Shown: one piece after another, positions 1 through 64,000 of the stretch
How the letters are laid out: every line of letters begins with the position of its first letter
How positions within the stretch are numbered: position 1 is the first letter of the stretch
NCBI GenBank assembly: GCA_903840165.1
Contig: CAIMEY010000073.1
Coordinates: 62,001-126,000 of the forward strand
Length of the DNA: 64,000 nt
From: an uncultured Myxococcales bacterium
Lineage (GTDB): Bacteria; Myxococcota_A; UBA9042
Direction of reading: 5' to 3'
Notes under the pieces: generated by a model
What the model was told of the DNA's origin: nothing
What the model saw: only the letters and a program-made list of their open reading frames with translations
The model's database searches: none
Position numbers and translations under genes: made by a program

Positions 1-460
1 CGATGCCAGCTGCTGCCAGATCGTGAACGAGCCCGGGCTCCGCAAGACGCAGGCCATTGGTCATCATCACGTGGTCGCGCGGCAGGCCGCTTTGCTTGAG
101 CAGGGCCAGAATTTCAAAAAGTCGCGGATAAACCGTCGGTTCGCCACCAATCAAGATGGCGCGATCGCAACCACAGGCCTGACCGGCAGCGATCATTGCG
201 GCAATTTCGGGCCAGGCGACCCAGCCTTGGGCATCCTCGTGGGGAGGAACAGCGCAGTATAAACACGCAGAATTACAAGGCCTTCCTAGATCGATGTAGA
301 AGGCTGGCGTGATCCATTGGGCCAGTTGCTGCAGCACCGCATGGGGCTCGGCCAAAAGGACGTCCTGGCGACGACCATGAATATCTGCAACTGTTCTGCC
401 GACATAGCGCCGTTCAGACCAGGGAACTACGGGCTTTGGACGCGGCGAAGGCTCACTCAT
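1..460 (-). CDS. Radical SAM domain protein (partial, 3' end outside window)
   Basis: Absent from the ORF track because it has no stop in the window. Reverse-strand translation from ATG at 460: MSEPSPRPKPVVPWSERRYVGRTVADIHGRRQDVLLAEPHAVLQQLAQWITPAFYIDLGRPCNSACLYCAVPPHEDAQGW...ILIGGEPTVYPRLFEIL...VMMTNGLRLAEPGLVHDL. Has CxxxCxxC (CNSACLYC) and the GGEPT motif. Confidence 0.85.
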   Translation of the reverse strand, partial: MSEPSPRPKPVVPWSERRYVGRTVADIHGRRQDVLLAEPHAVLQQLAQWITPAFYIDLGRPCNSACLYCAVPPHEDAQGWVAWPEIAAMIAAGQACGCDRAILIGGEPTVYPRLFEILALLKQSGLPRDHVMMTNGLRLAEPGLVHDLAAAGI

Positions 461-510
461 GGCCTGCCAGTGTAGCCGGTTTGCCTACCGTCGGTGTAGC
501 GTGCACGGCC

Positions 511-2382
511 ATGACGCGCCGATCCACCGCGATCAATTCGGCAATTGCTTGTGCCAAGGCCATGTTGGGGCGGAGGTTCACCCTTGGCCATGCCTGGTGG
601 TGGCTTGGTCTGCTGCTGACCGGGCTGGCGTGCCAGTCTTTGCATCGCGGGAGGCAGCCTGAGCAAACCCCGCAAACGCTTTGGCAATTGGCCGCACAAT
701 CACCGCAGTTTCCCAGCGCCACGGCTCTAATTCGCTGGCACGCGCTGGTCGATGCTGGGGCGCGCACCTGGTGGACGCCACGGCTTACAGCGCAATTGCC
801 GCCGCCGCTGCGCCAAGTGGCACAGCTCAAGCGCTTGGAACTCCTTGTGAATCCTGAGCAGAGTCGGGCCATCCAAGGCGCTTGGCAGGCGTGGCTGCCC
901 CTGCCGGGTCAAGGGACCTGGACCGTCGATGGTGAGTGGCAGGCCCCGCGCGCCCAAGTCTGGCAGGCCCTTGGCGAGCCAGAACCCGCTTTTATTCAGC
1001 AGGGTTTTCTGAGCAACGACGACGCCAACGCCCTTGGGCAGCCAGCGAGCGCGCTGACGCTGCTAGGCAACGCGAACACCTTGGCCCCGCCCGCAATCCC
1101 CCTGCAGGCCGCGCCCGTGGCCGCTTGGCTGATGGAACGTTGCCGGCAGGACCTCGTCATGCACCACGATGTCCGCATTCTTGCAAACGAATCTGGACAG
1201 GTTGCGGAGATACTGCGCAAGACTCGGCCCCTGCCCAACTTGGGCGACGCCGACGCCACTTTGGCCCCGTGGCTGCGCGATGGCCAGGCGACGCCCCTCG
1301 ACCACGCCGACTATTGGCGCCTGTGCATGCACTATATCCCTGATATACAAGCGATTTCTCGGCAAGGAGCGTGGCAGGTCCATCATCCGCGAAGGGCCCA
1401 GGTGGCTTGGCTGGTGCCCGACAATCGCCAGGATTCCCTTGTGGCCCAGCGGCGAGGACGCGAGTGGCAAATTCTCCTTGATCATCTGGGGTTTTCGGCC
1501 AATGACCATCGCCCGGTGGTGATCTTGGACATCAGTCAACAGCGCGTGACGTGGACGGCCATGGGCCAAGCGCCGACCTCGTGGTACCCCGCCATCGTCG
1601 GACGGCCAGGACGCAGTGCAACCGGTGACAGCTACCAAACGCCAGTCCAAATCGGGCCAGTGAGCAGTCAGGGCCTTGAATTGTTTCCCAATTGGACAAC
1701 CTACGCTGCCTGCGCCTGGCCGGGGTCCCAGCGATGCCAGGGCGTATGCATGGTCGGCCATGGCCCGCAAAACCCGTTGGGATCCTTCAAGTTGGCGCCC
1801 AGCGCAATGCCCATCCCGCGCACGCGTTGTGCTGCTCACGCCCAAGAGTGTCGAGCGTCGCCGCGGGCCCACACCTATATCCATGCCACCAACCAGCCCT
1901 CGCGATTTGTCCGTTTTAGCAGTGGACAGCGGATGTTATCGCACGGCTGCGTCCGCGCCAGTCCGCCGCTGTGGCAGGCCGTGGTTGCTTCGCTCGGGCC
2001 CCAACCTCGCTGCCAAGAGTTTCAAAATCAACGTGTTTTAGCTGTGGACCAAGGGATGCTTCGCCTCAGCCGCGCCCTGCAGGCCTCGCGCGATGGACGG
2101 AGCACCCCGCAGGCTCTTTCTCCTTGCGAAACAAGTGATTGGCACGCTACGTGTTCTGCAGGCGATCGCGACCTTTGGCTACTATGGACCTACCCGGGCG
2201 GCGGCGCGGACGGAGCTGGCGACGGTTACCACTGGGATGAGCGAGCCATGGCCATTTGGCAAGCGGACCATGCGGTTACAGGAGTGGGCCCTGCCGAAAC
2301 CTCAGCGGACGATGCCGCGCTCATCAGGGCACTGGCCGAAGATGAGTTCGACCGTCACGCCGACGCCTGGCCGGAGCCATGA
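511..2382 (+). CDS. L,D-transpeptidase (YkuD-family) domain protein
   Basis: C-terminal half has HTYIHATNQPSRF...MLSHGCVRAS, the YkuD HxxN / SHGCVR catalytic signature. N-terminal hydrophobic segment WWWLGLLLTGLAC. ORF opens at 436; start at 511 is a guess. Confidence 0.8.
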   Translation: MTRRSTAINSAIACAKAMLGRRFTLGHAWWWLGLLLTGLACQSLHRGRQPEQTPQTLWQLAAQSPQFPSATALIRWHALVDAGARTWWTPRLTAQLPPPLRQVAQLKRLELLVNPEQSRAIQGAWQAWLPLPGQGTWTVDGEWQAPRAQVWQALGEPEPAFIQQGFLSNDDANALGQPASALTLLGNANTLAPPAIPLQAAPVAAWLMERCRQDLVMHHDVRILANESGQVAEILRKTRPLPNLGDADATLAPWLRDGQATPLDHADYWRLCMHYIPDIQAISRQGAWQVHHPRRAQVAWLVPDNRQDSLVAQRRGREWQILLDHLGFSANDHRPVVILDISQQRVTWTAMGQAPTSWYPAIVGRPGRSATGDSYQTPVQIGPVSSQGLELFPNWTTYAACAWPGSQRCQGVCMVGHGPQNPLGSFKLAPSAMPIPRTRCAAHAQECRASPRAHTYIHATNQPSRFVRFSSGQRMLSHGCVRASPPLWQAVVASLGPQPRCQEFQNQRVLAVDQGMLRLSRALQASRDGRSTPQALSPCETSDWHATCSAGDRDLWLLWTYPGGGADGAGDGYHWDERAMAIWQADHAVTGVGPAETSADDAALIRALAEDEFDRHADAWPEP

Positions 2383-3296
2383 TGGCCAAACCCATACAAC
2401 TCCTTGGCTTGTTGCTGATCTGCGCCTGCCGCGACCCGCAGCCACGGTCGGTCCGATTGGCCGATGTGATCACGCAGGTTGGGCAGACCTGGCAGGTGGC
2501 GCAGCAGCGTCAAGCACAGTCGCAGTGGCGCCAAGAAAGCGCAGCGCTGTGCCTGGCTACTGATTCGACAGCATCTGCAGCGTGCGTGGACGGCCATGCC
2601 CCAAGGACGACAATGCTCGCGGCCTGCGTGCAACTTGTCGATTTTTCTAACAAACACGTGTTGGCGAGCGTCGAACTGGTGGGTCCACCCAACGCGGCTC
2701 CCCTGCCCTGCGCGGCTGTTGGCGAGTGGGTCGACGATCCATCGCAAGGTCACGAGATCTTAGCTCAATTGTCAGACAATGCCTCAGCCACGGACCTGCC
2801 TCCCCTGCGCATTGAACGCCTCGAGCAGATGCTGGCTCGCGCGCAAGGGCAGGCCGAAGCTGCCCAGGTTCTGCTGGCGCTGGCCGGCCGGGCCCTGGAG
2901 CTGCAGTTGGTCAAGCCATTACCTATGCAACGAATTTCAAAGGAATTGGCGAGTTGGGATCGCCGGGCGCTGACGGCGTTCAACCAACAGATGCGCCTGA
3001 GCCTGCAGGTCGGACAGGGTTCATCAAGCCAAGAACTATCTGATCTGGCAGCGAAACTCGACATTGTTGGCGTGGCCTTCGCCTCGCCCAGTTCGTTGGG
3101 TCCACAACCAAGGCGCCCTCTTCCCCAGCCCAGCCAAGTGGTGACGTGGCTCGACCCTGAGCGCGCGCTGGCACAGAAACGCCCATGGCTGCTATGGATT
3201 ACCGTGCAGGCGCTCCCGGGCGAGGATGCCCAAGCCGCGGTCGCGTTGACCGCCCAAACCTGGACAGCGCTTGCCGCCACGCCCTTTGCCCCGTAG
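2379..3296 (+). CDS. Hypothetical lipoprotein
   Basis: Lipobox-like N-terminus MMAKPIQLLGLLLICAC; ATGA overlap with the upstream gene. Confidence 0.6.
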   Translation: MMAKPIQLLGLLLICACRDPQPRSVRLADVITQVGQTWQVAQQRQAQSQWRQESAALCLATDSTASAACVDGHAPRTTMLAACVQLVDFSNKHVLASVELVGPPNAAPLPCAAVGEWVDDPSQGHEILAQLSDNASATDLPPLRIERLEQMLARAQGQAEAAQVLLALAGRALELQLVKPLPMQRISKELASWDRRALTAFNQQMRLSLQVGQGSSSQELSDLAAKLDIVGVAFASPSSLGPQPRRPLPQPSQVVTWLDPERALAQKRPWLLWITVQALPGEDAQAAVALTAQTWTALAATPFAP

Positions 3297-3323
3297 GCTC
3301 GCTAGCCCAAATGGAGGTGCGCG

Positions 3324-3797
3324 ATGACCGAAGACTCGACGGGCAAAAGTCCCAGCATTCTTGAACAATTGGAGGTGACCAGCCCAAGCCAACAGGCTGA
3401 TTCGGCCCAGGGCGAGGCCCTGTCTGAGGCCCAAAGGCAGGCCGTGGCCGAGGCTGAGGCGCAAGTGAAGTCCTTGCCAACTTTGCTGCAAGGCGACCTC
3501 GACCCAGAACACTTGCAGGCCCTGCTGACGGACTACAGCAACTACGCGCAAATCAGCGAAGTTTTGGTCAAGACGGGGGCTTTGGATCGCGCCCAAGCGG
3601 AGCGGCCAACCCTGGAACAAGCTGTGGAACTCTTGGTGGCCGGCCGCGCCTTCGCCATCCAAGTCCGCTACCAGCATGACGGTCAGTGGTGGTGTGACGT
3701 CATCAGCAAACGCAGTGGTGGCGCGCGGTTAGTGCGCATGGCGTTTGAGCCCGATCCTGGATCGGCCAAGCCTGGTCCACAGCCAGCCCCGCAGTAG
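3324..3797 (+). CDS. Hypothetical protein
   Basis: 157-aa ORF following on the same strand with a GGAGGTG-type RBS upstream; no recognised domain. Confidence 0.55.
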   Translation: MTEDSTGKSPSILEQLEVTSPSQQADSAQGEALSEAQRQAVAEAEAQVKSLPTLLQGDLDPEHLQALLTDYSNYAQISEVLVKTGALDRAQAERPTLEQAVELLVAGRAFAIQVRYQHDGQWWCDVISKRSGGARLVRMAFEPDPGSAKPGPQPAPQ

Positions 3798-3820
3798 AGC
3801 GCCGGGGCGTTGCTCGGACC

Positions 3821-5071
3821 CTAAGCGTGCGCAGTGGCTGGCGGTTCAGCGGCTTCGACCGCGGGCGCATTCTTGTCCTGGTAGGTCAGCTTGCCGAGGG
3901 CCACCGGAATCGCGACCTTGATCAGCAGGGTGAACACCAGAAAGCCCAGGCCGAAAATGCCAGCAGCGACCTGGATTTCATGGCGCGACGGGTGGTAGGC
4001 ATAGACTTCACCCAAGGTGTCAGGCGTCAAGCCGGGAATCACCAGGGCGATGCCCTTTTCGATGTACACTGAGAAGTACAGAAGAACACAGCCAATATTG
4101 AGCGTAAAGAAGTTGTGCCGGGTAGCTGGAACCATGAACAGCACAAAGGCAATCATCGTGCCAATCACGCTTGGCCAAGCGAACAGGCCCAGACCTTCGT
4201 GGCCATCGAGCCCGAAGAACAGGTACTGGGTGTGCAGCAGGTGGTGGGTACCCGAGTAGTATTCCTTAAAGATTTCACAACCCAAGAAGAACAAGTTGAT
4301 GAAGATAGCGTAGGCCATCAACTCGGCGATCTTGTGAATGGCGGCATCCTTGATTTGCAGGCCGGTGGTCTTGCGGAGAATCTGAAGCAAAATCAGGATG
4401 ATCGCGGGACCAGAGCAGAACGCCGAGGCCAAGAAGCGAGGGGCCAAGATCGAGGCATTCCAGAAGGGCCGACCACCCAAACCGCTGTAAAGAAAGGCGG
4501 TTACGGTGTGAATGCTGACGGCCGCGGGGATGGACAAAAGCACCAGCGGAACCACGAAGGCGGCCACGGGCGGCTTGCCGCGGAAGGCTCGGTAAAGCAA
4601 GTGAGAAACGATGGTTACGTTGAGGACGAGGTACATGTTGAGCACGAGCACGTCCCAAGCCAGCAGCGAGCGCGGGAAGTTGATCGTGACAAAGTGCCAG
4701 ATGCGTTCGACATGGCCGATGTCGACGCTGACGAAGGCCATGCACATAACGATTGCGGAAATTGCGAGCAATTCACCAATGATCACAATCTCGTAGATAG
4801 GGCCCCAGTGGTAGATGTAGGCGGGGATCACCAGCACCACGGCGGCAGCGGCGACACCGACCAAGAACGTGAAATTGCCGATGTAAAATCCCCACATCAC
4901 CTGGTCGCGCATGCCGGTGACGATGAGGCCCTGCTGGAACTGGTCGACGTAGCCGACTGCACCAACGCCGATAAGGACCAAGAGGAAGGCCACCCAAGCA
5001 TAGTAGGTCTTGGATCCCTTGATAATATGCCGGAAACTGCCGGCTAGGAACTGAAATAGGTGTTGCAGCAT
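3821..5071 (-). CDS. NrfD/PsrC-family polytopic quinol-interacting membrane subunit
   Basis: 416 aa with about 8-10 hydrophobic helices; adjacent to ferredoxin-type Fe-S and cytochrome genes in NrfBCD-like order. Confidence 0.85.
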   Translation of the reverse strand: MLQHLFQFLAGSFRHIIKGSKTYYAWVAFLLVLIGVGAVGYVDQFQQGLIVTGMRDQVMWGFYIGNFTFLVGVAAAAVVLVIPAYIYHWGPIYEIVIIGELLAISAIVMCMAFVSVDIGHVERIWHFVTINFPRSLLAWDVLVLNMYLVLNVTIVSHLLYRAFRGKPPVAAFVVPLVLLSIPAAVSIHTVTAFLYSGLGGRPFWNASILAPRFLASAFCSGPAIILILLQILRKTTGLQIKDAAIHKIAELMAYAIFINLFFLGCEIFKEYYSGTHHLLHTQYLFFGLDGHEGLGLFAWPSVIGTMIAFVLFMVPATRHNFFTLNIGCVLLYFSVYIEKGIALVIPGLTPDTLGEVYAYHPSRHEIQVAAGIFGLGFLVFTLLIKVAIPVALGKLTYQDKNAPAVEAAEPPATAHA

Positions 5072-5114
5072 TGGGGTCCTCCTGTTCGGGACGAATCGGT
5101 CGAATGCCGTAGAA

Positions 5115-6122
5115 TCAAATGCCGTAGAAGTAGAAGAACCGCGGCTGCGTATTGAGGTCCTCTTTGAGGATGAATACGCGCTTGTTCTCTAGAACTGAAC
5201 GGATTTCACTCTTGGGATCCAATAAGTTGCCGAACTTGCGTGCGCCAACGGGGCAGATTTCCACGCAGGCCGGGTAGCGACCGTTGCGGCTGCGCTGGAT
5301 GCAGAAGGTGCACTTCTCGACCACGCCCTTGAGGCGGGGCCGGTTGCCCATCACGTGCATGTTCGGGTTGACCTGATCGGCGGGCAAGTACGGCTCTGCC
5401 CAGTTGAAACGCCGGGCGCCGTAGGGGCACGCGACCATGCAGTAGCGGCAACCGATGCACCATTCGTAGTCGACCACGACGATGCCGTCGGGTTCCTTCC
5501 ACGTCGCCTGAACCGGGCAAACCTTGGTGCAGGGCGGGTTTTCGCACTGCTGGCACTGCACGGGCATGTAGAACTTGCCCTCGCGCGGCACTTCCTCGGG
5601 GTTGTAGTACGGCGTGGCATGGGCCAAGTCGACGCCCTCTTCCTTGTTCATTTCCAGGACGCGAATCCACTGGATCGGATTGTTGTGATCACCGTCCGGA
5701 TTGGGGCGCGACTGGTTGTTTTCCTTGACACATGCGTGCACACAGCGCCGGCAACCGACGCAGCGCGACAGGTCCAAGGCATAGGCAAAGCGCACGCCTT
5801 CTGCGGCCGGAGTCGCGCGAACCTGAACATCTTTGTTAAAGCGCTTCTTGTACTTGCGCTCCAAACTGCTGATCAGGTCCTTGAGTTCGTTGCGGTCCAT
5901 CTCGCGCAGCCGGCTCTTGACAAAGCCGTCCATGCTGTCGGTCGAACAGGCCGCCGCGCTCAAGAAACTCGCGACAATTGCAGTGTGTTTGCTGAATTCG
6001 CGCCGGGTCAGGGACAGATCGCCCAGGCCGCGCTTGGTCGTGGGCAGGGGCCCTTCGACATCAGGGATTTCCGTTGGCACTTCAGGTAGTTCTGGGGAGC
6101 AGCAGCTCATCGCATCCTCCAA
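5115..6122 (-). CDS. Four-cluster [4Fe-4S] ferredoxin-type electron transfer subunit (NrfC/HybA-like), Tat signal-like N-terminus
   Basis: Cys clusters CVGCRRCVHAC, CQQCENPPCTKVC, CIGCRYCMVAC and CTFCIQRSRNGRYPACVEIC; LTRREFSKHTAIVASFLSAAAC. Alternative start at 6110. Confidence 0.9.
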   Translation of the reverse strand: MEDAMSCCSPELPEVPTEIPDVEGPLPTTKRGLGDLSLTRREFSKHTAIVASFLSAAACSTDSMDGFVKSRLREMDRNELKDLISSLERKYKKRFNKDVQVRATPAAEGVRFAYALDLSRCVGCRRCVHACVKENNQSRPNPDGDHNNPIQWIRVLEMNKEEGVDLAHATPYYNPEEVPREGKFYMPVQCQQCENPPCTKVCPVQATWKEPDGIVVVDYEWCIGCRYCMVACPYGARRFNWAEPYLPADQVNPNMHVMGNRPRLKGVVEKCTFCIQRSRNGRYPACVEICPVGARKFGNLLDPKSEIRSVLENKRVFILKEDLNTQPRFFYFYGI

Positions 6123-6200
6123 ATTCTTGGCGATTGACTTTGCGTCGGTTCAACCAGGCTCCGGTGCGCTCACCTTTGGGGTCAGCAGCACCGGCACGCC

Positions 6201-6845
6201 TTAGCGGATTTGGTCCGGGTGGACCGGCGGCGCTTCGGGTTTGAGCGGTTTGAAATGCGGCGAGTGCGGGCTATGGCAGTGGACGCAAAGCAGATATTGC
6301 TTCTCGCCACTCCATGAACCGGTGCGCTTGCCATGGACGCCGACCTTCCAATCGCGGTACTTGTCGCCATGGCACTGGCCGCACAAGCGATATGATTCAT
6401 CAAAGGTAATCGTCACTCCGCTGGCCAAGTGCAGCACGTCGCGGTTGGTCGCGTCGTGGCAATCCAGGCACCAGCGGTTTTCCTCGTCGTGGTGCAGCAC
6501 GATGTTGGTGTGCTCTTCTTTGAGCACGCGCCGGGTACGATTGACCTCTTCCGGGCTGTCATGGCAGCTCGAGCAAGGCCACATCTCGTTTGAAATCGGA
6601 GGCTTTGGCACAGGGAAAGTCTGCGATGCCGCATTGGGCATGTTCAGCGGGTTGGGGGGTAAACCCAGTTCCGCTGGCGGCAGATTGGCCTTGTCCGCGT
6701 GCACGGGGTCGGCTTCGTCCACGGCCGCCTTGTGGCTGGCCTTGGCAGGAGCGGGGTCACAACCCGTCGTCAACGCGATAGAAAATGCCGCAAGCCCGAA
6801 GGCCAAGGCGAACTGCATTATGATGCGCAAGAACCGGGCATCCAT
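6201..6845 (-). CDS. Multiheme (4 x CxxCH) c-type cytochrome lipoprotein
   Basis: Heme motifs CSSCH, CLDCH, CGQCH, CVHCH; N-terminus MDARFLRIIMQFALAFGLAAFSIALTTGC. Start ATG at 6845. Confidence 0.85.
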   Translation of the reverse strand: MDARFLRIIMQFALAFGLAAFSIALTTGCDPAPAKASHKAAVDEADPVHADKANLPPAELGLPPNPLNMPNAASQTFPVPKPPISNEMWPCSSCHDSPEEVNRTRRVLKEEHTNIVLHHDEENRWCLDCHDATNRDVLHLASGVTITFDESYRLCGQCHGDKYRDWKVGVHGKRTGSWSGEKQYLLCVHCHSPHSPHFKPLKPEAPPVHPDQIR

Positions 6846-7340
6846 CCGGGCACCTCCCAGCGCCTGCAAATCGCGGCGCCTAGCCCATACACTTGCAGGA
6901 TTTGTGCCAAACCGAAGAATAATGGATGCATCAGCTATGATTTCCAACTGTTTGACCACACATGGGCCACGCCCCAGGTCCGACCAGTCTGCGCGCGCCC
7001 CGTGGCCAATACCAGCACAAAGACTTGATATTCAAGTTTATTTTGGCAATAGCGACCAGGAGTCGCCCAGGACGGCAACAGGGGAAAATTCCTCACTTGG
7101 TCGGGCAAACCCGGCAAAAATCCCGCACCTGCGTCCCGACTTGTCGCGTTGGGCCTGATGGGCAATTCAACGCAACCGCCTGCTCGGTACGGCGCGCGAG
7201 AGGCCCATGCACAGAAAACCGCCACAGCAATGCCTTGTTGCTCGAGAAGCGCTTGATCGTCCATGCATCTGGCTCTTGCGCTCGGGGCTCTGTGGCGCTA
7301 GCTTGACGACCATCTCAACTTGCACCGGAGGTGCGCCATC

Positions 7341-8321
7341 ATGAATCACTTACCAGAAATTGCGATTGGTTTCGCGGTATTGTATGTATTCTTTTCGTCC
7401 TTTGTGACCGTCGCCCAAGGCTCGATCGCCGTCATCACCATGTTCGGCAAATACAGCCGCATGATGCGCCCGGGCCTGAACTGGAAGGTGCCGCTGTTTG
7501 AGCAGATTTACCGCCGTGTGTCGGTGCAAAACCGCTCCGCGGAACTCGAATTCCAGGCGACGACCACCGATCAGGCAAATGTCGGCTTCAAGGCGATGTT
7601 GCTCTACGCTGTAGTCAATCAGGAGGACGAGTCGGTCAAGAACGTCGCCTTCAAGTTCATTGACGAGCGCTCTTTCATGCAAGCCCTTGTGCGCACAGTG
7701 GAAGGCAGCGTGCGCGCCTTTGTCGCTACCAAGCGCCAGAGCGAGATCCTCGGCCTGCGGCGCGAGATCGTGCATGAGGTCAAGAACCAACTCGACGCTA
7801 GCCTCGAAGAGTGGGGCTATCACCTAATCGACTTGCAGATCAATGACATCGTCTTTGACTCGGTGATCATGGAATCGATGGCCCGGGTCGTGGCCTCGGC
7901 CAACCTGCGCGCCGCGGCGGAAAACGAAGGCCAAGCGCTGCTGATCACCAAGACCAAGGCCGCCGAAGCCGAAGGCCGCGCGATTCAGATCAGCGCCGAA
8001 GCCCAACGCGACGCCAGCCGCCTACAGGGCCAAGGTGTGGCGCAATTCCGCGAAGAAATGGCCAAAGGCGTGCGCCAGTCCATTGCCGAAATGACCGAGG
8101 CTGGCTTGGATCCGTCCTTCCTACTGTTCTTCATGTGGACGGAATCCCTCAAGCATTTCGCTGAGCAAGGCAAGGGCAACGTCATTTTCCTCGACGGCTC
8201 TACTGACGGCATGCAGCGCCAGATGCGTGAACTCATGGCGATGGGACAGCTCAAAGTGGCTGAAAACCTTCGGCAAACCCAGCAGTTCACACGTCCGACT
8301 GTGCCGCCGCCGCCGCGCTAG
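7341..8321 (+). CDS. SPFH/Band 7 (stomatin/prohibitin-like) membrane protein
   Basis: N-terminal TM then AQGSIAVITMFGKYSRMMRPGLNWKVPLFEQIYRRVSVQNRSAELEFQATTTDQANVGFKAMLLYAV; coiled C-terminus; GGAGGTG RBS upstream of 7341. Confidence 0.85.
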   Translation: MNHLPEIAIGFAVLYVFFSSFVTVAQGSIAVITMFGKYSRMMRPGLNWKVPLFEQIYRRVSVQNRSAELEFQATTTDQANVGFKAMLLYAVVNQEDESVKNVAFKFIDERSFMQALVRTVEGSVRAFVATKRQSEILGLRREIVHEVKNQLDASLEEWGYHLIDLQINDIVFDSVIMESMARVVASANLRAAAENEGQALLITKTKAAEAEGRAIQISAEAQRDASRLQGQGVAQFREEMAKGVRQSIAEMTEAGLDPSFLLFFMWTESLKHFAEQGKGNVIFLDGSTDGMQRQMRELMAMGQLKVAENLRQTQQFTRPTVPPPPR

Positions 8322-8405
8322 ACGCGACGCCAAGAGAACCAGAGCGGTCACGGGTAATTCCCGACGCATCATTGGCTTTGCGATGCTGTAGTTGGGCTAT
8401 GGGGC

Positions 8406-9389
8406 TTAGAGAAAGCGGTCCATGCCTGACACGCCGTCTGATCGCTTGTCTGCCGCGAATTGGTACGGCGGATCAAGTAGTTCATTGATTCTGTTCATCA
8501 AGATATCGGTCGCTGCCTGAAAGGCCGGCCCGTGGTCGTGCGCCGCAGTCCGGCTCAGCGGCAAGTAGGGCTGCTTCGGACGCAAAGGCCCGAATTCAGG
8601 CCCATCTGGCAGCAGGGGCTGGCCGATTCGGTACACGATGCGCCCGCCTTGGGCCCAGGGCGAGTTGGTGGGATACACCTTGTCCGAACCGTTGCAGCCA
8701 ATGGGGACAACCGTTGCGTCCAGGCTCCAGGCCATCTGCATCAGGCCGATGTGACCGCGCGACAAGGCCAGCGAACGCGTCCCTTGGGGAAAAATCAGCA
8801 GGTTGCAGCCTAAATCCTTGATCGCATAGCGATTAAGCCGAACGACCTCGGCGATCAGCGCGTCGAACTCCAGGTCAAAGGCGCGCAGGAAGCCCTCAGG
8901 CGTACCATCGGCCCAGGCGGCAAAAAACGGCTTTAGGTCAAGAAGTTGCTGCGAATATTGCGGCAACCGCCCCGAATCCACCAAATCGCGCAGGAGGCGA
9001 TACTCGGCTTCGGAGGGCTTTCGCCGCATTAGCTTTTGAAAACGGGTACTTAGAATATAGCCCCGCGATGGCATGGGGATATTGTTCATCGAGTCAAGGA
9101 AGCGCCCTACCCACTTGTTTTCATAGTATTTTCCCTTCACCCACGTTGCCGTGAAGCGAAAGCCCTGCCGGTACATCTGGTACTGCAACGGCCAGTAGTT
9201 GTACCGGTCGGTATGGTTCATGGCTAGGATAACCGCCCGATCTTTAGGCAAATTCTCTGTGCCTTGCAGTTCAATGCGGGTGCGATGCGGCAGCAGGTAA
9301 TCCCAACGCAGCACCCCTTCGGCCATCAAGTACTGGCCTGGGGGGTGGCGATGCAGCTTAAGACTTTGTAAACGTTGCAGATCGAGCAT
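8406..9389 (-). CDS. Lysophospholipid/1-acyl-glycerol-3-phosphate acyltransferase family protein
   Basis: PlsC-type motifs: NHTDRYNYWP (motif I region) and FPQGTRS (motif III). Confidence 0.75.
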   Translation of the reverse strand: MLDLQRLQSLKLHRHPPGQYLMAEGVLRWDYLLPHRTRIELQGTENLPKDRAVILAMNHTDRYNYWPLQYQMYRQGFRFTATWVKGKYYENKWVGRFLDSMNNIPMPSRGYILSTRFQKLMRRKPSEAEYRLLRDLVDSGRLPQYSQQLLDLKPFFAAWADGTPEGFLRAFDLEFDALIAEVVRLNRYAIKDLGCNLLIFPQGTRSLALSRGHIGLMQMAWSLDATVVPIGCNGSDKVYPTNSPWAQGGRIVYRIGQPLLPDGPEFGPLRPKQPYLPLSRTAAHDHGPAFQAATDILMNRINELLDPPYQFAADKRSDGVSGMDRFL

Positions 9390-9529
9390 ACCACTCCGTC
9401 AATGCGTGGGCTGACCTTGACCAGACTCGCCGGTTCGCTGAGGTAGCCGAGGTGCGCAATTTGCTGAATCTCTTGCGATCACTGCGCGTACGGCGCAAGC
9501 AGAAAGTGTCCTGAGGACAGTCTCGCGCG

Positions 9530-12500
9530 TTACCGAGCGAAAACATAGCCAAAAGTTGCGTAGTTCTTACCACCATTGTCCGGCTGCCACTGCCCGTTGG
9601 CCCAGTTGCCGACCGTCACCGTGTTGCAGCCAAAACCTAACCAGGAATCGGGACTTAAGCAGTCATTTTCCTGGTTGTTGACGATGCCGATGCGGCAATC
9701 CAAGGTGTTAAAGCCCTCTTGGTTGCAGTTGAGCTGCAGAGAAGAGCCGACAATCAACGACTTCCACGCATCTCGCCCGGCGCTCGTCGCCTTGAACGCG
9801 CCGTCCTTGATCACGTCATACAGGGAGGTACCCACATAGGAAACCTTCATGTAGTTCAGGAATTGGCCGTCATCCATGCCCAAGCGCAGCTGCGTGAAGG
9901 GCACCGTGCCGTACGAGGGCATCTTGGCCTCATCCTTGTCCAAAGCCGTGGAATCCGGCTTGTAACCGGTGGGCACAAACCACTGAGAGGACGCGAGGCC
10001 AAAAGTCGTTGCATTTCCATCGATTTTAAGCAGCAAGGTCCAGCCGCCGCCGTCATTTTCTTGGTCGCAGTAGTTGGCAAAGGGCAGGCCGGGCCCAGCG
10101 GCACCGTCTGGATCGAGGTAGTAAATACCCGATTTTGTTCCTGGAACGGCGGCTAGAATCGCCTTGCACGAAAGCGCCGGATTGAGGTCACTGCCCAGGG
10201 AGCAGACGCCTGCCTGGCAAATTCCAGATTTTCCACAAGGGGTTGCATTGGCCAAGGCGACGCTGCTGCAACCGCTGGCGATGTTGCAGGTGTCGGCCGT
10301 GCAGGGGTTGTTGTCCGAGCAATTCACCTGTACGCCCAAGCACTTTCCGGCACTGCAGCCGTCTGCTTGGGTGCAAGCGTTGTTGTCGCTGCAGACGGCG
10401 ATGTTGTTGATAGTCTGGCAACCCTTGGCCGAATCACAGTAGTCATCCGTGCAGAGATTGGCGTCGTTACAGACGATCGCATTGCTCTTGCATTGTCCGA
10501 GGTTACACACGTCAGGCCCGGTGCAGGCGTTGTTGTCATTGCAAGGGGCGGTATTGACCTTGTGACTGCAACCCAGCGCTGAATCACAGGTATCGTCTGT
10601 GCACGCGTTGTTGTCGTCGCACGAGAGGCTGACACCGGCCTTGCAACTGCCGGCCACGCAGACATCGCCCAAGGTGCAGACGGTGCCATCGTCGCAAGGG
10701 ACGGCAACCGCCTTGTTTTGGCAGCCTTTTTGTGCATCGCAGCTATCGAGCGTGCAGGCGTTGGCGTCGTCGCAGTTGCTCACGGCACCGGGGAGGCAGA
10801 CGCCGGCTTTGCACGCATCGCCGCTGGTGCAGACGTTGGAATCTGTGCAACTAACGGTGTTATTGGCGAATTGGCAGCCTTTGAGTGGGTCGCAACCGTC
10901 GTCGGTGCAGGGATTGCCGTCGGCACACACGGCTGCGGCCCCGCTCTGGCAACCGCCGCTATTGCAGGTATCGCCGGTGGTGCAGACGTTGCCATCGCTG
11001 CAGGGCAGGCTGTTAGGCACGGGGACGCAACCTTGCTTCGGATCACAGGAATCGCTGGTACAAACGTTGTTATCGTCGCAGGAACTGGCGGCGCCGGGCA
11101 GGCACGCGCCCGCCTGACAGTTGTCGCCGACGGTGCAGACATTGCCATCACTGCAAGCGCCGACATTGGCCACGAATACGCAACCTTTGATTTTATCACA
11201 GCTATCATCGGTGCATGGATTGCCGTCGCCGCACGCGAGCATTTTAGTTCCTACGCAGCTGCCGTCCTGACATGCGTCGCCGGTGCTGCAGATGTTGCCG
11301 TCATCACACGATTTTGCTCCGTTGACGGCGCTGAGCTTGCACTGGCCGTCGCCTGGATCACAGGAGGCGGCGCTGCAGGCAGTGTCCGCGGAAGTATCGC
11401 ATTTCACAATGGTCTTGGCGTCGATGGCGCAGACCGTCTTGCCGGGAGACACGGTCTGGCAGGTCAACTGGCCGGCGCAGAGGTTGGCGCTGGGCGGGCC
11501 GCAATCGGCGTCGATCTTGCAAGCGCAGGTATTGGTTCCGGATTGGCAGGTGCCGTTGCCGCAGGCGTCGCCTTGGGTGCAGGGGTTGTTGTCATCGCAG
11601 GCAAACTGGTTGTCCTGATGCGCGCAGCCGGTCGATGCATCACAACTATCCGTGGTACAAGGATTTTTGTCGTCGCAGTTGATCGGTTGCCCGCCTTTGC
11701 AGTTGCCGTCGGCGCAGGATTCGCCGCCGGTGCAGGCATTGGCATCGGTACACGTCGCCGACGCGGCCAAGTGCGTACAGCCGGCGATCGCCTCACAACC
11801 GTCTAATGTACAAGGGTTATTGTCGTCGCACGACAAAGCACTGCCCGCTGCGCAGCCCCCGCTGGCGCACTGGTCAGCCACGGTGCAGGCGGACCCATCG
11901 GAACACGGACCGCTGGCCGCATCATGGACACAACCTTTTGTTTTGTCGCATGAATCGACGGTACAGGGATTGGCGTCATCGCAGTTGCTGACCGCGCCGG
12001 ACACGCACGCCTTGGCTAGGCAGGTGTCCCCCAGGGTGCAGGCATCGCCGTCATCGCAGGGGGCTCCGTCCTCAGGAAAGTACGCACAACCATTGGCAGG
12101 ATTGCAGGAATCAGCCGTGCACGGATTGCCGTCCTGGCAGACAAAGGCAGCGCCTGGCTCGCACACGCCGGCTGCGCAGGCATCGCCGACCGTGCAGGCG
12201 TTGGCGTCGTCGCAGGGGGCGGCATTGGCCGCGTGCGCGCACCCGTTCTTTGCGTCACAACTATCGCTGGTGCAAGGGTTTTGATCGTCGCAGGCCGTCG
12301 CAGCGCCGGCAAGGCACACGCCTTGAGCGCAGGAATCGCCCGCCGTGCAGGCATTGCCATCCTCGCAAGGACCAACGACATTTTGCGCCAAGCACTGGCC
12401 AATCTCACTGCAACTAAAGACAACGCAAGGAGAACTGCTAGCCGGGCAGTCGGTGCTGGTCTTGCAAACCGTGGTGTCGGCAGCAGAATTGCTGTCCACC

Positions 12501-12727
12501 GCATCCGCAGGCGCATCGGCAGTGGCGTCGGCAGTGGCAACTAGGTCGGCCGCAGCCGTGTCAGATCCGTTGCTGTCGGTCGTCAAGCCGTCGGAATTGG
12601 TTTGGATTACATCAAGATCGGCCGTGAACCCGGTGACAGCGACATCATCCCCACAGCCGCTGAGCAAGGCTACGGACAACAATATTGTCACCCACTTCGT
12701 CCCGCAAGCCATGGTTCTCCTTGACAT
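9530..12727 (-). CDS. Giant secreted Cys-rich repeat protein with C-terminal fibrinogen-like domain
   Basis: Signal peptide/lipobox-like MSRRTMACGTKWVTILLSVALLSGCG; many tandem CDDxNxCTxDSCDxxxGC / CxDGxxCTxGDxCxxGxC units; C-terminal CKAI...GIYYLDPDG...YCDQENDGGGWTLLLKIDG. Confidence 0.85.
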   Translation of the reverse strand: MSRRTMACGTKWVTILLSVALLSGCGDDVAVTGFTADLDVIQTNSDGLTTDSNGSDTAAADLVATADATADAPADAVDSNSAADTTVCKTSTDCPASSSPCVVFSCSEIGQCLAQNVVGPCEDGNACTAGDSCAQGVCLAGAATACDDQNPCTSDSCDAKNGCAHAANAAPCDDANACTVGDACAAGVCEPGAAFVCQDGNPCTADSCNPANGCAYFPEDGAPCDDGDACTLGDTCLAKACVSGAVSNCDDANPCTVDSCDKTKGCVHDAASGPCSDGSACTVADQCASGGCAAGSALSCDDNNPCTLDGCEAIAGCTHLAASATCTDANACTGGESCADGNCKGGQPINCDDKNPCTTDSCDASTGCAHQDNQFACDDNNPCTQGDACGNGTCQSGTNTCACKIDADCGPPSANLCAGQLTCQTVSPGKTVCAIDAKTIVKCDTSADTACSAASCDPGDGQCKLSAVNGAKSCDDGNICSTGDACQDGSCVGTKMLACGDGNPCTDDSCDKIKGCVFVANVGACSDGNVCTVGDNCQAGACLPGAASSCDDNNVCTSDSCDPKQGCVPVPNSLPCSDGNVCTTGDTCNSGGCQSGAAAVCADGNPCTDDGCDPLKGCQFANNTVSCTDSNVCTSGDACKAGVCLPGAVSNCDDANACTLDSCDAQKGCQNKAVAVPCDDGTVCTLGDVCVAGSCKAGVSLSCDDNNACTDDTCDSALGCSHKVNTAPCNDNNACTGPDVCNLGQCKSNAIVCNDANLCTDDYCDSAKGCQTINNIAVCSDNNACTQADGCSAGKCLGVQVNCSDNNPCTADTCNIASGCSSVALANATPCGKSGICQAGVCSLGSDLNPALSCKAILAAVPGTKSGIYYLDPDGAAGPGLPFANYCDQENDGGGWTLLLKIDGNATTFGLASSQWFVPTGYKPDSTALDKDEAKMPSYGTVPFTQLRLGMDDGQFLNYMKVSYVGTSLYDVIKDGAFKATSAGRDAWKSLIVGSSLQLNCNQEGFNTLDCRIGIVNNQENDCLSPDSWLGFGCNTVTVGNWANGQWQPDNGGKNYATFGYVFAR
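10200..12420 (-). repeat. In-frame tandem repeat array encoding ~42-aa Cys/Asp-rich modules
   Basis: Direct reading of the translation: alternating CDDNNxCTxDSCD... and C(S/D)DGNxCTxGDxCxxGxCxxG modules. Confidence 0.85.
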
Positions 12728-12816
12728 AAGCGATGCACTGCACCGTCTTGTTTCTGCGCCCGGTCAGGTGCCTCGAGACGCTGCCGAGCCCTACATATGG
12801 GGCCGTGCGGCCATGG

Positions 12817-14304
12817 CTACTTAGATTTCTTTAGATTTTTCTGATACTTGTCCTCAGCCGCGGCCGAGGCATGGCCGGTCGAGATGGCCAAGCGGTAATT
12901 CTCTGTGCAGCGCGCTAAGTCTTTGGCAACACAGGCATTATCTCCGTCAATTTCGAGTAGCCCGGCAATGGCCTCCAAGGCAGCTTCGGCATCGGCACGG
13001 TACACAGAATTAGGAGGGATCATCCGATGTTGCGCGATGGCCGTGGCGTAATCCTTCTTGGCGTAGGCGGCTTCGGCCTGGGCAAATCGGGCACCGGCCT
13101 TCTTCTCCATCGCAATCATATTCAAGGCTTCCGTCGGCCGCGGATGAATCGGGTCGATCTTCCTGGCTTTGCGGAACAATCCTTCCGCCTCATCCCACTG
13201 ACGACGCGCCACAGCATCCTGGCCCTTGGCGAGCAGTTCATCGAACTGAGCCTTGGACGCCTCACCATCTTCCCCAGCTTTATCAGCAGCTTGTGCGCCG
13301 CGATCGCCGGTTGAGGAGCCTTTGTCGCCGCCCGTCGCCGCCTTGTCGCTTGGCGAGCCGTGGGTCGAATCTCCCTTTGCGGGCGCAGCCTTCGCCGTTT
13401 CGGCACCGGCGCGGATGGCCGGACTCAGCCAGCGGTCATAGGCAAACAACACCAGGATAATCAGACCGACCACGGCCAGCAAAATGACCGCCACGGCAGC
13501 CACTTGCGGCAGAAGGGACCGCTGGGGCGGAACCACGTAGGCCGGCTCTTGCGCGCCGTAGGGGTCCGCGTGGGCACTCGCATGGGCATTGTACTGGCTG
13601 TACTGGACGGCGGGCTGCACCAGAGGCCGCGGAGCCGGAGCAGGGCGCGGCGGCGGCGCGGCGTACATCGGCTCGTTGACGTCGATTTCGGCCATACCTT
13701 CGGCCTGAAACATGTAGGCCACCGTGCCAAAGCGAACGCGATCGCCGTGTTGCATCTCCTGCTGGTCAATGCGCCGGTCGTTGATGTAGGTGCCATTGGA
13801 CGAGCGCAAGTCCTCCACGTAGACCCGCCCGCCCGAATCCTGTGTAATCTTTGCATGAATGCGCGAAACGCTGACATCGCTCAGCACGATCGCGCAATCC
13901 TTGCCGCGACCAATCAAGACCGTGGCCTGGCTGAGTTCAGTCAACTCGCCGATGCTGCCCGGCATGGGCACCAGACGACCATAACTGCTTGAAGCCATTG
14001 GCCTTGCGTAGGCCGCGCCTTCAATGTGCAAAAAGAAGTCGCCGATGCGAACCTGAGCCGATCGTGGCAGTTCGGTGACGTTGTAAATCCGCTTGCCGCC
14101 AAGCCAAATGCCGTTGGCGGCCTTGAGATCTTCGATATAACAACGTCCGTCGACGGTAAATAGCCGGGCGTGACGGCGCGACACGTTGTCGGCGGGCAGA
14201 ACAATGTCCGCCTGCTGACTACGGCCAATGATGAACTCACCGTCTTCGAACGAGTATTCGTCGACGATGCTGCCGTGCTTGTCCTCGATGATCAGCGTGA
14301 ACAT
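12817..14304 (-). CDS. Tandem FHA-domain protein with TM segment and C-terminal TPR-like region
   Basis: Two FHA domains (FIIGRSQQADIVLPADNVSRRHARLF...ANGIWLGGKRI; VLIGRGKDCAIVLSDVSVSRIHAKI...SNGTYINDRRI), hydrophobic VAVILLAVVGLIILVLFAY, then TPR-like FDELLAKGQDAVARRQWDEAEGLFRKARKIDP. Confidence 0.85.
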   Translation of the reverse strand: MFTLIIEDKHGSIVDEYSFEDGEFIIGRSQQADIVLPADNVSRRHARLFTVDGRCYIEDLKAANGIWLGGKRIYNVTELPRSAQVRIGDFFLHIEGAAYARPMASSSYGRLVPMPGSIGELTELSQATVLIGRGKDCAIVLSDVSVSRIHAKITQDSGGRVYVEDLRSSNGTYINDRRIDQQEMQHGDRVRFGTVAYMFQAEGMAEIDVNEPMYAAPPPRPAPAPRPLVQPAVQYSQYNAHASAHADPYGAQEPAYVVPPQRSLLPQVAAVAVILLAVVGLIILVLFAYDRWLSPAIRAGAETAKAAPAKGDSTHGSPSDKAATGGDKGSSTGDRGAQAADKAGEDGEASKAQFDELLAKGQDAVARRQWDEAEGLFRKARKIDPIHPRPTEALNMIAMEKKAGARFAQAEAAYAKKDYATAIAQHRMIPPNSVYRADAEAALEAIAGLLEIDGDNACVAKDLARCTENYRLAISTGHASAAAEDKYQKNLKKSK

Positions 14305-14331
14305 GCACCGCTGCTCCGTCGAAACCACGCG

Positions 14332-16488
14332 TTATGCGCGCGCGCCCTCGAAATCTTCCGGTGATAACCACTTGAACGGAGGGCCAAATCCGGTGGTGTT
14401 GAGCACCGCAACCGCCCGCAATACTTCGCGTCCCGCTTCGTGGTCGTATTCAAAGCAGGCCACGGCGTCCACCGCCCTGGTGACCCTTGATTTGGCTACG
14501 TTTTCCGGAATGCCCGGGAAGCGGATAACCATGGCGTGGGTGGCGCGCTCGACAAAATCATCAATCGTCTTGGCATGAAAGCTGCCAATCCACGGCGGCA
14601 GGCCATCGGCGGCCACCGTGAACAGTTCCGCGGTCGAAAGGCTCAAGCATTCGCCGAGCAAAAGCCGATCGGGCATCAAGCGGCGGGCCACCTGCAACGT
14701 CGACGTGCCGGCATCGACGCTGGCCGCACTGTCCAGGCGCAACATGTGCGGCTGGGCGAGGCGCAGGCGCTGGCCGTCTTCCACAACCACAATGCGCTCT
14801 TGCGGATCAATCAGTTGCCCCAGCGCATTGACCACTGTGCGCCGACCGACATTGGGCGCGCCGCAGATGGCGATGGAGCGGCGATCGGCCACCAAGTACT
14901 TGAGCACAGCGCCGGCCTTGGCGCTGACTGAGCCGCGCTCGATCAGTTGATCCAAACTCGGTGATTCTGTTCGCGGTTTGCGCAGGAGTACGGCCGGGCC
15001 AGCTGGGCATAGAGGCGGCCACACCACGCGGACGGTCGTGCCGTCGACCAACGTGCCATCGGCGTTGAGCGAACCGCGTTGCGCTGGGTTGCCTGTGGCG
15101 CGCACCAAGCGATCCACGGCAGCCAACAGAGCCTGCTGGCAAGAGAATCGCTCCGCAACCAGAACGCGATTGCCACCGCGGAAGACGAAGATCTGGGTGT
15201 GACCGTTGATCTCAATGCTTTCCACGGCGGCATCGTCGAGCATGGGCTCGAGCGGGCCTAACCCTGCCAATTCGTAAATTAAATCGCGCTTGATCAGCGC
15301 TAGATCCGCTCCTGCACCGATCTGACCTTGACGGGCCGCTTGATCGACAAAGGCGATGACCCTGTCCTCCATCTTGGTCCACTCGGCATCCGACATCTGC
15401 GCAGCATCACTGGGCAAAAGCGAACGGAGTTCAGCCACGGCGCTGCGATAGAGCACAGCCAGAACGTCAAAGTGCCCCGGGGGCGGCAATTCCTGGGGCG
15501 GCGGCGGGGCGATGGGCGATTTCTCATACTGCGCGGTACGTTTGACCACCGCGTTGTCGCCCAGTCCTTTGCTTGCAGCACCGCCAGCCGTTAGGGCGGA
15601 AGGCCCGGCGTCGGCGGGTGGAGGCATCTTCAAAGCCCCTGCCAATCCAGGGACTTGTGCGGCCAATGATGGGGAGGAGGCACGTGCTTGCAGGGCATCG
15701 GTCAGTCCGGAAACAGAACCCGTGGCGCGACTTTCCCCTGCTGCATCATAGGATTGCGTCGCTTCGCTGGGTGATTTGACGGACGACGGCACCTGCACCG
15801 GCGGCGGCGCAGGAATCACCAGAGACGACGGGATCGGCGCGGGCGGCAAAGGCAGGGGATCTCCAGCCAAACCCAGATCATCTAGATTAAAATCAGGTAC
15901 TTCCCCTGCGGCCGGTGCGTAGGTTTCCAGCGCGGAGAGATCCATCTGATCGTCAAACAGGGGCTGGGGTTCTCCCTCGAGACCACCGCCGGCGAACTGC
16001 GCTTGCGGCAAAGAAGTGCTTGTTTGGGCGTTAGATTTCCCACCCAAGTCCTCCAGAGGCTCCAAAGGCGACATGGCGGTTTCGCGCACGCCGGGCTCAG
16101 CAGTTGGACCGAAGCCTTGCCCCAGGCCATCAAAATCAGGCAGATCGGGCATGCCTGGAACGGGTGGCGCATCCCCCGGCCCTTGGTCAGCCGACGCCGA
16201 CAGATCCAGGAAATTCATCACAAAGTCACCGAGGTAGACTTTGTCGTCCGGCCCAATTTCTACAGCGGCGGCGATGCGATGGCCATTGACATAGGTGCCG
16301 TTGGTCGACCCTAAGTCTTCGACAACAAAGCGCGCCCCCTGACTGCGGACGACGGCATGGCGCTTGGAAATGTTTTGCTTGGGCAAAATAACATCATTTC
16401 CCTTGACTCGCCCGATGAGAACCTCGGGTTTATCAAAGTGAAATGTGTAGACTTGGCCACTGCGCTCGCGGATGGTGATGCTGAACAT
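14332..16488 (-). CDS. FHA domain fused to CpaF/TadA-type secretion ATPase domain (degenerate P-loop)
   Basis: N-terminal FHA (VLIGRVKGNDVILPKQNISKRHAVV...STNGTYVNGHRI); C-terminal CpaF-like GLGPLEPMLDDAAVESIEINGHTQIFV...ERIVVVEDGQRLRLAQPHMLRL; Walker A equivalent GAPNVGRRTVVNAL. Confidence 0.8.
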   Translation of the reverse strand: MFSITIRERSGQVYTFHFDKPEVLIGRVKGNDVILPKQNISKRHAVVRSQGARFVVEDLGSTNGTYVNGHRIAAAVEIGPDDKVYLGDFVMNFLDLSASADQGPGDAPPVPGMPDLPDFDGLGQGFGPTAEPGVRETAMSPLEPLEDLGGKSNAQTSTSLPQAQFAGGGLEGEPQPLFDDQMDLSALETYAPAAGEVPDFNLDDLGLAGDPLPLPPAPIPSSLVIPAPPPVQVPSSVKSPSEATQSYDAAGESRATGSVSGLTDALQARASSPSLAAQVPGLAGALKMPPPADAGPSALTAGGAASKGLGDNAVVKRTAQYEKSPIAPPPPQELPPPGHFDVLAVLYRSAVAELRSLLPSDAAQMSDAEWTKMEDRVIAFVDQAARQGQIGAGADLALIKRDLIYELAGLGPLEPMLDDAAVESIEINGHTQIFVFRGGNRVLVAERFSCQQALLAAVDRLVRATGNPAQRGSLNADGTLVDGTTVRVVWPPLCPAGPAVLLRKPRTESPSLDQLIERGSVSAKAGAVLKYLVADRRSIAICGAPNVGRRTVVNALGQLIDPQERIVVVEDGQRLRLAQPHMLRLDSAASVDAGTSTLQVARRLMPDRLLLGECLSLSTAELFTVAADGLPPWIGSFHAKTIDDFVERATHAMVIRFPGIPENVAKSRVTRAVDAVACFEYDHEAGREVLRAVAVLNTTGFGPPFKWLSPEDFEGARA

Positions 16489-16566
16489 GCATGCTCCGTC
16501 GCCACGGAAGGCGCCCTTGGCGCAACCGCAGGCGCAGGGCTAGTGTCGGGAACAGACGCGATTCCG

Positions 16567-17334
16567 TCAACTCCCAGGCCCATCCATGGGCGCGTTGCCA
16601 TCGCCCAGAGTCCATGCGTGCAAACACGCTGTTAGTGCAGCTGTTTGTTGCCAGGCGGCCCTCAAGCAGGCAACGCCCAGCGCTCCAGATGCCAATGCCT
16701 GCAGGCAGTTATCCGCATCTATGCCGCCCAGCGCCACCAGAGGCACGGCGGTGTTCGCCGCGAAACGCGCTAGACCGGCCGGGGTCAAGGGCGTTTGGCC
16801 CGGCTTGGACGGCGTTGGCCAGAGAGGCGACACAACGGCCCAGTCAATTCCTCCTGGAAGCTCAAGCAGTTGGACGCGATCGACCGAACCGCTACGGTCC
16901 GATGAGTGCGCATTTGGATGCCACGCGCGGCTCCAAGCCAGTTCCGGGCGGTCCTGCTGGCGCGACCTCCAGGCATCGGCGGCGGGATCGTCTGGCAGAT
17001 GCATGAAATCAAATGGAAATTGCAGCAGCTCCTCTGCCAGATCGAAGTCCGGGGTCGCCGGCAAGCGCAGGCCCAGCCTCAAACCGACCAAGGATGACCA
17101 AGGCAAAGCCGAAATTCGCGCGTGCAGGGTCTCGGGAGGCAGGAGCGGATCGCGAAGAAGCACAGCTACTTGAGTGCCGAGAATCGCGGTTTCTGCCTGA
17201 AATTGCAGGAGTTGAGCGCCAAGACGGCCTACATCAGCCAAGCTTCCGTGCGCAGTTATCGCCAGCAAAAGCGGAGGCTTACGGCGCAGTAAAGAACCGG
17301 TGGCCTTGCCAGGTCGCGGTTGGGTCTGGAGCAC
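16567..17334 (-). CDS. thiE: Thiamine phosphate synthase / TenI-like protein
   Basis: DWAVVSPLWPTPSKPG...VPLVALGGIDADNCLQALASGALGVACLRAAW is ThiE/TenI-like; follows thiG by 3 nt. N-terminal half is divergent. Confidence 0.7.
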   Translation of the reverse strand: MLQTQPRPGKATGSLLRRKPPLLLAITAHGSLADVGRLGAQLLQFQAETAILGTQVAVLLRDPLLPPETLHARISALPWSSLVGLRLGLRLPATPDFDLAEELLQFPFDFMHLPDDPAADAWRSRQQDRPELAWSRAWHPNAHSSDRSGSVDRVQLLELPGGIDWAVVSPLWPTPSKPGQTPLTPAGLARFAANTAVPLVALGGIDADNCLQALASGALGVACLRAAWQQTAALTACLHAWTLGDGNAPMDGPGS

Positions 17335-17337
17335 GGC

Positions 17338-18135
17338 CTAGCCGATCAAGCCGGTGATCGGGCTAGAAGCTGTTGCATAGAGACGCTTTTCGATTCGTCC
17401 GGCCAAGTAGGCTAGGCGCCCGGCTTCTGTAGCCAAGCGCATCGCACGGGCCATGGCGACGGGATCGCGGGCTCCGGCAATGGCGGTGTTCATCAGCACG
17501 GCCGTGCAGCCCAATTCCAAGGCGATCGCCGCGTCTGAAGCGGTGCCCACGCCGGCATCGACCAAGACGGGGACCGTGGCTTGCTCGAGAATAATCTTGA
17601 TATTAAAAGGATTCCGAATACCCAGGCCCGAACCGATGGGCGCGCCCAGGGGCATCACGGCGGCACAGCCTGCCTCCACCAGTTGGCGGCAGACGATCGG
17701 ATCGTCGGTGCAGTAGGGCATGACGGTGAATCCTTCTTTCACCAAGATCTCAGCTGCTTGTAAGGTTGCGCGATTGTCCGGGAAGAGGGTCGCGGTGTCA
17801 CCAAGGACTTCGAGCTTGAGCAAATCGCCCATGCCGGCCTCGCGCGCCAGCCGTGCGGTGCGAATAGCGTCATCGGCGGTAAAGCACCCGGCAGTATTGG
17901 GCAAAAGCGTGTGACGGCTCAGATCGAGGGCGGCTAGCACGTTAAAGCCAACGGCCTTGAGGTCGATGCGCCGCACGGCGACGGTGACGATCTGCGCGCC
18001 GCTTTCATCAATGGCTGCGCGTGTTTGCTCGTTGGAGGCGTACTTCCCTGTACCGACCAGCAGTCGAGACGTGAACGAGTGGCCGCCCACCTGCCATGTG
18101 TCAGCGGAATTGAGCAGAGCGGAAGAAGAATTCAT
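17338..18135 (-). CDS. thiG: Thiazole synthase
   Basis: [37 protein letters not shown]...[25 protein letters not shown]...[44 protein letters not shown]. Confidence 0.95.
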
Positions 18136-18158
18136 GAATTACGTCCCAGGCAGGGGAA

Positions 18159-18377
18159 TCAGCCGCCGCCAACGAATTGAACAATTTCAAGCTCATCTCC
18201 CGCCTCAACGACCACCTGCGCGTGATCGACACGTCGCACCACGGCACGATTGCGCTCGATGGCCACGCCCGTGGGGGCGATGGATAGATGGGCCAGCAGG
18301 GCCAAAACAGTCAAACCTTGAGGAATTTCAGTAGACTCACCATTGAGTTGTACGGTAATGGTCGGGGCATCGGTCAT
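18159..18377 (-). CDS. thiS: Sulfur carrier protein ThiS
   Basis: MTDAPTITVQLNGESTEIPQGLTVLALLAHLSIAPTGVAIERNRAVVRR...EIVQFVGGG, ThiS fold with terminal GG, immediately upstream of thiG. Confidence 0.9.
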   Translation of the reverse strand: MTDAPTITVQLNGESTEIPQGLTVLALLAHLSIAPTGVAIERNRAVVRRVDHAQVVVEAGDELEIVQFVGGG

Positions 18378-20194
18378 GGCATTTCCCGGGGGACGTTCGG
18401 TCGCGCGTCGCTCTCTGAGCCGCTGCGCAGGGTCAGGCCCAGTAGGAGCCAAAAGAGCAGCGCCACCTGGGTGTAGGCCAAAAAGTAGTCGACCTGTAGG
18501 TGGACCGCAAGACCGATCAGGCCCGCGGCGGCGGCCAACGCCAGTCCAGCAGCAGGCATTTCTCCATTCGTATCAGGTATTTGCAAGAGGCGTCGCACCC
18601 GAGCAGCCGCCACCACCAGCAGGGCCACCAGCAGCAAAGCGCCCAGCCCGCCGAGGTCCACCAAGGTCTCCAGGAGCCAGGAATGGGCCCGCGCCCGGTC
18701 GTCCCAAGCCGAAGGGGGCACATACTCATGGTACAACTGGCGAAAGCGGTCGTCGCCCCAGCCAAGCCAAGGATGGCGAGACCAAAGGAGAATCGCCGCC
18801 CGCCAGTACTGAGGCCTTTCCAGTTCCGTGGGGCGGGTAAGACGGACCTGGCTCAGATCGACGGCGGCGTGAACTGCATCTCCTCTAAAACGCGAGAGAT
18901 CAGTGCCTGGGCGACCGGCGACGCACTGCAGCGACAACATGGGATTGCCCAGGCTGGACAAGCGCAGGACACGGTCGCGCCCGATGTCGGCCACCAGGGC
19001 GTAAGTACCTGGAGTGCTGGGCAATCGCACGCTCAGCGACATATCTGTGGCCACACCCGGGGGCAGATCCGGCAGGGGCGTCAGGGACCAAACGCGGCTC
19101 AGCGGTTGGCCATCGAGCGTCACAAAGAGGTGCAAGACCAGGCCGGGGGCTTGACGGTTGGACAAGGGCCACTCGCCCGTGTTGCGCAGATGCATCGGAA
19201 TATCAACAACATCGCCAGCATAGCCGACGCAGGCCTGTTCAGCGCGCCACTTCACTTGGTAGGAGCGGTCGGTCAGGCCCACACGCGCTCGCATGTCTGG
19301 ATTGAGCGCGTAGGCCGCAATTACGACCACGCCGTAACCTAGGGCCAACCAACGCAAAGTGAGGCCCCACCCGGTGCGCGGCGCTGCGTAGGCCAGTAGA
19401 CCCATGCCGGCCAAAGCGGCGAGAAATCCTGCGCGCGAATAGGTCAAACTTAGCAAAACGGCGAGCAATCCCAGCCAAGCCACCCAAAGCAAACGCTGCC
19501 ACAGGGGCTGCCCAGGTCGAGCCGCCAAAACCGCCAGCAAGGGCGCCACCAGTTCGAAGTACGCCGCTTGGGTATTGGCGTGGTAAAAGACCGTAGAGAG
19601 GCGTTGTTCGCCCAACATCCAGGTCGGCTCATCGCGAAAGTACTTGAGAAATGGCTCCATTTCCTGGCCAAGGCCCCGTTCGAACAGCGCGATCACGGTA
19701 ATGGTCGCCAGACCGATCAGCAGGCCGACCTTGAGGGCGCGACGGACCAAAGGCTCAGCCCCGAGCTGCCAGACAAACCAGGCCAAAGATACAGAACCTG
19801 CTACGCGCAAAGCGAATTTCAGGACGTACCCATGCGCGCTGGCACCCGAGTACGGGTCGTCCGGGGCCCAGACGGCGCTGCCGAGGTGCCAAGCCGCCCA
19901 AGCAACCAAGGTCAAAGCGATCCAGCGTTGGGCGGAGTCTTGGCGCACCTGGCCTCGCCAAGCCGCGGCGCGCCCGGACGAGATCCACGCGCCGAGGCCT
20001 GTCGAAGCCGTTAGAATGGCAAGCAATTCCGGAAGGGTAAACGACAGACCGTGCAAGGGCAGCGCTTGGCGAAACTCCAGGGGAGCTAAGGCCGCCAAGA
20101 GCGCCAAACTTAAAGAGAACCCGCGCAGCCAAGCCGGACCTGACGGCCAGACGCCTGCTGCGGACGGTGTTGCAGGCACGGTAGCGTCGCTCAT
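18374..20194 (-). CDS. O-antigen ligase/polymerase-like membrane protein with large periplasmic insertion
   Basis: Multiple TM; SLTYSRAGFLAAL...HPWLGWGDDRFRQLYHEY...AHSWLLETLVDLGGLGALLLVALLV (O-antigen ligase-like). Confidence 0.8.
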   Translation of the reverse strand: MSDATVPATPSAAGVWPSGPAWLRGFSLSLALLAALAPLEFRQALPLHGLSFTLPELLAILTASTGLGAWISSGRAAAWRGQVRQDSAQRWIALTLVAWAAWHLGSAVWAPDDPYSGASAHGYVLKFALRVAGSVSLAWFVWQLGAEPLVRRALKVGLLIGLATITVIALFERGLGQEMEPFLKYFRDEPTWMLGEQRLSTVFYHANTQAAYFELVAPLLAVLAARPGQPLWQRLLWVAWLGLLAVLLSLTYSRAGFLAALAGMGLLAYAAPRTGWGLTLRWLALGYGVVVIAAYALNPDMRARVGLTDRSYQVKWRAEQACVGYAGDVVDIPMHLRNTGEWPLSNRQAPGLVLHLFVTLDGQPLSRVWSLTPLPDLPPGVATDMSLSVRLPSTPGTYALVADIGRDRVLRLSSLGNPMLSLQCVAGRPGTDLSRFRGDAVHAAVDLSQVRLTRPTELERPQYWRAAILLWSRHPWLGWGDDRFRQLYHEYVPPSAWDDRARAHSWLLETLVDLGGLGALLLVALLVVAAARVRRLLQIPDTNGEMPAAGLALAAAAGLIGLAVHLQVDYFLAYTQVALLFWLLLGLTLRSGSESDARPNVPREMP

Positions 20195-21522
20195 CCTGGC
20201 TTGGCCTCATTGAACTGTGCGAGCCGCAAGCGTAATTGGCGATGAACCAGGGGGGCACAGAACAGCAGTAGCACCACTTCTGTGACCGCCGTGCCCAGCG
20301 CTGCCCCGACACCGCCCAGGCGCGGAATCAGCCAGTAGTTGGCACCGACGTTGACGCCAATAAGCGCGATTGCAAAGGCCATTTGCTGCTTGACCAACCC
20401 CAGCGCCACCAGCATGTGCGTTTCCAGGTAGTTGACAAAGGTGAGCACGGCGCAAGGTGCCAGGGCAATCAGTACGGCCACTGAAGCTGAAAATGCCTTT
20501 CCATACAATAGGTTGATCAGGAACCCAGGAATGGTCACCATCACGACGCCGGCAGCCAGACCCGCGCCGATGAGCACCAGCAAGGTGTTGCGATGCAAGG
20601 CGATCGCCCGCGCCGGCGCTTCAACGACCGTGCGCGACAGGGCGGGAAAGGTGGCGGCCATGAGGATGCTTGGAATTACGCTGAGATTCTCGAGCAGTTT
20701 GTAAGCCGCGTTGTAGACACCGGTTTCCTCGTCACCACGCAGGGCCCTGAGCATCGGCACATCGATTTTGAAGTAGATCAGGCTCGCGACGATGGCCAAG
20801 CCCAAGGGCAGGACCTCACGGCGAAAGCGCGACAGCATCGCGCCACTCCAACCGAACTCAGGCGTAACCACCTGCAACATCAAGCGATATGCATGAATCG
20901 CGCCGAGAATGCCGGCCACAGCCATGGCCGCGGCGACGATCACCATGGCCAATGGCTTGTCGGTGAACTGCGGGTCGTCGTGGTGCACAAGCTCCAATGC
21001 TGTAAAAACAAAGGCCAACTGCACGCCAGCAACGAAGGCCCCCGAACGGGCCTCGAGTTCCAGACGTTGAATGCCGCGAAAGACTTGCCAAATGACCTCA
21101 ATGGCGGAGGTCGCCAGGGCCGATAAGCCAGCGAAAGCAATAGCAAATGCTACAGCTGAAGCATGGTGACGATGCACGATTTCGCGCCCGGCATAGGGGT
21201 CGAGAAAGTGCCACCACGTCAGCCCGGCCATCAGCAAGAGGTACCCAACAGCCAAAACAGCTTTAAAGGTAAGGACTTGGCCAACAAGGCGCGGGGGAGG
21301 CAGGTCCGAACGGGCGATCTCGCGGGTGAGAAAGAGGCCAAGGCCCATATCCGTGATTTGCACGCACAAAAGGCCGATTGCCACGGCATACGTGTATTGG
21401 CCGTACACGCGGGTGCCCAGGGCCCGGGCGATCAGAATGATCTGCACCAAGCGCAGGCCCTTTTCCACGACCATGCCCAGGGTTTTCCACGCGATATTCT
21501 TACGGATCTGCGACGCCGTCAT
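20191..21522 (-). CDS. Polysaccharide flippase (Wzx/MVF-like)
   Basis: IRKNIAWKTLGMVVEKGLRLVQIILIARALGTRVYGQYTYAVAIG... polytopic; ATGA overlap with the ligase gene. Confidence 0.8.
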   Translation of the reverse strand: MTASQIRKNIAWKTLGMVVEKGLRLVQIILIARALGTRVYGQYTYAVAIGLLCVQITDMGLGLFLTREIARSDLPPPRLVGQVLTFKAVLAVGYLLLMAGLTWWHFLDPYAGREIVHRHHASAVAFAIAFAGLSALATSAIEVIWQVFRGIQRLELEARSGAFVAGVQLAFVFTALELVHHDDPQFTDKPLAMVIVAAAMAVAGILGAIHAYRLMLQVVTPEFGWSGAMLSRFRREVLPLGLAIVASLIYFKIDVPMLRALRGDEETGVYNAAYKLLENLSVIPSILMAATFPALSRTVVEAPARAIALHRNTLLVLIGAGLAAGVVMVTIPGFLINLLYGKAFSASVAVLIALAPCAVLTFVNYLETHMLVALGLVKQQMAFAIALIGVNVGANYWLIPRLGGVGAALGTAVTEVVLLLFCAPLVHRQLRLRLAQFNEAKPG

Positions 21523-21825
21523 GCGACCCCGCCAAGAACGGTCCATGCCAAGGCTAGCGAGGCGGGCACGTACGATCGCGCGCCATGAATGCGCGAGCCT
21601 GCTTGGGGTGTCCGCAGGAGCCAATGGCGCAAAAGTCTTGAGATCACGATTCGATTCCGCCAGGCCGAGCACCGTGCAAGGGCGCGCTATGGTAGCCGCC
21701 CCCCGGGATTGCGGCAAACGATTGCGCCTTCCCAGCGAAAACATGTGATATTTTCAAGGCTTCCGTACTGCGATCTGAACAGCAACCTGCCGCGAGCCGT
21801 ACCCACTGCGGCCGCACGGGGCCGA

Positions 21826-22566
21826 TCAGTCGCCTTTGAGGAGCACCGAGAAGGTGCGAAAGAAGCACGCAGCGTCCAAAACCAGCGAAAATTTCTGGAC
21901 ATAATGGACGTCGTACACCGTGCGCTCTTCAATGGACACATTGCCCCGCAAGCCGTTGACCTGGGCCCAGCCGGAGAGGCCCGGACGGACGCAGTGGCGC
22001 AGGTCGTAATCATTGATATTTTGGCGAAATCGCGACACAAAGACGGGACGCTCCGGACGAGGGCCAATCAGGCTCATGTCTCCAACCAAAACGTTCCAGA
22101 TTTGAGGGAGTTCGTCCAGGCTGGTGCGGCGCAGAAAACCGCCAACCTTGGTCACACGGGTATCCTGACTGCGCGCCCAACGGGGGCCCGCGGCCTCGGC
22201 ATCGGTGTACATCGACCGGAACTTTAGAATATGAAACGGCTTTCCAAAGCGACCCACGCGAACTTGGCGATACAGCGCCGGACCGGGAGAGTCCAAACGC
22301 ACGGCCAGGGCTAGGCTGGCGAGGAAGGGCGCGCCAACGACCAGGCAAGTGGCGGAAAACCCAATATCAAACAGGCGTTTAACCGATGATTGCACGGGCC
22401 GCAGCGTCGGCAACTGCGCCGGCATCGCAAAGACTGTCCCCTGAGGCGATTCGCTAGCGGCTACCTGCTTGGAGGGCCCGGCCTTATCGTCATCCACCGC
22501 CAAGGGCAAGGGATCTTGGCCTGGGGCAACAGCTATCTCTGGGCGGCTGCGGGGATTCTTGGGCAT
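21826..22566 (-). CDS. Bacterial sugar transferase (undecaprenyl-phosphate glycosylphosphotransferase)
   Basis: VKRLFDIGFSATCLVVGAPFLASLALAVRLDSPGPALYRQVRVGRFGKPFHILKFRSM...RRTSLDELPQIWNVLVGDMSLIGPRPERP...RPGLSGWAQVNG. Confidence 0.95.
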   Translation of the reverse strand: MPKNPRSRPEIAVAPGQDPLPLAVDDDKAGPSKQVAASESPQGTVFAMPAQLPTLRPVQSSVKRLFDIGFSATCLVVGAPFLASLALAVRLDSPGPALYRQVRVGRFGKPFHILKFRSMYTDAEAAGPRWARSQDTRVTKVGGFLRRTSLDELPQIWNVLVGDMSLIGPRPERPVFVSRFRQNINDYDLRHCVRPGLSGWAQVNGLRGNVSIEERTVYDVHYVQKFSLVLDAACFFRTFSVLLKGD

Positions 22567-22641
22567 CGGCTCAAACCTTGCTGGAACGGAAAGCGCCGCT
22601 GCTGCGCGGCTTGCGATACAGGGAAGGCCCCGCCCTGGATC

Positions 22642-23820
22642 TTACGCGAATCTGACCTCTTGTGCGCCATGGTTGCGCTGGGCGGCCAACACGCGGGCCC
22701 GCTGGACGGCGGCGCTCATGTGGGCCAAGAAAGCCGGCCTATCGAATAAAGCGGCATGATTGCGACAGGTTTCTGCCGTCAATCCGCCAGCCGCCAAGAG
22801 ATTCTCAGCGGCTGCGACCGCCTGAACCAAGGATTGCGCCGTCGGTTCTGCAAAGAATACGCCCGTTTTGTCGGCAACCACACTTTCCAATGCGCCACCC
22901 TGACCAAAGGCGACGACGGGCACGCCGGCAGCCTGGGCTTCCAAGGGCACGATGCCAAAATCCTCTTCGCCAGCGAAAATGAACAGCCGCGCGCCTTGAT
23001 ACCAATTGGCCAATTCCGCTTCAGCGACGCGGCCTATGAAGCGAACGTTGGCCGTGGCCATGCGCTGCAAACGCTCGCGTTCAGGGCCATCGCCGACGAC
23101 GACCAGGGGCTTATCGGGCATCGCGGCATAAGCCTGCAGAGCCAAGTCGACGCGCTTATAGGGCACCAAACCGCCTAGAACCAGGTCGTATTGGCCCGTT
23201 GGATCAGGCCCAGCAAAGCGCACACACTCCACCGGCGGCGCCACGACTTCAGCAGGGCGATGATAAAACTGCTTGATTTTGCTCGCGGTATTATGACTAT
23301 TGGCGACAAAGGCGTCGACGCGCGGCACCGTCGCTAGGTCCCACTGCCGCAGCCAACCAGCCGCTTGTTGCACGGCGGGCTGGGCAAGGCGCAGGAGCGG
23401 ATGACTGCCGCGGATATAATCCGCTGTACGATCCCAGGCATAGCGCATCGGCGTATGGCAATAGCAGACATGAACGGCACCGGGACCCGCAATCGCCGCC
23501 TTGGCCGCGCAGTGACTGGAGGAAATCACGAGATCAAAGTCACTGAGATCAAAAAGTTCTACGGCCGCGGGATACAAGGGCAGGAGCCAACGGTGCCGGC
23601 GATGGGCCCCGGGCAGGCGGTCGGCAAAACTGCTGACGTGACGCATGGCCTCGATGCGTGGCGTCCCAACGCCCGGAATTCGCACCAGGGTATGAACAAC
23701 GGCCTGGGGAAAAAGTTCGCACAACGCGTCTAGAACGCGTTCGCCACCGCGCAAGGTGACGAGCCAGTCGTGGACCAAGGCGACGCGCAAAGAATCAAGG
23801 GGCGGCAAGGCGTTGGGCAT
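22642..23820 (-). CDS. Glycosyltransferase family 4 protein
   Basis: LRVALVHDWLVTLRGGERVLDALCELFP...YCHTPMRYAWD...FVANSHNTASKIKQFY...RLFIFAGEEDFGIVPLEAQAAGVPVVAFGQGGALESV. Confidence 0.92.
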   Translation of the reverse strand: MPNALPPLDSLRVALVHDWLVTLRGGERVLDALCELFPQAVVHTLVRIPGVGTPRIEAMRHVSSFADRLPGAHRRHRWLLPLYPAAVELFDLSDFDLVISSSHCAAKAAIAGPGAVHVCYCHTPMRYAWDRTADYIRGSHPLLRLAQPAVQQAAGWLRQWDLATVPRVDAFVANSHNTASKIKQFYHRPAEVVAPPVECVRFAGPDPTGQYDLVLGGLVPYKRVDLALQAYAAMPDKPLVVVGDGPERERLQRMATANVRFIGRVAEAELANWYQGARLFIFAGEEDFGIVPLEAQAAGVPVVAFGQGGALESVVADKTGVFFAEPTAQSLVQAVAAAENLLAAGGLTAETCRNHAALFDRPAFLAHMSAAVQRARVLAAQRNHGAQEVRFA

Positions 23821-23904
23821 GGACGACCGGGCGCTCCAGGGCAAAAGGGGGCGGGTAGCGTACCGCGGGCGGGCGGAGGCTGCAAGGCAAAAGCCAGGCC
23901 GCTG

Positions 23905-23958
23905 TAGGGCGGTCTTGCTGGTGCAGGACGGTCTTGCTGGTGCAGGACGGTCTTGCGG
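23905..23958. repeat. Short 19-bp tandem direct repeat (~2.5-3 copies) upstream of the GT4 gene
   Basis: Unit cggtcttgctggtgcagga read as ...gcggtcttgctggtgcagga cggtcttgctggtgcagga cggtcttgcggct.... Confidence 0.8.
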
Positions 23959-24007
23959 CTGCCAACCCGTCACAAGCGGGCCCAAACCTACGTGCGGCGA
24001 CGCAGAA

Positions 24008-25465
24008 CTACTTTGCTTGACAATCAGCAGCTTGGGCCAATGCGATGGCCGGAGCCAAAGCTCGGTCATACAGGTCCGTGGCTAGCAAGCCATTCGGGTC
24101 AAGTTCGTCTCGCAACGCCTTGAACTGTAACAACTTTTCCGCACCGAACGCTTGAAGCACTGACGCGGGTCGCACCGTTGCATCCTTGGCAAAGTAGACC
24201 TTACCACCTGCATTCATGACTAATTCATCCATTTGATGACACATTTCCCACAGGGCCTCGCGGTTGCGCGGCGTCACGGGAAAATCCTGAGCCAGAGACC
24301 AACCGTCCAGACCGTGGCTCAGCAGGAAGGGGTCCGGCCGATGCCGCTTGAGCACCGCCAGCCAACTGGGCATCCCGTGCTTATGGCAAAGCGCTAGAAT
24401 TGCGGGGAAAACCTCGCGAACGCGGTCGTCTGGCACAAAGGACTGGTGCTGAACCAGACCGTGGGGCCGATAAATCCATTTCCAATTCGGCACATAGTCC
24501 AGCAGGAAATGAAACGCGCCATGGCTTTGTTGGTAATCTTTGCCGTCCTCAAGCCAGCGTCCCGATTGATACTTTGCCCAATTGATGAGTCGCATACCGG
24601 CGGGATGGGCAAAGGGCTTCATCAGCCGCCACATCGCCGCCTTGGGAAAGACGCCCATGAGGTGTAGGGGCAACTCTTGTTGCTGAACTTGCAGCGTATT
24701 TTTGGCGTCTGGGTCCTCGCCCTGGGCCAGTTGCCGCGCGGTGTGGATGAGGCCCCGCCCGAGCGCCCTGCCCGTCGCAAAGGCATCGAGCCAGGCCACG
24801 GCGTAATCGCTGCTGGGCAGGGCCTGGACGAACCGGTCGAGCAGCGCGCCAAAGTTGGGCGCAGAGGTGGCATGAACGTTTAACTTGCCGGAATAAATGG
24901 GTTTTAGCTTCAGATCGACGCGTGTAATCAGCCCGAGTTCGCCCGCGCCGCCGATGATCGCATGGAACAGGTCGGGCCGTTGCTGCCGCGACACCTCGAG
25001 GAGCTGACCGCCTGGCGTCATCACCTCAAGCGCTTGAATATGTTCACCAATAGGACCGACGGCATACGCATTCTTGCCGTGGATGTTCATCGACGCCGCA
25101 CCACCCAAGGTTGGCGCCATGGTGCCAGACACGACGGGAGGCCAAAATCCAGCAGCCACGGCAGTTTGCCAAACTTGACGCAGGGTTACGCCTGCCTCAC
25201 CGCGCAAGATGCCGGTCTGGGGCGAAAAATCGAGGATCTGATGAAACTGCGCGAGGTCAATGACTAATTTACCCGTGCCGCAGGCCGCATCGCCGTAAGA
25301 GCAGCCCGAACCGCGCAGGGCCACGCGTAGTCCATGGTCAGCGGCGTAGGCCAAGGCAGCAGCAAGGCCCTCTTTGCTTGTAGGAGCAACCACTTGAGAT
25401 GCGCCACCGACGGCCATGCCCCAACCGGCGATGGTCTGCGATTCTAAGGCAATTGCTTGATTCAT
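24008..25465 (-). CDS. FAD-binding oxidoreductase, DprE1-like
   Basis: VVAPTSKEGLAAALAYAADHGLRVALRGSGCSYGDAACGTGKLVIDLAQFHQILDFSPQTGILRGEAGVTLRQV...GGAASMNIHGKNAYAVGPIGEHIQALEVMTPGG. Confidence 0.8.
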   Translation of the reverse strand: MNQAIALESQTIAGWGMAVGGASQVVAPTSKEGLAAALAYAADHGLRVALRGSGCSYGDAACGTGKLVIDLAQFHQILDFSPQTGILRGEAGVTLRQVWQTAVAAGFWPPVVSGTMAPTLGGAASMNIHGKNAYAVGPIGEHIQALEVMTPGGQLLEVSRQQRPDLFHAIIGGAGELGLITRVDLKLKPIYSGKLNVHATSAPNFGALLDRFVQALPSSDYAVAWLDAFATGRALGRGLIHTARQLAQGEDPDAKNTLQVQQQELPLHLMGVFPKAAMWRLMKPFAHPAGMRLINWAKYQSGRWLEDGKDYQQSHGAFHFLLDYVPNWKWIYRPHGLVQHQSFVPDDRVREVFPAILALCHKHGMPSWLAVLKRHRPDPFLLSHGLDGWSLAQDFPVTPRNREALWEMCHQMDELVMNAGGKVYFAKDATVRPASVLQAFGAEKLLQFKALRDELDPNGLLATDLYDRALAPAIALAQAADCQAK

Positions 25466-25518
25466 CACTCTTTTTCCGTGCGTTGGCCAACTGGCGGGCC
25501 ACGCGCTACAGGCCGGCC

Positions 25519-26250
25519 CTAGATGGACAAACGGCGGAACACCGTCGGCGGAATCAGGCGAATAACCCCCATGATCCAAGCCCATTTGGCGGGCACATAG
25601 ACTTCTCGCTCGCCGCGTTCGATGGCGCGGGCGATGCGCTTGGCAGCCAGATCCACCGGAAACAGCGCGCCTTTTGCTTTGCCGCGGGCCATCGGTGTGT
25701 CGATGGGGCCGGGCTTGATGGTAACGACGCGAATGCCGCGCACATAGAGGCGATTGTACAACGATTCCATATAGGTATGCAGGGCCGCCTTGCTCGCTCC
25801 ATAGGCTGGCCCGGGTCGACGCCCGCGGTCTCCCGCCACCGAGCCAACCGCGCACAGCGTCCCGCGCCCGAGGCTAAGGAACAGCGTGGCTGCGCGATTG
25901 AGCCAGGCCATGGCGCCGATGAGGTTGGTCTCGACGATGACGCGGTCCTTGACTGAGTCGAACTCGTCAGGCCCAACATCGGGCATGATTCCCGAGCAGT
26001 AGACCACTGTGTCCAGTCCGGGGAGCAAGCTGCGCAGCTGGTTCCACGTAAACTCGACTTGCTGGTCATCGGTCACATCGCACGCCAGGGGGATGGCTTG
26101 ACCGCCAAGGGCGCGCACTTGCTCAGCAACCATCGCTAGGGCTTCATTGCGCCGCGCGACCAAGGCCAAGGTCCGCCCGGGCCGTGCCAAGGCTTGAGCG
26201 AGGGCCGCACCAATCCCGGAAGAAGCGCCGATAATCAAGATGTTGTCCAT
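25519..26250 (-). CDS. Short-chain dehydrogenase/reductase (possible DprE2-like partner)
   Basis: MDNILIIGASSGIGAALAQALA...DVTDDQQVEF...GSVAGDRGRRPGPAYGASKAALHTYMESLYNRLYVRGIRVVTIKPGPIDTPM. Confidence 0.88.
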   Translation of the reverse strand: MDNILIIGASSGIGAALAQALARPGRTLALVARRNEALAMVAEQVRALGGQAIPLACDVTDDQQVEFTWNQLRSLLPGLDTVVYCSGIMPDVGPDEFDSVKDRVIVETNLIGAMAWLNRAATLFLSLGRGTLCAVGSVAGDRGRRPGPAYGASKAALHTYMESLYNRLYVRGIRVVTIKPGPIDTPMARGKAKGALFPVDLAAKRIARAIERGEREVYVPAKWAWIMGVIRLIPPTVFRRLSI

Positions 26251-26390
26251 GATTCCTCTACAGCGCCAGTCCAGGGACCGTCGTGCTGCCAAGATAGGCA
26301 GAGGTGCCCGAGCGGGCAAGGGTTCGCCCGCGAAATGCCACAGGACCGCCCGAGGGCAACCACGCGCCTTGCGGAGACATTGTGACCGCC

Positions 26391-29300
26391 CTACAGGGAA
26401 CGGCTCGCCGCGCCTTCGGGTTGGGCCGAGGTGCGTTGCGCCCCTCCACGTTGAAACATTTCGGCTTTCTTGAGGTGGTTGTACAGCGTCACCCGGTTGA
26501 TGCCGAGCGATTCGGCAGCGCGCTTCTTGTTGCCGCCCAGGGCCGCCAGCCGCTGCACGCACAGTTCAAGGACGAGCGACTCCAGCGATCCCTGACCATC
26601 ACCCGCTAAGCCCGCAACTTCAGGACACAAATCGGAGCCACCTTCGCGCAGCAGCAGCGGTTCGACATCGGCTAGGTGCAGCACGGGCCCATTGGCGAAC
26701 AAACATGCTGATTTTAAAAGCATCTCCAGCTGCCGCACGTTGCCTGGCCACCCGTAGCGCTGCAGCCGTTGCAAAGCTGCGGGCGCGATGCGCTGGACTT
26801 GGCCCACGCCGGCCGCGCGGTTCTCGGCCAAGAAATGTTCAGCAAGAATTGGAATATCTTCAGGTCGTTGGCGCAGGGGCGGAATCTCCAGCTCGACCAC
26901 CCGCAGGCGATAGAGCAGGTCTTCCCGGAACTGGCCCTGAGCGACCATGGCCAGCAAATCCCGGTGCGTGGCGGCCAAAACGCGGACGTCTACCTTGCGC
27001 GGCGCGGTCTCGCCAACTCGCGTAATTTCATTGGTTTGCAGGACGCGCAGCAGCTTGGGCTGCATGTCCAAGGGCATCTCGCCCACTTCGTCGAGCAAGA
27101 GCGTGCCGCCGCTGGCTGCCTCAAACAAGCCGCGCCGATCGGCCGTTGCCCCGGTGAAACTGCCGCGAGAGTGACCAAACAGCTCTGATTCTAGAAGGTT
27201 ACCAGGCAATGCTGCGCAGTTAATCGCGACAAAGGGCCCCTTTCGGCGGCGACCGGTGAAATGGATGGCGCGGGCCACGAGTTCCTTGCCCGTGCCGCTT
27301 TCCCCGCGCAAAAGCACGGGAAAGTCGTGGTCGCGCACCCGAGCCATCAAATCGAACAGTTTGTGCAACTTCGCGCTTTCACCGCGAATTCGTGAGAATT
27401 CACTGCGCCGCGCCGTGTCCAGCCGTTGCGCTTCCATGTCAGCCCGCACATTGACCAAGGCCGATTCCGCCGCATCGAGGCGCTCCTGCAATTGTTCATT
27501 CAGCGCATGCACTTGCGCCCGACTACTCGCGAGTTCACCAGCCGTGCGCCGCGCCGCCTCGAGTAGCCGCGCGGTGTGAATGGCAATGGCCGCCTGGTCG
27601 GCGAGGGCCTCCAACACGCCGCGGTGCTCCCCCGAAAAAGCGCCCGCTGTGAAGCGGTTATCGACATACACCACACCAATGGGCCTTCCCTGCAGGTTCA
27701 TCGGCACGCAGAGAATCGACCGCAGCGAGCCATGGTGAATGCTGGCCTGATCGGCAAAGCGTTCATCGAGTTGCGCATCCGTGGCCAGGACGGCTTCCCC
27801 CGCGGCAAACACCGACATCGCCACCGATTGGCTAAGCTTATGCTGCGGCTTCTTGAGGTTTTCGCGGTCCAAATTGCGGGCCACGGCAATGCGCAGACGC
27901 GCTTCCAGGTCCGTGGTCCGCCTCCCCGTGACGTCCTCGGGTTCCTCCAGCAACAGAAAGCCCCGCTCGGCGCCAGTCAGCAAAACCGCTGCATCCATCA
28001 CACGTTCCAGCAAGGCTGCTACGTCGTGCTCACTGGATAGCTGCCGATTGATCGCCAGCAAGGCCGACAGGGCCCCGCCAAGCGATGCCAGCTGACCTGG
28101 GGCGCGCAGTGACTCCGGAAGATTCGCTAGAATCTGCAAGGTGTTGCGGAGCGGCAGACGCGACGGGGCGAGGGCAAATGCGTGAGCCACGTGCGGCGGC
28201 AACGTGCGCGCAACCTGAGCCAGTTGGTCTTGCGTTTGTCGAGCTGTTGTGCGGGCTTGAGCCACATTGCCGGCGAATAGCTGGGCCCGCGCTAGCTCGG
28301 CCGCAATGGCGACACCGAGCAGGGCTTTGGAAGCCGGGGCGAGTTGCTGCGCGGCCTGCAAATGCTCCAGGGCTTGGTTACGAGATTCGGAGAGAACCTC
28401 GGGAAGATCAAGCAGTTGCTGACCAAGACCAAGCAGAGCGCGCGCCTCCTGTTCGGCGTTGCCCAATCGCGCAGCCGCGACGCGCAGTTCGAGAAACAGC
28501 CGATGCGCCAAAGCAGAATTACCCCGCGCAGCAGCCAACTGCGCACGTTCTAAGCGCATTTCCAAGTGTTCATTGTTGGCACCGGCTGCGGCGATGGCTG
28601 CCTCGGCCTTCTGCAACTGGGCGTCTGCGGTGGAAATCTGCCCAGCTCGACGCGCCAACTCTGCAAGAACACAGCGAACATTGCCTTCCAGATAGCCATT
28701 TCCAGAGGCAGCCATCGCTTGCAGGGCTAGGTCGAGGTCGGCCAGGGCTGCCGTGTCATCGCCAAGCAAGGCCCATAGATTGCCACGGTTGTTGCAAGCG
28801 CGCGCCAATGCTCCGGGATTATTAAGTTCCTTGGCTGCGGCGATCACGCGATCGTACCCTTCCAACGCCCGTCCAAGGTCCCCCTGATCGTGGTCCAACA
28901 CCGCTGCGTTCATGGCCATGTTGAGGGCGCGGGGATAATCGCCAGCAACCTCGGCAAGTTCCCTGGCATTGCGATAACATTGCCGGGCTAAGTCCAAATC
29001 GCCGCGACGGTGCGCTACCAAACCCAACCCGCCCTGCGCCGCTGCCCGCACGGAGGCGAGTGTGGAATCCGCCAGGGCCGCGAATTGCGCTTGCGATTGA
29101 CCGAGTTCCCCTGCGTAGTAGGCCCCGAGCGCCTGCAAATAGGCAAAGAGGTCATGGGCTTCATCCGTAGCTGAAAGTGAAAGCCCGCGTGCGACCGCAG
29201 CAGCAGCAGCCGGGCGATCTCCTTGCCATGTGGCAGCAAATCCAAGCCATAACAAGGCCTTATGCGACCAATCGGCCTCTTGCAGCAAGGGCTCTGCCAA

Positions 29301-31475
29301 GGACCGGCACTGCGGATAATCACCGCGCACAAACGCGGCTTGGGCCAGGGCCAGACGCACCACGGGCGAAGTTGGCAGTTGCGCAACGTCGTTAACCTGC
29401 TGATCTAACTCCGTAAATTTTCCTTGAGCGGCCAGCGATTCAATGGTCAACGCCTGCAGATTTGCTTGCACCCCTTGGCCCGAGGGCAGAACCGCTGCAT
29501 AGGCGCGAACCAAATGGGTGGCAAGGTCAGGTTGCCCTTGCTGAATCAGGGCTTGCCCAGCCTCCAGCACGGCTTGGGCTGGGGGCAGAGGTGCCAAGCC
29601 GGCCGCGTGCACCTGCAGCCACACGCCCAAGCGCTGCGGGTCGTCTTGGGGCCAGGATTGGAGTTGCGCAGCCAGCGCCTGCGCCCACTGATCTGGGGAC
29701 ACGGCACGGCAAATCTCTTGAATGTACGCATTGTTCGCCACCACGAGGCGGCCATCCGCCCGGCGACGCAGCCACCGCCGATCGAGGTCAAGCGGCGCGG
29801 GGCCATCGATGCCGCGCGGGCCTGCGGCTGCCAGTCCGGCCAGCCAGGGCAGCGCTGAAGGGGCCGGCAAAGGTGGCGACTGAACTGGAATCACGAGCAA
29901 TTTCAGGTCGCGGGCGCTCCCTTCGCCGATCACGCGGACCACAGCGTCGGCAGTGGGCTCCACCAGCCCGGCGTGAACCGCAGCCCAAGCGCCTTGCGCA
30001 ACGCCGCGTCGCGAACCGGTCCAGGCGATCAGTTGTTCGACCAAATCCGCGGGCCAATGCCGCCCCCCACAGGCCGACGCCAAGGCCGCTGCGGTCTCCG
30101 CCAAGGTCGGCGGCGGCAACGGCCAATGCGCGCCCTCGCTGCCAACCGGGGCCTCACAAACCGTTGCAACAACAGCGCAAACTGGCTGCAGGTGGCGCAG
30201 GGCCCGTGCTGTTGCTGGCGCGAGGTGGTCTGCGTCGTCGATCAGTAGCCAGCCAGAAGGGCCGAGCCCCGCTGCGACCGCCTGCCAGCACGCGAGTTGG
30301 TGCGCAGCCTCGGCCGCGGCATTGCCGGTCAAGACTTGCTCGGCCTCAGCGGGCACAATCCTTGGCGGCAGGCTTAGTTGCAACTGTTGCGCGGCGTCGA
30401 TCCAGGGCTCGGCCGACCCTTCGCCCTCCAGCAAGGCGACGGGCCGTCCTTGGGCTCTGGCCTGGGCGGCCAAGGCGCGAACCACGCCCGTTTTCCCAAG
30501 GCCTGCGCCTCCTTCGCACCAGGTCACCATACCGGCGGACGGCAGCAGCAGGTCGGGCATGTTCGGCCAGCGGCCCCAACGCCAGGGACGTTCGGCCAGA
30601 GCCTGCAGATCCCGCAAAACAACGGTCTTTTCAAGATATTGGGCACCAATCGCGCCAAGACTTCGGCAGGCCTGTTCCGCCGACGCAGGACGCAGCGCGC
30701 GCGACGGCGCAATCCAACCACTTAAAATCTCTAAGAATGCACGTTCGTCGGGCCTAACACTGCCCAGGACCGGTCGATCGCCCGGCGTCGGCAATATCGA
30801 AGGATAGTTGAGGTAGGGCGCAGACTTTTGCCACGCCAGCCACACGCTCATGCCCAGGGCAAAGAGGTCATCCCGACAATCGGCCGGTTCGCCACGCAGG
30901 GCCTCCGGGGCGGCGGTCTGCAGGTGCCCAGGGCCAGGCAATGCGGCTCCCTGACGCACGCAAAGTCCTAGATCGAGAAGGGAAACCCGCGCATCGTCTA
31001 AGGATTCGACAATCAGGTTGCTAAAGTGAAGGTCGCCGTGCACCAGACCTGCTGCGTGCAGGGGCTGCAATGCCCGCGCCAAAGCGCCAGTAATCGCAAT
31101 GACTTGAGCGAGCGAGGCATCGGCCAAAGCTTGGTCCAGCGGGATCCCAGGACGCAAGGTCATCACCAAAGTCGCCGGCTCCAGCCAAGCGACGGGCTGC
31201 GGCAGCGCATCGCTGACCACATCGTGCAGCACCTGCCATTCCCGCGCCAAAGCCCCTTCTTGGCCTCGATGTGCGCATTTTCCCACCAGAGTCCATTCGC
31301 CAGGTCCGCGACGACGCGCCAGCCGGACCTGACCGCCTCCACCCTGGCCAAGCACGCTGCCCCACAAATACCGTGCATTTTCAGGCCATTGAATCGCTTG
31401 CTGCATCACCAACTCCTGCGCGGCTCGCAACTCGCCCGGGAAACTGGGATTGGGGCAGTGCGACTTTGTATACAT
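26391..31475 (-). CDS. Mega-regulator: Ser/Thr kinase-like - STAND/AAA ATPase - TPR - GAF - sigma54-interaction AAA+ - Fis HTH
   Basis: [14 protein letters not shown]...HGDLHFSNL...LLDLG (kinase-like); [18 protein letters not shown] (P-loop); TPR-rich middle; [18 protein letters not shown]...[15 protein letters not shown]...[13 protein letters not shown]-terminal [24 protein letters not shown]. Alternative start at 31406. Confidence 0.9.
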
Positions 31476-31496
31476 TTTTCAACAGACTGTTGAAAA
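31476..31496. promoter_or_regulatory. Perfect 10-bp inverted repeat (possible operator) near the start of the mega-regulator
   Basis: ttttcaacag-a-ctgttgaaaa, followed by a third half-site tcaacag at 31499-31505. Confidence 0.5.
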
Positions 31497-31659
31497 TATC
31501 AACAGCCCTAGAAGCGGGCGATTGACAACCACTTGACTTTAATCCGATCATTGGCGGGGCCCAATTGGCATGAATGCTGCAACCTTGGTTCGGCGGGACC
31601 TACGCGGATTCGGTATCGCGTCCCCAACAGGCCAACTGCTTGATTTTCGGTGAACGATC

Positions 31660-32052
31660 ATGACGAGATTGCTGATCTGGGACGATTCGATCCGCCGTCG
31701 CTCGGCTGCCATCGCGTGGTGGGCCCTGCTAGCCGCTGGGGTGCCTGGATGCATCGTCAATCCTGTGCCAACGCCCAGCAAGTCCTCGACAACCATGGAT
31801 AATACCGGCGGCAGCGGTGGCTTTTCGGCCGATGGAACGCAGTCCAGTGCCGCGGACACCGGCACAACGGTCCCCGCTGGGGGCGGCACCGACTCAAAGA
31901 GCAGCGCCGACGCAGGCAATGCCGGCAATAACGACGACGATGGCTCTGTTTTTGCCGACACTTCCGCCGATGACGCCAGTGGCGATGGTGGCAGCCCGGA
32001 GTTGCCCGACGATGTGACTCAGGGCAGCGACGCAACAACGACGAGCGACTAG
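31660..32052 (+). CDS. Low-complexity putative lipoprotein
   Basis: AIAWWALLAAGVPGC lipobox followed by a Ser/Thr/Gly/Asp-rich tail. Confidence 0.45.
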   Translation: MTRLLIWDDSIRRRSAAIAWWALLAAGVPGCIVNPVPTPSKSSTTMDNTGGSGGFSADGTQSSAADTGTTVPAGGGTDSKSSADAGNAGNNDDDGSVFADTSADDASGDGGSPELPDDVTQGSDATTTSD

Positions 32053-32286
32053 CCTCGTTCAATTGCTTAGTTTTTTCCTTCTGTCTCGGGTCTAGCGCCG
32101 CATTGGGTCGTGTAGGCTTTGGTTGCGCCGGCCGATGACACCCATCTGACGCCGACGCAGCGCATAAACCTGTGCACGAACAATGCGTTATAGTGGACCG
32201 GTCGGACCAAACCTGCCGTCTGACTTGCGCCCAAGGTCGGTACCGCGCACAGTGCAGCCCAGGGCGGGCAAGGCCGCCGACGGAAG

Positions 32287-33231
32287 ATGCCCATGAATTG
32301 GCGCGCAACAGCCTATTTTTCTTTGATATTTCTACTCCTGTCGGCTGTCGCCTTTGCCCAGGGCGCCCCGACGGCTCCCGGAGCCCCCGTCTCGGATAAT
32401 ACGGGCGGTGAAAACGCCGAGGTGCACGCGCGGACAGGCATCAAGGCCCCGGCTCCATCGGCCCAGTTGCCCGCACTGGACAGCGATCCGCAACGAGACG
32501 CTGAACTCGACGCGATTGCTGGGCATTTGTCCTGCGCCTGCTACAACAGCGGCGACTGGCGCATCGATGCCAGCAAGACCCTGCGCAAGGCGGACTGCAG
32601 TTGCGCAGAAGCTGAAACAATTCGCACGGATTTGGCTCAAGCGACCGCCGGCCTGTCCCTGGCGCAATTGCACAACAAGAGGGCCCTGGCGGAGACGCTG
32701 GAAAAGGAATTCGCGACCCGCCGCGCCGAGTATGAACGCCTTTTTCGCTATCCAACCGAGCAATACGACTGGTTTATCAATAACGTGCGCTGCGTGTGCG
32801 ATGGCTGCAAGCCGACCATCTTCTTTTCCAAGTGCCAGCTCGGCTGCACGCCCAGCGTCATCTACAAGCTGCGCGCGCGCATTTTCATGGCTTTTGGCTT
32901 TACGCGCGATGAGTTACTGGACTACTACCGCGATGAGTACAACGCCTCGCATAGCGCACGCGAGCAGATCACCCGCGAGTGGTTGCTGCCGGGTCGGCAA
33001 AAAGAGCATGGCTGGCTGGTACCCGCTCTAGGCATTGCGCTGGCCTTGCTGGTGTTAGTAGCAACGGCCCTTAGTTGGGTACGGGCGGGGCGAAAGCGCG
33101 CAGAAAGTAAGGCCTTTTCTGCTGCTGAGGTGGCTGCGGGCCCTTCCCCTTCGGCAGCCAGCCAAGCGCAGTCCTTGGCCGCGCGCAAGCGGGTGCGGGC
33201 CGAGCTCGAAGACGACGAAGTGCAGTGGTAG
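32287..33231 (+). CDS. CcmH/CycL-like cytochrome c maturation protein (possible tandem domains)
   Basis: Signal peptide; LSCACYNSGDW...CSCAEAETIRTDL; NNVRCVCDGCKPTIFFSKCQLGCTPSVIYKLRARIFMAFGFTRDELLDYYRDEYN...WLVPALGIALALLVL resembles CcmH architecture. Confidence 0.6.
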   Translation: MPMNWRATAYFSLIFLLLSAVAFAQGAPTAPGAPVSDNTGGENAEVHARTGIKAPAPSAQLPALDSDPQRDAELDAIAGHLSCACYNSGDWRIDASKTLRKADCSCAEAETIRTDLAQATAGLSLAQLHNKRALAETLEKEFATRRAEYERLFRYPTEQYDWFINNVRCVCDGCKPTIFFSKCQLGCTPSVIYKLRARIFMAFGFTRDELLDYYRDEYNASHSAREQITREWLLPGRQKEHGWLVPALGIALALLVLVATALSWVRAGRKRAESKAFSAAEVAAGPSPSAASQAQSLAARKRVRAELEDDEVQW

Positions 33232-33238
33232 CCGGTAG

Positions 33239-34489
33239 TTAGACCGGGCGCAGCGCTTCACCTTTGCACAAATCGCTTGAATCTTCGCGCCTTCTTGCCT
33301 CATGAACGCTGGCCCCATCGACCAGCAGTTCACAGGCACGGGGCCGACTGTTGTAGTTCGACGACATGGCAAAGCCGTAAGCACCCGCCGCCAAAACAGC
33401 CAGCAATTCGCCGGTTTCTACCGCTGGCATCAGGCGATCTTGGGCGAGGAAATCGCCGCTTTCACACACCGGCCCCACCACGTCGACCACGTGCTCGGGC
33501 CGATCCTGTTGCTGCACCGGCACAATGCCGTGCCACGCCCCGTAGAGCGCCGGCCTCAAGAGGTCGTTCATCGCCGCGTCTACAATGATAAAGTTCCTGT
33601 TTCCATTCTGTTTTGTCCCAATCACCCGCGTCAGCAGAATTCCGGCATTGCCCGCAATCACGCGCCCGGGCTCAGTGATGAGGTGCAGACCGTGCGGCGC
33701 CACCAGGGCCGTGATCGCTTGGCCAAAATCGGCGGGCGTCACCGTGTCCTCGTCGCGGTACGGAATGCCAATGCCACCGCCAATGTCTAGGTGATGCAAA
33801 GGGATTCCTTCGGCACGCAACCGGTGCACGAGGTCCAGGACCTTAGCCACGGCCTCGATCATCGGCTGCAACTCTAGGATCTGACTACCGATATGGCTGC
33901 CAATACCGACGACACGCAGGTGGGGCGACGCAGCCGCCCGGCGGTACAAGGCCGGTGCCGAACGCATGTCGACGCCGAATTTCGAGGTGGCAAGCCCAGT
34001 TGCAATGTACTTGTGCGTCTTGGGATCGACCTGCGGATTGACGCGCAGGCTCACGGGGGCGCGCACCCCGAGTTGGGCGGCGACATGCTCGATTCGCAGC
34101 AATTCCCCTTCTGATTCAACGTGCAAGGCGAGGATGCTGTGGCGCAGGGCCAGGGCGATTTCGTCATCGCGCTTGCCGACGCCGCTGAACACGACTTTGC
34201 CGGGATCGCCTCCCGCCAAGATCACCCGCTGCAGTTCGCCGGCCGAGACGATGTCAAAGCCCGCGCCGCGCTGGGCCAGCAACTGCAGAACAGCCAAATT
34301 GCTGTTTGCTTTCACGGCAAAACAGATGGTGTGCGCGGCTCCAGCCAGGGCCTCATCCAAGACGTCATAGTGCCGCCTCAGCGTCGCTGCGGAATAGACG
34401 TAGGTCGGCGTGCCGTACGCCGCGGCCAGATCGGCCAGGGGGACGTCTTCGGCATAGAACTGTGCATTTCGATAGGTAAAATGGTGCAC
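33239..34489 (-). CDS. lysA: Diaminopimelate decarboxylase
   Basis: YGTPTYVYSAATLRRHYDVLDEAL...CFAVKANSNLAVLQLLAQRGAGFDIVSAGEL...KVVFSGVGK...HHLDIGGGIGIPY...ITEPGRVIAGNAGILLTRV...GPVCESGDFLAQDR. Confidence 0.96.
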   Translation of the reverse strand: MHHFTYRNAQFYAEDVPLADLAAAYGTPTYVYSAATLRRHYDVLDEALAGAAHTICFAVKANSNLAVLQLLAQRGAGFDIVSAGELQRVILAGGDPGKVVFSGVGKRDDEIALALRHSILALHVESEGELLRIEHVAAQLGVRAPVSLRVNPQVDPKTHKYIATGLATSKFGVDMRSAPALYRRAAASPHLRVVGIGSHIGSQILELQPMIEAVAKVLDLVHRLRAEGIPLHHLDIGGGIGIPYRDEDTVTPADFGQAITALVAPHGLHLITEPGRVIAGNAGILLTRVIGTKQNGNRNFIIVDAAMNDLLRPALYGAWHGIVPVQQQDRPEHVVDVVGPVCESGDFLAQDRLMPAVETGELLAVLAAGAYGFAMSSNYNSRPRACELLVDGASVHEARRREDSSDLCKGEALRPV

Positions 34490-34638
34490 GGCAAGGGTCT
34501 CCTCGCCAAGCGTGCAATCCCGACTGAGGGGACGTCGCCAAGGCGAACTAGCTCAAATGCTTGGTATTTCCGGGTTTCAAGGCGCAAGAAGCCAAGGTTT
34601 GAGGGTCACCTTGACGCTTTATCCTGCAATATCGCGGG

Positions 34639-36726
34639 CTAGAACATCAGGGCCATGTTGCCCATGAGCCGCCAGGCGTTGCTCGGCAGGACATCGGCGC
34701 TGATGATCGGCTGATTCCAGTCCTGCTTGAGGGTGAACGCTTCGCCGGGGAACAGGTACGAAAAGGCGATCGACGTCTGAAACAGGCCCTTTTGACCAAA
34801 GAATCCCTTGGCTTCGAGCTCAGTGCCCAGGGCTGCATTGTTGCCAGGCGTGCCCTCGGCCGAGACGGCGCGCGCATACAAGGCGGAGAGGTTGAGGCCC
34901 AAAAGCTGTTGAGCATACCAGGGATAGGCGTTGATCGAGAAGGTCGGCTTGACGTAGACGGCGTTGGTCACCGCGCCAATCACCTCGCTGAAGAGAAGCG
35001 AATCGACTCTGTAATCCTTGTGGAATTTGAAGGCGGTAAGGGTCGTATTCGGGTCGCCATTGGCCTTGGCGATGCTGCAGTTGCCCGCGCCATAGACGCC
35101 AAAGCAGCGGGTATCGTCGCCGGAAGCTGCACCGACGTCGAAGTAGACGCCGATCCCTTCGTTTTGGAACGCACTTTTCAGTGCAAATCCCCACATTTGC
35201 AGGTCACGCGGCTTGAGGTCGGAGGCCGACGTCGAGGCTTGAAGGCTGGTGTCATCGATATGGCCGTAGATCCCCGCAAACTCGCCTTCGACTACCAAAC
35301 GGCGGGAAAATGCCATGCGGTTTTCGTACCTTGCCCAGAAGTCACCGATCATCGCCTTGGCACCGCGGGGCACCAACTGACCGGCCGGATTGTTGGCCTT
35401 GGTCGCGTCAGCCAGGGTCAACTGCGATGCGGGCACGGAGCTAGCAATATCATTGGCTTGGGTGCGATACAGCCCGTAGATGCCCCAATCAAAGACTTGG
35501 CCGAGGTCGTCTTGGAGACGCTTGCGGCGCTCTGCAACATCTTCTGGCGACAACGGTTTTTGGAAGATCGCCACACCGAACTGCGTGACGTCATCGGCAT
35601 TGCCCAGGTCGCGCACTTGGCCATCGACGCGGGTGGGATCGACGCCGAGAAAGCCTTTGTTGGCATAGTCCCAGAATACAGTGACATAGGTGCCCCAGGC
35701 CTTGGTCAGAAAGGCGACCCGGTCGACGTAGGTGCCGTAATCGCTATTGTATCCAGAGCCTTCCCAGGGCATCCGTGCGCCGCCGTAGCTTTCGGTGGGC
35801 CGGCTGCCGTCCCAGCCTGTGCCGCTACTGCCGCCGGACAGAATGCCCAGGCCCCACTGCGACGATTGGCGACCAACGCGGATCAGGCCCAGCATCGTCT
35901 TCCATTCGGCGTAAGCCTCCTTGATTGCAATGGTTCCTGGCGTGGCGCTGGTGGCAAAGGCGGACAGGGGCACGTCTGGGCGCTTGAGGTAGCCGGCGTA
36001 GTCAGGACTGCTGCCGAGGACGTAATTGTCCATGATATCAAAGGTTGTTTTGACGCGAATCTGTTCGGACAGGTGCATGGTCGGTTCGAGGCGAAACCGC
36101 ATGTTGGCGCTCATGAGCGCTGCGTCGGCCCGCGACTTACCGACGGTGGCGGACGCTGGGTTGATCGCCGGATCGTTGTTCTGCGGCCACAAGGAAAGGG
36201 GAGGCTGAATCGCGGAAGTGGTTAAAACACCTCCGTTTTGCGACGCTTCGGCGATGCCCAGGTGGCCGTTGTTGATGACATCCGGGCGAAAGCGAAAATA
36301 GCCATGGTATTCAAAGTACGGATAGGTCGGCCGGCGCGGCTCAGCGGCGACGTCCCAGGCAGATTTGCCTGAAGTTTGGCCGTCATCGACTTCATCGAGC
36401 AAGGAGCGCTTCTTGACTTCCGCTGACGCTGGCTTGGTGCCAACCGCTTTGTCTGCACTGCCCTTGTCGCCCGTTGCCTTGGCCGGAGTGAGAGCCTTGT
36501 CGTCAGATTCCGTTGTTTTTTCAGGGGTCTTGGGCGCATCCGTCGCTACGGTGTCGTCATCAGCAGGCACGGGCGCATCGGCCTTGCCGGTCCCTTGAGC
36601 CCAGGCGGCTGAGGCAATCACGGCCGAAACCATGGAATATCCCACAGCAATGGACCATGAGGTAGGGCCACGACGTCGGGACGTAATGCTGCCCAGGGAT
36701 TGTCCGATGCCTTGTTGATCTGCCAC
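34639..36726 (-). CDS. Outer-membrane beta-barrel/porin-like protein
   Basis: Signal peptide ending AAWAQ; PYFEYHGYFRFRPDVINN; repeated aromatic/polar beta-strand-like segments; terminal aromatic NMALMF. Confidence 0.6.
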   Translation of the reverse strand: MADQQGIGQSLGSITSRRRGPTSWSIAVGYSMVSAVIASAAWAQGTGKADAPVPADDDTVATDAPKTPEKTTESDDKALTPAKATGDKGSADKAVGTKPASAEVKKRSLLDEVDDGQTSGKSAWDVAAEPRRPTYPYFEYHGYFRFRPDVINNGHLGIAEASQNGGVLTTSAIQPPLSLWPQNNDPAINPASATVGKSRADAALMSANMRFRLEPTMHLSEQIRVKTTFDIMDNYVLGSSPDYAGYLKRPDVPLSAFATSATPGTIAIKEAYAEWKTMLGLIRVGRQSSQWGLGILSGGSSGTGWDGSRPTESYGGARMPWEGSGYNSDYGTYVDRVAFLTKAWGTYVTVFWDYANKGFLGVDPTRVDGQVRDLGNADDVTQFGVAIFQKPLSPEDVAERRKRLQDDLGQVFDWGIYGLYRTQANDIASSVPASQLTLADATKANNPAGQLVPRGAKAMIGDFWARYENRMAFSRRLVVEGEFAGIYGHIDDTSLQASTSASDLKPRDLQMWGFALKSAFQNEGIGVYFDVGAASGDDTRCFGVYGAGNCSIAKANGDPNTTLTAFKFHKDYRVDSLLFSEVIGAVTNAVYVKPTFSINAYPWYAQQLLGLNLSALYARAVSAEGTPGNNAALGTELEAKGFFGQKGLFQTSIAFSYLFPGEAFTLKQDWNQPIISADVLPSNAWRLMGNMALMF

Positions 36727-36797
36727 GATGCGCCTCCCAAAACTTGGCGCACCATTTCACGCTGAAGGGCCGCCGACGTCAACCGCTGGACTTCTTC

Positions 36798-37955
36798 GTG
36801 CATTACCTCGACCACAACGCCAGTGCGCCTTTGGACCCTGTGGCGCAGGCGGCCATGATTGCTACCTTGCCGGAACTTAGCGGCAATCCAGCGTCTGTAC
36901 ACGGACGTGGCCAAGCCCTGCGCGCGAGGATCGATGAGGCGCGACGCCAAGTTGCCCGAGGCCTAGGCTGCTCGCCTGCTGAAATCATCTTTACAAGCGG
37001 CGCCTCAGAAGCCAATTCTCTCGCAATTTCAGGAACTTTTGGTCTGCCAGAGACGCGGCGGCGTTTTGTGACCTCGGTCCTGGAACATGCGTCCGTCTTG
37101 AGGCTGGCGCAGCAGTGGTCGCAGGCAGGGGTGGAATTGCTGTCCGTCGCTGCCAAGAACTCTGGAATCACGGATATTTCTCAATTCGCAGCGGCCTTGC
37201 CTCAAGCCGGCCTTTGCAGCCTGCAACTGGTCAACAGCGAGCTGGGCACGATACAGCCGGTGGCGCAGGTGGCAGCCTTGGCCCGCAGCCATGGCGTCAG
37301 GATGCACAGCGACTTGACCCAAGCTCTTGGCAAAATAGCGTTTTCTCTTGCCGAGTTCGACCTTGACCTCGCCTCCGTCAGCGGCCACAAGATCGGCGGG
37401 CCCGCGGGCGTGGGTGCTTTGTACGTGCGCCGAGGTGTCGCCCTGCAACCGCTGCAGCCTGGCTTTCAGGAAATGGGCTTACGCGCAGGCACAGAGAATA
37501 TCTTGGGAATTGTCGCGTTTGGCGCTGTGATGGCGGCGCTAAGCGATCGTCTCGCCGCGGTGCCCAGGGTCCGCCAAATTCGTGATCAACTTTGGCATTT
37601 TCTGCAGACCATCCCCGATGTCCACCGCCACGCCTTGGTTGCGGCCGAGGACGAAACGGGCAACACGCTGTCGGTCGCTGTTGCCGGTGTGCCGTCGGCG
37701 ACCTTGGTGATGGCCTTGGACCTGGACGGATTCTGCATTTCCGCTGGATCTGCCTGCAGTTCTGGCTCGCTCCAAGTCTCAGCGGCGATCGCCTCGCTGC
37801 GGCCCGACGATGCGCGCCACCAGGCATTGGCTCAGCAAACTGTGCGTATTTCCTTGGGTCCTGAAACAACGGCGACCGACATTTCGGCGCTGACTGCAGT
37901 GCTTCCGCGAATCATCCAACGAATTCGCGATATTGGACCACTCTCTGTGCCTTGA
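36798..37955 (+). CDS. Cysteine desulfurase (NifS/IscS family)
   Basis: YLDHNASAPLDP...FTSGASEANSLAI...SELGTIQPVAQVAALARSHGVRMHSDLTQALGKI...SGHKIGGPAGVGALYVRRG...SAGSACSSGSLQVS. ORF opens at 36744; GTG at 36798 is a plausible start. Confidence 0.92.
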   Translation: MHYLDHNASAPLDPVAQAAMIATLPELSGNPASVHGRGQALRARIDEARRQVARGLGCSPAEIIFTSGASEANSLAISGTFGLPETRRRFVTSVLEHASVLRLAQQWSQAGVELLSVAAKNSGITDISQFAAALPQAGLCSLQLVNSELGTIQPVAQVAALARSHGVRMHSDLTQALGKIAFSLAEFDLDLASVSGHKIGGPAGVGALYVRRGVALQPLQPGFQEMGLRAGTENILGIVAFGAVMAALSDRLAAVPRVRQIRDQLWHFLQTIPDVHRHALVAAEDETGNTLSVAVAGVPSATLVMALDLDGFCISAGSACSSGSLQVSAAIASLRPDDARHQALAQQTVRISLGPETTATDISALTAVLPRIIQRIRDIGPLSVP

Positions 37956-38146
37956 CGTCGGCGCCCACGCTGTCTCAGCGCCCGAGCGGTCTACAGACCC
38001 CAGTGGCAGCGCGGGGCCCAAGTGATGCAGGGAATCTTCCTGCGTCTAAGGTGTTTGGCATCCAGTGCCCCAGCAAGCCAGACGTCGCGGACGCAATGAG
38101 GCCGCTTGAGCCGGGACGCGCTTGGCAGCCCCGAGGGGACCAGACT

Positions 38147-39424
38147 ATGATGGGCGTGGAGTCGCCGACACCGATGGATTGTCCAATCGTTTCCCCAATT
38201 GCGCTGCGCGGTTCCCCGGATCCGTTGGCGCAGCCATTGCTGCAAGCCGTTCGCGACGACATGGCCCTGCCCCCTGGCACGCGGGTAGCCGTGGCGATGA
38301 GCGGTGGCGTCGATTCTTCAACTGTTGCAGGCCTTTTGGTGCAGGCTGGCTACGAAGTCTTCGGTCTGACAGCGCGCCTGTACGATGTCGATCCGCGCCA
38401 CGTCCCGACCAGCGGCACCTGCTGTGCGCCGGACGACGCCCGGGACGCGCGTGCTGTCGCGCAAGCCCTTGGTATTCGGCACTATGTCCTCGATGAGCGG
38501 GAATCGTTTGCCCGCACTGTCGTCGACCGCTTTGTGCAGCAGTGGGACCAGGGGCTCACGCCCAATCCATGCGTAGAGTGCAATCGTTCCTTGAAATTCG
38601 GGCGGTTGGTGGAGGTTGCGCGGGCCCTGGGCGCCCAAGCCCTGGCTACCGGACATTACGCCCGGCTCGATCTACACCAGGGACAGCCCAGGCTGCGCCG
38701 GGGTCTGGATGCGGCCAAGGATCAGGCCTATTTTCTCTATCCTCTCGCTGGGTTTGCGGCGCGTTTCCTGCGTTTCCCCTTGGGCTGTCTAGACAAGACC
38801 GAGGTGAGGGCCCACGCCGCGCAAATGCGTTTGCCCACCGCCAGCAAGCGGGAATCCATGGATATTTGCTTTGTCGGCGCGCAGACGGCCAAAGAATTCG
38901 TGCAGGAACGCGTCGGTGCTAGACCCGGCGTGATCGTCGATGCGCAGGGCGTCAAGCTAGCACAACATCAAGGGATTGCCGGATTTACCGTGGGACAGCG
39001 CCATGGACTCGGCTTGCCCGGACAGGGGCCCCAGGCACCGGTGCGCTACGTGATCGACAAGAGGCCAGACGGGACGGTCATTGTTGGTGAAAAGCAACAA
39101 TTGCTGGTAGATACAGTGACTTTGCAGACATGCACGTGGCTCGTCGGGCCGCCGACAGTCGGCCAAACCGTGCTGCTGCAGGTCCGCCACCGGGGCCAAG
39201 CGGTGCCTGCCCTGGTGCAAAGCATTGATTCGACACAGATCACCCTGCAATTGCTGGGGGAATTGTCGGCCGCTGCCCGGGGCCAAAGTGGCGTCCTGTT
39301 TCAGGCACCGGCTTGGGTGGACAGTCCCCTGCTCGGCGGCGGCCTCATCACCTCAGCCAGCAACCGACCTGCGCGAGCCGATGCGCGACGGCAAGAACTC
39401 GAGATTTCAGTGAGTTTCACATGA
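38147..39424 (+). CDS. mnmA: tRNA-specific 2-thiouridylase MnmA
   Basis: RVAVAMSGGVDSSTVAGLLVQAGYEVFGLTARLYD...GTCCAPDDARDARAVAQALGIRHYVLD...TPNPCVECNRSLKFG...ATGHYARL...KDQAYFLYPL...SMDICFVG. Start uncertain (ORF opens at 37952). Confidence 0.95.
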   Translation: MMGVESPTPMDCPIVSPIALRGSPDPLAQPLLQAVRDDMALPPGTRVAVAMSGGVDSSTVAGLLVQAGYEVFGLTARLYDVDPRHVPTSGTCCAPDDARDARAVAQALGIRHYVLDERESFARTVVDRFVQQWDQGLTPNPCVECNRSLKFGRLVEVARALGAQALATGHYARLDLHQGQPRLRRGLDAAKDQAYFLYPLAGFAARFLRFPLGCLDKTEVRAHAAQMRLPTASKRESMDICFVGAQTAKEFVQERVGARPGVIVDAQGVKLAQHQGIAGFTVGQRHGLGLPGQGPQAPVRYVIDKRPDGTVIVGEKQQLLVDTVTLQTCTWLVGPPTVGQTVLLQVRHRGQAVPALVQSIDSTQITLQLLGELSAAARGQSGVLFQAPAWVDSPLLGGGLITSASNRPARADARRQELEISVSFT

Positions 39425-40332
39425 CCGACCTGCCCCAACGTGAACGGCGGGCCTCCCGGCCAGCGATGCCCCTGGACGCTTGCTTGGCGGCGCTGCCGGT
39501 GTTGATCGGGCGGCTCGGGCATCGCTTCGCCGACCCGGCGCTGCTCGACGTCGCCTTGACGCATCCGTCCTGGCGCAACGAACAAGCTCCGGGGCAGCCA
39601 GACAATCAACGCCTTGAATTTCTTGGTGATGCCGTGCTCGGCCTCATCATCACGGAAGCGCTCGTGCAGCGCATGCCGGAGCGGCGTGAGGGCGAACTGA
39701 CGGTGCTCAAGTCGCAACTGGTGCGCGAAAGTAGCCTTGCTGATGTCGCTTATGGCCTGCACATCGGCCCGGCCTTGCGCTTGGGGCGCGGTGAAGACCA
39801 GACAGGCGGCCGCGAACGCCCCTCGGTGTTGGCAGATGCCTTGGAAGCCGTGATTGGCGCAGTGTTTTTGGATGCAGGCTACGCCCCTACCCGTGACGTG
39901 GTGCTGAACCTGCTGGACCAGCGCTTGGCCGAAACGATCGCGCAGGCCGAGCAACTCGGGCCGGCATCACCCGCTCTGTCCGCCACGACGGCCAATTGGA
40001 AGACGGCAACCCAGGAATTGCTCCAACATTTAGGGTGTTTGCCGCCTGCGTACGTGCTAGAATCCGAGGAGGGCCCGGTGCACGCGCGGCGTTTCCGCGT
40101 TCAGGCTACGGCTCAAGTCGCGACGCAGCGCTTTGTCGGCCATGGCGAGGGGTACAGCAAGAAGTCCGCCGAGCACGGTGCGGCTGAGGCTTTGTTTCGC
40201 TGCGTTGAGGCGCAATTTCGCCAAGATCCCAGGCAATTGCCTCGTACAGAACAGCAACTGCGCGCGCTGCATGACCTGTTTGACCTCACCCCACCTCCAG
40301 GCTCGGCCCTGATTGGCCGCGACGAACCGTAA
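39421..40332 (+). CDS. rnc: Ribonuclease III
   Basis: ALTHPSWRNEQAPGQPDNQRLEFLGDAVLGLIITEAL...LADALEAVIGAVFLDAGY...dsRBD-like C-terminus; ATGA overlap with mnmA. Confidence 0.95.
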   Translation: MTDLPQRERRASRPAMPLDACLAALPVLIGRLGHRFADPALLDVALTHPSWRNEQAPGQPDNQRLEFLGDAVLGLIITEALVQRMPERREGELTVLKSQLVRESSLADVAYGLHIGPALRLGRGEDQTGGRERPSVLADALEAVIGAVFLDAGYAPTRDVVLNLLDQRLAETIAQAEQLGPASPALSATTANWKTATQELLQHLGCLPPAYVLESEEGPVHARRFRVQATAQVATQRFVGHGEGYSKKSAEHGAAEALFRCVEAQFRQDPRQLPRTEQQLRALHDLFDLTPPPGSALIGRDEP

Positions 40333-40488
40333 TCGGGCTTGCCGCCATAACCGCGCCGGGGGGTGCCAAGAACATCTTGCCAAACGGCGACTTGGTGTGA
40401 AGCCGGTAACAAACGTGGCGCAGCCCAGCAAGACACGCTATTCTGTGAACAGCCAGATTCCGCGCAACGCGGACGTGTGAGAACTGCC

Positions 40489-40788
40489 ATGCTGAGTTTG
40501 TCTTTGATTTCAGGAACCTTCCAGATGGCGTCGTCGCAGATCACGCCGGAGCGCGCCATGCTGGGAATGCCCGAACTCTTGGTGGTCCTGGCCATCGTCG
40601 TCGTGTTGTTTGGCGCGACCAAGTTGCCCCAACTAGGCAAAGGTCTTGGAGAAGCCATCGGCAACTTCAAGAAGGCCCAACGCGATGCCGAAAAGGAAAT
40701 CTCCGGTCGCGAAGAGATCGACGCCACGCCACGCGTCGGCCGTGACAAGCATGACAGCCTCGATCACGACGGGCCTGCCAAGGGCTAG
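40489..40788 (+). CDS. tatA: Sec-independent translocase subunit TatA/E
   Basis: [45 protein letters not shown]. Confidence 0.92.
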
Positions 40789-41003
40789 GCCGTACCTAGT
40801 TTTCCAATGAAAATCGAATAGTTGTGCTTGTTCGCGGAGCGAAAGGTGCCGCAGCCGGGCCTGGTTTTCGCCGCAGCGACGACGCGATTGGCGACGCAAT
40901 TGCGCCATGTTGACGGCAAAGCCTTGCCGCCGACTGGCAACGCCGCCAAGCGTCAAGACGGCCCGCCTGAACCTCGCGTGAGACCGTCAACCGCCTCAAA
41001 GTC

Positions 41004-44000
41004 CTAGAGTTGCTTGATGATGACCTTGCCAACGCCGGCGTTGAACGCCCCGGTCGCGACGGGATTGGCTCCGGAATTGTAGGAGCCACCGCCGCCGCCG
41101 CTGGTGTGATTGGAGTACGTGCCGCCCTGGCCGCCGCTGTAGCCGCCACCACCGCCCGCGCGGCAGACATTGTCGCAGCCAACGCCGCCACCGGCACCGA
41201 AGCCACCGTCACCGGTTGAGGGGAATTGGGCATAGGAATTGTAGCCCTTGCCGCCACTGCCACCGCTGGTGAAGGCGATGCCGCCTTTGGAGCTCCCGCC
41301 GTAGCCGTTGGCACCGCTTCCGGTGAGGCCGCCACCGCCAGAACCGTAGCCGTCACCGCCGGATACGGCTCCGCCCGCGCCATTGGCACCGCCGCCTGCG
41401 CCATTGGTCGAGCCGCCTGCCGTGCCGGTCTGGCCATCGGCGAAGGTCATCGCGCCGTAGCCCCAACCGCCGCCGCCTCCCGCGATCAAAAGGGGAGAGT
41501 TGTCCTGGCGTGTGACAAAAGAGCCGCCGCCGCCGCCACCGCCGAAGTAGGAGACCCCGGAAGACGCCTGCTGGTCTAACCCCATTTGGCCAACCAAAAT
41601 CTTGAGTTGATCGCCCTGCTTGAACGAGAACTCGCCATAGATCTTCGCACCTTTGCCGCCCGAAAGTCCGCCCTGAGCGCCCCAAGCTTCAACGCTGTAG
41701 TTGGCCGTCACAGGGACCGTCCAAAGTTGGATGCCCGATGAAACCTGAACTTTTCCGGTTAGTTGATCGGCACCCGTGTAGGTCGCGTCGCACTGCCCCT
41801 GGGTCGGGCCGGTCAAGCCGGTGGCGCCGCAACTCTGGAAGGTCGCGCTGGCCTTGATGTTGAACTGGCACTTGTTGTTGCAGACGTCGTTGTCGATGGC
41901 GTTGCCGTCGTCGCATTGCTCGCTGGCTTGGTTGACGATGCCGTCGCCGCAGTACGCTTTGGCCACGCACTGGCCGGTCTTGCACCACAAATTGACGCCG
42001 CAACCGATTTGATCGGCCAAGGCAGCGTGCAGACAACCTTGCTTGCTGTCACAGGAATCTGTGGTGCAGGGGTTGTTGTCATCGCAGTTGGTCGGCGTGC
42101 CGACGCAAGCGCCTAGGCTGCACGTGTCGCCGACGGTGCAGGCATTGCCGTCGCTGCAGTTGCCGCCGACGTTGCCGTGCACGCAACCCTTAACAGGATC
42201 ACATGAATCGCTGGTGCAGGTATTCGCATCGTCGCAACTGGTCACGGCCGCGGGCATGCAGAATCCGGCCTGGCAGTTGTCACCCAGGGTGCAGACGTTG
42301 CCGTCATTGCAGGGCCCCGGAACGAGAATAAATTGGCAACCTTTCACGGCGTCGCAGGCGTCCATGGTGCACGGATTGCCGTCGGCGCAGGCCTTGGGCG
42401 AGCCAGGCGTGCAAGTGCCGCCTTTGCAAATGTCGTAGTCGGTGCACAAGCTCCCGTCATCACAAGGCAAACTGTTGGCCATGGCCTGGCAGCCCTTGAC
42501 GGGATCGCAGAAGTCTTGGGTGCAAGGGTTGGCGTCGTCGCAGGTCTTTTGCGGCCCGGGCATGCACGAGCCGCCCTGGCAACTGTCGAACACGGTGCAC
42601 CCATTGTTATCACTGCAGATTCCCGAGTTGGCGGAATGTTGGCAGCCCTGGGTGGGGTCGCAGCCATCGTTGGTGCAGGTGTTGCCGTCATCGCAGCCGA
42701 CAGGCTTGCCGGCCTGACAATCGCCGCCCTGGCAAGTGTCACCCAGGGTGCAGATATCCCCGTCATCACAAGCCATTTTGTTATTGACGGTGGTGCAGCC
42801 GCTCAGGGCGTCGCACAGGTCATTGGTGCAGGGATTGCCGTCGTCGCACTGAATCGACTTACCTGGCGCGCACTTCGCTCCCTGGCAGAGATCGCCCTGG
42901 GTGCAGACGTTGCCGTCACTGCAGGCGACGCTGTTGGCCGCGAAAGTGCACCCCTTGATGCCGTTGCAAGCATCGTCGGTGCAAGGGTTTCCGTCGGCGC
43001 AAGGCAGCGGCGCGCCGCCGACGCAACTGCCATTGGCGCAGGCGTCTGCCGTGGTGCACAGGTTGCCGTCACTGCAAGGGACGGTGTTGTGGGCAAAGAC
43101 ACAGCCGTCCTTGACGCTGCAACTGTCTGTTGTACATAGGTTATTGTCGTTGCATTCGGTTGCGGTGCCCGGCAGGCACTTGCCGGCCGCGCAGAGGTCG
43201 CCGACGGTGCAAGCGTTGCCATCGCTGCATTGGCCCAGGTCGTCGGGCGCGACGGTACAGCCTTTGATTGGATCGCAACTGTCTATGGTGCAAGGGTTTT
43301 TGTCGTCGCACACCACTGCGGAGCCCTGGCACTTGCCGTTGTTGCATTCGTCGCCGCTGCTGCAGACCGAACCGTCATCACAGGCCCCAGTCTTGGGCGG
43401 GTGTTGGCAGTCGCCGGCGACGCAATTGTCGTATGTGCACGGGAGGTTATCGTCGCATAGGCCAGGGCCAGGCTCATCGGTTTGGCCGTCACAATCGTCG
43501 TCGAGCAAGTTGCACGTTTCCGCCTGGGCCTGTCCGGCACTGCATGCACCGAGGCCAGAATCGCCACAACTGCGCTTTCCACCACAAGTTCCTGCGGCAT
43601 TGACGCTTGAGCAAGCCGTCAAAAGTTGCAGTTTGGTGGCCCGCGTGTCGCAAGCGCAAACGAGGTCCTTTTTGACGCATTGCCCACTGCTAACGCCGCC
43701 CAAACTCGCTCCAGTTTTGCAGCCATAGTCGGCTGGGCAGGCCGAGTCGCTGTCGCACGCTGCCCCGCAAAACGCGCCCAGAATTGCGCCCGAGGCGTCT
43801 TTGTACGGCATGCAGCGGTTGTCACTGCCGCCAAGCACGTTGTTGCAGTCACTATCCGCCTGACATGGTTCACAAATCCGCGGATACTGCGGCACGCACA
43901 CGGCGACAATGTCGCCCCCGGCGGAGGCCACCTGGGCGCAGTGCATGCCCGCGTCGCAGCCCTCGGCGCACAGCTTGGCGCACTGTTTGGCGGCATCAAC

Positions 44001-44339
44001 CTCAACGCAAAATCCTGAATCGCATTGGGTATTTTCCTTGCAACTGCAGCCAGCGCCTGTGCAGCCCGCGTCCGTCACGCTGAGGTCCGCGCCGCTATCG
44101 GCCGGTCCGAGGTCCGTGGCCGCAACCTCATCGGCAGCCTGAACGTCGACAGCTGGCACATCATCAGCAACATCCAGGACATTGCTGTCACCCAGCTGCC
44201 CCGCCACCTCGCTGTCCTGCGCTGTTGCCGCGCCATCCTGCCCGCCGCCGTTGTTGGCCGTGCTGCAGCCCACCAGGACCGATGCGCCCAGGGCTAAAAG
44301 GACAAGACAGCGCTTGAATCCTAGGAATTGACAGGACAT
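41004..44339 (-). CDS. Cys-rich repeat lipoprotein with MopE-like motif, Myxo disulfide repeat and C-terminal Gly-rich domain
   Basis: MSCQFLGFKRCLVLLALGASVLVGCS; ETCNLLDDDCDGQTDEP; tandem CDDxNPCTxDSCD modules; YCGDGIVNQASEQCDDGNAIDNDVCNNKC; C-terminal GGGGGGSFVTRQDNSPLLIAGGGGGWG.... Confidence 0.85.
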   Translation of the reverse strand: MSCQFLGFKRCLVLLALGASVLVGCSTANNGGGQDGAATAQDSEVAGQLGDSNVLDVADDVPAVDVQAADEVAATDLGPADSGADLSVTDAGCTGAGCSCKENTQCDSGFCVEVDAAKQCAKLCAEGCDAGMHCAQVASAGGDIVAVCVPQYPRICEPCQADSDCNNVLGGSDNRCMPYKDASGAILGAFCGAACDSDSACPADYGCKTGASLGGVSSGQCVKKDLVCACDTRATKLQLLTACSSVNAAGTCGGKRSCGDSGLGACSAGQAQAETCNLLDDDCDGQTDEPGPGLCDDNLPCTYDNCVAGDCQHPPKTGACDDGSVCSSGDECNNGKCQGSAVVCDDKNPCTIDSCDPIKGCTVAPDDLGQCSDGNACTVGDLCAAGKCLPGTATECNDNNLCTTDSCSVKDGCVFAHNTVPCSDGNLCTTADACANGSCVGGAPLPCADGNPCTDDACNGIKGCTFAANSVACSDGNVCTQGDLCQGAKCAPGKSIQCDDGNPCTNDLCDALSGCTTVNNKMACDDGDICTLGDTCQGGDCQAGKPVGCDDGNTCTNDGCDPTQGCQHSANSGICSDNNGCTVFDSCQGGSCMPGPQKTCDDANPCTQDFCDPVKGCQAMANSLPCDDGSLCTDYDICKGGTCTPGSPKACADGNPCTMDACDAVKGCQFILVPGPCNDGNVCTLGDNCQAGFCMPAAVTSCDDANTCTSDSCDPVKGCVHGNVGGNCSDGNACTVGDTCSLGACVGTPTNCDDNNPCTTDSCDSKQGCLHAALADQIGCGVNLWCKTGQCVAKAYCGDGIVNQASEQCDDGNAIDNDVCNNKCQFNIKASATFQSCGATGLTGPTQGQCDATYTGADQLTGKVQVSSGIQLWTVPVTANYSVEAWGAQGGLSGGKGAKIYGEFSFKQGDQLKILVGQMGLDQQASSGVSYFGGGGGGGSFVTRQDNSPLLIAGGGGGWGYGAMTFADGQTGTAGGSTNGAGGGANGAGGAVSGGDGYGSGGGGLTGSGANGYGGSSKGGIAFTSGGSGGKGYNSYAQFPSTGDGGFGAGGGVGCDNVCRAGGGGGYSGGQGGTYSNHTSGGGGGSYNSGANPVATGAFNAGVGKVIIKQL
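42000..43460 (-). repeat. In-frame tandem repeat array encoding Cys/Asp-rich modules
   Basis: Same CDDxNxCTxDSCD / CSDGNxCTxGDxC consensus as the 9530-12727 protein. Confidence 0.85.
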
Positions 44340-44412
44340 GGCTGCTCCCCTTGTGCAAGCCCGCGCGACTGCGCCGGGTCTTGTGGCTACGACCGGCATG
44401 ACGCAGGTGAAA

Positions 44413-46137
44413 TTAGCGAACCCAAATCTGACCTTCCAGCACGGCCTTGATGGGGCTTGGTGCCGGACTCCACGGGTATTGGAAGTACCCCGCACCAGCG
44501 CTGATGCTGTTGCCGGCCGCGGCAAACAGACCAAAACCAATGCAACTATCCTGGCTGTCAGAGCTATCGTTGTCGGCGCTAAAGCCCAGGCGAGCGCCGC
44601 CGTGGGTCGAAGTGCCCGTGTTCCAGCCGAAGCGGTGCCACGTGTAGGCTCCCCAAACTCCGCCCGCGGTAATGGATTTCCAGGTCGCTGTCAGCAAGTT
44701 GTTGACACCCTGGCTCGAGGCCAAGGGGCCGCTGTTGGCCAAGTCGCGCGGGACGGTCGCAGCATGGACGAAGTTCTCGCAGGCCCAGGAGCCGTCGTCG
44801 TAACGCTTGATGCACGCTTTGGTCTGGGTGGCCGCCAACTTATAGAAAGCTCTGGAGATTTCGTCGGAATTGTCCGTCGGCAAGGGGATCTGGCCGGCGG
44901 CATTGTCGTTGTCGGTCCAGACCTTGTCGCTGTAGCCCCACGGTGAGGTGGTCGAAGTCTTCATGACCAGCGTCCAACCACCGTTTTTCATGTCACAATA
45001 CGCCTGAAACGCTGCGGGAGAGGCATCGGGCTTGAGCCAGTAAACCCCATCGGCATTGCTGCCCGCATCGACAATGGCTTTGCACGAGGCGCCTGGGTTG
45101 TTCACCGAGCCTGGAGGCCCAACCTTGGCAAAGGCCACGTAACCACTACCATTACAGATCACCAAGCTGTTGGCCGTGGTGTTGTAGTAGGTCAGGCCGA
45201 CCACGGTGGCATCACAAGGCACAGGGTCGTTGGCGGCGTTTTGGAAGCGAAACAAAAGCGCTTGGTTCTTATTGAATTGCGCCGAAGCACCCAGGGAAAT
45301 GGCCCCCAGGGTCTGCGAGCCGGTCCACACGTTGTTGGCGGCCAGGGCGCCATAGCCGGACAGATCGGGACCTCCCTGTAAATCTGCATACTTACCGGTC
45401 TGCGCAACCTTGGCTAGGCTGCCACCCTTGACTAAGTCGGCAACTACGTTGGCATCGAACTGGGCGGCGCTGATGCACCCCGTGCACGCGAGTTTCTTAG
45501 CCTGACCGGCCTCATCAGAACTACTTGCAAAATCAGCGACTTTTGCCGAGCCAGCTGAAGCTGCGTACGTGGCATTGTCCGCCTTGGCCGCCGAATCGGC
45601 TTGGGTGGCTGAATCGGCCTGCTTGGCCGACAGGGCTTGACCACCCTTGCTGTCTGAGCCGGCGTAAGAAAAGGCGACGTGTTGCGCCTGCACCGCGCCG
45701 ACGGCCAGATCAGCACTGCCAATGCACCCTGAACATTGCACATCTAAAGCCAATTTCGCCACACGCGCGCTCAGGGCCGACGGGACATCGTGGACAAGCT
45801 GACGGGGTAGTTCCGGATTGCCAGCGACGGTGACGCCGATCCAGCGGGCCTCGCCCGGGAAAACGCTGTCGTCAAGCTTGGTTTTCTTGGCTCCGAGGTC
45901 CAAGGCGAACAGGCCATACTGCACGGGGACTGCCAGGAAATCCTCCTCAAACAGTGAGTTTCCAGCCAATTGAGCATCATAGACGGTGATGGCCATGGCA
46001 TAGTCGCCATCGGGCACGGGCGAACCGGCTTGGCTGCGCAGGGTGCCTTCAATGGCGAGTTGGGTCGACTCTGCCCAAGCGCTTGAAGTTAAAGCGAAAA
46101 AACCGAGAACCAACAACCAAATCGAACCCGAGCGCAT
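44413..46137 (-). CDS. Secreted protein with alanine-rich heptad-like stalk and C-terminal fibrinogen-like domain
   Basis: Signal peptide MRSGSIWLLVLGFFALTSSAWA; AKQADSATQADSAAKADNATYAASAGSAKVADFA; CKAIVDAGSNADGVYWLKPD...AYCDMKNGGWTLVMKTS. Confidence 0.8.
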   Translation of the reverse strand: MRSGSIWLLVLGFFALTSSAWAESTQLAIEGTLRSQAGSPVPDGDYAMAITVYDAQLAGNSLFEEDFLAVPVQYGLFALDLGAKKTKLDDSVFPGEARWIGVTVAGNPELPRQLVHDVPSALSARVAKLALDVQCSGCIGSADLAVGAVQAQHVAFSYAGSDSKGGQALSAKQADSATQADSAAKADNATYAASAGSAKVADFASSSDEAGQAKKLACTGCISAAQFDANVVADLVKGGSLAKVAQTGKYADLQGGPDLSGYGALAANNVWTGSQTLGAISLGASAQFNKNQALLFRFQNAANDPVPCDATVVGLTYYNTTANSLVICNGSGYVAFAKVGPPGSVNNPGASCKAIVDAGSNADGVYWLKPDASPAAFQAYCDMKNGGWTLVMKTSTTSPWGYSDKVWTDNDNAAGQIPLPTDNSDEISRAFYKLAATQTKACIKRYDDGSWACENFVHAATVPRDLANSGPLASSQGVNNLLTATWKSITAGGVWGAYTWHRFGWNTGTSTHGGARLGFSADNDSSDSQDSCIGFGLFAAAGNSISAGAGYFQYPWSPAPSPIKAVLEGQIWVR

Positions 46138-46297
46138 GCCACACCTTGACGCCGAACCCAGCATCCCAGTTCTGCATGTTCCGTGCGCCGGGGCGTGTCG
46201 TCAAGCGGTTGGGGCGACCGGGGCTGCGAACGTAAATTGATTGACGTTTGGCACCGCTGGCATTGCCGAAGAGGCCGCTTCCGACGCGGCAGTACCG

Positions 46298-46615
46298 CTA
46301 ATGCCCGCCCGGAAATCCCGGCAAGCAACTGCTCGACGCGGGGTCCTCGCGGGCGCGACCGAGCGCAACAATCCACGCCAACTCGCTGAAATACTCTTGC
46401 CGTATGCCCACATGCAGCACATTGGCAGCGATCATGTCGTGGTCTAAGAGCTGCGTGCGAGGCACCGTAATCACGGGAATTTGCGGCACGCCGTCCTTGG
46501 CAAACCGAACCACACAAGCCCCGTGATCGCGCGGCTTTCCGACCGTCGCACCCAAGCTGACGAGCGCTGCACGCACAACATCAATCGGAATAGGGGGATA
46601 GGTAAACCTTGGCAT
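46298..46615 (-). CDS. HicA/YcfA-like toxin-family protein (tentative)
   Basis: PIDVVRAALVSLGATVGKPRDHGACVVRFAKDG...ITVPRTQLLDHDMIAANVLHVGIRQEYFSEL resembles HicA dsRBD-like topology; RBS GAGGGGGAG. Confidence 0.4.
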   Translation of the reverse strand: MPRFTYPPIPIDVVRAALVSLGATVGKPRDHGACVVRFAKDGVPQIPVITVPRTQLLDHDMIAANVLHVGIRQEYFSELAWIVALGRAREDPASSSCLPGFPGGH

Positions 46616-47307
46616 AGGCTCCCCCTCTTGGGCGCGAGTGGATGAGCGGGCCAACTGCGGTGAAATCAGGCTGCGAAATCCAACTCGACGCGAATCATCG
46701 CGCCGTGACCGCGCAGGGCCAAGGCCAAATCAACAGCATCGACGCTGCTTTGCGCATCCCGGCGCTGCCAGACCGGGACTTGCAACGCCTCCGCAAGCCG
46801 GCCCAAACCGTGATAGGCATCTAAATGATTGGTCAACACGGCTTCAAGACTGCGGCGGGCCTATGCAGGCGGCTCGCCCTGACCAATTAGGCCAAAGCAG
46901 GAACATCGCGCTAGAAATACTGCATTATCGCGACTGCGGCGGGTCGTGCACTGCACAAACGCCGACACGCGAACGCCACCAGCTTCGACAAGTACAAGTC
47001 CGTTCGAAGATTCATAAATTGCCAAAGCAGTGCCGCTTCTGGCAAGCACAGTGCTCACGGGTGCGGTATTGGCCATGACTCATGCTAGAGGGTCAGGGGC
47101 GCGCGTCAAGCACCGGCCTGGCTGCAGATAGGGCGGCCGCGACAACCGCTGAGCGGGAGGATTGCCGCGTTCAACTGGTTGGGGCGAACGTTGACGGCGA
47201 AACCCGTTGAGCGCACCTTTTCCAAGTCGACTTGACGGAAGATCGCTAGGCCCCCCGGCGAATCACGGTATTCCTATTCAAAAACAGCCAGTTAAGGAGG
47301 AGAAGAA

Positions 47308-47897
47308 ATGAAGCAGTTCCTCGCGCTAGTTGGTGCCGCAGTCCTCGGGGCAGTATTCTCACAAATTGCGGTTCAGGCCGCCTATGCCGACCATTCGCCG
47401 CCATGGGCTCAAGTCCTGCGCACTGTCGAGTTTGTTGACGCTGGTGGAAATGCCCGCGCCATGATTGAGGTTGGCAAGGATGGGCGCGTGCACGCGATTG
47501 GCCTCGCCGACCTTGGGGCATCGCCGGTTTCCACTCTACCCGCCCCTGTGACTCCGAGCCCGTCGCGCATGGGGGTTATCCCCCGGCAATCCATAGTGGG
47601 TACGGCGAATTGGGCAACGATGTCAAAGCAGAAGTGGCCAAGGTCGTTTCGCACGCTAGCTCTCAGGTGCAAGCCTGTTACGAACTGGCGCTTCGAACAA
47701 ATCCAGAGGAGGGGGGCAAGGTTACCGTTCATTTCAGACTCGGCACCGCAGCTCTGGTCACTGAGGTCTTCGTCATCGGCGCTCAGGGCACTTTCGCAGC
47801 CTGCATCAAGCAGAAATTCCTCTCAATTCGAGGACTACCGCTTGTTTCCACCCCCACCGAGTTCACCCAATCGTACGTCTTCACAAAGGGCGGCTAG
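47308..47897 (+). pseudogene. AgmX/PglI C-terminal-domain-like secreted protein, split by an apparent frameshift
   Basis: N-half in frame of 47308 (MKQFLALVGAAVLGAVFSQIAVQAAYADHSPP...); C-half in frame of 47610 (LGNDVKAEVAKVVSHASSQVQACYELALRTNPEEGGKVTVHFRLGTAALVTEVFV...). Strong AAGGAGGAG RBS. Confidence 0.65.
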
Positions 47898-47972
47898 GTC
47901 GACTGCCGCGAGTAGGTGCCCGCAAATGCCCCCACCCTTGCCCAAAGCGCCCGTCCCCGGGACAATGCTGCC

Positions 47973-50219
47973 ATGCTGTCCTCCTCCCCTTCCCTGCCGC
48001 CCATGCCCGACCTGAGGGTGGCTTGCGTGATCTTGCACGCGCAGGCCGGGGGAGACTTCTTTTCGGACACGGCTTTTGCTTGTCTTGTCGCGGATTTGCG
48101 GGACGCTGGCTTGGGCAGCCAACTCGTTCACATCCACTACGCCCGCGGTGCCGATCCCGAGCCGTTGACAGTGCAGTCGCTGGAATTCCTCAGTAATTTT
48201 CAGCTGATCGTCCTCGATCAGGTCTGGGATCCCCAGTTTATCGCCCGGCTGCAGCATCAGGCAAGCCTGGTAGTGGCTACCGACCCCAACGCCCAGTGGC
48301 CAGGGGTGAGGCCGAACTTCGAATTGGCGCATTTCCTCACGCATCGCAGGCCCTTAGTCGACCTCGCTCTGGCGTTGCGCGACGGAACCGACGTGCTGGA
48401 AGTGGCCAATGTGAACTGGCACGTCAGCGGTGAGGAGTCGCTGCCATCGCGGCGGCAAGAACGTCGCTATCCACATGAACCCCAAGAGCTTTTGCCGTTT
48501 CATCCGGTAGTCGATGCGCAGGTGTTCGGTCAGCCCTTGGCCCAGGACGGTACCGTGCCGCCGGTGCGACGCAGTCTGGAAATCGGCAGTGGCTGTCCGT
48601 ACGCGTTGCCGGCCGAGCAGAATGCCGAGTTCGACGGCCTGGACCTGCAATCAGCTGATATAGCAAGCAAAGGCTGCTCATTTTGCTTTATGGGCGGCGA
48701 TTACCGTTCCTTGCCCGTGGCCCAGGTCGTGGCGCTCAGTATCGCGCAGATTCGCTACTGGCAGAAGCACTTAGCCCGGCTCGATGAAATTATTGTTCGC
48801 GATCAATCGGCCCTGCGCTACCTGCCGGCGCTGATTGAGGCGCTGCTCGCCGCTGGGCTCAAGCCGGTGGGCCTGCTGCTGCCCGGGCGCGGTGACGCAA
48901 TCCTGCGTTATGGTGCGGAGTTGCGCCAAGCCGCTGCCCTGCTGCATGGCACGGGCTCGTGGTTCTGTATCCATCTTATTGGTTTTGAAAGCTTTTCCCG
49001 AACGCAGTTGCAGCGTTACAACAAAGGGGTGACGCCAGAAGAGTATGCATCGGCCCTGGTGCAAATGCGTGAACTAGCTGTTTCTTTTCCGGATAGCTTC
49101 CGGCTCGGCTTGTATGGCGCATCGTCGTTTATCTTGTTCGATCCGTGGGTGACCCTCGCGGAACTGCAAGAAACTGTGGACTTTTGCGAGCATCACGGCG
49201 CTGCTGATTTGGCCCAAGGCCTGACCCTGACGCGCTTACGCCTGTACCCGAATCTGCCCCTGTACTGGAAAGCCAAGAGAGATGCACTGTTGCTAGATGC
49301 CCCTGCACCGAGCGACCGCGGCGCCAGTTTTACCGGCTATAGCGCCGAAGCTACGTGGCGCTACCAGGATCCGCAAATTCAGTGGGTGGAAGATGTGTTA
49401 CGCGTCCTGCATCCGTTGGCGCGGCCCCAGGCTGGGCTGGGACTGCTGGCTGCGCTCCTGCGCCTAGTGCGCCACGGGCCTGAGCGACCGCCGCCCGCGC
49501 TGGTCGCCGCTGAGCTTGCGTCTCTGCGGACTCTGTGGCGAAACCCGGTGCAGTCCGACCGCACCGAGATGAACGCGCGCAAACAACAAGCATCTCGGAC
49601 AGTTGTGGCCGGCAAGGCGTGCAACAACCAGTGTCAGACCTGCATCGCCGATCGCGGTTACCATAGCCAAAATACAACGATTTTGCTGCAGCAGATCGAT
49701 CAAGCCATCGCCGCGCATGGCCGCGTGGTGCTGATGGGCCGCGAGCCCGCCTTGTGGCCGAACCTGGGTGCCTTGCTGCAACACGCCGTGCAAAATCGAG
49801 CCAAGAGCTTGGAATTGGTGACTAATGGTCGCTTTCTAGCCAACCCAGGGGTCGCGGAAAAGCTCAAGCGCGCGGGCCTGGACGCGCTGCTGATCAAGCG
49901 CCATGCCCTGGATGATGCGCAGGAAGATGCGTTCACGCAGGCTCAAGGCGCTGGTGCTCAGTTTTGGCAGGCCTTGGCGCAACTGCGACAGACGCCGTCC
50001 ATTCGTTGGAATTTACTCTGGATTCCCATTGCGTCGGCGACGAGCCAGGGTTTGGCCTTGGCGCAGCGGTGCTTGGACGAAGGCGCGACGGGCATACAAA
50101 TCCATGTTTTGGCAGCGCAATTGGAATTATCCAGCCTGCCGGCTCTTGGGCAAGTCTGCCAAGATGTGCGCGACCTTTGCCAGCTGCGCGGCGCGGCCTT
50201 TGGCATCGACGGCTTCTGA
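47973..50219 (+). CDS. Two-module radical SAM protein (B12-binding-like N-terminus)
   Basis: GSGCPYALP...SKGCSFCFMGGDY in the first module; VVAGKACNNQCQTCIADRG (CxxxCxxC) in the second, followed by VVLMGREPALWPNLGALLQHA...ELVTNGRFL. Confidence 0.75.
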   Translation: MLSSSPSLPPMPDLRVACVILHAQAGGDFFSDTAFACLVADLRDAGLGSQLVHIHYARGADPEPLTVQSLEFLSNFQLIVLDQVWDPQFIARLQHQASLVVATDPNAQWPGVRPNFELAHFLTHRRPLVDLALALRDGTDVLEVANVNWHVSGEESLPSRRQERRYPHEPQELLPFHPVVDAQVFGQPLAQDGTVPPVRRSLEIGSGCPYALPAEQNAEFDGLDLQSADIASKGCSFCFMGGDYRSLPVAQVVALSIAQIRYWQKHLARLDEIIVRDQSALRYLPALIEALLAAGLKPVGLLLPGRGDAILRYGAELRQAAALLHGTGSWFCIHLIGFESFSRTQLQRYNKGVTPEEYASALVQMRELAVSFPDSFRLGLYGASSFILFDPWVTLAELQETVDFCEHHGAADLAQGLTLTRLRLYPNLPLYWKAKRDALLLDAPAPSDRGASFTGYSAEATWRYQDPQIQWVEDVLRVLHPLARPQAGLGLLAALLRLVRHGPERPPPALVAAELASLRTLWRNPVQSDRTEMNARKQQASRTVVAGKACNNQCQTCIADRGYHSQNTTILLQQIDQAIAAHGRVVLMGREPALWPNLGALLQHAVQNRAKSLELVTNGRFLANPGVAEKLKRAGLDALLIKRHALDDAQEDAFTQAQGAGAQFWQALAQLRQTPSIRWNLLWIPIASATSQGLALAQRCLDEGATGIQIHVLAAQLELSSLPALGQVCQDVRDLCQLRGAAFGIDGF

Positions 50220-50238
50220 CGCGCCCAACCTACACGGA

Positions 50239-50793
50239 CTAGGCTACTTCCCCAATTAGTCTGCGCTCTTGCAAATCTGCTTCGATGGACTGACCGCCGA
50301 CGCCCAGGTACAGGCGGCCGTCACTGCGCGTCAGTTCTAGTGCAATTTCGCGGTCGATCAAGGGTTCCAGGGCCGTCATCAGCGCCGGTGCCAGCGGCCA
50401 TACAGCGATGTCGGCGATGCGGTAAACCCGTTTATTGGCGTATTCCTTTGTAAGTAGGGCCAAATCGACCCAGGTGTACAGGGCAACCCGGCCGGCGGCT
50501 TTGCTGGCTCGGTTGAGGCGGTCGGCCGACGGGGCGCCCACGTCGATCCATGCACGGAGAATTCCCGTGTCATCTTGAACGGATAACGGCGGATCCTCGG
50601 TGGATGACAACCCGCCGCGCGAAAAAGCAATCCCCGGTTCCCATTGCAGGCAATAGGCGATCAGACGCGCCCAGAAATAGCGTGGACTTTCAGAAGGATG
50701 CATCGCCATTCGTAGGTCGAGATCCTGGTAAACGCCACGGTCGACGTCGGCAACCTGGCCACGCACACGCAACACCCGAGCTGACAACGCCAT
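50239..50793 (-). CDS. yaeQ: YaeQ family protein
   Basis: MALSARVLRVRGQVADVDRGVYQDLDLRMAMHPSESPRYFWARLIAYCLQ...FSRGGLSSTEDPPLSVQDDTGILRAWIDVGAPSADRLNRASKAAGRVALYTW. Confidence 0.88.
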   Translation of the reverse strand: MALSARVLRVRGQVADVDRGVYQDLDLRMAMHPSESPRYFWARLIAYCLQWEPGIAFSRGGLSSTEDPPLSVQDDTGILRAWIDVGAPSADRLNRASKAAGRVALYTWVDLALLTKEYANKRVYRIADIAVWPLAPALMTALEPLIDREIALELTRSDGRLYLGVGGQSIEADLQERRLIGEVA

Positions 50794-51023
50794 TTCACGC
50801 TCCTTGCCGGCGACGGCGGCGGCATCATGACAGGCAAGGCCACCATGTCCAGCACAGTCGCCGTCATAGTTTGCGCAACGCGTCATGCACCGATCTTTCT
50901 TGTTATTTCAAAGGTCTCCCGTTCAGCCATTCGGTCAATGCGCATGGCGTCGACGTCCTGAGCCGTTGACAATGCCGGCCCGTGGCCTTTGCTGGAGCGC
51001 AGCCGCTTTCGGCCAGGAGCCCC

Positions 51024-51395
51024 ATGACACGCCCATTGCTTAGCGAAATAGCCGTTTCTCCTCAAGCCCTTTCCGCCATGAGCGCTTTTCACCCGCACAT
51101 GGTGCAGGAAGTCAGCGCCGCCGTGGCTAAGGACGCCATCGTCGTGGTCGGCATGGCGCAAAATCCCGTGGTCAAGCGCGCCCGCCGCAATCTTGACGCA
51201 GCCGGTCTCAGCTATACCTATTTGGAATACGGTAGTTATGTCAGCCAGTGGAAGCAGCGCCTAGCCGTCAAGCTGTGGTCGGGCTGGCCGACGTTTCCGC
51301 AGGTCTTCGTGCGGGGAACCCTGATCGGCGGCAATCAGGAGCTCGAAGGTGCCCTGCTGGACGGGTCCCTGCGCCAGCGTTTGGCGGACAAGTAA
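51024..51395 (+). CDS. Glutaredoxin-like protein lacking all cysteines
   Basis: IVVVGMAQNPVVKRARRNLDAAGLSYTYLEYG...WPTFPQVFVRGTLIGGNQELEGALLDG matches the monothiol/dithiol Grx scaffold (TFPQVFV, IGG), but the CPxC position reads NPVV. Confidence 0.8.
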   Translation: MTRPLLSEIAVSPQALSAMSAFHPHMVQEVSAAVAKDAIVVVGMAQNPVVKRARRNLDAAGLSYTYLEYGSYVSQWKQRLAVKLWSGWPTFPQVFVRGTLIGGNQELEGALLDGSLRQRLADK

Positions 51396-51458
51396 GATTT
51401 TTCCCACAATATTTCAAGCTATTGACGTAGATCTGCGACCGCAGTTGAGTTTCCTGTG

Positions 51459-51487
51459 TTGACGGCGAAAGTCAAATCGACTATACA
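51459..51487 (+). promoter_or_regulatory. Putative sigma70-type promoter upstream of the dehydratase activase gene
   Basis: TTGACG (51459-51464), 17-nt spacer, TATACA (51482-51487). Confidence 0.5.
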
Positions 51488-51513
51488 GCCTGTCAATCCC
51501 ATCGGCCCCAGCC

Positions 51514-54500
51514 GTGGCGCAGGAACCTACCTTGCAACAAGCAACGCCATCGCCGCACGCCCTGCGGACCGAACCGATTTTCATCGGCCTGGACATCGGC
51601 TCGACTACCGTCAAGGCGGTGGTCGTCGATCCGCTGAATCATGCTGTACTTTGGCATGATTACCAACGTCACCATACGCGGCAGCCGGCGTGCGTGCTCG
51701 AGTTCCTGGCGCGCATCGAAGCTGCTTTTCCCGCCGTGGCCCCCCAGCACGTTCGCATCTTCGTCACAGGCTCGGGTGCGGGCCCGATGGTCGAACCCTT
51801 GGGCGCCAAATTTGTCCAAGAAGTCAATGCAGTAGCGATGGCCGTCGCCGACCTGCACCCGGACGTGCACGCAGTGATCGAACTGGGAGGTCAGGACGCC
51901 AAGATCCTGATTTTACGTGAACATCCGGTGACTGGTGACAAACAAGTCGTTCCTTCGATGAACGACAAATGCGCCAGCGGAACCGGGGCCACCATCGACA
52001 AGTGCTTGATCAAGGCCGGCGTCCCGGCCGAAGTGGCCCGCAATATCATCTTTGATCCTGGAAAGTTGCATCACGTCGCGGCCAAGTGCGGCGTCTTTGC
52101 CGAAACCGACATCGTCAACCTCGTCAAGACGGGCGTCCCGGGCGAGGAAATCCTCAACAGTTTGGCCGATGCCATTGTGATGCAGAACTTGTCGGTGCTG
52201 ACGCGCGGCAACACTTTGAAACCAAATGTTTTACTCCTGGGAGGGCCGAACACGTACCTGCCCTTCCTGGTGGCGTGCTGGCGGCTGCGCATCGCTGAGA
52301 TTTGGCGGGAGCGCGGCGTCGAGGTCCCAGACAGACCGATTGAAGAACTGATTTTTGTTCCACAAAACGCTGACCTCTATGCCGCACTGGGCGCTGTACT
52401 CTTTGGCCAGCAGCAGCCAGAGGGCGTAGGCCAGTACCGCGGTCGTGGGGCGCTGGAGACCTATAGCAGCGAGGGCCGCAAGGCGCGGCTAGCAGGCAAG
52501 GCTGGACCGCCACTCAGTAAATCGCCCGAAGACGCCCTGAAGTTTACAGCGAATTATCGCATCCCGAAGTTCGTTCCGCCCGACCTGCCGCCGGGCAGCA
52601 AAGTGCGGGTGGCGCTGGGGCTTGACGGCGGCTCCACGAGTTCCAAGTGCGTGCTCGTCCAAGAGGATGGCACGGTTTTACTCAAGGAATACCAACTGTC
52701 CAAGGGCAATCCGATCCTGGATTGCCGGGAAATGCTCACGCGCCTGCGCGACAGTGTGCAGCAGCGGCAATGGGACGTTGAAATCATTGGCTTTGGCGTC
52801 ACCGGATACGCGGGACCAGTGCTTGAAAAAGCCTTACTTGCTGACGTACATCTGGTTGAAACTGTGGCGCATCGCATGAGCGCGGTGCATTACTGCGGCG
52901 AAGTCGACGTCATTTGCGATATTGGCGGCCAAGACATCAAGGTGCTCTTTCTCAAGCACGGCGATATCGACAATTTTCGCCTTTCTAATCAATGCTCTGC
53001 GGGAAATGGCATGCTGCTGCAGGCCATGGCGGACCAGTTTGGCGTCGCTGTCACGGACTACGCCGATACTGCGTTTTCAGCCGAGATGAGCCCCGATTTC
53101 TCCTATGGTTGCGCGGTGTTTCTTGACGCTGACCGCGTCAACTTCCAAAAGGAAGGCTTTTCCAAGGAAGAGATGCTCGCGGGCCTGGCGCGGGTTCTGC
53201 CGAAAAACGTTTGGCAATACGTGGTTGGCATTCCGCGGATGGCCGAACTGGGCACGCGCTTTGTGCTGCAAGGGGGCACGCAGTACAACTTGGCAGCGGT
53301 CAAGGCCCAGGTCGACTACATTTGCGAGCGCGTCCCAGGTGCCGAGGTCTTTGTCCATCCACATCCGGGCGAAGCGGGCGCCATCGGCGTGGCCATGGAG
53401 GTTGTACGTCGCTGGCAACGCACTGGAATTGTGCGGTGGGTCGGCCTCGATGCGGCCATCGGCATTCAATACATCTCGCGCACCGACGAGTCCACGCGCT
53501 GCCATTTCTGCCCCAATGACTGCAGCCGCACCTTCATCGATACTTGGACGCCCTCGCACGTTGGCCATGACGGCCAGAGCATCGACGGCGAGAAAGCCCG
53601 CTATATTGCAGGATTTTCGTGCGAGAAGGGCACAGTTGAGGATGAAGCAGCCCTCAAGGCCCTCACCCGCGAACGCGCCCGCTTGCGCAAGGCTTGGCCG
53701 AACTTGGTGGAATGGGAAGCCAAGGAGCTGTTTCGCCACCGCTTTACCCCGCAGGCCTTGCCTCAAGCAGGCAGTGCGCTCGACAGCGAGACCGTCACCA
53801 TCGACCGGCTTTTGCGCAGCAAACGCCAGAAGATCACGCGCGGTTTTGAGCGTTCTTCGGCCCAAGCAGTCGCCCGGCGACAGACGCTACGCATCGGCAT
53901 TCCCAAGGTCCTCAATGTATGGAGCGTGGCACCTTTTCTGCGCACCTACCTAGAAGCGCTTGGAATTGAAAGGCAAAACGTCGTCTTTTCCATCGATTCG
54001 GGCGAGGACATGTGGGCCCGGGGCGGTCGCTATGGCTCGATTGACCCCTGCTTTCCAAGCAAGGTCGCGCAGGCGCATATTCACGACCTCCTCTTCATTC
54101 AAAACGAAGAAAAGCCCATCAATGCCATCTGGTTACCGGCGATTACGCACGTGCCATCACCCCTTGTGGCCGTGATGGACCACGCCAGTTGTCCAATCGT
54201 CCAGGGTGTTTCTGCGGTGATGAAGGCCGCTTTCACCAAGGAAAAAGACTGGTTTGCTGAGAAAAATGTCACCTGGCTGGGACCAGCCATGTCCTTTACC
54301 GAACCTTTTCTCCTACAAGATCAGCTATTTGAGTGCTTTGGCGAATTCTTGGGCATCACACGCGACGAAAATGACTTCGCAACCCAGCAAGCCTGGAAAT
54401 CGATGGATGATTTTGACAAGGAGCGCGAACGCCGGGGCCGCGCCGTCCTCGAAGAAGTGGAGGCCCAAGATGGCGTGGCCCTGCTGGTGCTTGGCCGCCC

Positions 54501-55140
54501 GTACCACAGCGACCCCGGGCTGAACCACGAAGTCCTTCAGGAATTTCAAGCGCTTGGGTATCCAATCCTGTCGATGGGTAGCATCCCTACCGACCGGCAA
54601 TGGCTACACCGCTTCTTTCGCGAAGACTTGGTGACGGGCCTGGGCGACATCTTCGATATTAACGACGTATGGCCTGAGAATTACAGCGTTAACAGCGCCT
54701 ACAAGGTGTGGTGCGCCAAGTTCGCGGCGCGCCACCCCAATGTAGCGGTCCTTGACCTGTCGAGCTTTAAGTGCGGCCATGACTCGCCTATCTATGCGAC
54801 AGTAGACAAGATTCTTGCTGCTTCGCGGACGCCGATGAGCGCCCTGCACGACATCGATGCCAATAAACCCGGCGGATCGATTGGGATTCGCGTGCGTACC
54901 TACGGCTACACATTGGACCGGCACCAAGAGCGGCTGCAGGACTTGTCGCACAAGAAGAAGGCGCTGCAACAGCGAATCGAAGAGAAACGTTTGGAACTGC
55001 TTGAGAAATATCGGGTTCCCGGCCCAGCAGTGGCCCAGGTCGCGACACCCGCGCCCCAGGAACATCGGACGGTTCCCACACGCAAGGCCTGGGTAGCCTT
55101 GAGTTCTTTGGCCCGCAAGGCCAGGGCGTGGGCGCAGTAG
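51514..55140 (+). CDS. Giant 2-hydroxyacyl-CoA dehydratase activase-type protein (two BcrA/BadF/HgdC ASKHA domains plus DUF2229-like/dehydratase region)
   Basis: GLDIGSTTVKAVVVDP...ELGGQDAKILI; second copy ALGLDGGSTSSKCVLVQEDG...DIGGQDIKVLFLKHG; C-terminal CHFCPNDCSR, IGIPKVLNVWSVAPFLRTYLEALGI...GSIDPCFPSKVAQAH. GTG start. Confidence 0.88.
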   Translation: MAQEPTLQQATPSPHALRTEPIFIGLDIGSTTVKAVVVDPLNHAVLWHDYQRHHTRQPACVLEFLARIEAAFPAVAPQHVRIFVTGSGAGPMVEPLGAKFVQEVNAVAMAVADLHPDVHAVIELGGQDAKILILREHPVTGDKQVVPSMNDKCASGTGATIDKCLIKAGVPAEVARNIIFDPGKLHHVAAKCGVFAETDIVNLVKTGVPGEEILNSLADAIVMQNLSVLTRGNTLKPNVLLLGGPNTYLPFLVACWRLRIAEIWRERGVEVPDRPIEELIFVPQNADLYAALGAVLFGQQQPEGVGQYRGRGALETYSSEGRKARLAGKAGPPLSKSPEDALKFTANYRIPKFVPPDLPPGSKVRVALGLDGGSTSSKCVLVQEDGTVLLKEYQLSKGNPILDCREMLTRLRDSVQQRQWDVEIIGFGVTGYAGPVLEKALLADVHLVETVAHRMSAVHYCGEVDVICDIGGQDIKVLFLKHGDIDNFRLSNQCSAGNGMLLQAMADQFGVAVTDYADTAFSAEMSPDFSYGCAVFLDADRVNFQKEGFSKEEMLAGLARVLPKNVWQYVVGIPRMAELGTRFVLQGGTQYNLAAVKAQVDYICERVPGAEVFVHPHPGEAGAIGVAMEVVRRWQRTGIVRWVGLDAAIGIQYISRTDESTRCHFCPNDCSRTFIDTWTPSHVGHDGQSIDGEKARYIAGFSCEKGTVEDEAALKALTRERARLRKAWPNLVEWEAKELFRHRFTPQALPQAGSALDSETVTIDRLLRSKRQKITRGFERSSAQAVARRQTLRIGIPKVLNVWSVAPFLRTYLEALGIERQNVVFSIDSGEDMWARGGRYGSIDPCFPSKVAQAHIHDLLFIQNEEKPINAIWLPAITHVPSPLVAVMDHASCPIVQGVSAVMKAAFTKEKDWFAEKNVTWLGPAMSFTEPFLLQDQLFECFGEFLGITRDENDFATQQAWKSMDDFDKERERRGRAVLEEVEAQDGVALLVLGRPYHSDPGLNHEVLQEFQALGYPILSMGSIPTDRQWLHRFFREDLVTGLGDIFDINDVWPENYSVNSAYKVWCAKFAARHPNVAVLDLSSFKCGHDSPIYATVDKILAASRTPMSALHDIDANKPGGSIGIRVRTYGYTLDRHQERLQDLSHKKKALQQRIEEKRLELLEKYRVPGPAVAQVATPAPQEHRTVPTRKAWVALSSLARKARAWAQ

Positions 55141-55186
55141 GTGACGAGGACAGGTGCGACCCCGTCGCGCCGTTTCAGGAGGAAAG

Positions 55187-56932
55187 ATGGCAGATGGCAA
55201 CCGCAAGAACGTTGATACGACACAGGATGTGCCGCTAGAGCGCCTCGCCGCCAAGGCCAAAGTAGCGCCACCACCTAGCCCAAAGGTAGCCGAGCCGAAG
55301 CTGCCGCTAAGTGCCGACGCCGCTGCGCGCCTAGAGATAGAACTGACCGAGTTTATTCGGCAAGAGAAGATCGAGCTGGGCATTGGTATTGACGCGCACT
55401 TCAAGGACGTGGTCCAAGACGGCTTCACCGCAGCCCAGCGTCCGCACACGACAATTCTGGTTTCTGGCCTGACTTTTGCCCATGACACCTTTGCCACGGC
55501 GGCGCTGCGCGGCCTGGGCTACAAAGTGCGGGCGATGGACGTCCCGGATGTGGAATCCCTGCGTTTTGGCAAGGAATTCGGCAATCGCGGCCAGTGCAAT
55601 CCGACCTACTTCACCGTAGGCAACCTTGTGAAATTCCTCACACAGTTGCGCGATGAAGGCATGACCACGGAGCAAATCTGCGAGCGCTACATCTACTTGA
55701 CGGCCGGAGCCTGCGGGCCTTGCCGTTTTGGCAGCTATACGACGGAGTACCGAAAAGCTTTGCGGGATGCGGGGTTTGACGGCTTTCGCGTGACTCTGTT
55801 CCAGCAAAAGGGAGGGCTAGAGCAAGGCAGCGCCGACCAAGCCGGCTTGCAGATGGGGCCGCCGTTTTTCGTCCGGATTCTGCTGGCTTTGATGATTGGT
55901 GACGCCCTCAACGCTTTGATGTACCGCATCCGTCCCTACGAAGTCGAGGCGGGCGCCACCGACCGCGCCCTGCAACAATGCCGGGCCATGCTGGTACATA
56001 CCCTTGAAACACCAGGCGAATTGCCCAAGATACCTCTAACGCTAATCCGGGTGCGGCGGACCCTGGGGCGCATCGCGGTCGATCGGACCCGCATCAAGCC
56101 AAAGGTTGGAATTATTGGCGAATTCTGGGCCATGACCACAGAGGGCGATGGCAATTACAAGATGCCCAGCTTTCTCGAGAGCGAAGGGGCCGAAGTCGAT
56201 GTGCAGTTGGTGACGGCTTGGCTGCTGTATAACCTCTGGGAAGTACGGTGGGATACCCAGAGACGCCTGGGCCTTTCTGGCACCGATGGTGGGCTGTGGG
56301 GCCTAGCCGGCAAGGACAATCCGGGGCGCACGGTGTGGATGATGCACGCTGCGGACAAGGCGCTGCGCGTCGTGTTTCAATCCATCGCCAACACCATGGG
56401 ATTGCACGGTTATGTGCTGCCAGACATGAACGAACTGGCCGAAGTGGTCAAGGGCCACTACCACTACGAGGTGCGCGGCGGCGAAGGACATATGGAAGTC
56501 GCCAAGCTGATCCTCAATACCGTGCACCGCAAGGTCAATATGACCTTATCGATCAAGCCTTTTGGCTGCATGCCCAGCAGCGGCGTCTCCGACGGCGTGC
56601 AAAGCGTGGTGCAGGCGATCCACCCCGATGCACTGTATTTGCCTGTAGAAACAACGGGAGACGGCGCAGTCAACGTCTATTCGCGCGTACAGATGGTCCT
56701 GCACAAGGCGCGACAAGTCGCCCAGCAAGAAGTGGCGACGGCGTGCGCAGAGAACGGCACAAATCTTGAGCAAGTTCAAGGTATTTTGCGGAGGCACCCT
56801 TGGCTCGGGCGGGCCCTGCATCGAGCCCCGCATGGCGCGGGCTGCACGGCAGCTGATGTGGTGAGCGAGGTCGGGAGCTGGCTAAAATTCGTGCCAAAAT
56901 CAATGCCTTGGCTCAAGCAAGTGCCGGCTTGA
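55187..56932 (+). CDS. Companion subunit of 2-hydroxyacyl-CoA dehydratase/activase system
   Basis: FGNRGQCNPTYFTVGNLVKFL...TAGACGPCRFGSYTTEYRKALRDAGFDGFRVTLFQQKGG...KVGIIGEFWAMTTEGDGNYKMPSFLESEGAEVD; RBS aggaggaaag. Confidence 0.82.
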   Translation: MADGNRKNVDTTQDVPLERLAAKAKVAPPPSPKVAEPKLPLSADAAARLEIELTEFIRQEKIELGIGIDAHFKDVVQDGFTAAQRPHTTILVSGLTFAHDTFATAALRGLGYKVRAMDVPDVESLRFGKEFGNRGQCNPTYFTVGNLVKFLTQLRDEGMTTEQICERYIYLTAGACGPCRFGSYTTEYRKALRDAGFDGFRVTLFQQKGGLEQGSADQAGLQMGPPFFVRILLALMIGDALNALMYRIRPYEVEAGATDRALQQCRAMLVHTLETPGELPKIPLTLIRVRRTLGRIAVDRTRIKPKVGIIGEFWAMTTEGDGNYKMPSFLESEGAEVDVQLVTAWLLYNLWEVRWDTQRRLGLSGTDGGLWGLAGKDNPGRTVWMMHAADKALRVVFQSIANTMGLHGYVLPDMNELAEVVKGHYHYEVRGGEGHMEVAKLILNTVHRKVNMTLSIKPFGCMPSSGVSDGVQSVVQAIHPDALYLPVETTGDGAVNVYSRVQMVLHKARQVAQQEVATACAENGTNLEQVQGILRRHPWLGRALHRAPHGAGCTAADVVSEVGSWLKFVPKSMPWLKQVPA

Positions 56933-57009
56933 CACAGGCGTGGTCCCCGGGCAAGGTGAAGGCGTGCCAGCGCGGCAGCAACGCCTCGCGGCTTTCCCTG
57001 GGGGATCGA

Positions 57010-59157
57010 ATGAAGGGCTGTTGGCAACTCCTGGCGTGTAGCGTCCTAATTCTCGGTGCTTGCGGCAATACCGACAACGCAGCGGCTGGCGGTGGCGGCG
57101 ACGCCACCTCGGTCAACCAAGAGGACGGCAGCGTCAGCGGCGACGGTGGCCAAGACAACGGCGGCCAAGACAACGGCAACGCCGCGACCGATTCCGGCAG
57201 CCAACCCAGTCAAGACGTCGACAATACAAGCGATTTAACCGGCAGCGATCCCGGAGTCAACCCCGGCGATGCGGCCGTGAGCGATGGCAGTGGCTGCGGC
57301 GATGGCCAATGCACGGCCGGAGAAACACCCGCGAATTGCCCTCAAGATTGCGGGGTTATCGGCGCCGATGCCGGCAGCGACCAGGGTGGCACCCCCGACT
57401 CGGGCGGCGTGGACGGCGGCGGGCAAGGGCAAGACGGCGGCCCAATCTCCGATTCCATCAGTAGCGACGCGGTCTTGACAGACGTTGGGCCCTTTTGCGG
57501 CGATGGCAACTGCGATTTCCCCGGCGAAAATGACAGCAATTGCGCGGTGGACTGCAATGGCAAGAAAGACGCCGGCGGCCTATCCGACACGCCCGGAGCC
57601 GACGGCGGTGCACTAGACGGTGGCGCGGCCCCCCAGGACGGCGGCGGCGCAGAAGTGGGCAATATGACCCCGTGTACTGGCAAGCCCGACGGCAGCGCCT
57701 GTTCGTCCGGCAAGCTATGCACCACCAATGAGTCCTGCCTCGGCGGCCAGTGCCAAGGCGGCAAGTCCAGCTGCGACGACAACAATGCGTGCACCGTCGA
57801 TACTTGTGACAGCTTGGGCGCCTGTGGCCACACCAACACCGCGGCCGGAACCGCTTGCACCGTCGGGGGTTCCCTGTGCCCAGGCACGTGCAACTTCGGC
57901 TTTTGCTCACCTGCTGCGGGCGGCTGCAACATGACCGGCGGCTGCAAGGACCAAGCCTTGGCCTGCGGCAGTGAGTTGGTCGTCCAGCCAGTCAACATGA
58001 CATCTGCTGTTGTATCTTGGTCGTGCACAGGGGGTCAGTTCCTGCCCGGCAATGAGACGTCCTTCATCGTCACGGCACCGTGCGCAGGCAGCTTTACCGT
58101 ATTAATTCGCGTGGCTGGCTCTGGACTCTTTGGCGTCAATACGCCCGTCGTGCAGCAAACGGCCCACGTCATGGTCGTCGATGAAGTCGGCTCCGGCGGC
58201 AATTGTGGTTCCTCCGCAGCGTCTTGCGCCGATGCGACGTCCCAGCAACAGGCCTGCGGAGCCTCTGGCATCCCAGCTCCAGTCGGCTGCAAGACGGAAT
58301 TCCTTGTTAAGTTCAATGCAACCAAGGCTGGGCCGCGGCGCATCGTCGTCGATTCGTTGATGGCCAACGCCTTGACGCTGGTAGACGCTGTGGGCGCTGG
58401 CTGCGCGTGCATGACCGGCAATGTCACATGCGGCAACGGCAAATGCGACCCAGGCGAAACCTGTGGTGCCTGCCAGGTCGATTGCGGCAAGTGCACCAAG
58501 GTCGTCTGCGGCGACAATTTCTGCGCCGGCGAAAGTGGTGAATCCTGCAGCAACTGCCCCGGCGATTGCGGGGCCTGCCCCGCCACCTGTGGCAACGGCA
58601 AATGGGATCCGGGCGAGACTTGCCAGAATTGCATGAAGGATTGCGGAGGCTTGTGCGCGCCCGGCCTGTGCGGCAACGGCGTCTGCGACAAGGTGGAAGA
58701 CTGCTTGAGTTGCCCCAAGGACTGCAAAGTGGGCTGCAGCGCCGTCTGCGGCGATGGCATGTGCGTAATGGGCGAAACCTGCACAACTTGCGCCCTAGAC
58801 TGCGGACTTTGCGCAGGTTCTGGCTGTGGCCCGGGCGGTTGCTCGGGCGCCATCTGCGGCAATGGCCAATGCGAAGCGGCGGGCGGGGAAACGCAACAAT
58901 CCTGCCCAGCTGACTGCAAAGCCGCGGCTGTCTGCGGCAATGGCCAATGCGAGTACCCGGCCGAAACGCCGCAATCCTGCCCGGCGGACTGCAAGATGGG
59001 CGGCCCCGCGGTCTGCGGCGACGGCATGTGCCAGATGGAAGCTGGTGAAACAAAGGCTAATTGTCCAGCAGACTGCGCGCCAAAGTGCGGCAATGGCATC
59101 TGCGAGACCAACCTCGGCGAGTCCAAGGCCACCTGCCCGGCGGACTGCCCGGGATAG
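57010..59157 (+). CDS. Cys-rich lipoprotein with repeated CG(N/D)GxCxxGExxxxCPxDC modules
   Basis: MKGCWQLLACSVLILGACG lipobox; about 11 copies of CGNGxC...GE...C..DC, mostly in the C-terminal third. Confidence 0.85.
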   Translation: MKGCWQLLACSVLILGACGNTDNAAAGGGGDATSVNQEDGSVSGDGGQDNGGQDNGNAATDSGSQPSQDVDNTSDLTGSDPGVNPGDAAVSDGSGCGDGQCTAGETPANCPQDCGVIGADAGSDQGGTPDSGGVDGGGQGQDGGPISDSISSDAVLTDVGPFCGDGNCDFPGENDSNCAVDCNGKKDAGGLSDTPGADGGALDGGAAPQDGGGAEVGNMTPCTGKPDGSACSSGKLCTTNESCLGGQCQGGKSSCDDNNACTVDTCDSLGACGHTNTAAGTACTVGGSLCPGTCNFGFCSPAAGGCNMTGGCKDQALACGSELVVQPVNMTSAVVSWSCTGGQFLPGNETSFIVTAPCAGSFTVLIRVAGSGLFGVNTPVVQQTAHVMVVDEVGSGGNCGSSAASCADATSQQQACGASGIPAPVGCKTEFLVKFNATKAGPRRIVVDSLMANALTLVDAVGAGCACMTGNVTCGNGKCDPGETCGACQVDCGKCTKVVCGDNFCAGESGESCSNCPGDCGACPATCGNGKWDPGETCQNCMKDCGGLCAPGLCGNGVCDKVEDCLSCPKDCKVGCSAVCGDGMCVMGETCTTCALDCGLCAGSGCGPGGCSGAICGNGQCEAAGGETQQSCPADCKAAAVCGNGQCEYPAETPQSCPADCKMGGPAVCGDGMCQMEAGETKANCPADCAPKCGNGICETNLGESKATCPADCPG
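58425..59157 (+). repeat. Tandem short Cys-rich module array (CGNGxCxxGETxxxCPxDC)
   Basis: Nine near-contiguous copies read from the translation, one with Cys to Trp (CGNGKWDPGETC). Confidence 0.8.
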
Positions 59158-59531
59158 AAGTTGTCCGGCGGACTCCCTGGGATAAAAGTAGGAATTTACG
59201 AGTGGTTCGTCGCTGGCGACTCCAATCGAGGTGCCAAGCAGGGCTCCTGCACACCCAAATCGCGCAATTGGATGCCCCCGCTCCGGCGGCCGCGCGCCAG
59301 CCTGCAAAGCAAATCTCTCTTCTAATCAGCAGGGTGACGGCCAATCGGGCGTTCAATGCAAGGGATGACTTGGCCCTTGACATGGACCTGCGGCAGACGG
59401 CAACCGCCTTCAGATAACCGACCGGGATACCCATACGGCCAACCTGAGACGGCGGGGCACGTGGGGATGAGCCCAGGGTTTCCCTCCCGGGTCATCTCGA
59501 ATCGCAGGCGTTATGCATGGTTTGGGGTGGA

Positions 59532-59579
59532 CGATCCTAAGGGATCGCGGCCGGCTATGGCTCCTCGGAGTCACAGCCG
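59532..59579. other. Two consecutive stem-loops in an intergenic region (possible terminator/leader/ncRNA element)
   Basis: cgatcc-taag-ggatcg (59532-59547) and cggctatggctc-ctcg-gagtcacagccg (59552-59579; 10 Watson-Crick pairs, one GU, one mismatch). Confidence 0.5.
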
Positions 59580-59617
59580 TGGTTAGTTATTAATTTATTT
59601 ATTCCATGAGGTTATGC

Positions 59618-61246
59618 ATGTCCATGCTCTTGGCTGGACCCAGTGCCGTTCTGCCCGTGGCCATGGCCACGATTTCCACGGTTCTTTCCGATCCATCGAT
59701 TCTGGGCTGGGCGACCTTGGCTGCGGTGAGTTTTACCGTGTTCTTTGGCACCCAAGTGCGCATGCAGCGACGGCGCAAGGACGCCCTCCGTTCGGGTCCA
59801 GGCCACATTGTCACTTGGGTGTATCATCAGCGAGATCAAGAGGAATTCAAGTGGCTACTTGAGGAGGATCCCTCCCTGTTTCGCGCGATCTATTACCCGG
59901 TAGTCTTGCCGGCCGGGCTCGGTGTCCTTTTGCAGTTTTGCGCATTACTGACGCGAGTCTTCGACCCGGAAACACCAACCCTACTGGCCGTGTTTGCCAT
60001 TGGTGCGGTCATCCTGCTGGTCTATCCACTTGTGAAACACAATAAGAAAGCTAGTGAATTCGGGCAGGTAACGCTATCAACGGATGGCCTGATCGTAGGC
60101 AGCAAGGTGTACTTCATCCGCAGCCAAGAAGACTTCTTCGACATCGAACTGCGCCAAACAGATAAGCACAATTGGCTCAAGATTACACTGATGTTGCGCG
60201 GGGCTGGCAACGCCGATGGGCTGCTGGTCCGCGGTGCCGAGGTCATCCGCATTCCCGTGCCGCTGGGATGCCAAGACGAGGCGCAGCGCGTGGTCAAGGC
60301 CTTTGAGGCTTGCTATCCGCGCGACCGCATCGAGGAACCAGACCCTCCGCCGCCCCGGCGCCACCGCCAACTTCCGAAAAATGATGAAGATCCACAAGCG
60401 TTTGGACTGGCCCCGGCACCTGTCACCGCCAGCGCACCTACCGCCGTCCCGAACGCAGGGCCAAGGCCTACCGCTGCCGGCTCGCGATCGGAAGTCCGCC
60501 GCCGCGATGACCCGTTGCAAGAGTCACGACTGCCAATGCCGAGCGGCCCCGATGGCGACGCAGCGTGGCGCTGGGTGGTGGCCCTGCTGATGGTATTGGG
60601 CATTCCGGCCTTTGCATGGTTCTTTTCGCGTGTAGAAGCCCCTGACAATCATCGAGAAGTCGGGGAGCGGGCCTCCTCGTCCTACCAGTGCGTCAGCCAC
60701 AACGTGCGGATGAACAACAAGGGGGAGCAAGTGTGCGCTCCAGCCTGTGGTTCCGCCGCCGACTGCGCGCGACCCGAGCGCTGCGTGCATGGCGAATGCG
60801 TGCCACCGGGAAAACCGCTTGGTGCGTCCTGCAGTGAACCTTCTGATTGTGAGGGAGATCTCTGCCTGACCTTTCTATCCCTTTCGCCCGAAGCACTCCG
60901 TTCGGCCGACGACGCAACGACGCGCAACGCCTGCAGTCAACCGTGCGCGGCGGACAAACCGTGCCCCCAAGACTACCACTGCGTGCGCGTGGAGGAAAAG
61001 CCAGCCTGTGTCAGCCGCGCCCGCGTGTCAGAGATAGAATTGATGCGCGATAGGGACTTGGAACCCAATGGGCAATTCAGTGATGCCGAAATGACCCGCC
61101 GGTACCAAGAATTGATACACCCGGCCAAGGACGACGGCACCGACCATGCTGGCGGGGAGGGGCGAGACGACGAGACGTCCGCGTCAGCGCCGGAGGCTCC
61201 GCGACCGACCAGGCACGGCAAGGGTCACAAAGGCAAGCGGAATTGA
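59618..61246 (+). CDS. Membrane protein with C-terminal Cys-rich extracytoplasmic region
   Basis: N-terminal TMs (ILGWATLAAVSFTVFFGTQV; LLAVFAIGAVILLVYPLV), TM at WVVALLMVLGIPAFAWFF, then CVSHNV...CAPACGSAADCARPERCVHGECVPPGKPLGASCSEPSDCEGDLC. Confidence 0.7.
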   Translation: MSMLLAGPSAVLPVAMATISTVLSDPSILGWATLAAVSFTVFFGTQVRMQRRRKDALRSGPGHIVTWVYHQRDQEEFKWLLEEDPSLFRAIYYPVVLPAGLGVLLQFCALLTRVFDPETPTLLAVFAIGAVILLVYPLVKHNKKASEFGQVTLSTDGLIVGSKVYFIRSQEDFFDIELRQTDKHNWLKITLMLRGAGNADGLLVRGAEVIRIPVPLGCQDEAQRVVKAFEACYPRDRIEEPDPPPPRRHRQLPKNDEDPQAFGLAPAPVTASAPTAVPNAGPRPTAAGSRSEVRRRDDPLQESRLPMPSGPDGDAAWRWVVALLMVLGIPAFAWFFSRVEAPDNHREVGERASSSYQCVSHNVRMNNKGEQVCAPACGSAADCARPERCVHGECVPPGKPLGASCSEPSDCEGDLCLTFLSLSPEALRSADDATTRNACSQPCAADKPCPQDYHCVRVEEKPACVSRARVSEIELMRDRDLEPNGQFSDAEMTRRYQELIHPAKDDGTDHAGGEGRDDETSASAPEAPRPTRHGKGHKGKRN

Positions 61247-61458
61247 CCAGGGCAGTGGTTCACGATGTCTCGGCGACCGCACGCGATGGCTCTGCTAGAC
61301 CACTGACGCCTAGCCCTTGGCCTTCCAATGCAGCAACTAGCAGAAATCGCAAAGGAACGGTTTAGTCGCTGTTCAGCCCAGGGCTGGCGTTCGCCTTGCC
61401 GCGCAAGAAATTGTCGGCGGGCGGGCTGGTGAGGTCATCGCCCCAGGCCGCCTCAGCG

Positions 61459-61695
61459 TCAGGGACGACGGGCCTTTCTTGAGCTAACTGGCGCAGCGCA
61501 TTTGCCTTCGACAAACACAGGTTTGCCGTCATCGTCGGGCATCCATTGCCCGGGACCACGGGTAGTAGCACAGTTGCCACTTCCGCAAGCAGCGATGGCC
61601 GCACTCAGGCAAAACACCAAGACGATTGCCAAGCGTCGGCGTTGGGCAGTCCGGGCGACCAACCTTACGACTTGTCCAGATAAGCAAATAGCCAT
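61459..61695 (-). CDS. Small putative lipoprotein
   Basis: LAIVLVFCLSAAIAACGSGNCATTRGPGQWMPDDDGKPVFVEGKC. Confidence 0.35.
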   Translation of the reverse strand: MAICLSGQVVRLVARTAQRRRLAIVLVFCLSAAIAACGSGNCATTRGPGQWMPDDDGKPVFVEGKCAAPVSSRKARRP

Positions 61696-61930
61696 GGTAT
61701 TACCAGATCTTGTGCGCCGAGCATAGTCCAGCCAACAGGGCAAGCTCACCGCCATTCGCCCCACCTTTTGCGCACAATTTTCGTGCCAAAACCGCCGCCG
61801 GCCCTCGGCAACAACAGCAAGTTTGAGCCACGGCTCGGTGCTCCGTCAAGCCAAGCCGCGGCAGTCGCCTCCAAGTTGGCCCCTGCGGCGGAGAGGGGCG
61901 GCCAAGGCTACGGAGGGCTTAGCAATCTGT

Positions 61931-62347
61931 CTAGGGTGCGAGGCGATGACGGCAGTGCCGCAATCGCGAAGTTCTTTGCGGGTTAGAGGTGGTAGTTGGC
62001 GAAGGCACCGAAGTCCAGTCGGCACCGTCGTACTGCCAGATCAGGCCCTTGTTGCCGACGGCGAATTTGTCGTGCGCGCTGGTGCCATAGATCCACCAAA
62101 CAAAGCTGGGAATGCCCGTGACGACCGGTGTCCACGCCCTGCCATCGCTGTGCAAGATTATGCTTTTGCTGGCATTTCCTCCGGCGGCCCAGATGTCAGT
62201 TGGGCCGCTTGCCCGCACACTGGCCAGCGCACCCTGCGATGCGGTATCGCCTCCGGCATCCTCATGCCCGGCGTCTGGGGTGACGGTGGTCGACGTGGCA
62301 CATGCGGCCAGGGAGGCAAGGACCAGGCCAAGGACTCGATGCTTCAT
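61931..62347 (-). pseudogene. Truncated lipoprotein with BNR/beta-propeller-like repeat remnant
   Basis: MKHRVLGLVLASLAACATS lipobox; ASGPTDIWAAGGNASKSIILHSDGRAWTPVVTGI...SAHDKFAVGNKGLIWQYDGADWTSVPSP then an unrelated basic tail and stop. Confidence 0.45.
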
Positions 62348-63218
62348 GAGAGGCTCCCCAGGAACGCCAGGGTCATGGTCGAACGCCGCGCGACCTTGGA
62401 CCAATTGCTCCATCTCGAAGTCGGTCAGCAGTCGACCCGGGGCGCCATAGGCACCGAATTCCGGCACCGGCGCATTGGGCGGCAAGAGTCCCGGCGTGGC
62501 TTGGTCGCGATTGCGTGCCAAGGCCGGGGTAGGTAATAAAGCGATTCAATATCAAGTGTGTCCCGACAAGCTGTGGTTCACGCATGGAGCGACTTCACGA
62601 GATTGCGCAGCAGGACCGCCGAAGACCCTCGGGATTTCGCAGTCGCCGCGAGCGAGCGGATTCATCGCCGTGGTTGCGTGTGAGGTTCGCTTGATGGCAG
62701 GTAATTGGCGCGCCAGGGGCGATAAAGCCAAAGCTCCCCCGGCGCGGCGCGGGTCATTGGCACTGGGATGCACCCAGGGGAACCGTCCACGCGGTTGCGG
62801 CGCCTACCCTCGCTGTGATGTACGGCAACGGGATCCGGACAAACGCGCAATTCCAGCGAGCCCGCTGCGGTGGGAGGCGGGCATGGCGGCGGCCCAGTAT
62901 GCACGCGCAAGCTTGGTCAACGCCTTGATAGTAAATGTAAAACCGACGGTATCGCTTGTTCTGGCCGGCCTGACCTACGCGCATAGGCCGGGTTCTGGCA
63001 GTCATCGCCCTGTCTACCGAGCTGTGCGTCCGTCACGCACCTGCGTGGACAGGCGTTCCAGCGACTTGTGCGTCCCTTCATCCGGCCCGACGTAAACCGG
63101 TACCGGCGACAGGTCGGGCGGATCGCCTACGAAACCATGATCCGGCGGCAAAAGTATCTACGGCAGCGAGCCACGGCATCCAGGGCCAAATGGTAGCCCC
63201 GCAGCCGCACCGTGTTCT

Positions 63219-64000
63219 TTAATGAGAATAAGATGTTATAGACTTGTCGGCGCCAACACGCATCCGCACCACTTGCACCGCACGCGAACGACCCTTGACG
63301 CGCAGTTCACTGGGTTCGGCCAGTGGCAGCAATTCCTGGGCAGCACGCCAGCACGGCAGGTCCATGACGAGTTCATCGGGTTCGGCGGCATTCTGCAGTC
63401 GAGACGCAAGGTTCACGACGTCGCCGATAACTGTGTACTCCAACTTGGCACCCGAACCCATGTTGCCCTGCACCAGGGCTCCCGCGGCCAAGCCTGCATG
63501 AACCTTCATCGGGACAGCCTCGGTATCGATATCGTTGAGTTCCGCTACAACCTCAAGGACTTGCAATCCACACATCACTGCGTTCCGCCGCAGTACGTTT
63601 GCGTCAACGTCCGCCGCGCGCGAGGCAAATACCGCCATCAGCCCGTCGCCCAGCCTCTTGTCGATGGTGCCGCCGTTGCGCTGCACCACCGGATCCACGG
63701 CCGCAAAAAAGCGATTGAGCAGGGTCACGACTCGCTCAGGGCTCTCCGTCTCGCACCGCGCCGTAAACCCGACCAGATCGACAAATAGGACGGCCGCATC
63801 GGTGCGAACCCCTCCTAGCTCAACCTCGCCCTCGGGATTGGCAACCAAATCTTCCAGCACGTCGCGCGTCACATAGCCGGCGATCTTGCGGTTCAACAGC
63901 AGCGCGTGGCGCAGATGATGCCTTTCTTGCACGAGATCGCGGTAGCGGTGGTCGGCGATGTCGAGTTGCTCGGACAACCGCCCGGCGTCCTCGCGCGTAC
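63219..64000 (-). CDS. Class III adenylate/guanylate cyclase catalytic domain protein (partial, 5' end outside window)
   Basis: DAAVLFVDLVGFTARCETESPERVVTLLNRFFAAVDPVVQRNGGTIDKRLGDGLMAVFAS...GNMGSGAKLEYTVIGDVVNLASRLQNAAEP; the frame stays open past 63977 to the window edge. Confidence 0.92.
   Translation of the reverse strand, partial: TREDAGRLSEQLDIADHRYRDLVQERHHLRHALLLNRKIAGYVTRDVLEDLVANPEGEVELGGVRTDAAVLFVDLVGFTARCETESPERVVTLLNRFFAAVDPVVQRNGGTIDKRLGDGLMAVFASRAADVDANVLRRNAVMCGLQVLEVVAELNDIDTEAVPMKVHAGLAAGALVQGNMGSGAKLEYTVIGDVVNLASRLQNAAEPDELVMDLPCWRAAQELLPLAEPSELRVKGRSRAVQVVRMRVGADKSITSYSH

Follow-up and report, generated by a model that had tools for sequence, protein, structure and literature searches.

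The 718-aa protein encoded on the minus strand at positions 14332–16488 of the window (the whole 64,000-nucleotide stretch of an uncultured Myxococcales genome that was analyzed) is a CpaF homolog by sequence and fold, but by its tested catalytic features it is no CpaF motor. We consider it probable that the protein is an orphaned Kil-type FHA-CpaF that has turned into a phosphothreonine-gated, nucleotide-independent scaffold, its residues suggesting that catalytic activity has been lost.

An FHA-CpaF fusion had been predicted at this position from the DNA letters alone. The ORF bounds proved exact, with the gene on the minus strand, a point left unstated in the prediction, and Pfam detected an FHA domain together with a T2SSE match (residues 482–649, 9e-12). 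The features of the gene and of its partner are as follows.

14332–16488, minus strand: FHA-pseudo-CpaF gene, 718 aa (ORF, Pfam, and orthologs in 20/22 family genomes)
16228–16422, minus strand: FHA domain, residues 23–87 (Pfam 1.7e-17; core residues from invariant alignment columns)
15481–16194, minus strand: linker, approximately residues 99–336, poorly conserved and presumably disordered (alignment and dN/dS)
15721–15723, minus strand: Thr256, candidate FHA phosphothreonine ligand, in the sole conserved linker motif, R-x-T-G-[PS]-[LIV] (putative role)
14335–15480, minus strand: CpaF-like three-helix bundle, N-terminal and ATPase domains, residues 337–718 (AlphaFold and PDB match)
14836–14862, minus strand: altered Walker A GAPNVGRRT, residues 543–551 (sequence and orthologs)
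14779–14781, minus strand: Asp-box Glu570, corresponding to CpaF E312 (present in 20/20 orthologs)
14650–14664, minus strand: Walker B strand LLLGE, with Glu613 corresponding to CpaF E357 (E, D, A or G among orthologs)
12817–14328, minus strand: partner gene FHA-FHA-TM-helical repeat, 503 aa, 3 bases downstream of the FHA-pseudo-CpaF gene
13447–13503, minus strand: single transmembrane segment of the partner, residues 276–294 (mean hydropathy 3.39; model helix 273–312)

The phosphothreonine-binding core of the FHA domain is intact (G26, R27, S41, H44, S61, T62, N63 and G64, all in invariant alignment columns), and includes the G-R, S-x-x-H and N-G residues that make up the signature of a phosphothreonine reader.

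The catalytic residues were mapped by alignment to C. crescentus CpaF, using the roles given in PMC12019362, in which T288 is the Mg-binding residue, and R217 and R223 are the N-terminal arginine fingers. The P-loop of the window copy reads G543-A-P-N-V-G-R549-R550-T551, and departs from the GxxxxGK[ST] of the CpaF/TadA motor. Arg in place of both the Walker A Lys and the following Thr, as claimed in the original prediction, can be read directly from GAPNVGRRT. Relative to C. crescentus CpaF, four of the aligned residues are replaced (K287 by R549, T288 by R550, R217 by T479 and R223 by T485), and four are conserved (D215 as D477, E312 as E570, R347 as R603 and E357 as E613). The NTD arginine fingers of the CpaF/TadA motor are absent from the window copy, which carries T479 and T485; the Asp-box Glu (E570), the Walker B Glu (E613) and the α9 arginine are kept. 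The Walker B element is G612-E-C-L-S, in agreement with the earlier reading of GECLS in place of a GEVRG-type element, and the Asp box V-V-V-E570-D-G-Q is present, as had also been noted. The predicted catalytic defect is therefore larger than Walker A alone, with the two N-terminal arginine fingers also gone.

The CpaF fold, comprising the 3HB, NTD and CAD, is predicted to be retained. Residues 337–718 were modeled at a mean pLDDT of 93.6 (AlphaFold2, 48 aligned sequences), and the top PDB match of the model was CpaF (8rjf_A, E 2.5e-32, TM 0.75, 381 columns, full length), followed by the archaellum ATPase FlaI. C. crescentus CpaF was likewise first (E 1e-64) when the family profile was compared with solved structures.

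Orthologs were found in 20 of the 22 genomes of the window's taxonomic family, the two family genomes in which none was found being G018 (67% complete) and G020 (88% complete). Residue counts over the 20 orthologs include the window copy, taken from its own sequence. The Mg-binding Thr position is Arg in all 20; at the Walker A Lys position, 14 have Arg and 6 have Lys. The check on conservation of the Arg-Arg pair thus gave a divided answer: the Thr-to-Arg change is fixed, but the Lys-to-Arg change varies between lineages. An intact GK[ST] was found in none of the 20 family orthologs, intact versions being confined to more distant relatives, and orthologs with an intact GKT, which had been named as grounds for abandoning the idea, therefore did not appear within the family. 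G[KR]R is present in nearly all family members, and the rest of the loop varies. A sequencing error or chance as the source of the altered loop was ruled out by its recurrence in 19 other family genomes. Among the 19 orthologs that contain the N-terminal finger region, the R217 position is Thr in 18 and Ala in 1, and every one of them has Thr or Ser at the R223 position. The Asp-box Glu is conserved throughout (20/20), the Arg603 position is R or K in 19/20, and the Walker B Glu position is E in 11, D in 6, A in 2 and G in 1.

The altered ATPase domain is under strong purifying selection, and is maintained rather than decaying, because its dN/dS is low and its P-loop is unchanged in genus g5. 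In four species of this genus, dN/dS of the ATPase domain was 0.03–0.07, and the P-loop showed no amino-acid change (dN 0) at dS 0.3–0.8. The corresponding dN/dS in genus g7 was 0.05–0.15. Within genus g5, the values were 0.007–0.018 for the FHA domain and 0.23–0.38 for the linker; more broadly, the FHA domain gave 0.01–0.04, compared with 0.17–0.38 for the linker.

To place the gene among its relatives, a tree of 75 ATPase-domain sequences was built with the P-loop columns excluded, and rooted on CpaF without FHA. The first branches among the FHA-type sequences are the site-intact FHA-CpaF L041, L042 and L043, and a stem with 100/100 support leads to 65 divergent FHA members, mostly Myxococcota where named, among which the window's family forms one clade. 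GxxxxGK[ST] is kept in 11 and lost in 57 of the 68 FHA-type rows, and at least 5 changes of Walker A state are needed on the tree. On this topology, the window gene belongs to a radiation that spans Myxococcota and branches from FHA-CpaF genes with an intact catalytic site. A separate FHA-CpaF branch (L040, L048, L063, L071) has an intact GK[ST], a DEC[RH]G Walker B and the partner adjacent; L040 adjoins oligopeptide ABC transporter genes. In a Polyangiaceae-type branch (L052, L058, L065–L069, L072–L078), the P-loop is unrecognizable, and the FHA-FHA partner gene was not adjacent at the loci scored.

The site-intact loci L041, L042 and L043 all have an FHA-FHA protein directly downstream; a secretin gene lies directly upstream at L042 and L043, and L043 also has a prepilin peptidase. 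The window pair probably derives from a KilF-KilD-like unit, because these intact relatives have the secretin upstream (L042, L043) and the FHA-FHA partner downstream, an arrangement that matches Kil cluster 1; the M. xanthus proteins KilF and KilD enter this comparison by their published description. Kil cluster 1 comprises the kilA peptidase, the kilC secretin, the kilF FHA-ATPase and kilD downstream (PMC8460266), and in the window an FHA-CpaF gene is likewise followed by a multidomain gene.

The partner combines a pair of FHA domains with a single membrane segment and a helical repeat domain, the last modeled with high local confidence. It is adjacent in 72 scored locus entries, some of which overlap and represent the same place twice, and these include site-intact FHA-CpaF loci. 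The tandem-FHA/TPR membrane protein that had been described as a neighbor is correctly placed, and is conserved across loci. An adjoining adhesin gene at 9530–12727 had also been described; the gene is real and carries Dicty_CTDC repeats, but it is rarely conserved, a gene of its repeat cluster being present in just 2 of 20 other neighborhoods, and it was rejected as a partner. It is one of two large Cys-rich Dicty_CTDC repeat proteins located approximately 30 kb apart (9530–12727 and 41007–44540, minus strand), the second of which is adjoined by a weak Fibrinogen_C-like match (44416–46164).

Within the family, thiE-thiG and exopolysaccharide genes are frequent neighbors of the pair, which elsewhere adjoins unrelated genes; adjacency to exopolysaccharide genes holds for part of the window's family, not for the class. 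The conserved unit consists of two genes, because the other recurring neighbors (thiG/thiE, polysaccharide, gidA, acetyl-CoA synthetase and M3 peptidase genes) are unrelated. No secretin, prepilin peptidase, pilin-type or platform gene was recognized among the window proteins scanned. Elsewhere in the window, the minus strand at 26394–31475, near the polysaccharide genes, encodes a 1694-aa protein that joins a weak Ser/Thr kinase domain to TPR, GAF and a sigma-54 activator domain with HTH. The plus strand at 55154–61243 encodes three proteins of 546–749 aa with no Pfam match.

Among family members whose linker is complete, nearly all have the motif R-x-T-G-[PS]-[LIV] around Thr256. A Thr followed by an aliphatic residue at +3 is the kind of site that suits FHA binding. 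Because the Thr256 motif has this residue, its phosphorylated form is a candidate ligand through which the protein may engage either itself or its partner. The host genome contains approximately 50 kinase-domain matches, and these kinases could supply the phosphothreonine.

When genome contigs were searched, a single protein as query gave no match, and an alignment as query matched. The host genome is 93% complete, so gene absences are not absolute. It contains three PilB/GspE-like and two PilT-like ATPases; in one PilT-like copy (L007, G000:C121:86665-87177), Walker A is altered to GAAGSGRSS and the Walker B stretch is without GE. The search for an intact cpaF paralog, proposed earlier as a check, found none in the host genome: the other T2SSE matches are PilB/GspE- or PilT-like, and L008 is a ClpB-type chaperone. 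With no live paralog in the host, the window gene is therefore not an inactive duplicate that accompanies an intact one. No TadB/TadC-type platform was found in the host genome, in which the T2SSF proteins number three, with two domains each. A separate canonical CpaF is present in four other pseudo-CpaF-bearing family genomes (G006, G010, G013, G019), and none is listed in the remaining family genomes with pseudo-CpaF. Most genomes that carry the pseudo-CpaF are thus without a CpaF motor.

The lack of intact orthologs in the family, the lack of a paralog and the purifying selection support the original prediction of a pseudo-ATPase that serves as a scaffold tethered by its FHA domain; the inactivity and the scaffold role are themselves inferred. 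An active Kil-type FHA-CpaF ancestor would have given rise to a pseudo-ATPase that does not hydrolyze ATP and that assembles in the cytoplasm into a static platform, probably a hexamer. In place of the Thr-Mg-Glu bridge, the pocket may be locked by Arg550 opposite the retained Glu570. The FHA domains would recruit threonine-phosphorylated proteins, possibly including the Thr256 motif of the protein's own linker, under Ser/Thr kinase control, and the partner would tie the platform to the inner membrane and pass the signal to the periplasm. Control of surface polysaccharide would be the first candidate output, because the unit often lies beside exopolysaccharide genes in its own family. Residual nucleotide binding is possible, because Lys is retained in 6/20 orthologs, the Asp-box Glu is invariant, and the Walker B position is E or D in 17/20. 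A broader reading, which is conceivable but falls short of probable, is that a Myxococcota radiation left the pilus altogether, with a hexameric motor becoming a nucleotide-independent, phosphothreonine-gated scaffold with a membrane partner; in the window's family, the invariant Arg would replace Mg, pair with the Asp-box Glu and freeze the ring.

The residues that would allow nucleotide binding, together with R or K at the Arg603 position, are also what an atypical but active ATPase would be expected to keep. In such an enzyme, residue 549 would bind phosphate, Glu570 and Glu613 would catalyze, and Arg550 would partly replace the fingers, the protein serving as the motor of an unrecognized filament. 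This is unlikely: the Mg-binding Thr is Arg in every ortholog, both N-terminal fingers are gone wherever the region is present, three orthologs have Ala or Gly at Walker B, the host is without a TadB/TadC-type platform, and related branches have no recognizable P-loop at all. The persistence of G[KR]R across almost the whole family in an otherwise variable loop, and the strict selection on the P-loop, would suit a non-hydrolyzing nucleotide or anion sensor. Its adjacent basic pair would bind a nucleotide or a second messenger in the absence of Mg, and the bound ligand would determine the shape of the scaffold; however, the basic pair is lost in other branches of the radiation, and we give this reading a low probability.

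Were the protein a regulatory pseudo-subunit, entering or blocking the ring of a different ATPase, its possible targets would be the PilB-, PilT- and GspE-type ATPases of the host, but these belong to other subfamilies and no gene linkage to them was seen, which leaves this explanation very unlikely. The absence of Tad platform genes from the host and the repeated changes of Walker A on the tree might suggest a pseudogene in decay, left over from a lost Tad/Kil system, or a sequencing error. The same loop type nevertheless occurs in 20 genomes, and decay was ruled out by intact frames and the dN/dS of 0.03–0.07, so that the chance of either is minimal. The phosphothreonine-gated scaffold is therefore the reading that we prefer.

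The relatives range by degrees from active-looking to fully eroded, which makes the step from motor to scaffold directly testable. An FHA-CpaF/partner unit surviving without a pilus also offers an entry to the many FHA proteins associated with Kil-dependent predation, for which a role in signaling has been raised as a question (PMC8460266). No earlier report of a natural pseudo-ATPase of the CpaF branch was found in the literature searched.

KilF (MXAN_3107) of the Tad-like Kil system of M. xanthus is likewise an FHA-CpaF of Myxococcota with a multidomain partner next in the operon (PMC8460266). It works with a secretin, platform and pilins, and is required for pilus growth (PMC12075869). Compared with KilF as described, the window protein is without the catalytic residues, and its locus is without secretin, platform or pilin neighbors; KilD is described as cytoplasmic, whereas a membrane segment is present in the window partner. 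Class III CpaF shares the order FHA-disordered linker-3HB-NTD-CAD, and the window protein matches CpaF best in both structure and sequence, but in the available text of PMC12019362 the members of this class are described as CpaF orthologs, mostly from betaproteobacteria, without mention of inactive ones. The Walker A mutant K327A of M. xanthus PilB neither hydrolyzes ATP nor supports pilus motility, and still signals EPS production; it offers a precedent for the proposed role, as a pilus-type ATPase that signals nucleotide-free and not as a motor (PMC5544727). PilB belongs to another subfamily, however, and its mutation is engineered, whereas the state of the window protein is natural. FHA switches of the GarA/OdhI type are small inhibitors of metabolic enzymes, in which the FHA domain lies near a conserved Thr motif able to bind the FHA domain in the same protein. 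The window protein similarly pairs an FHA domain with a nearby Thr motif, here a candidate ligand.
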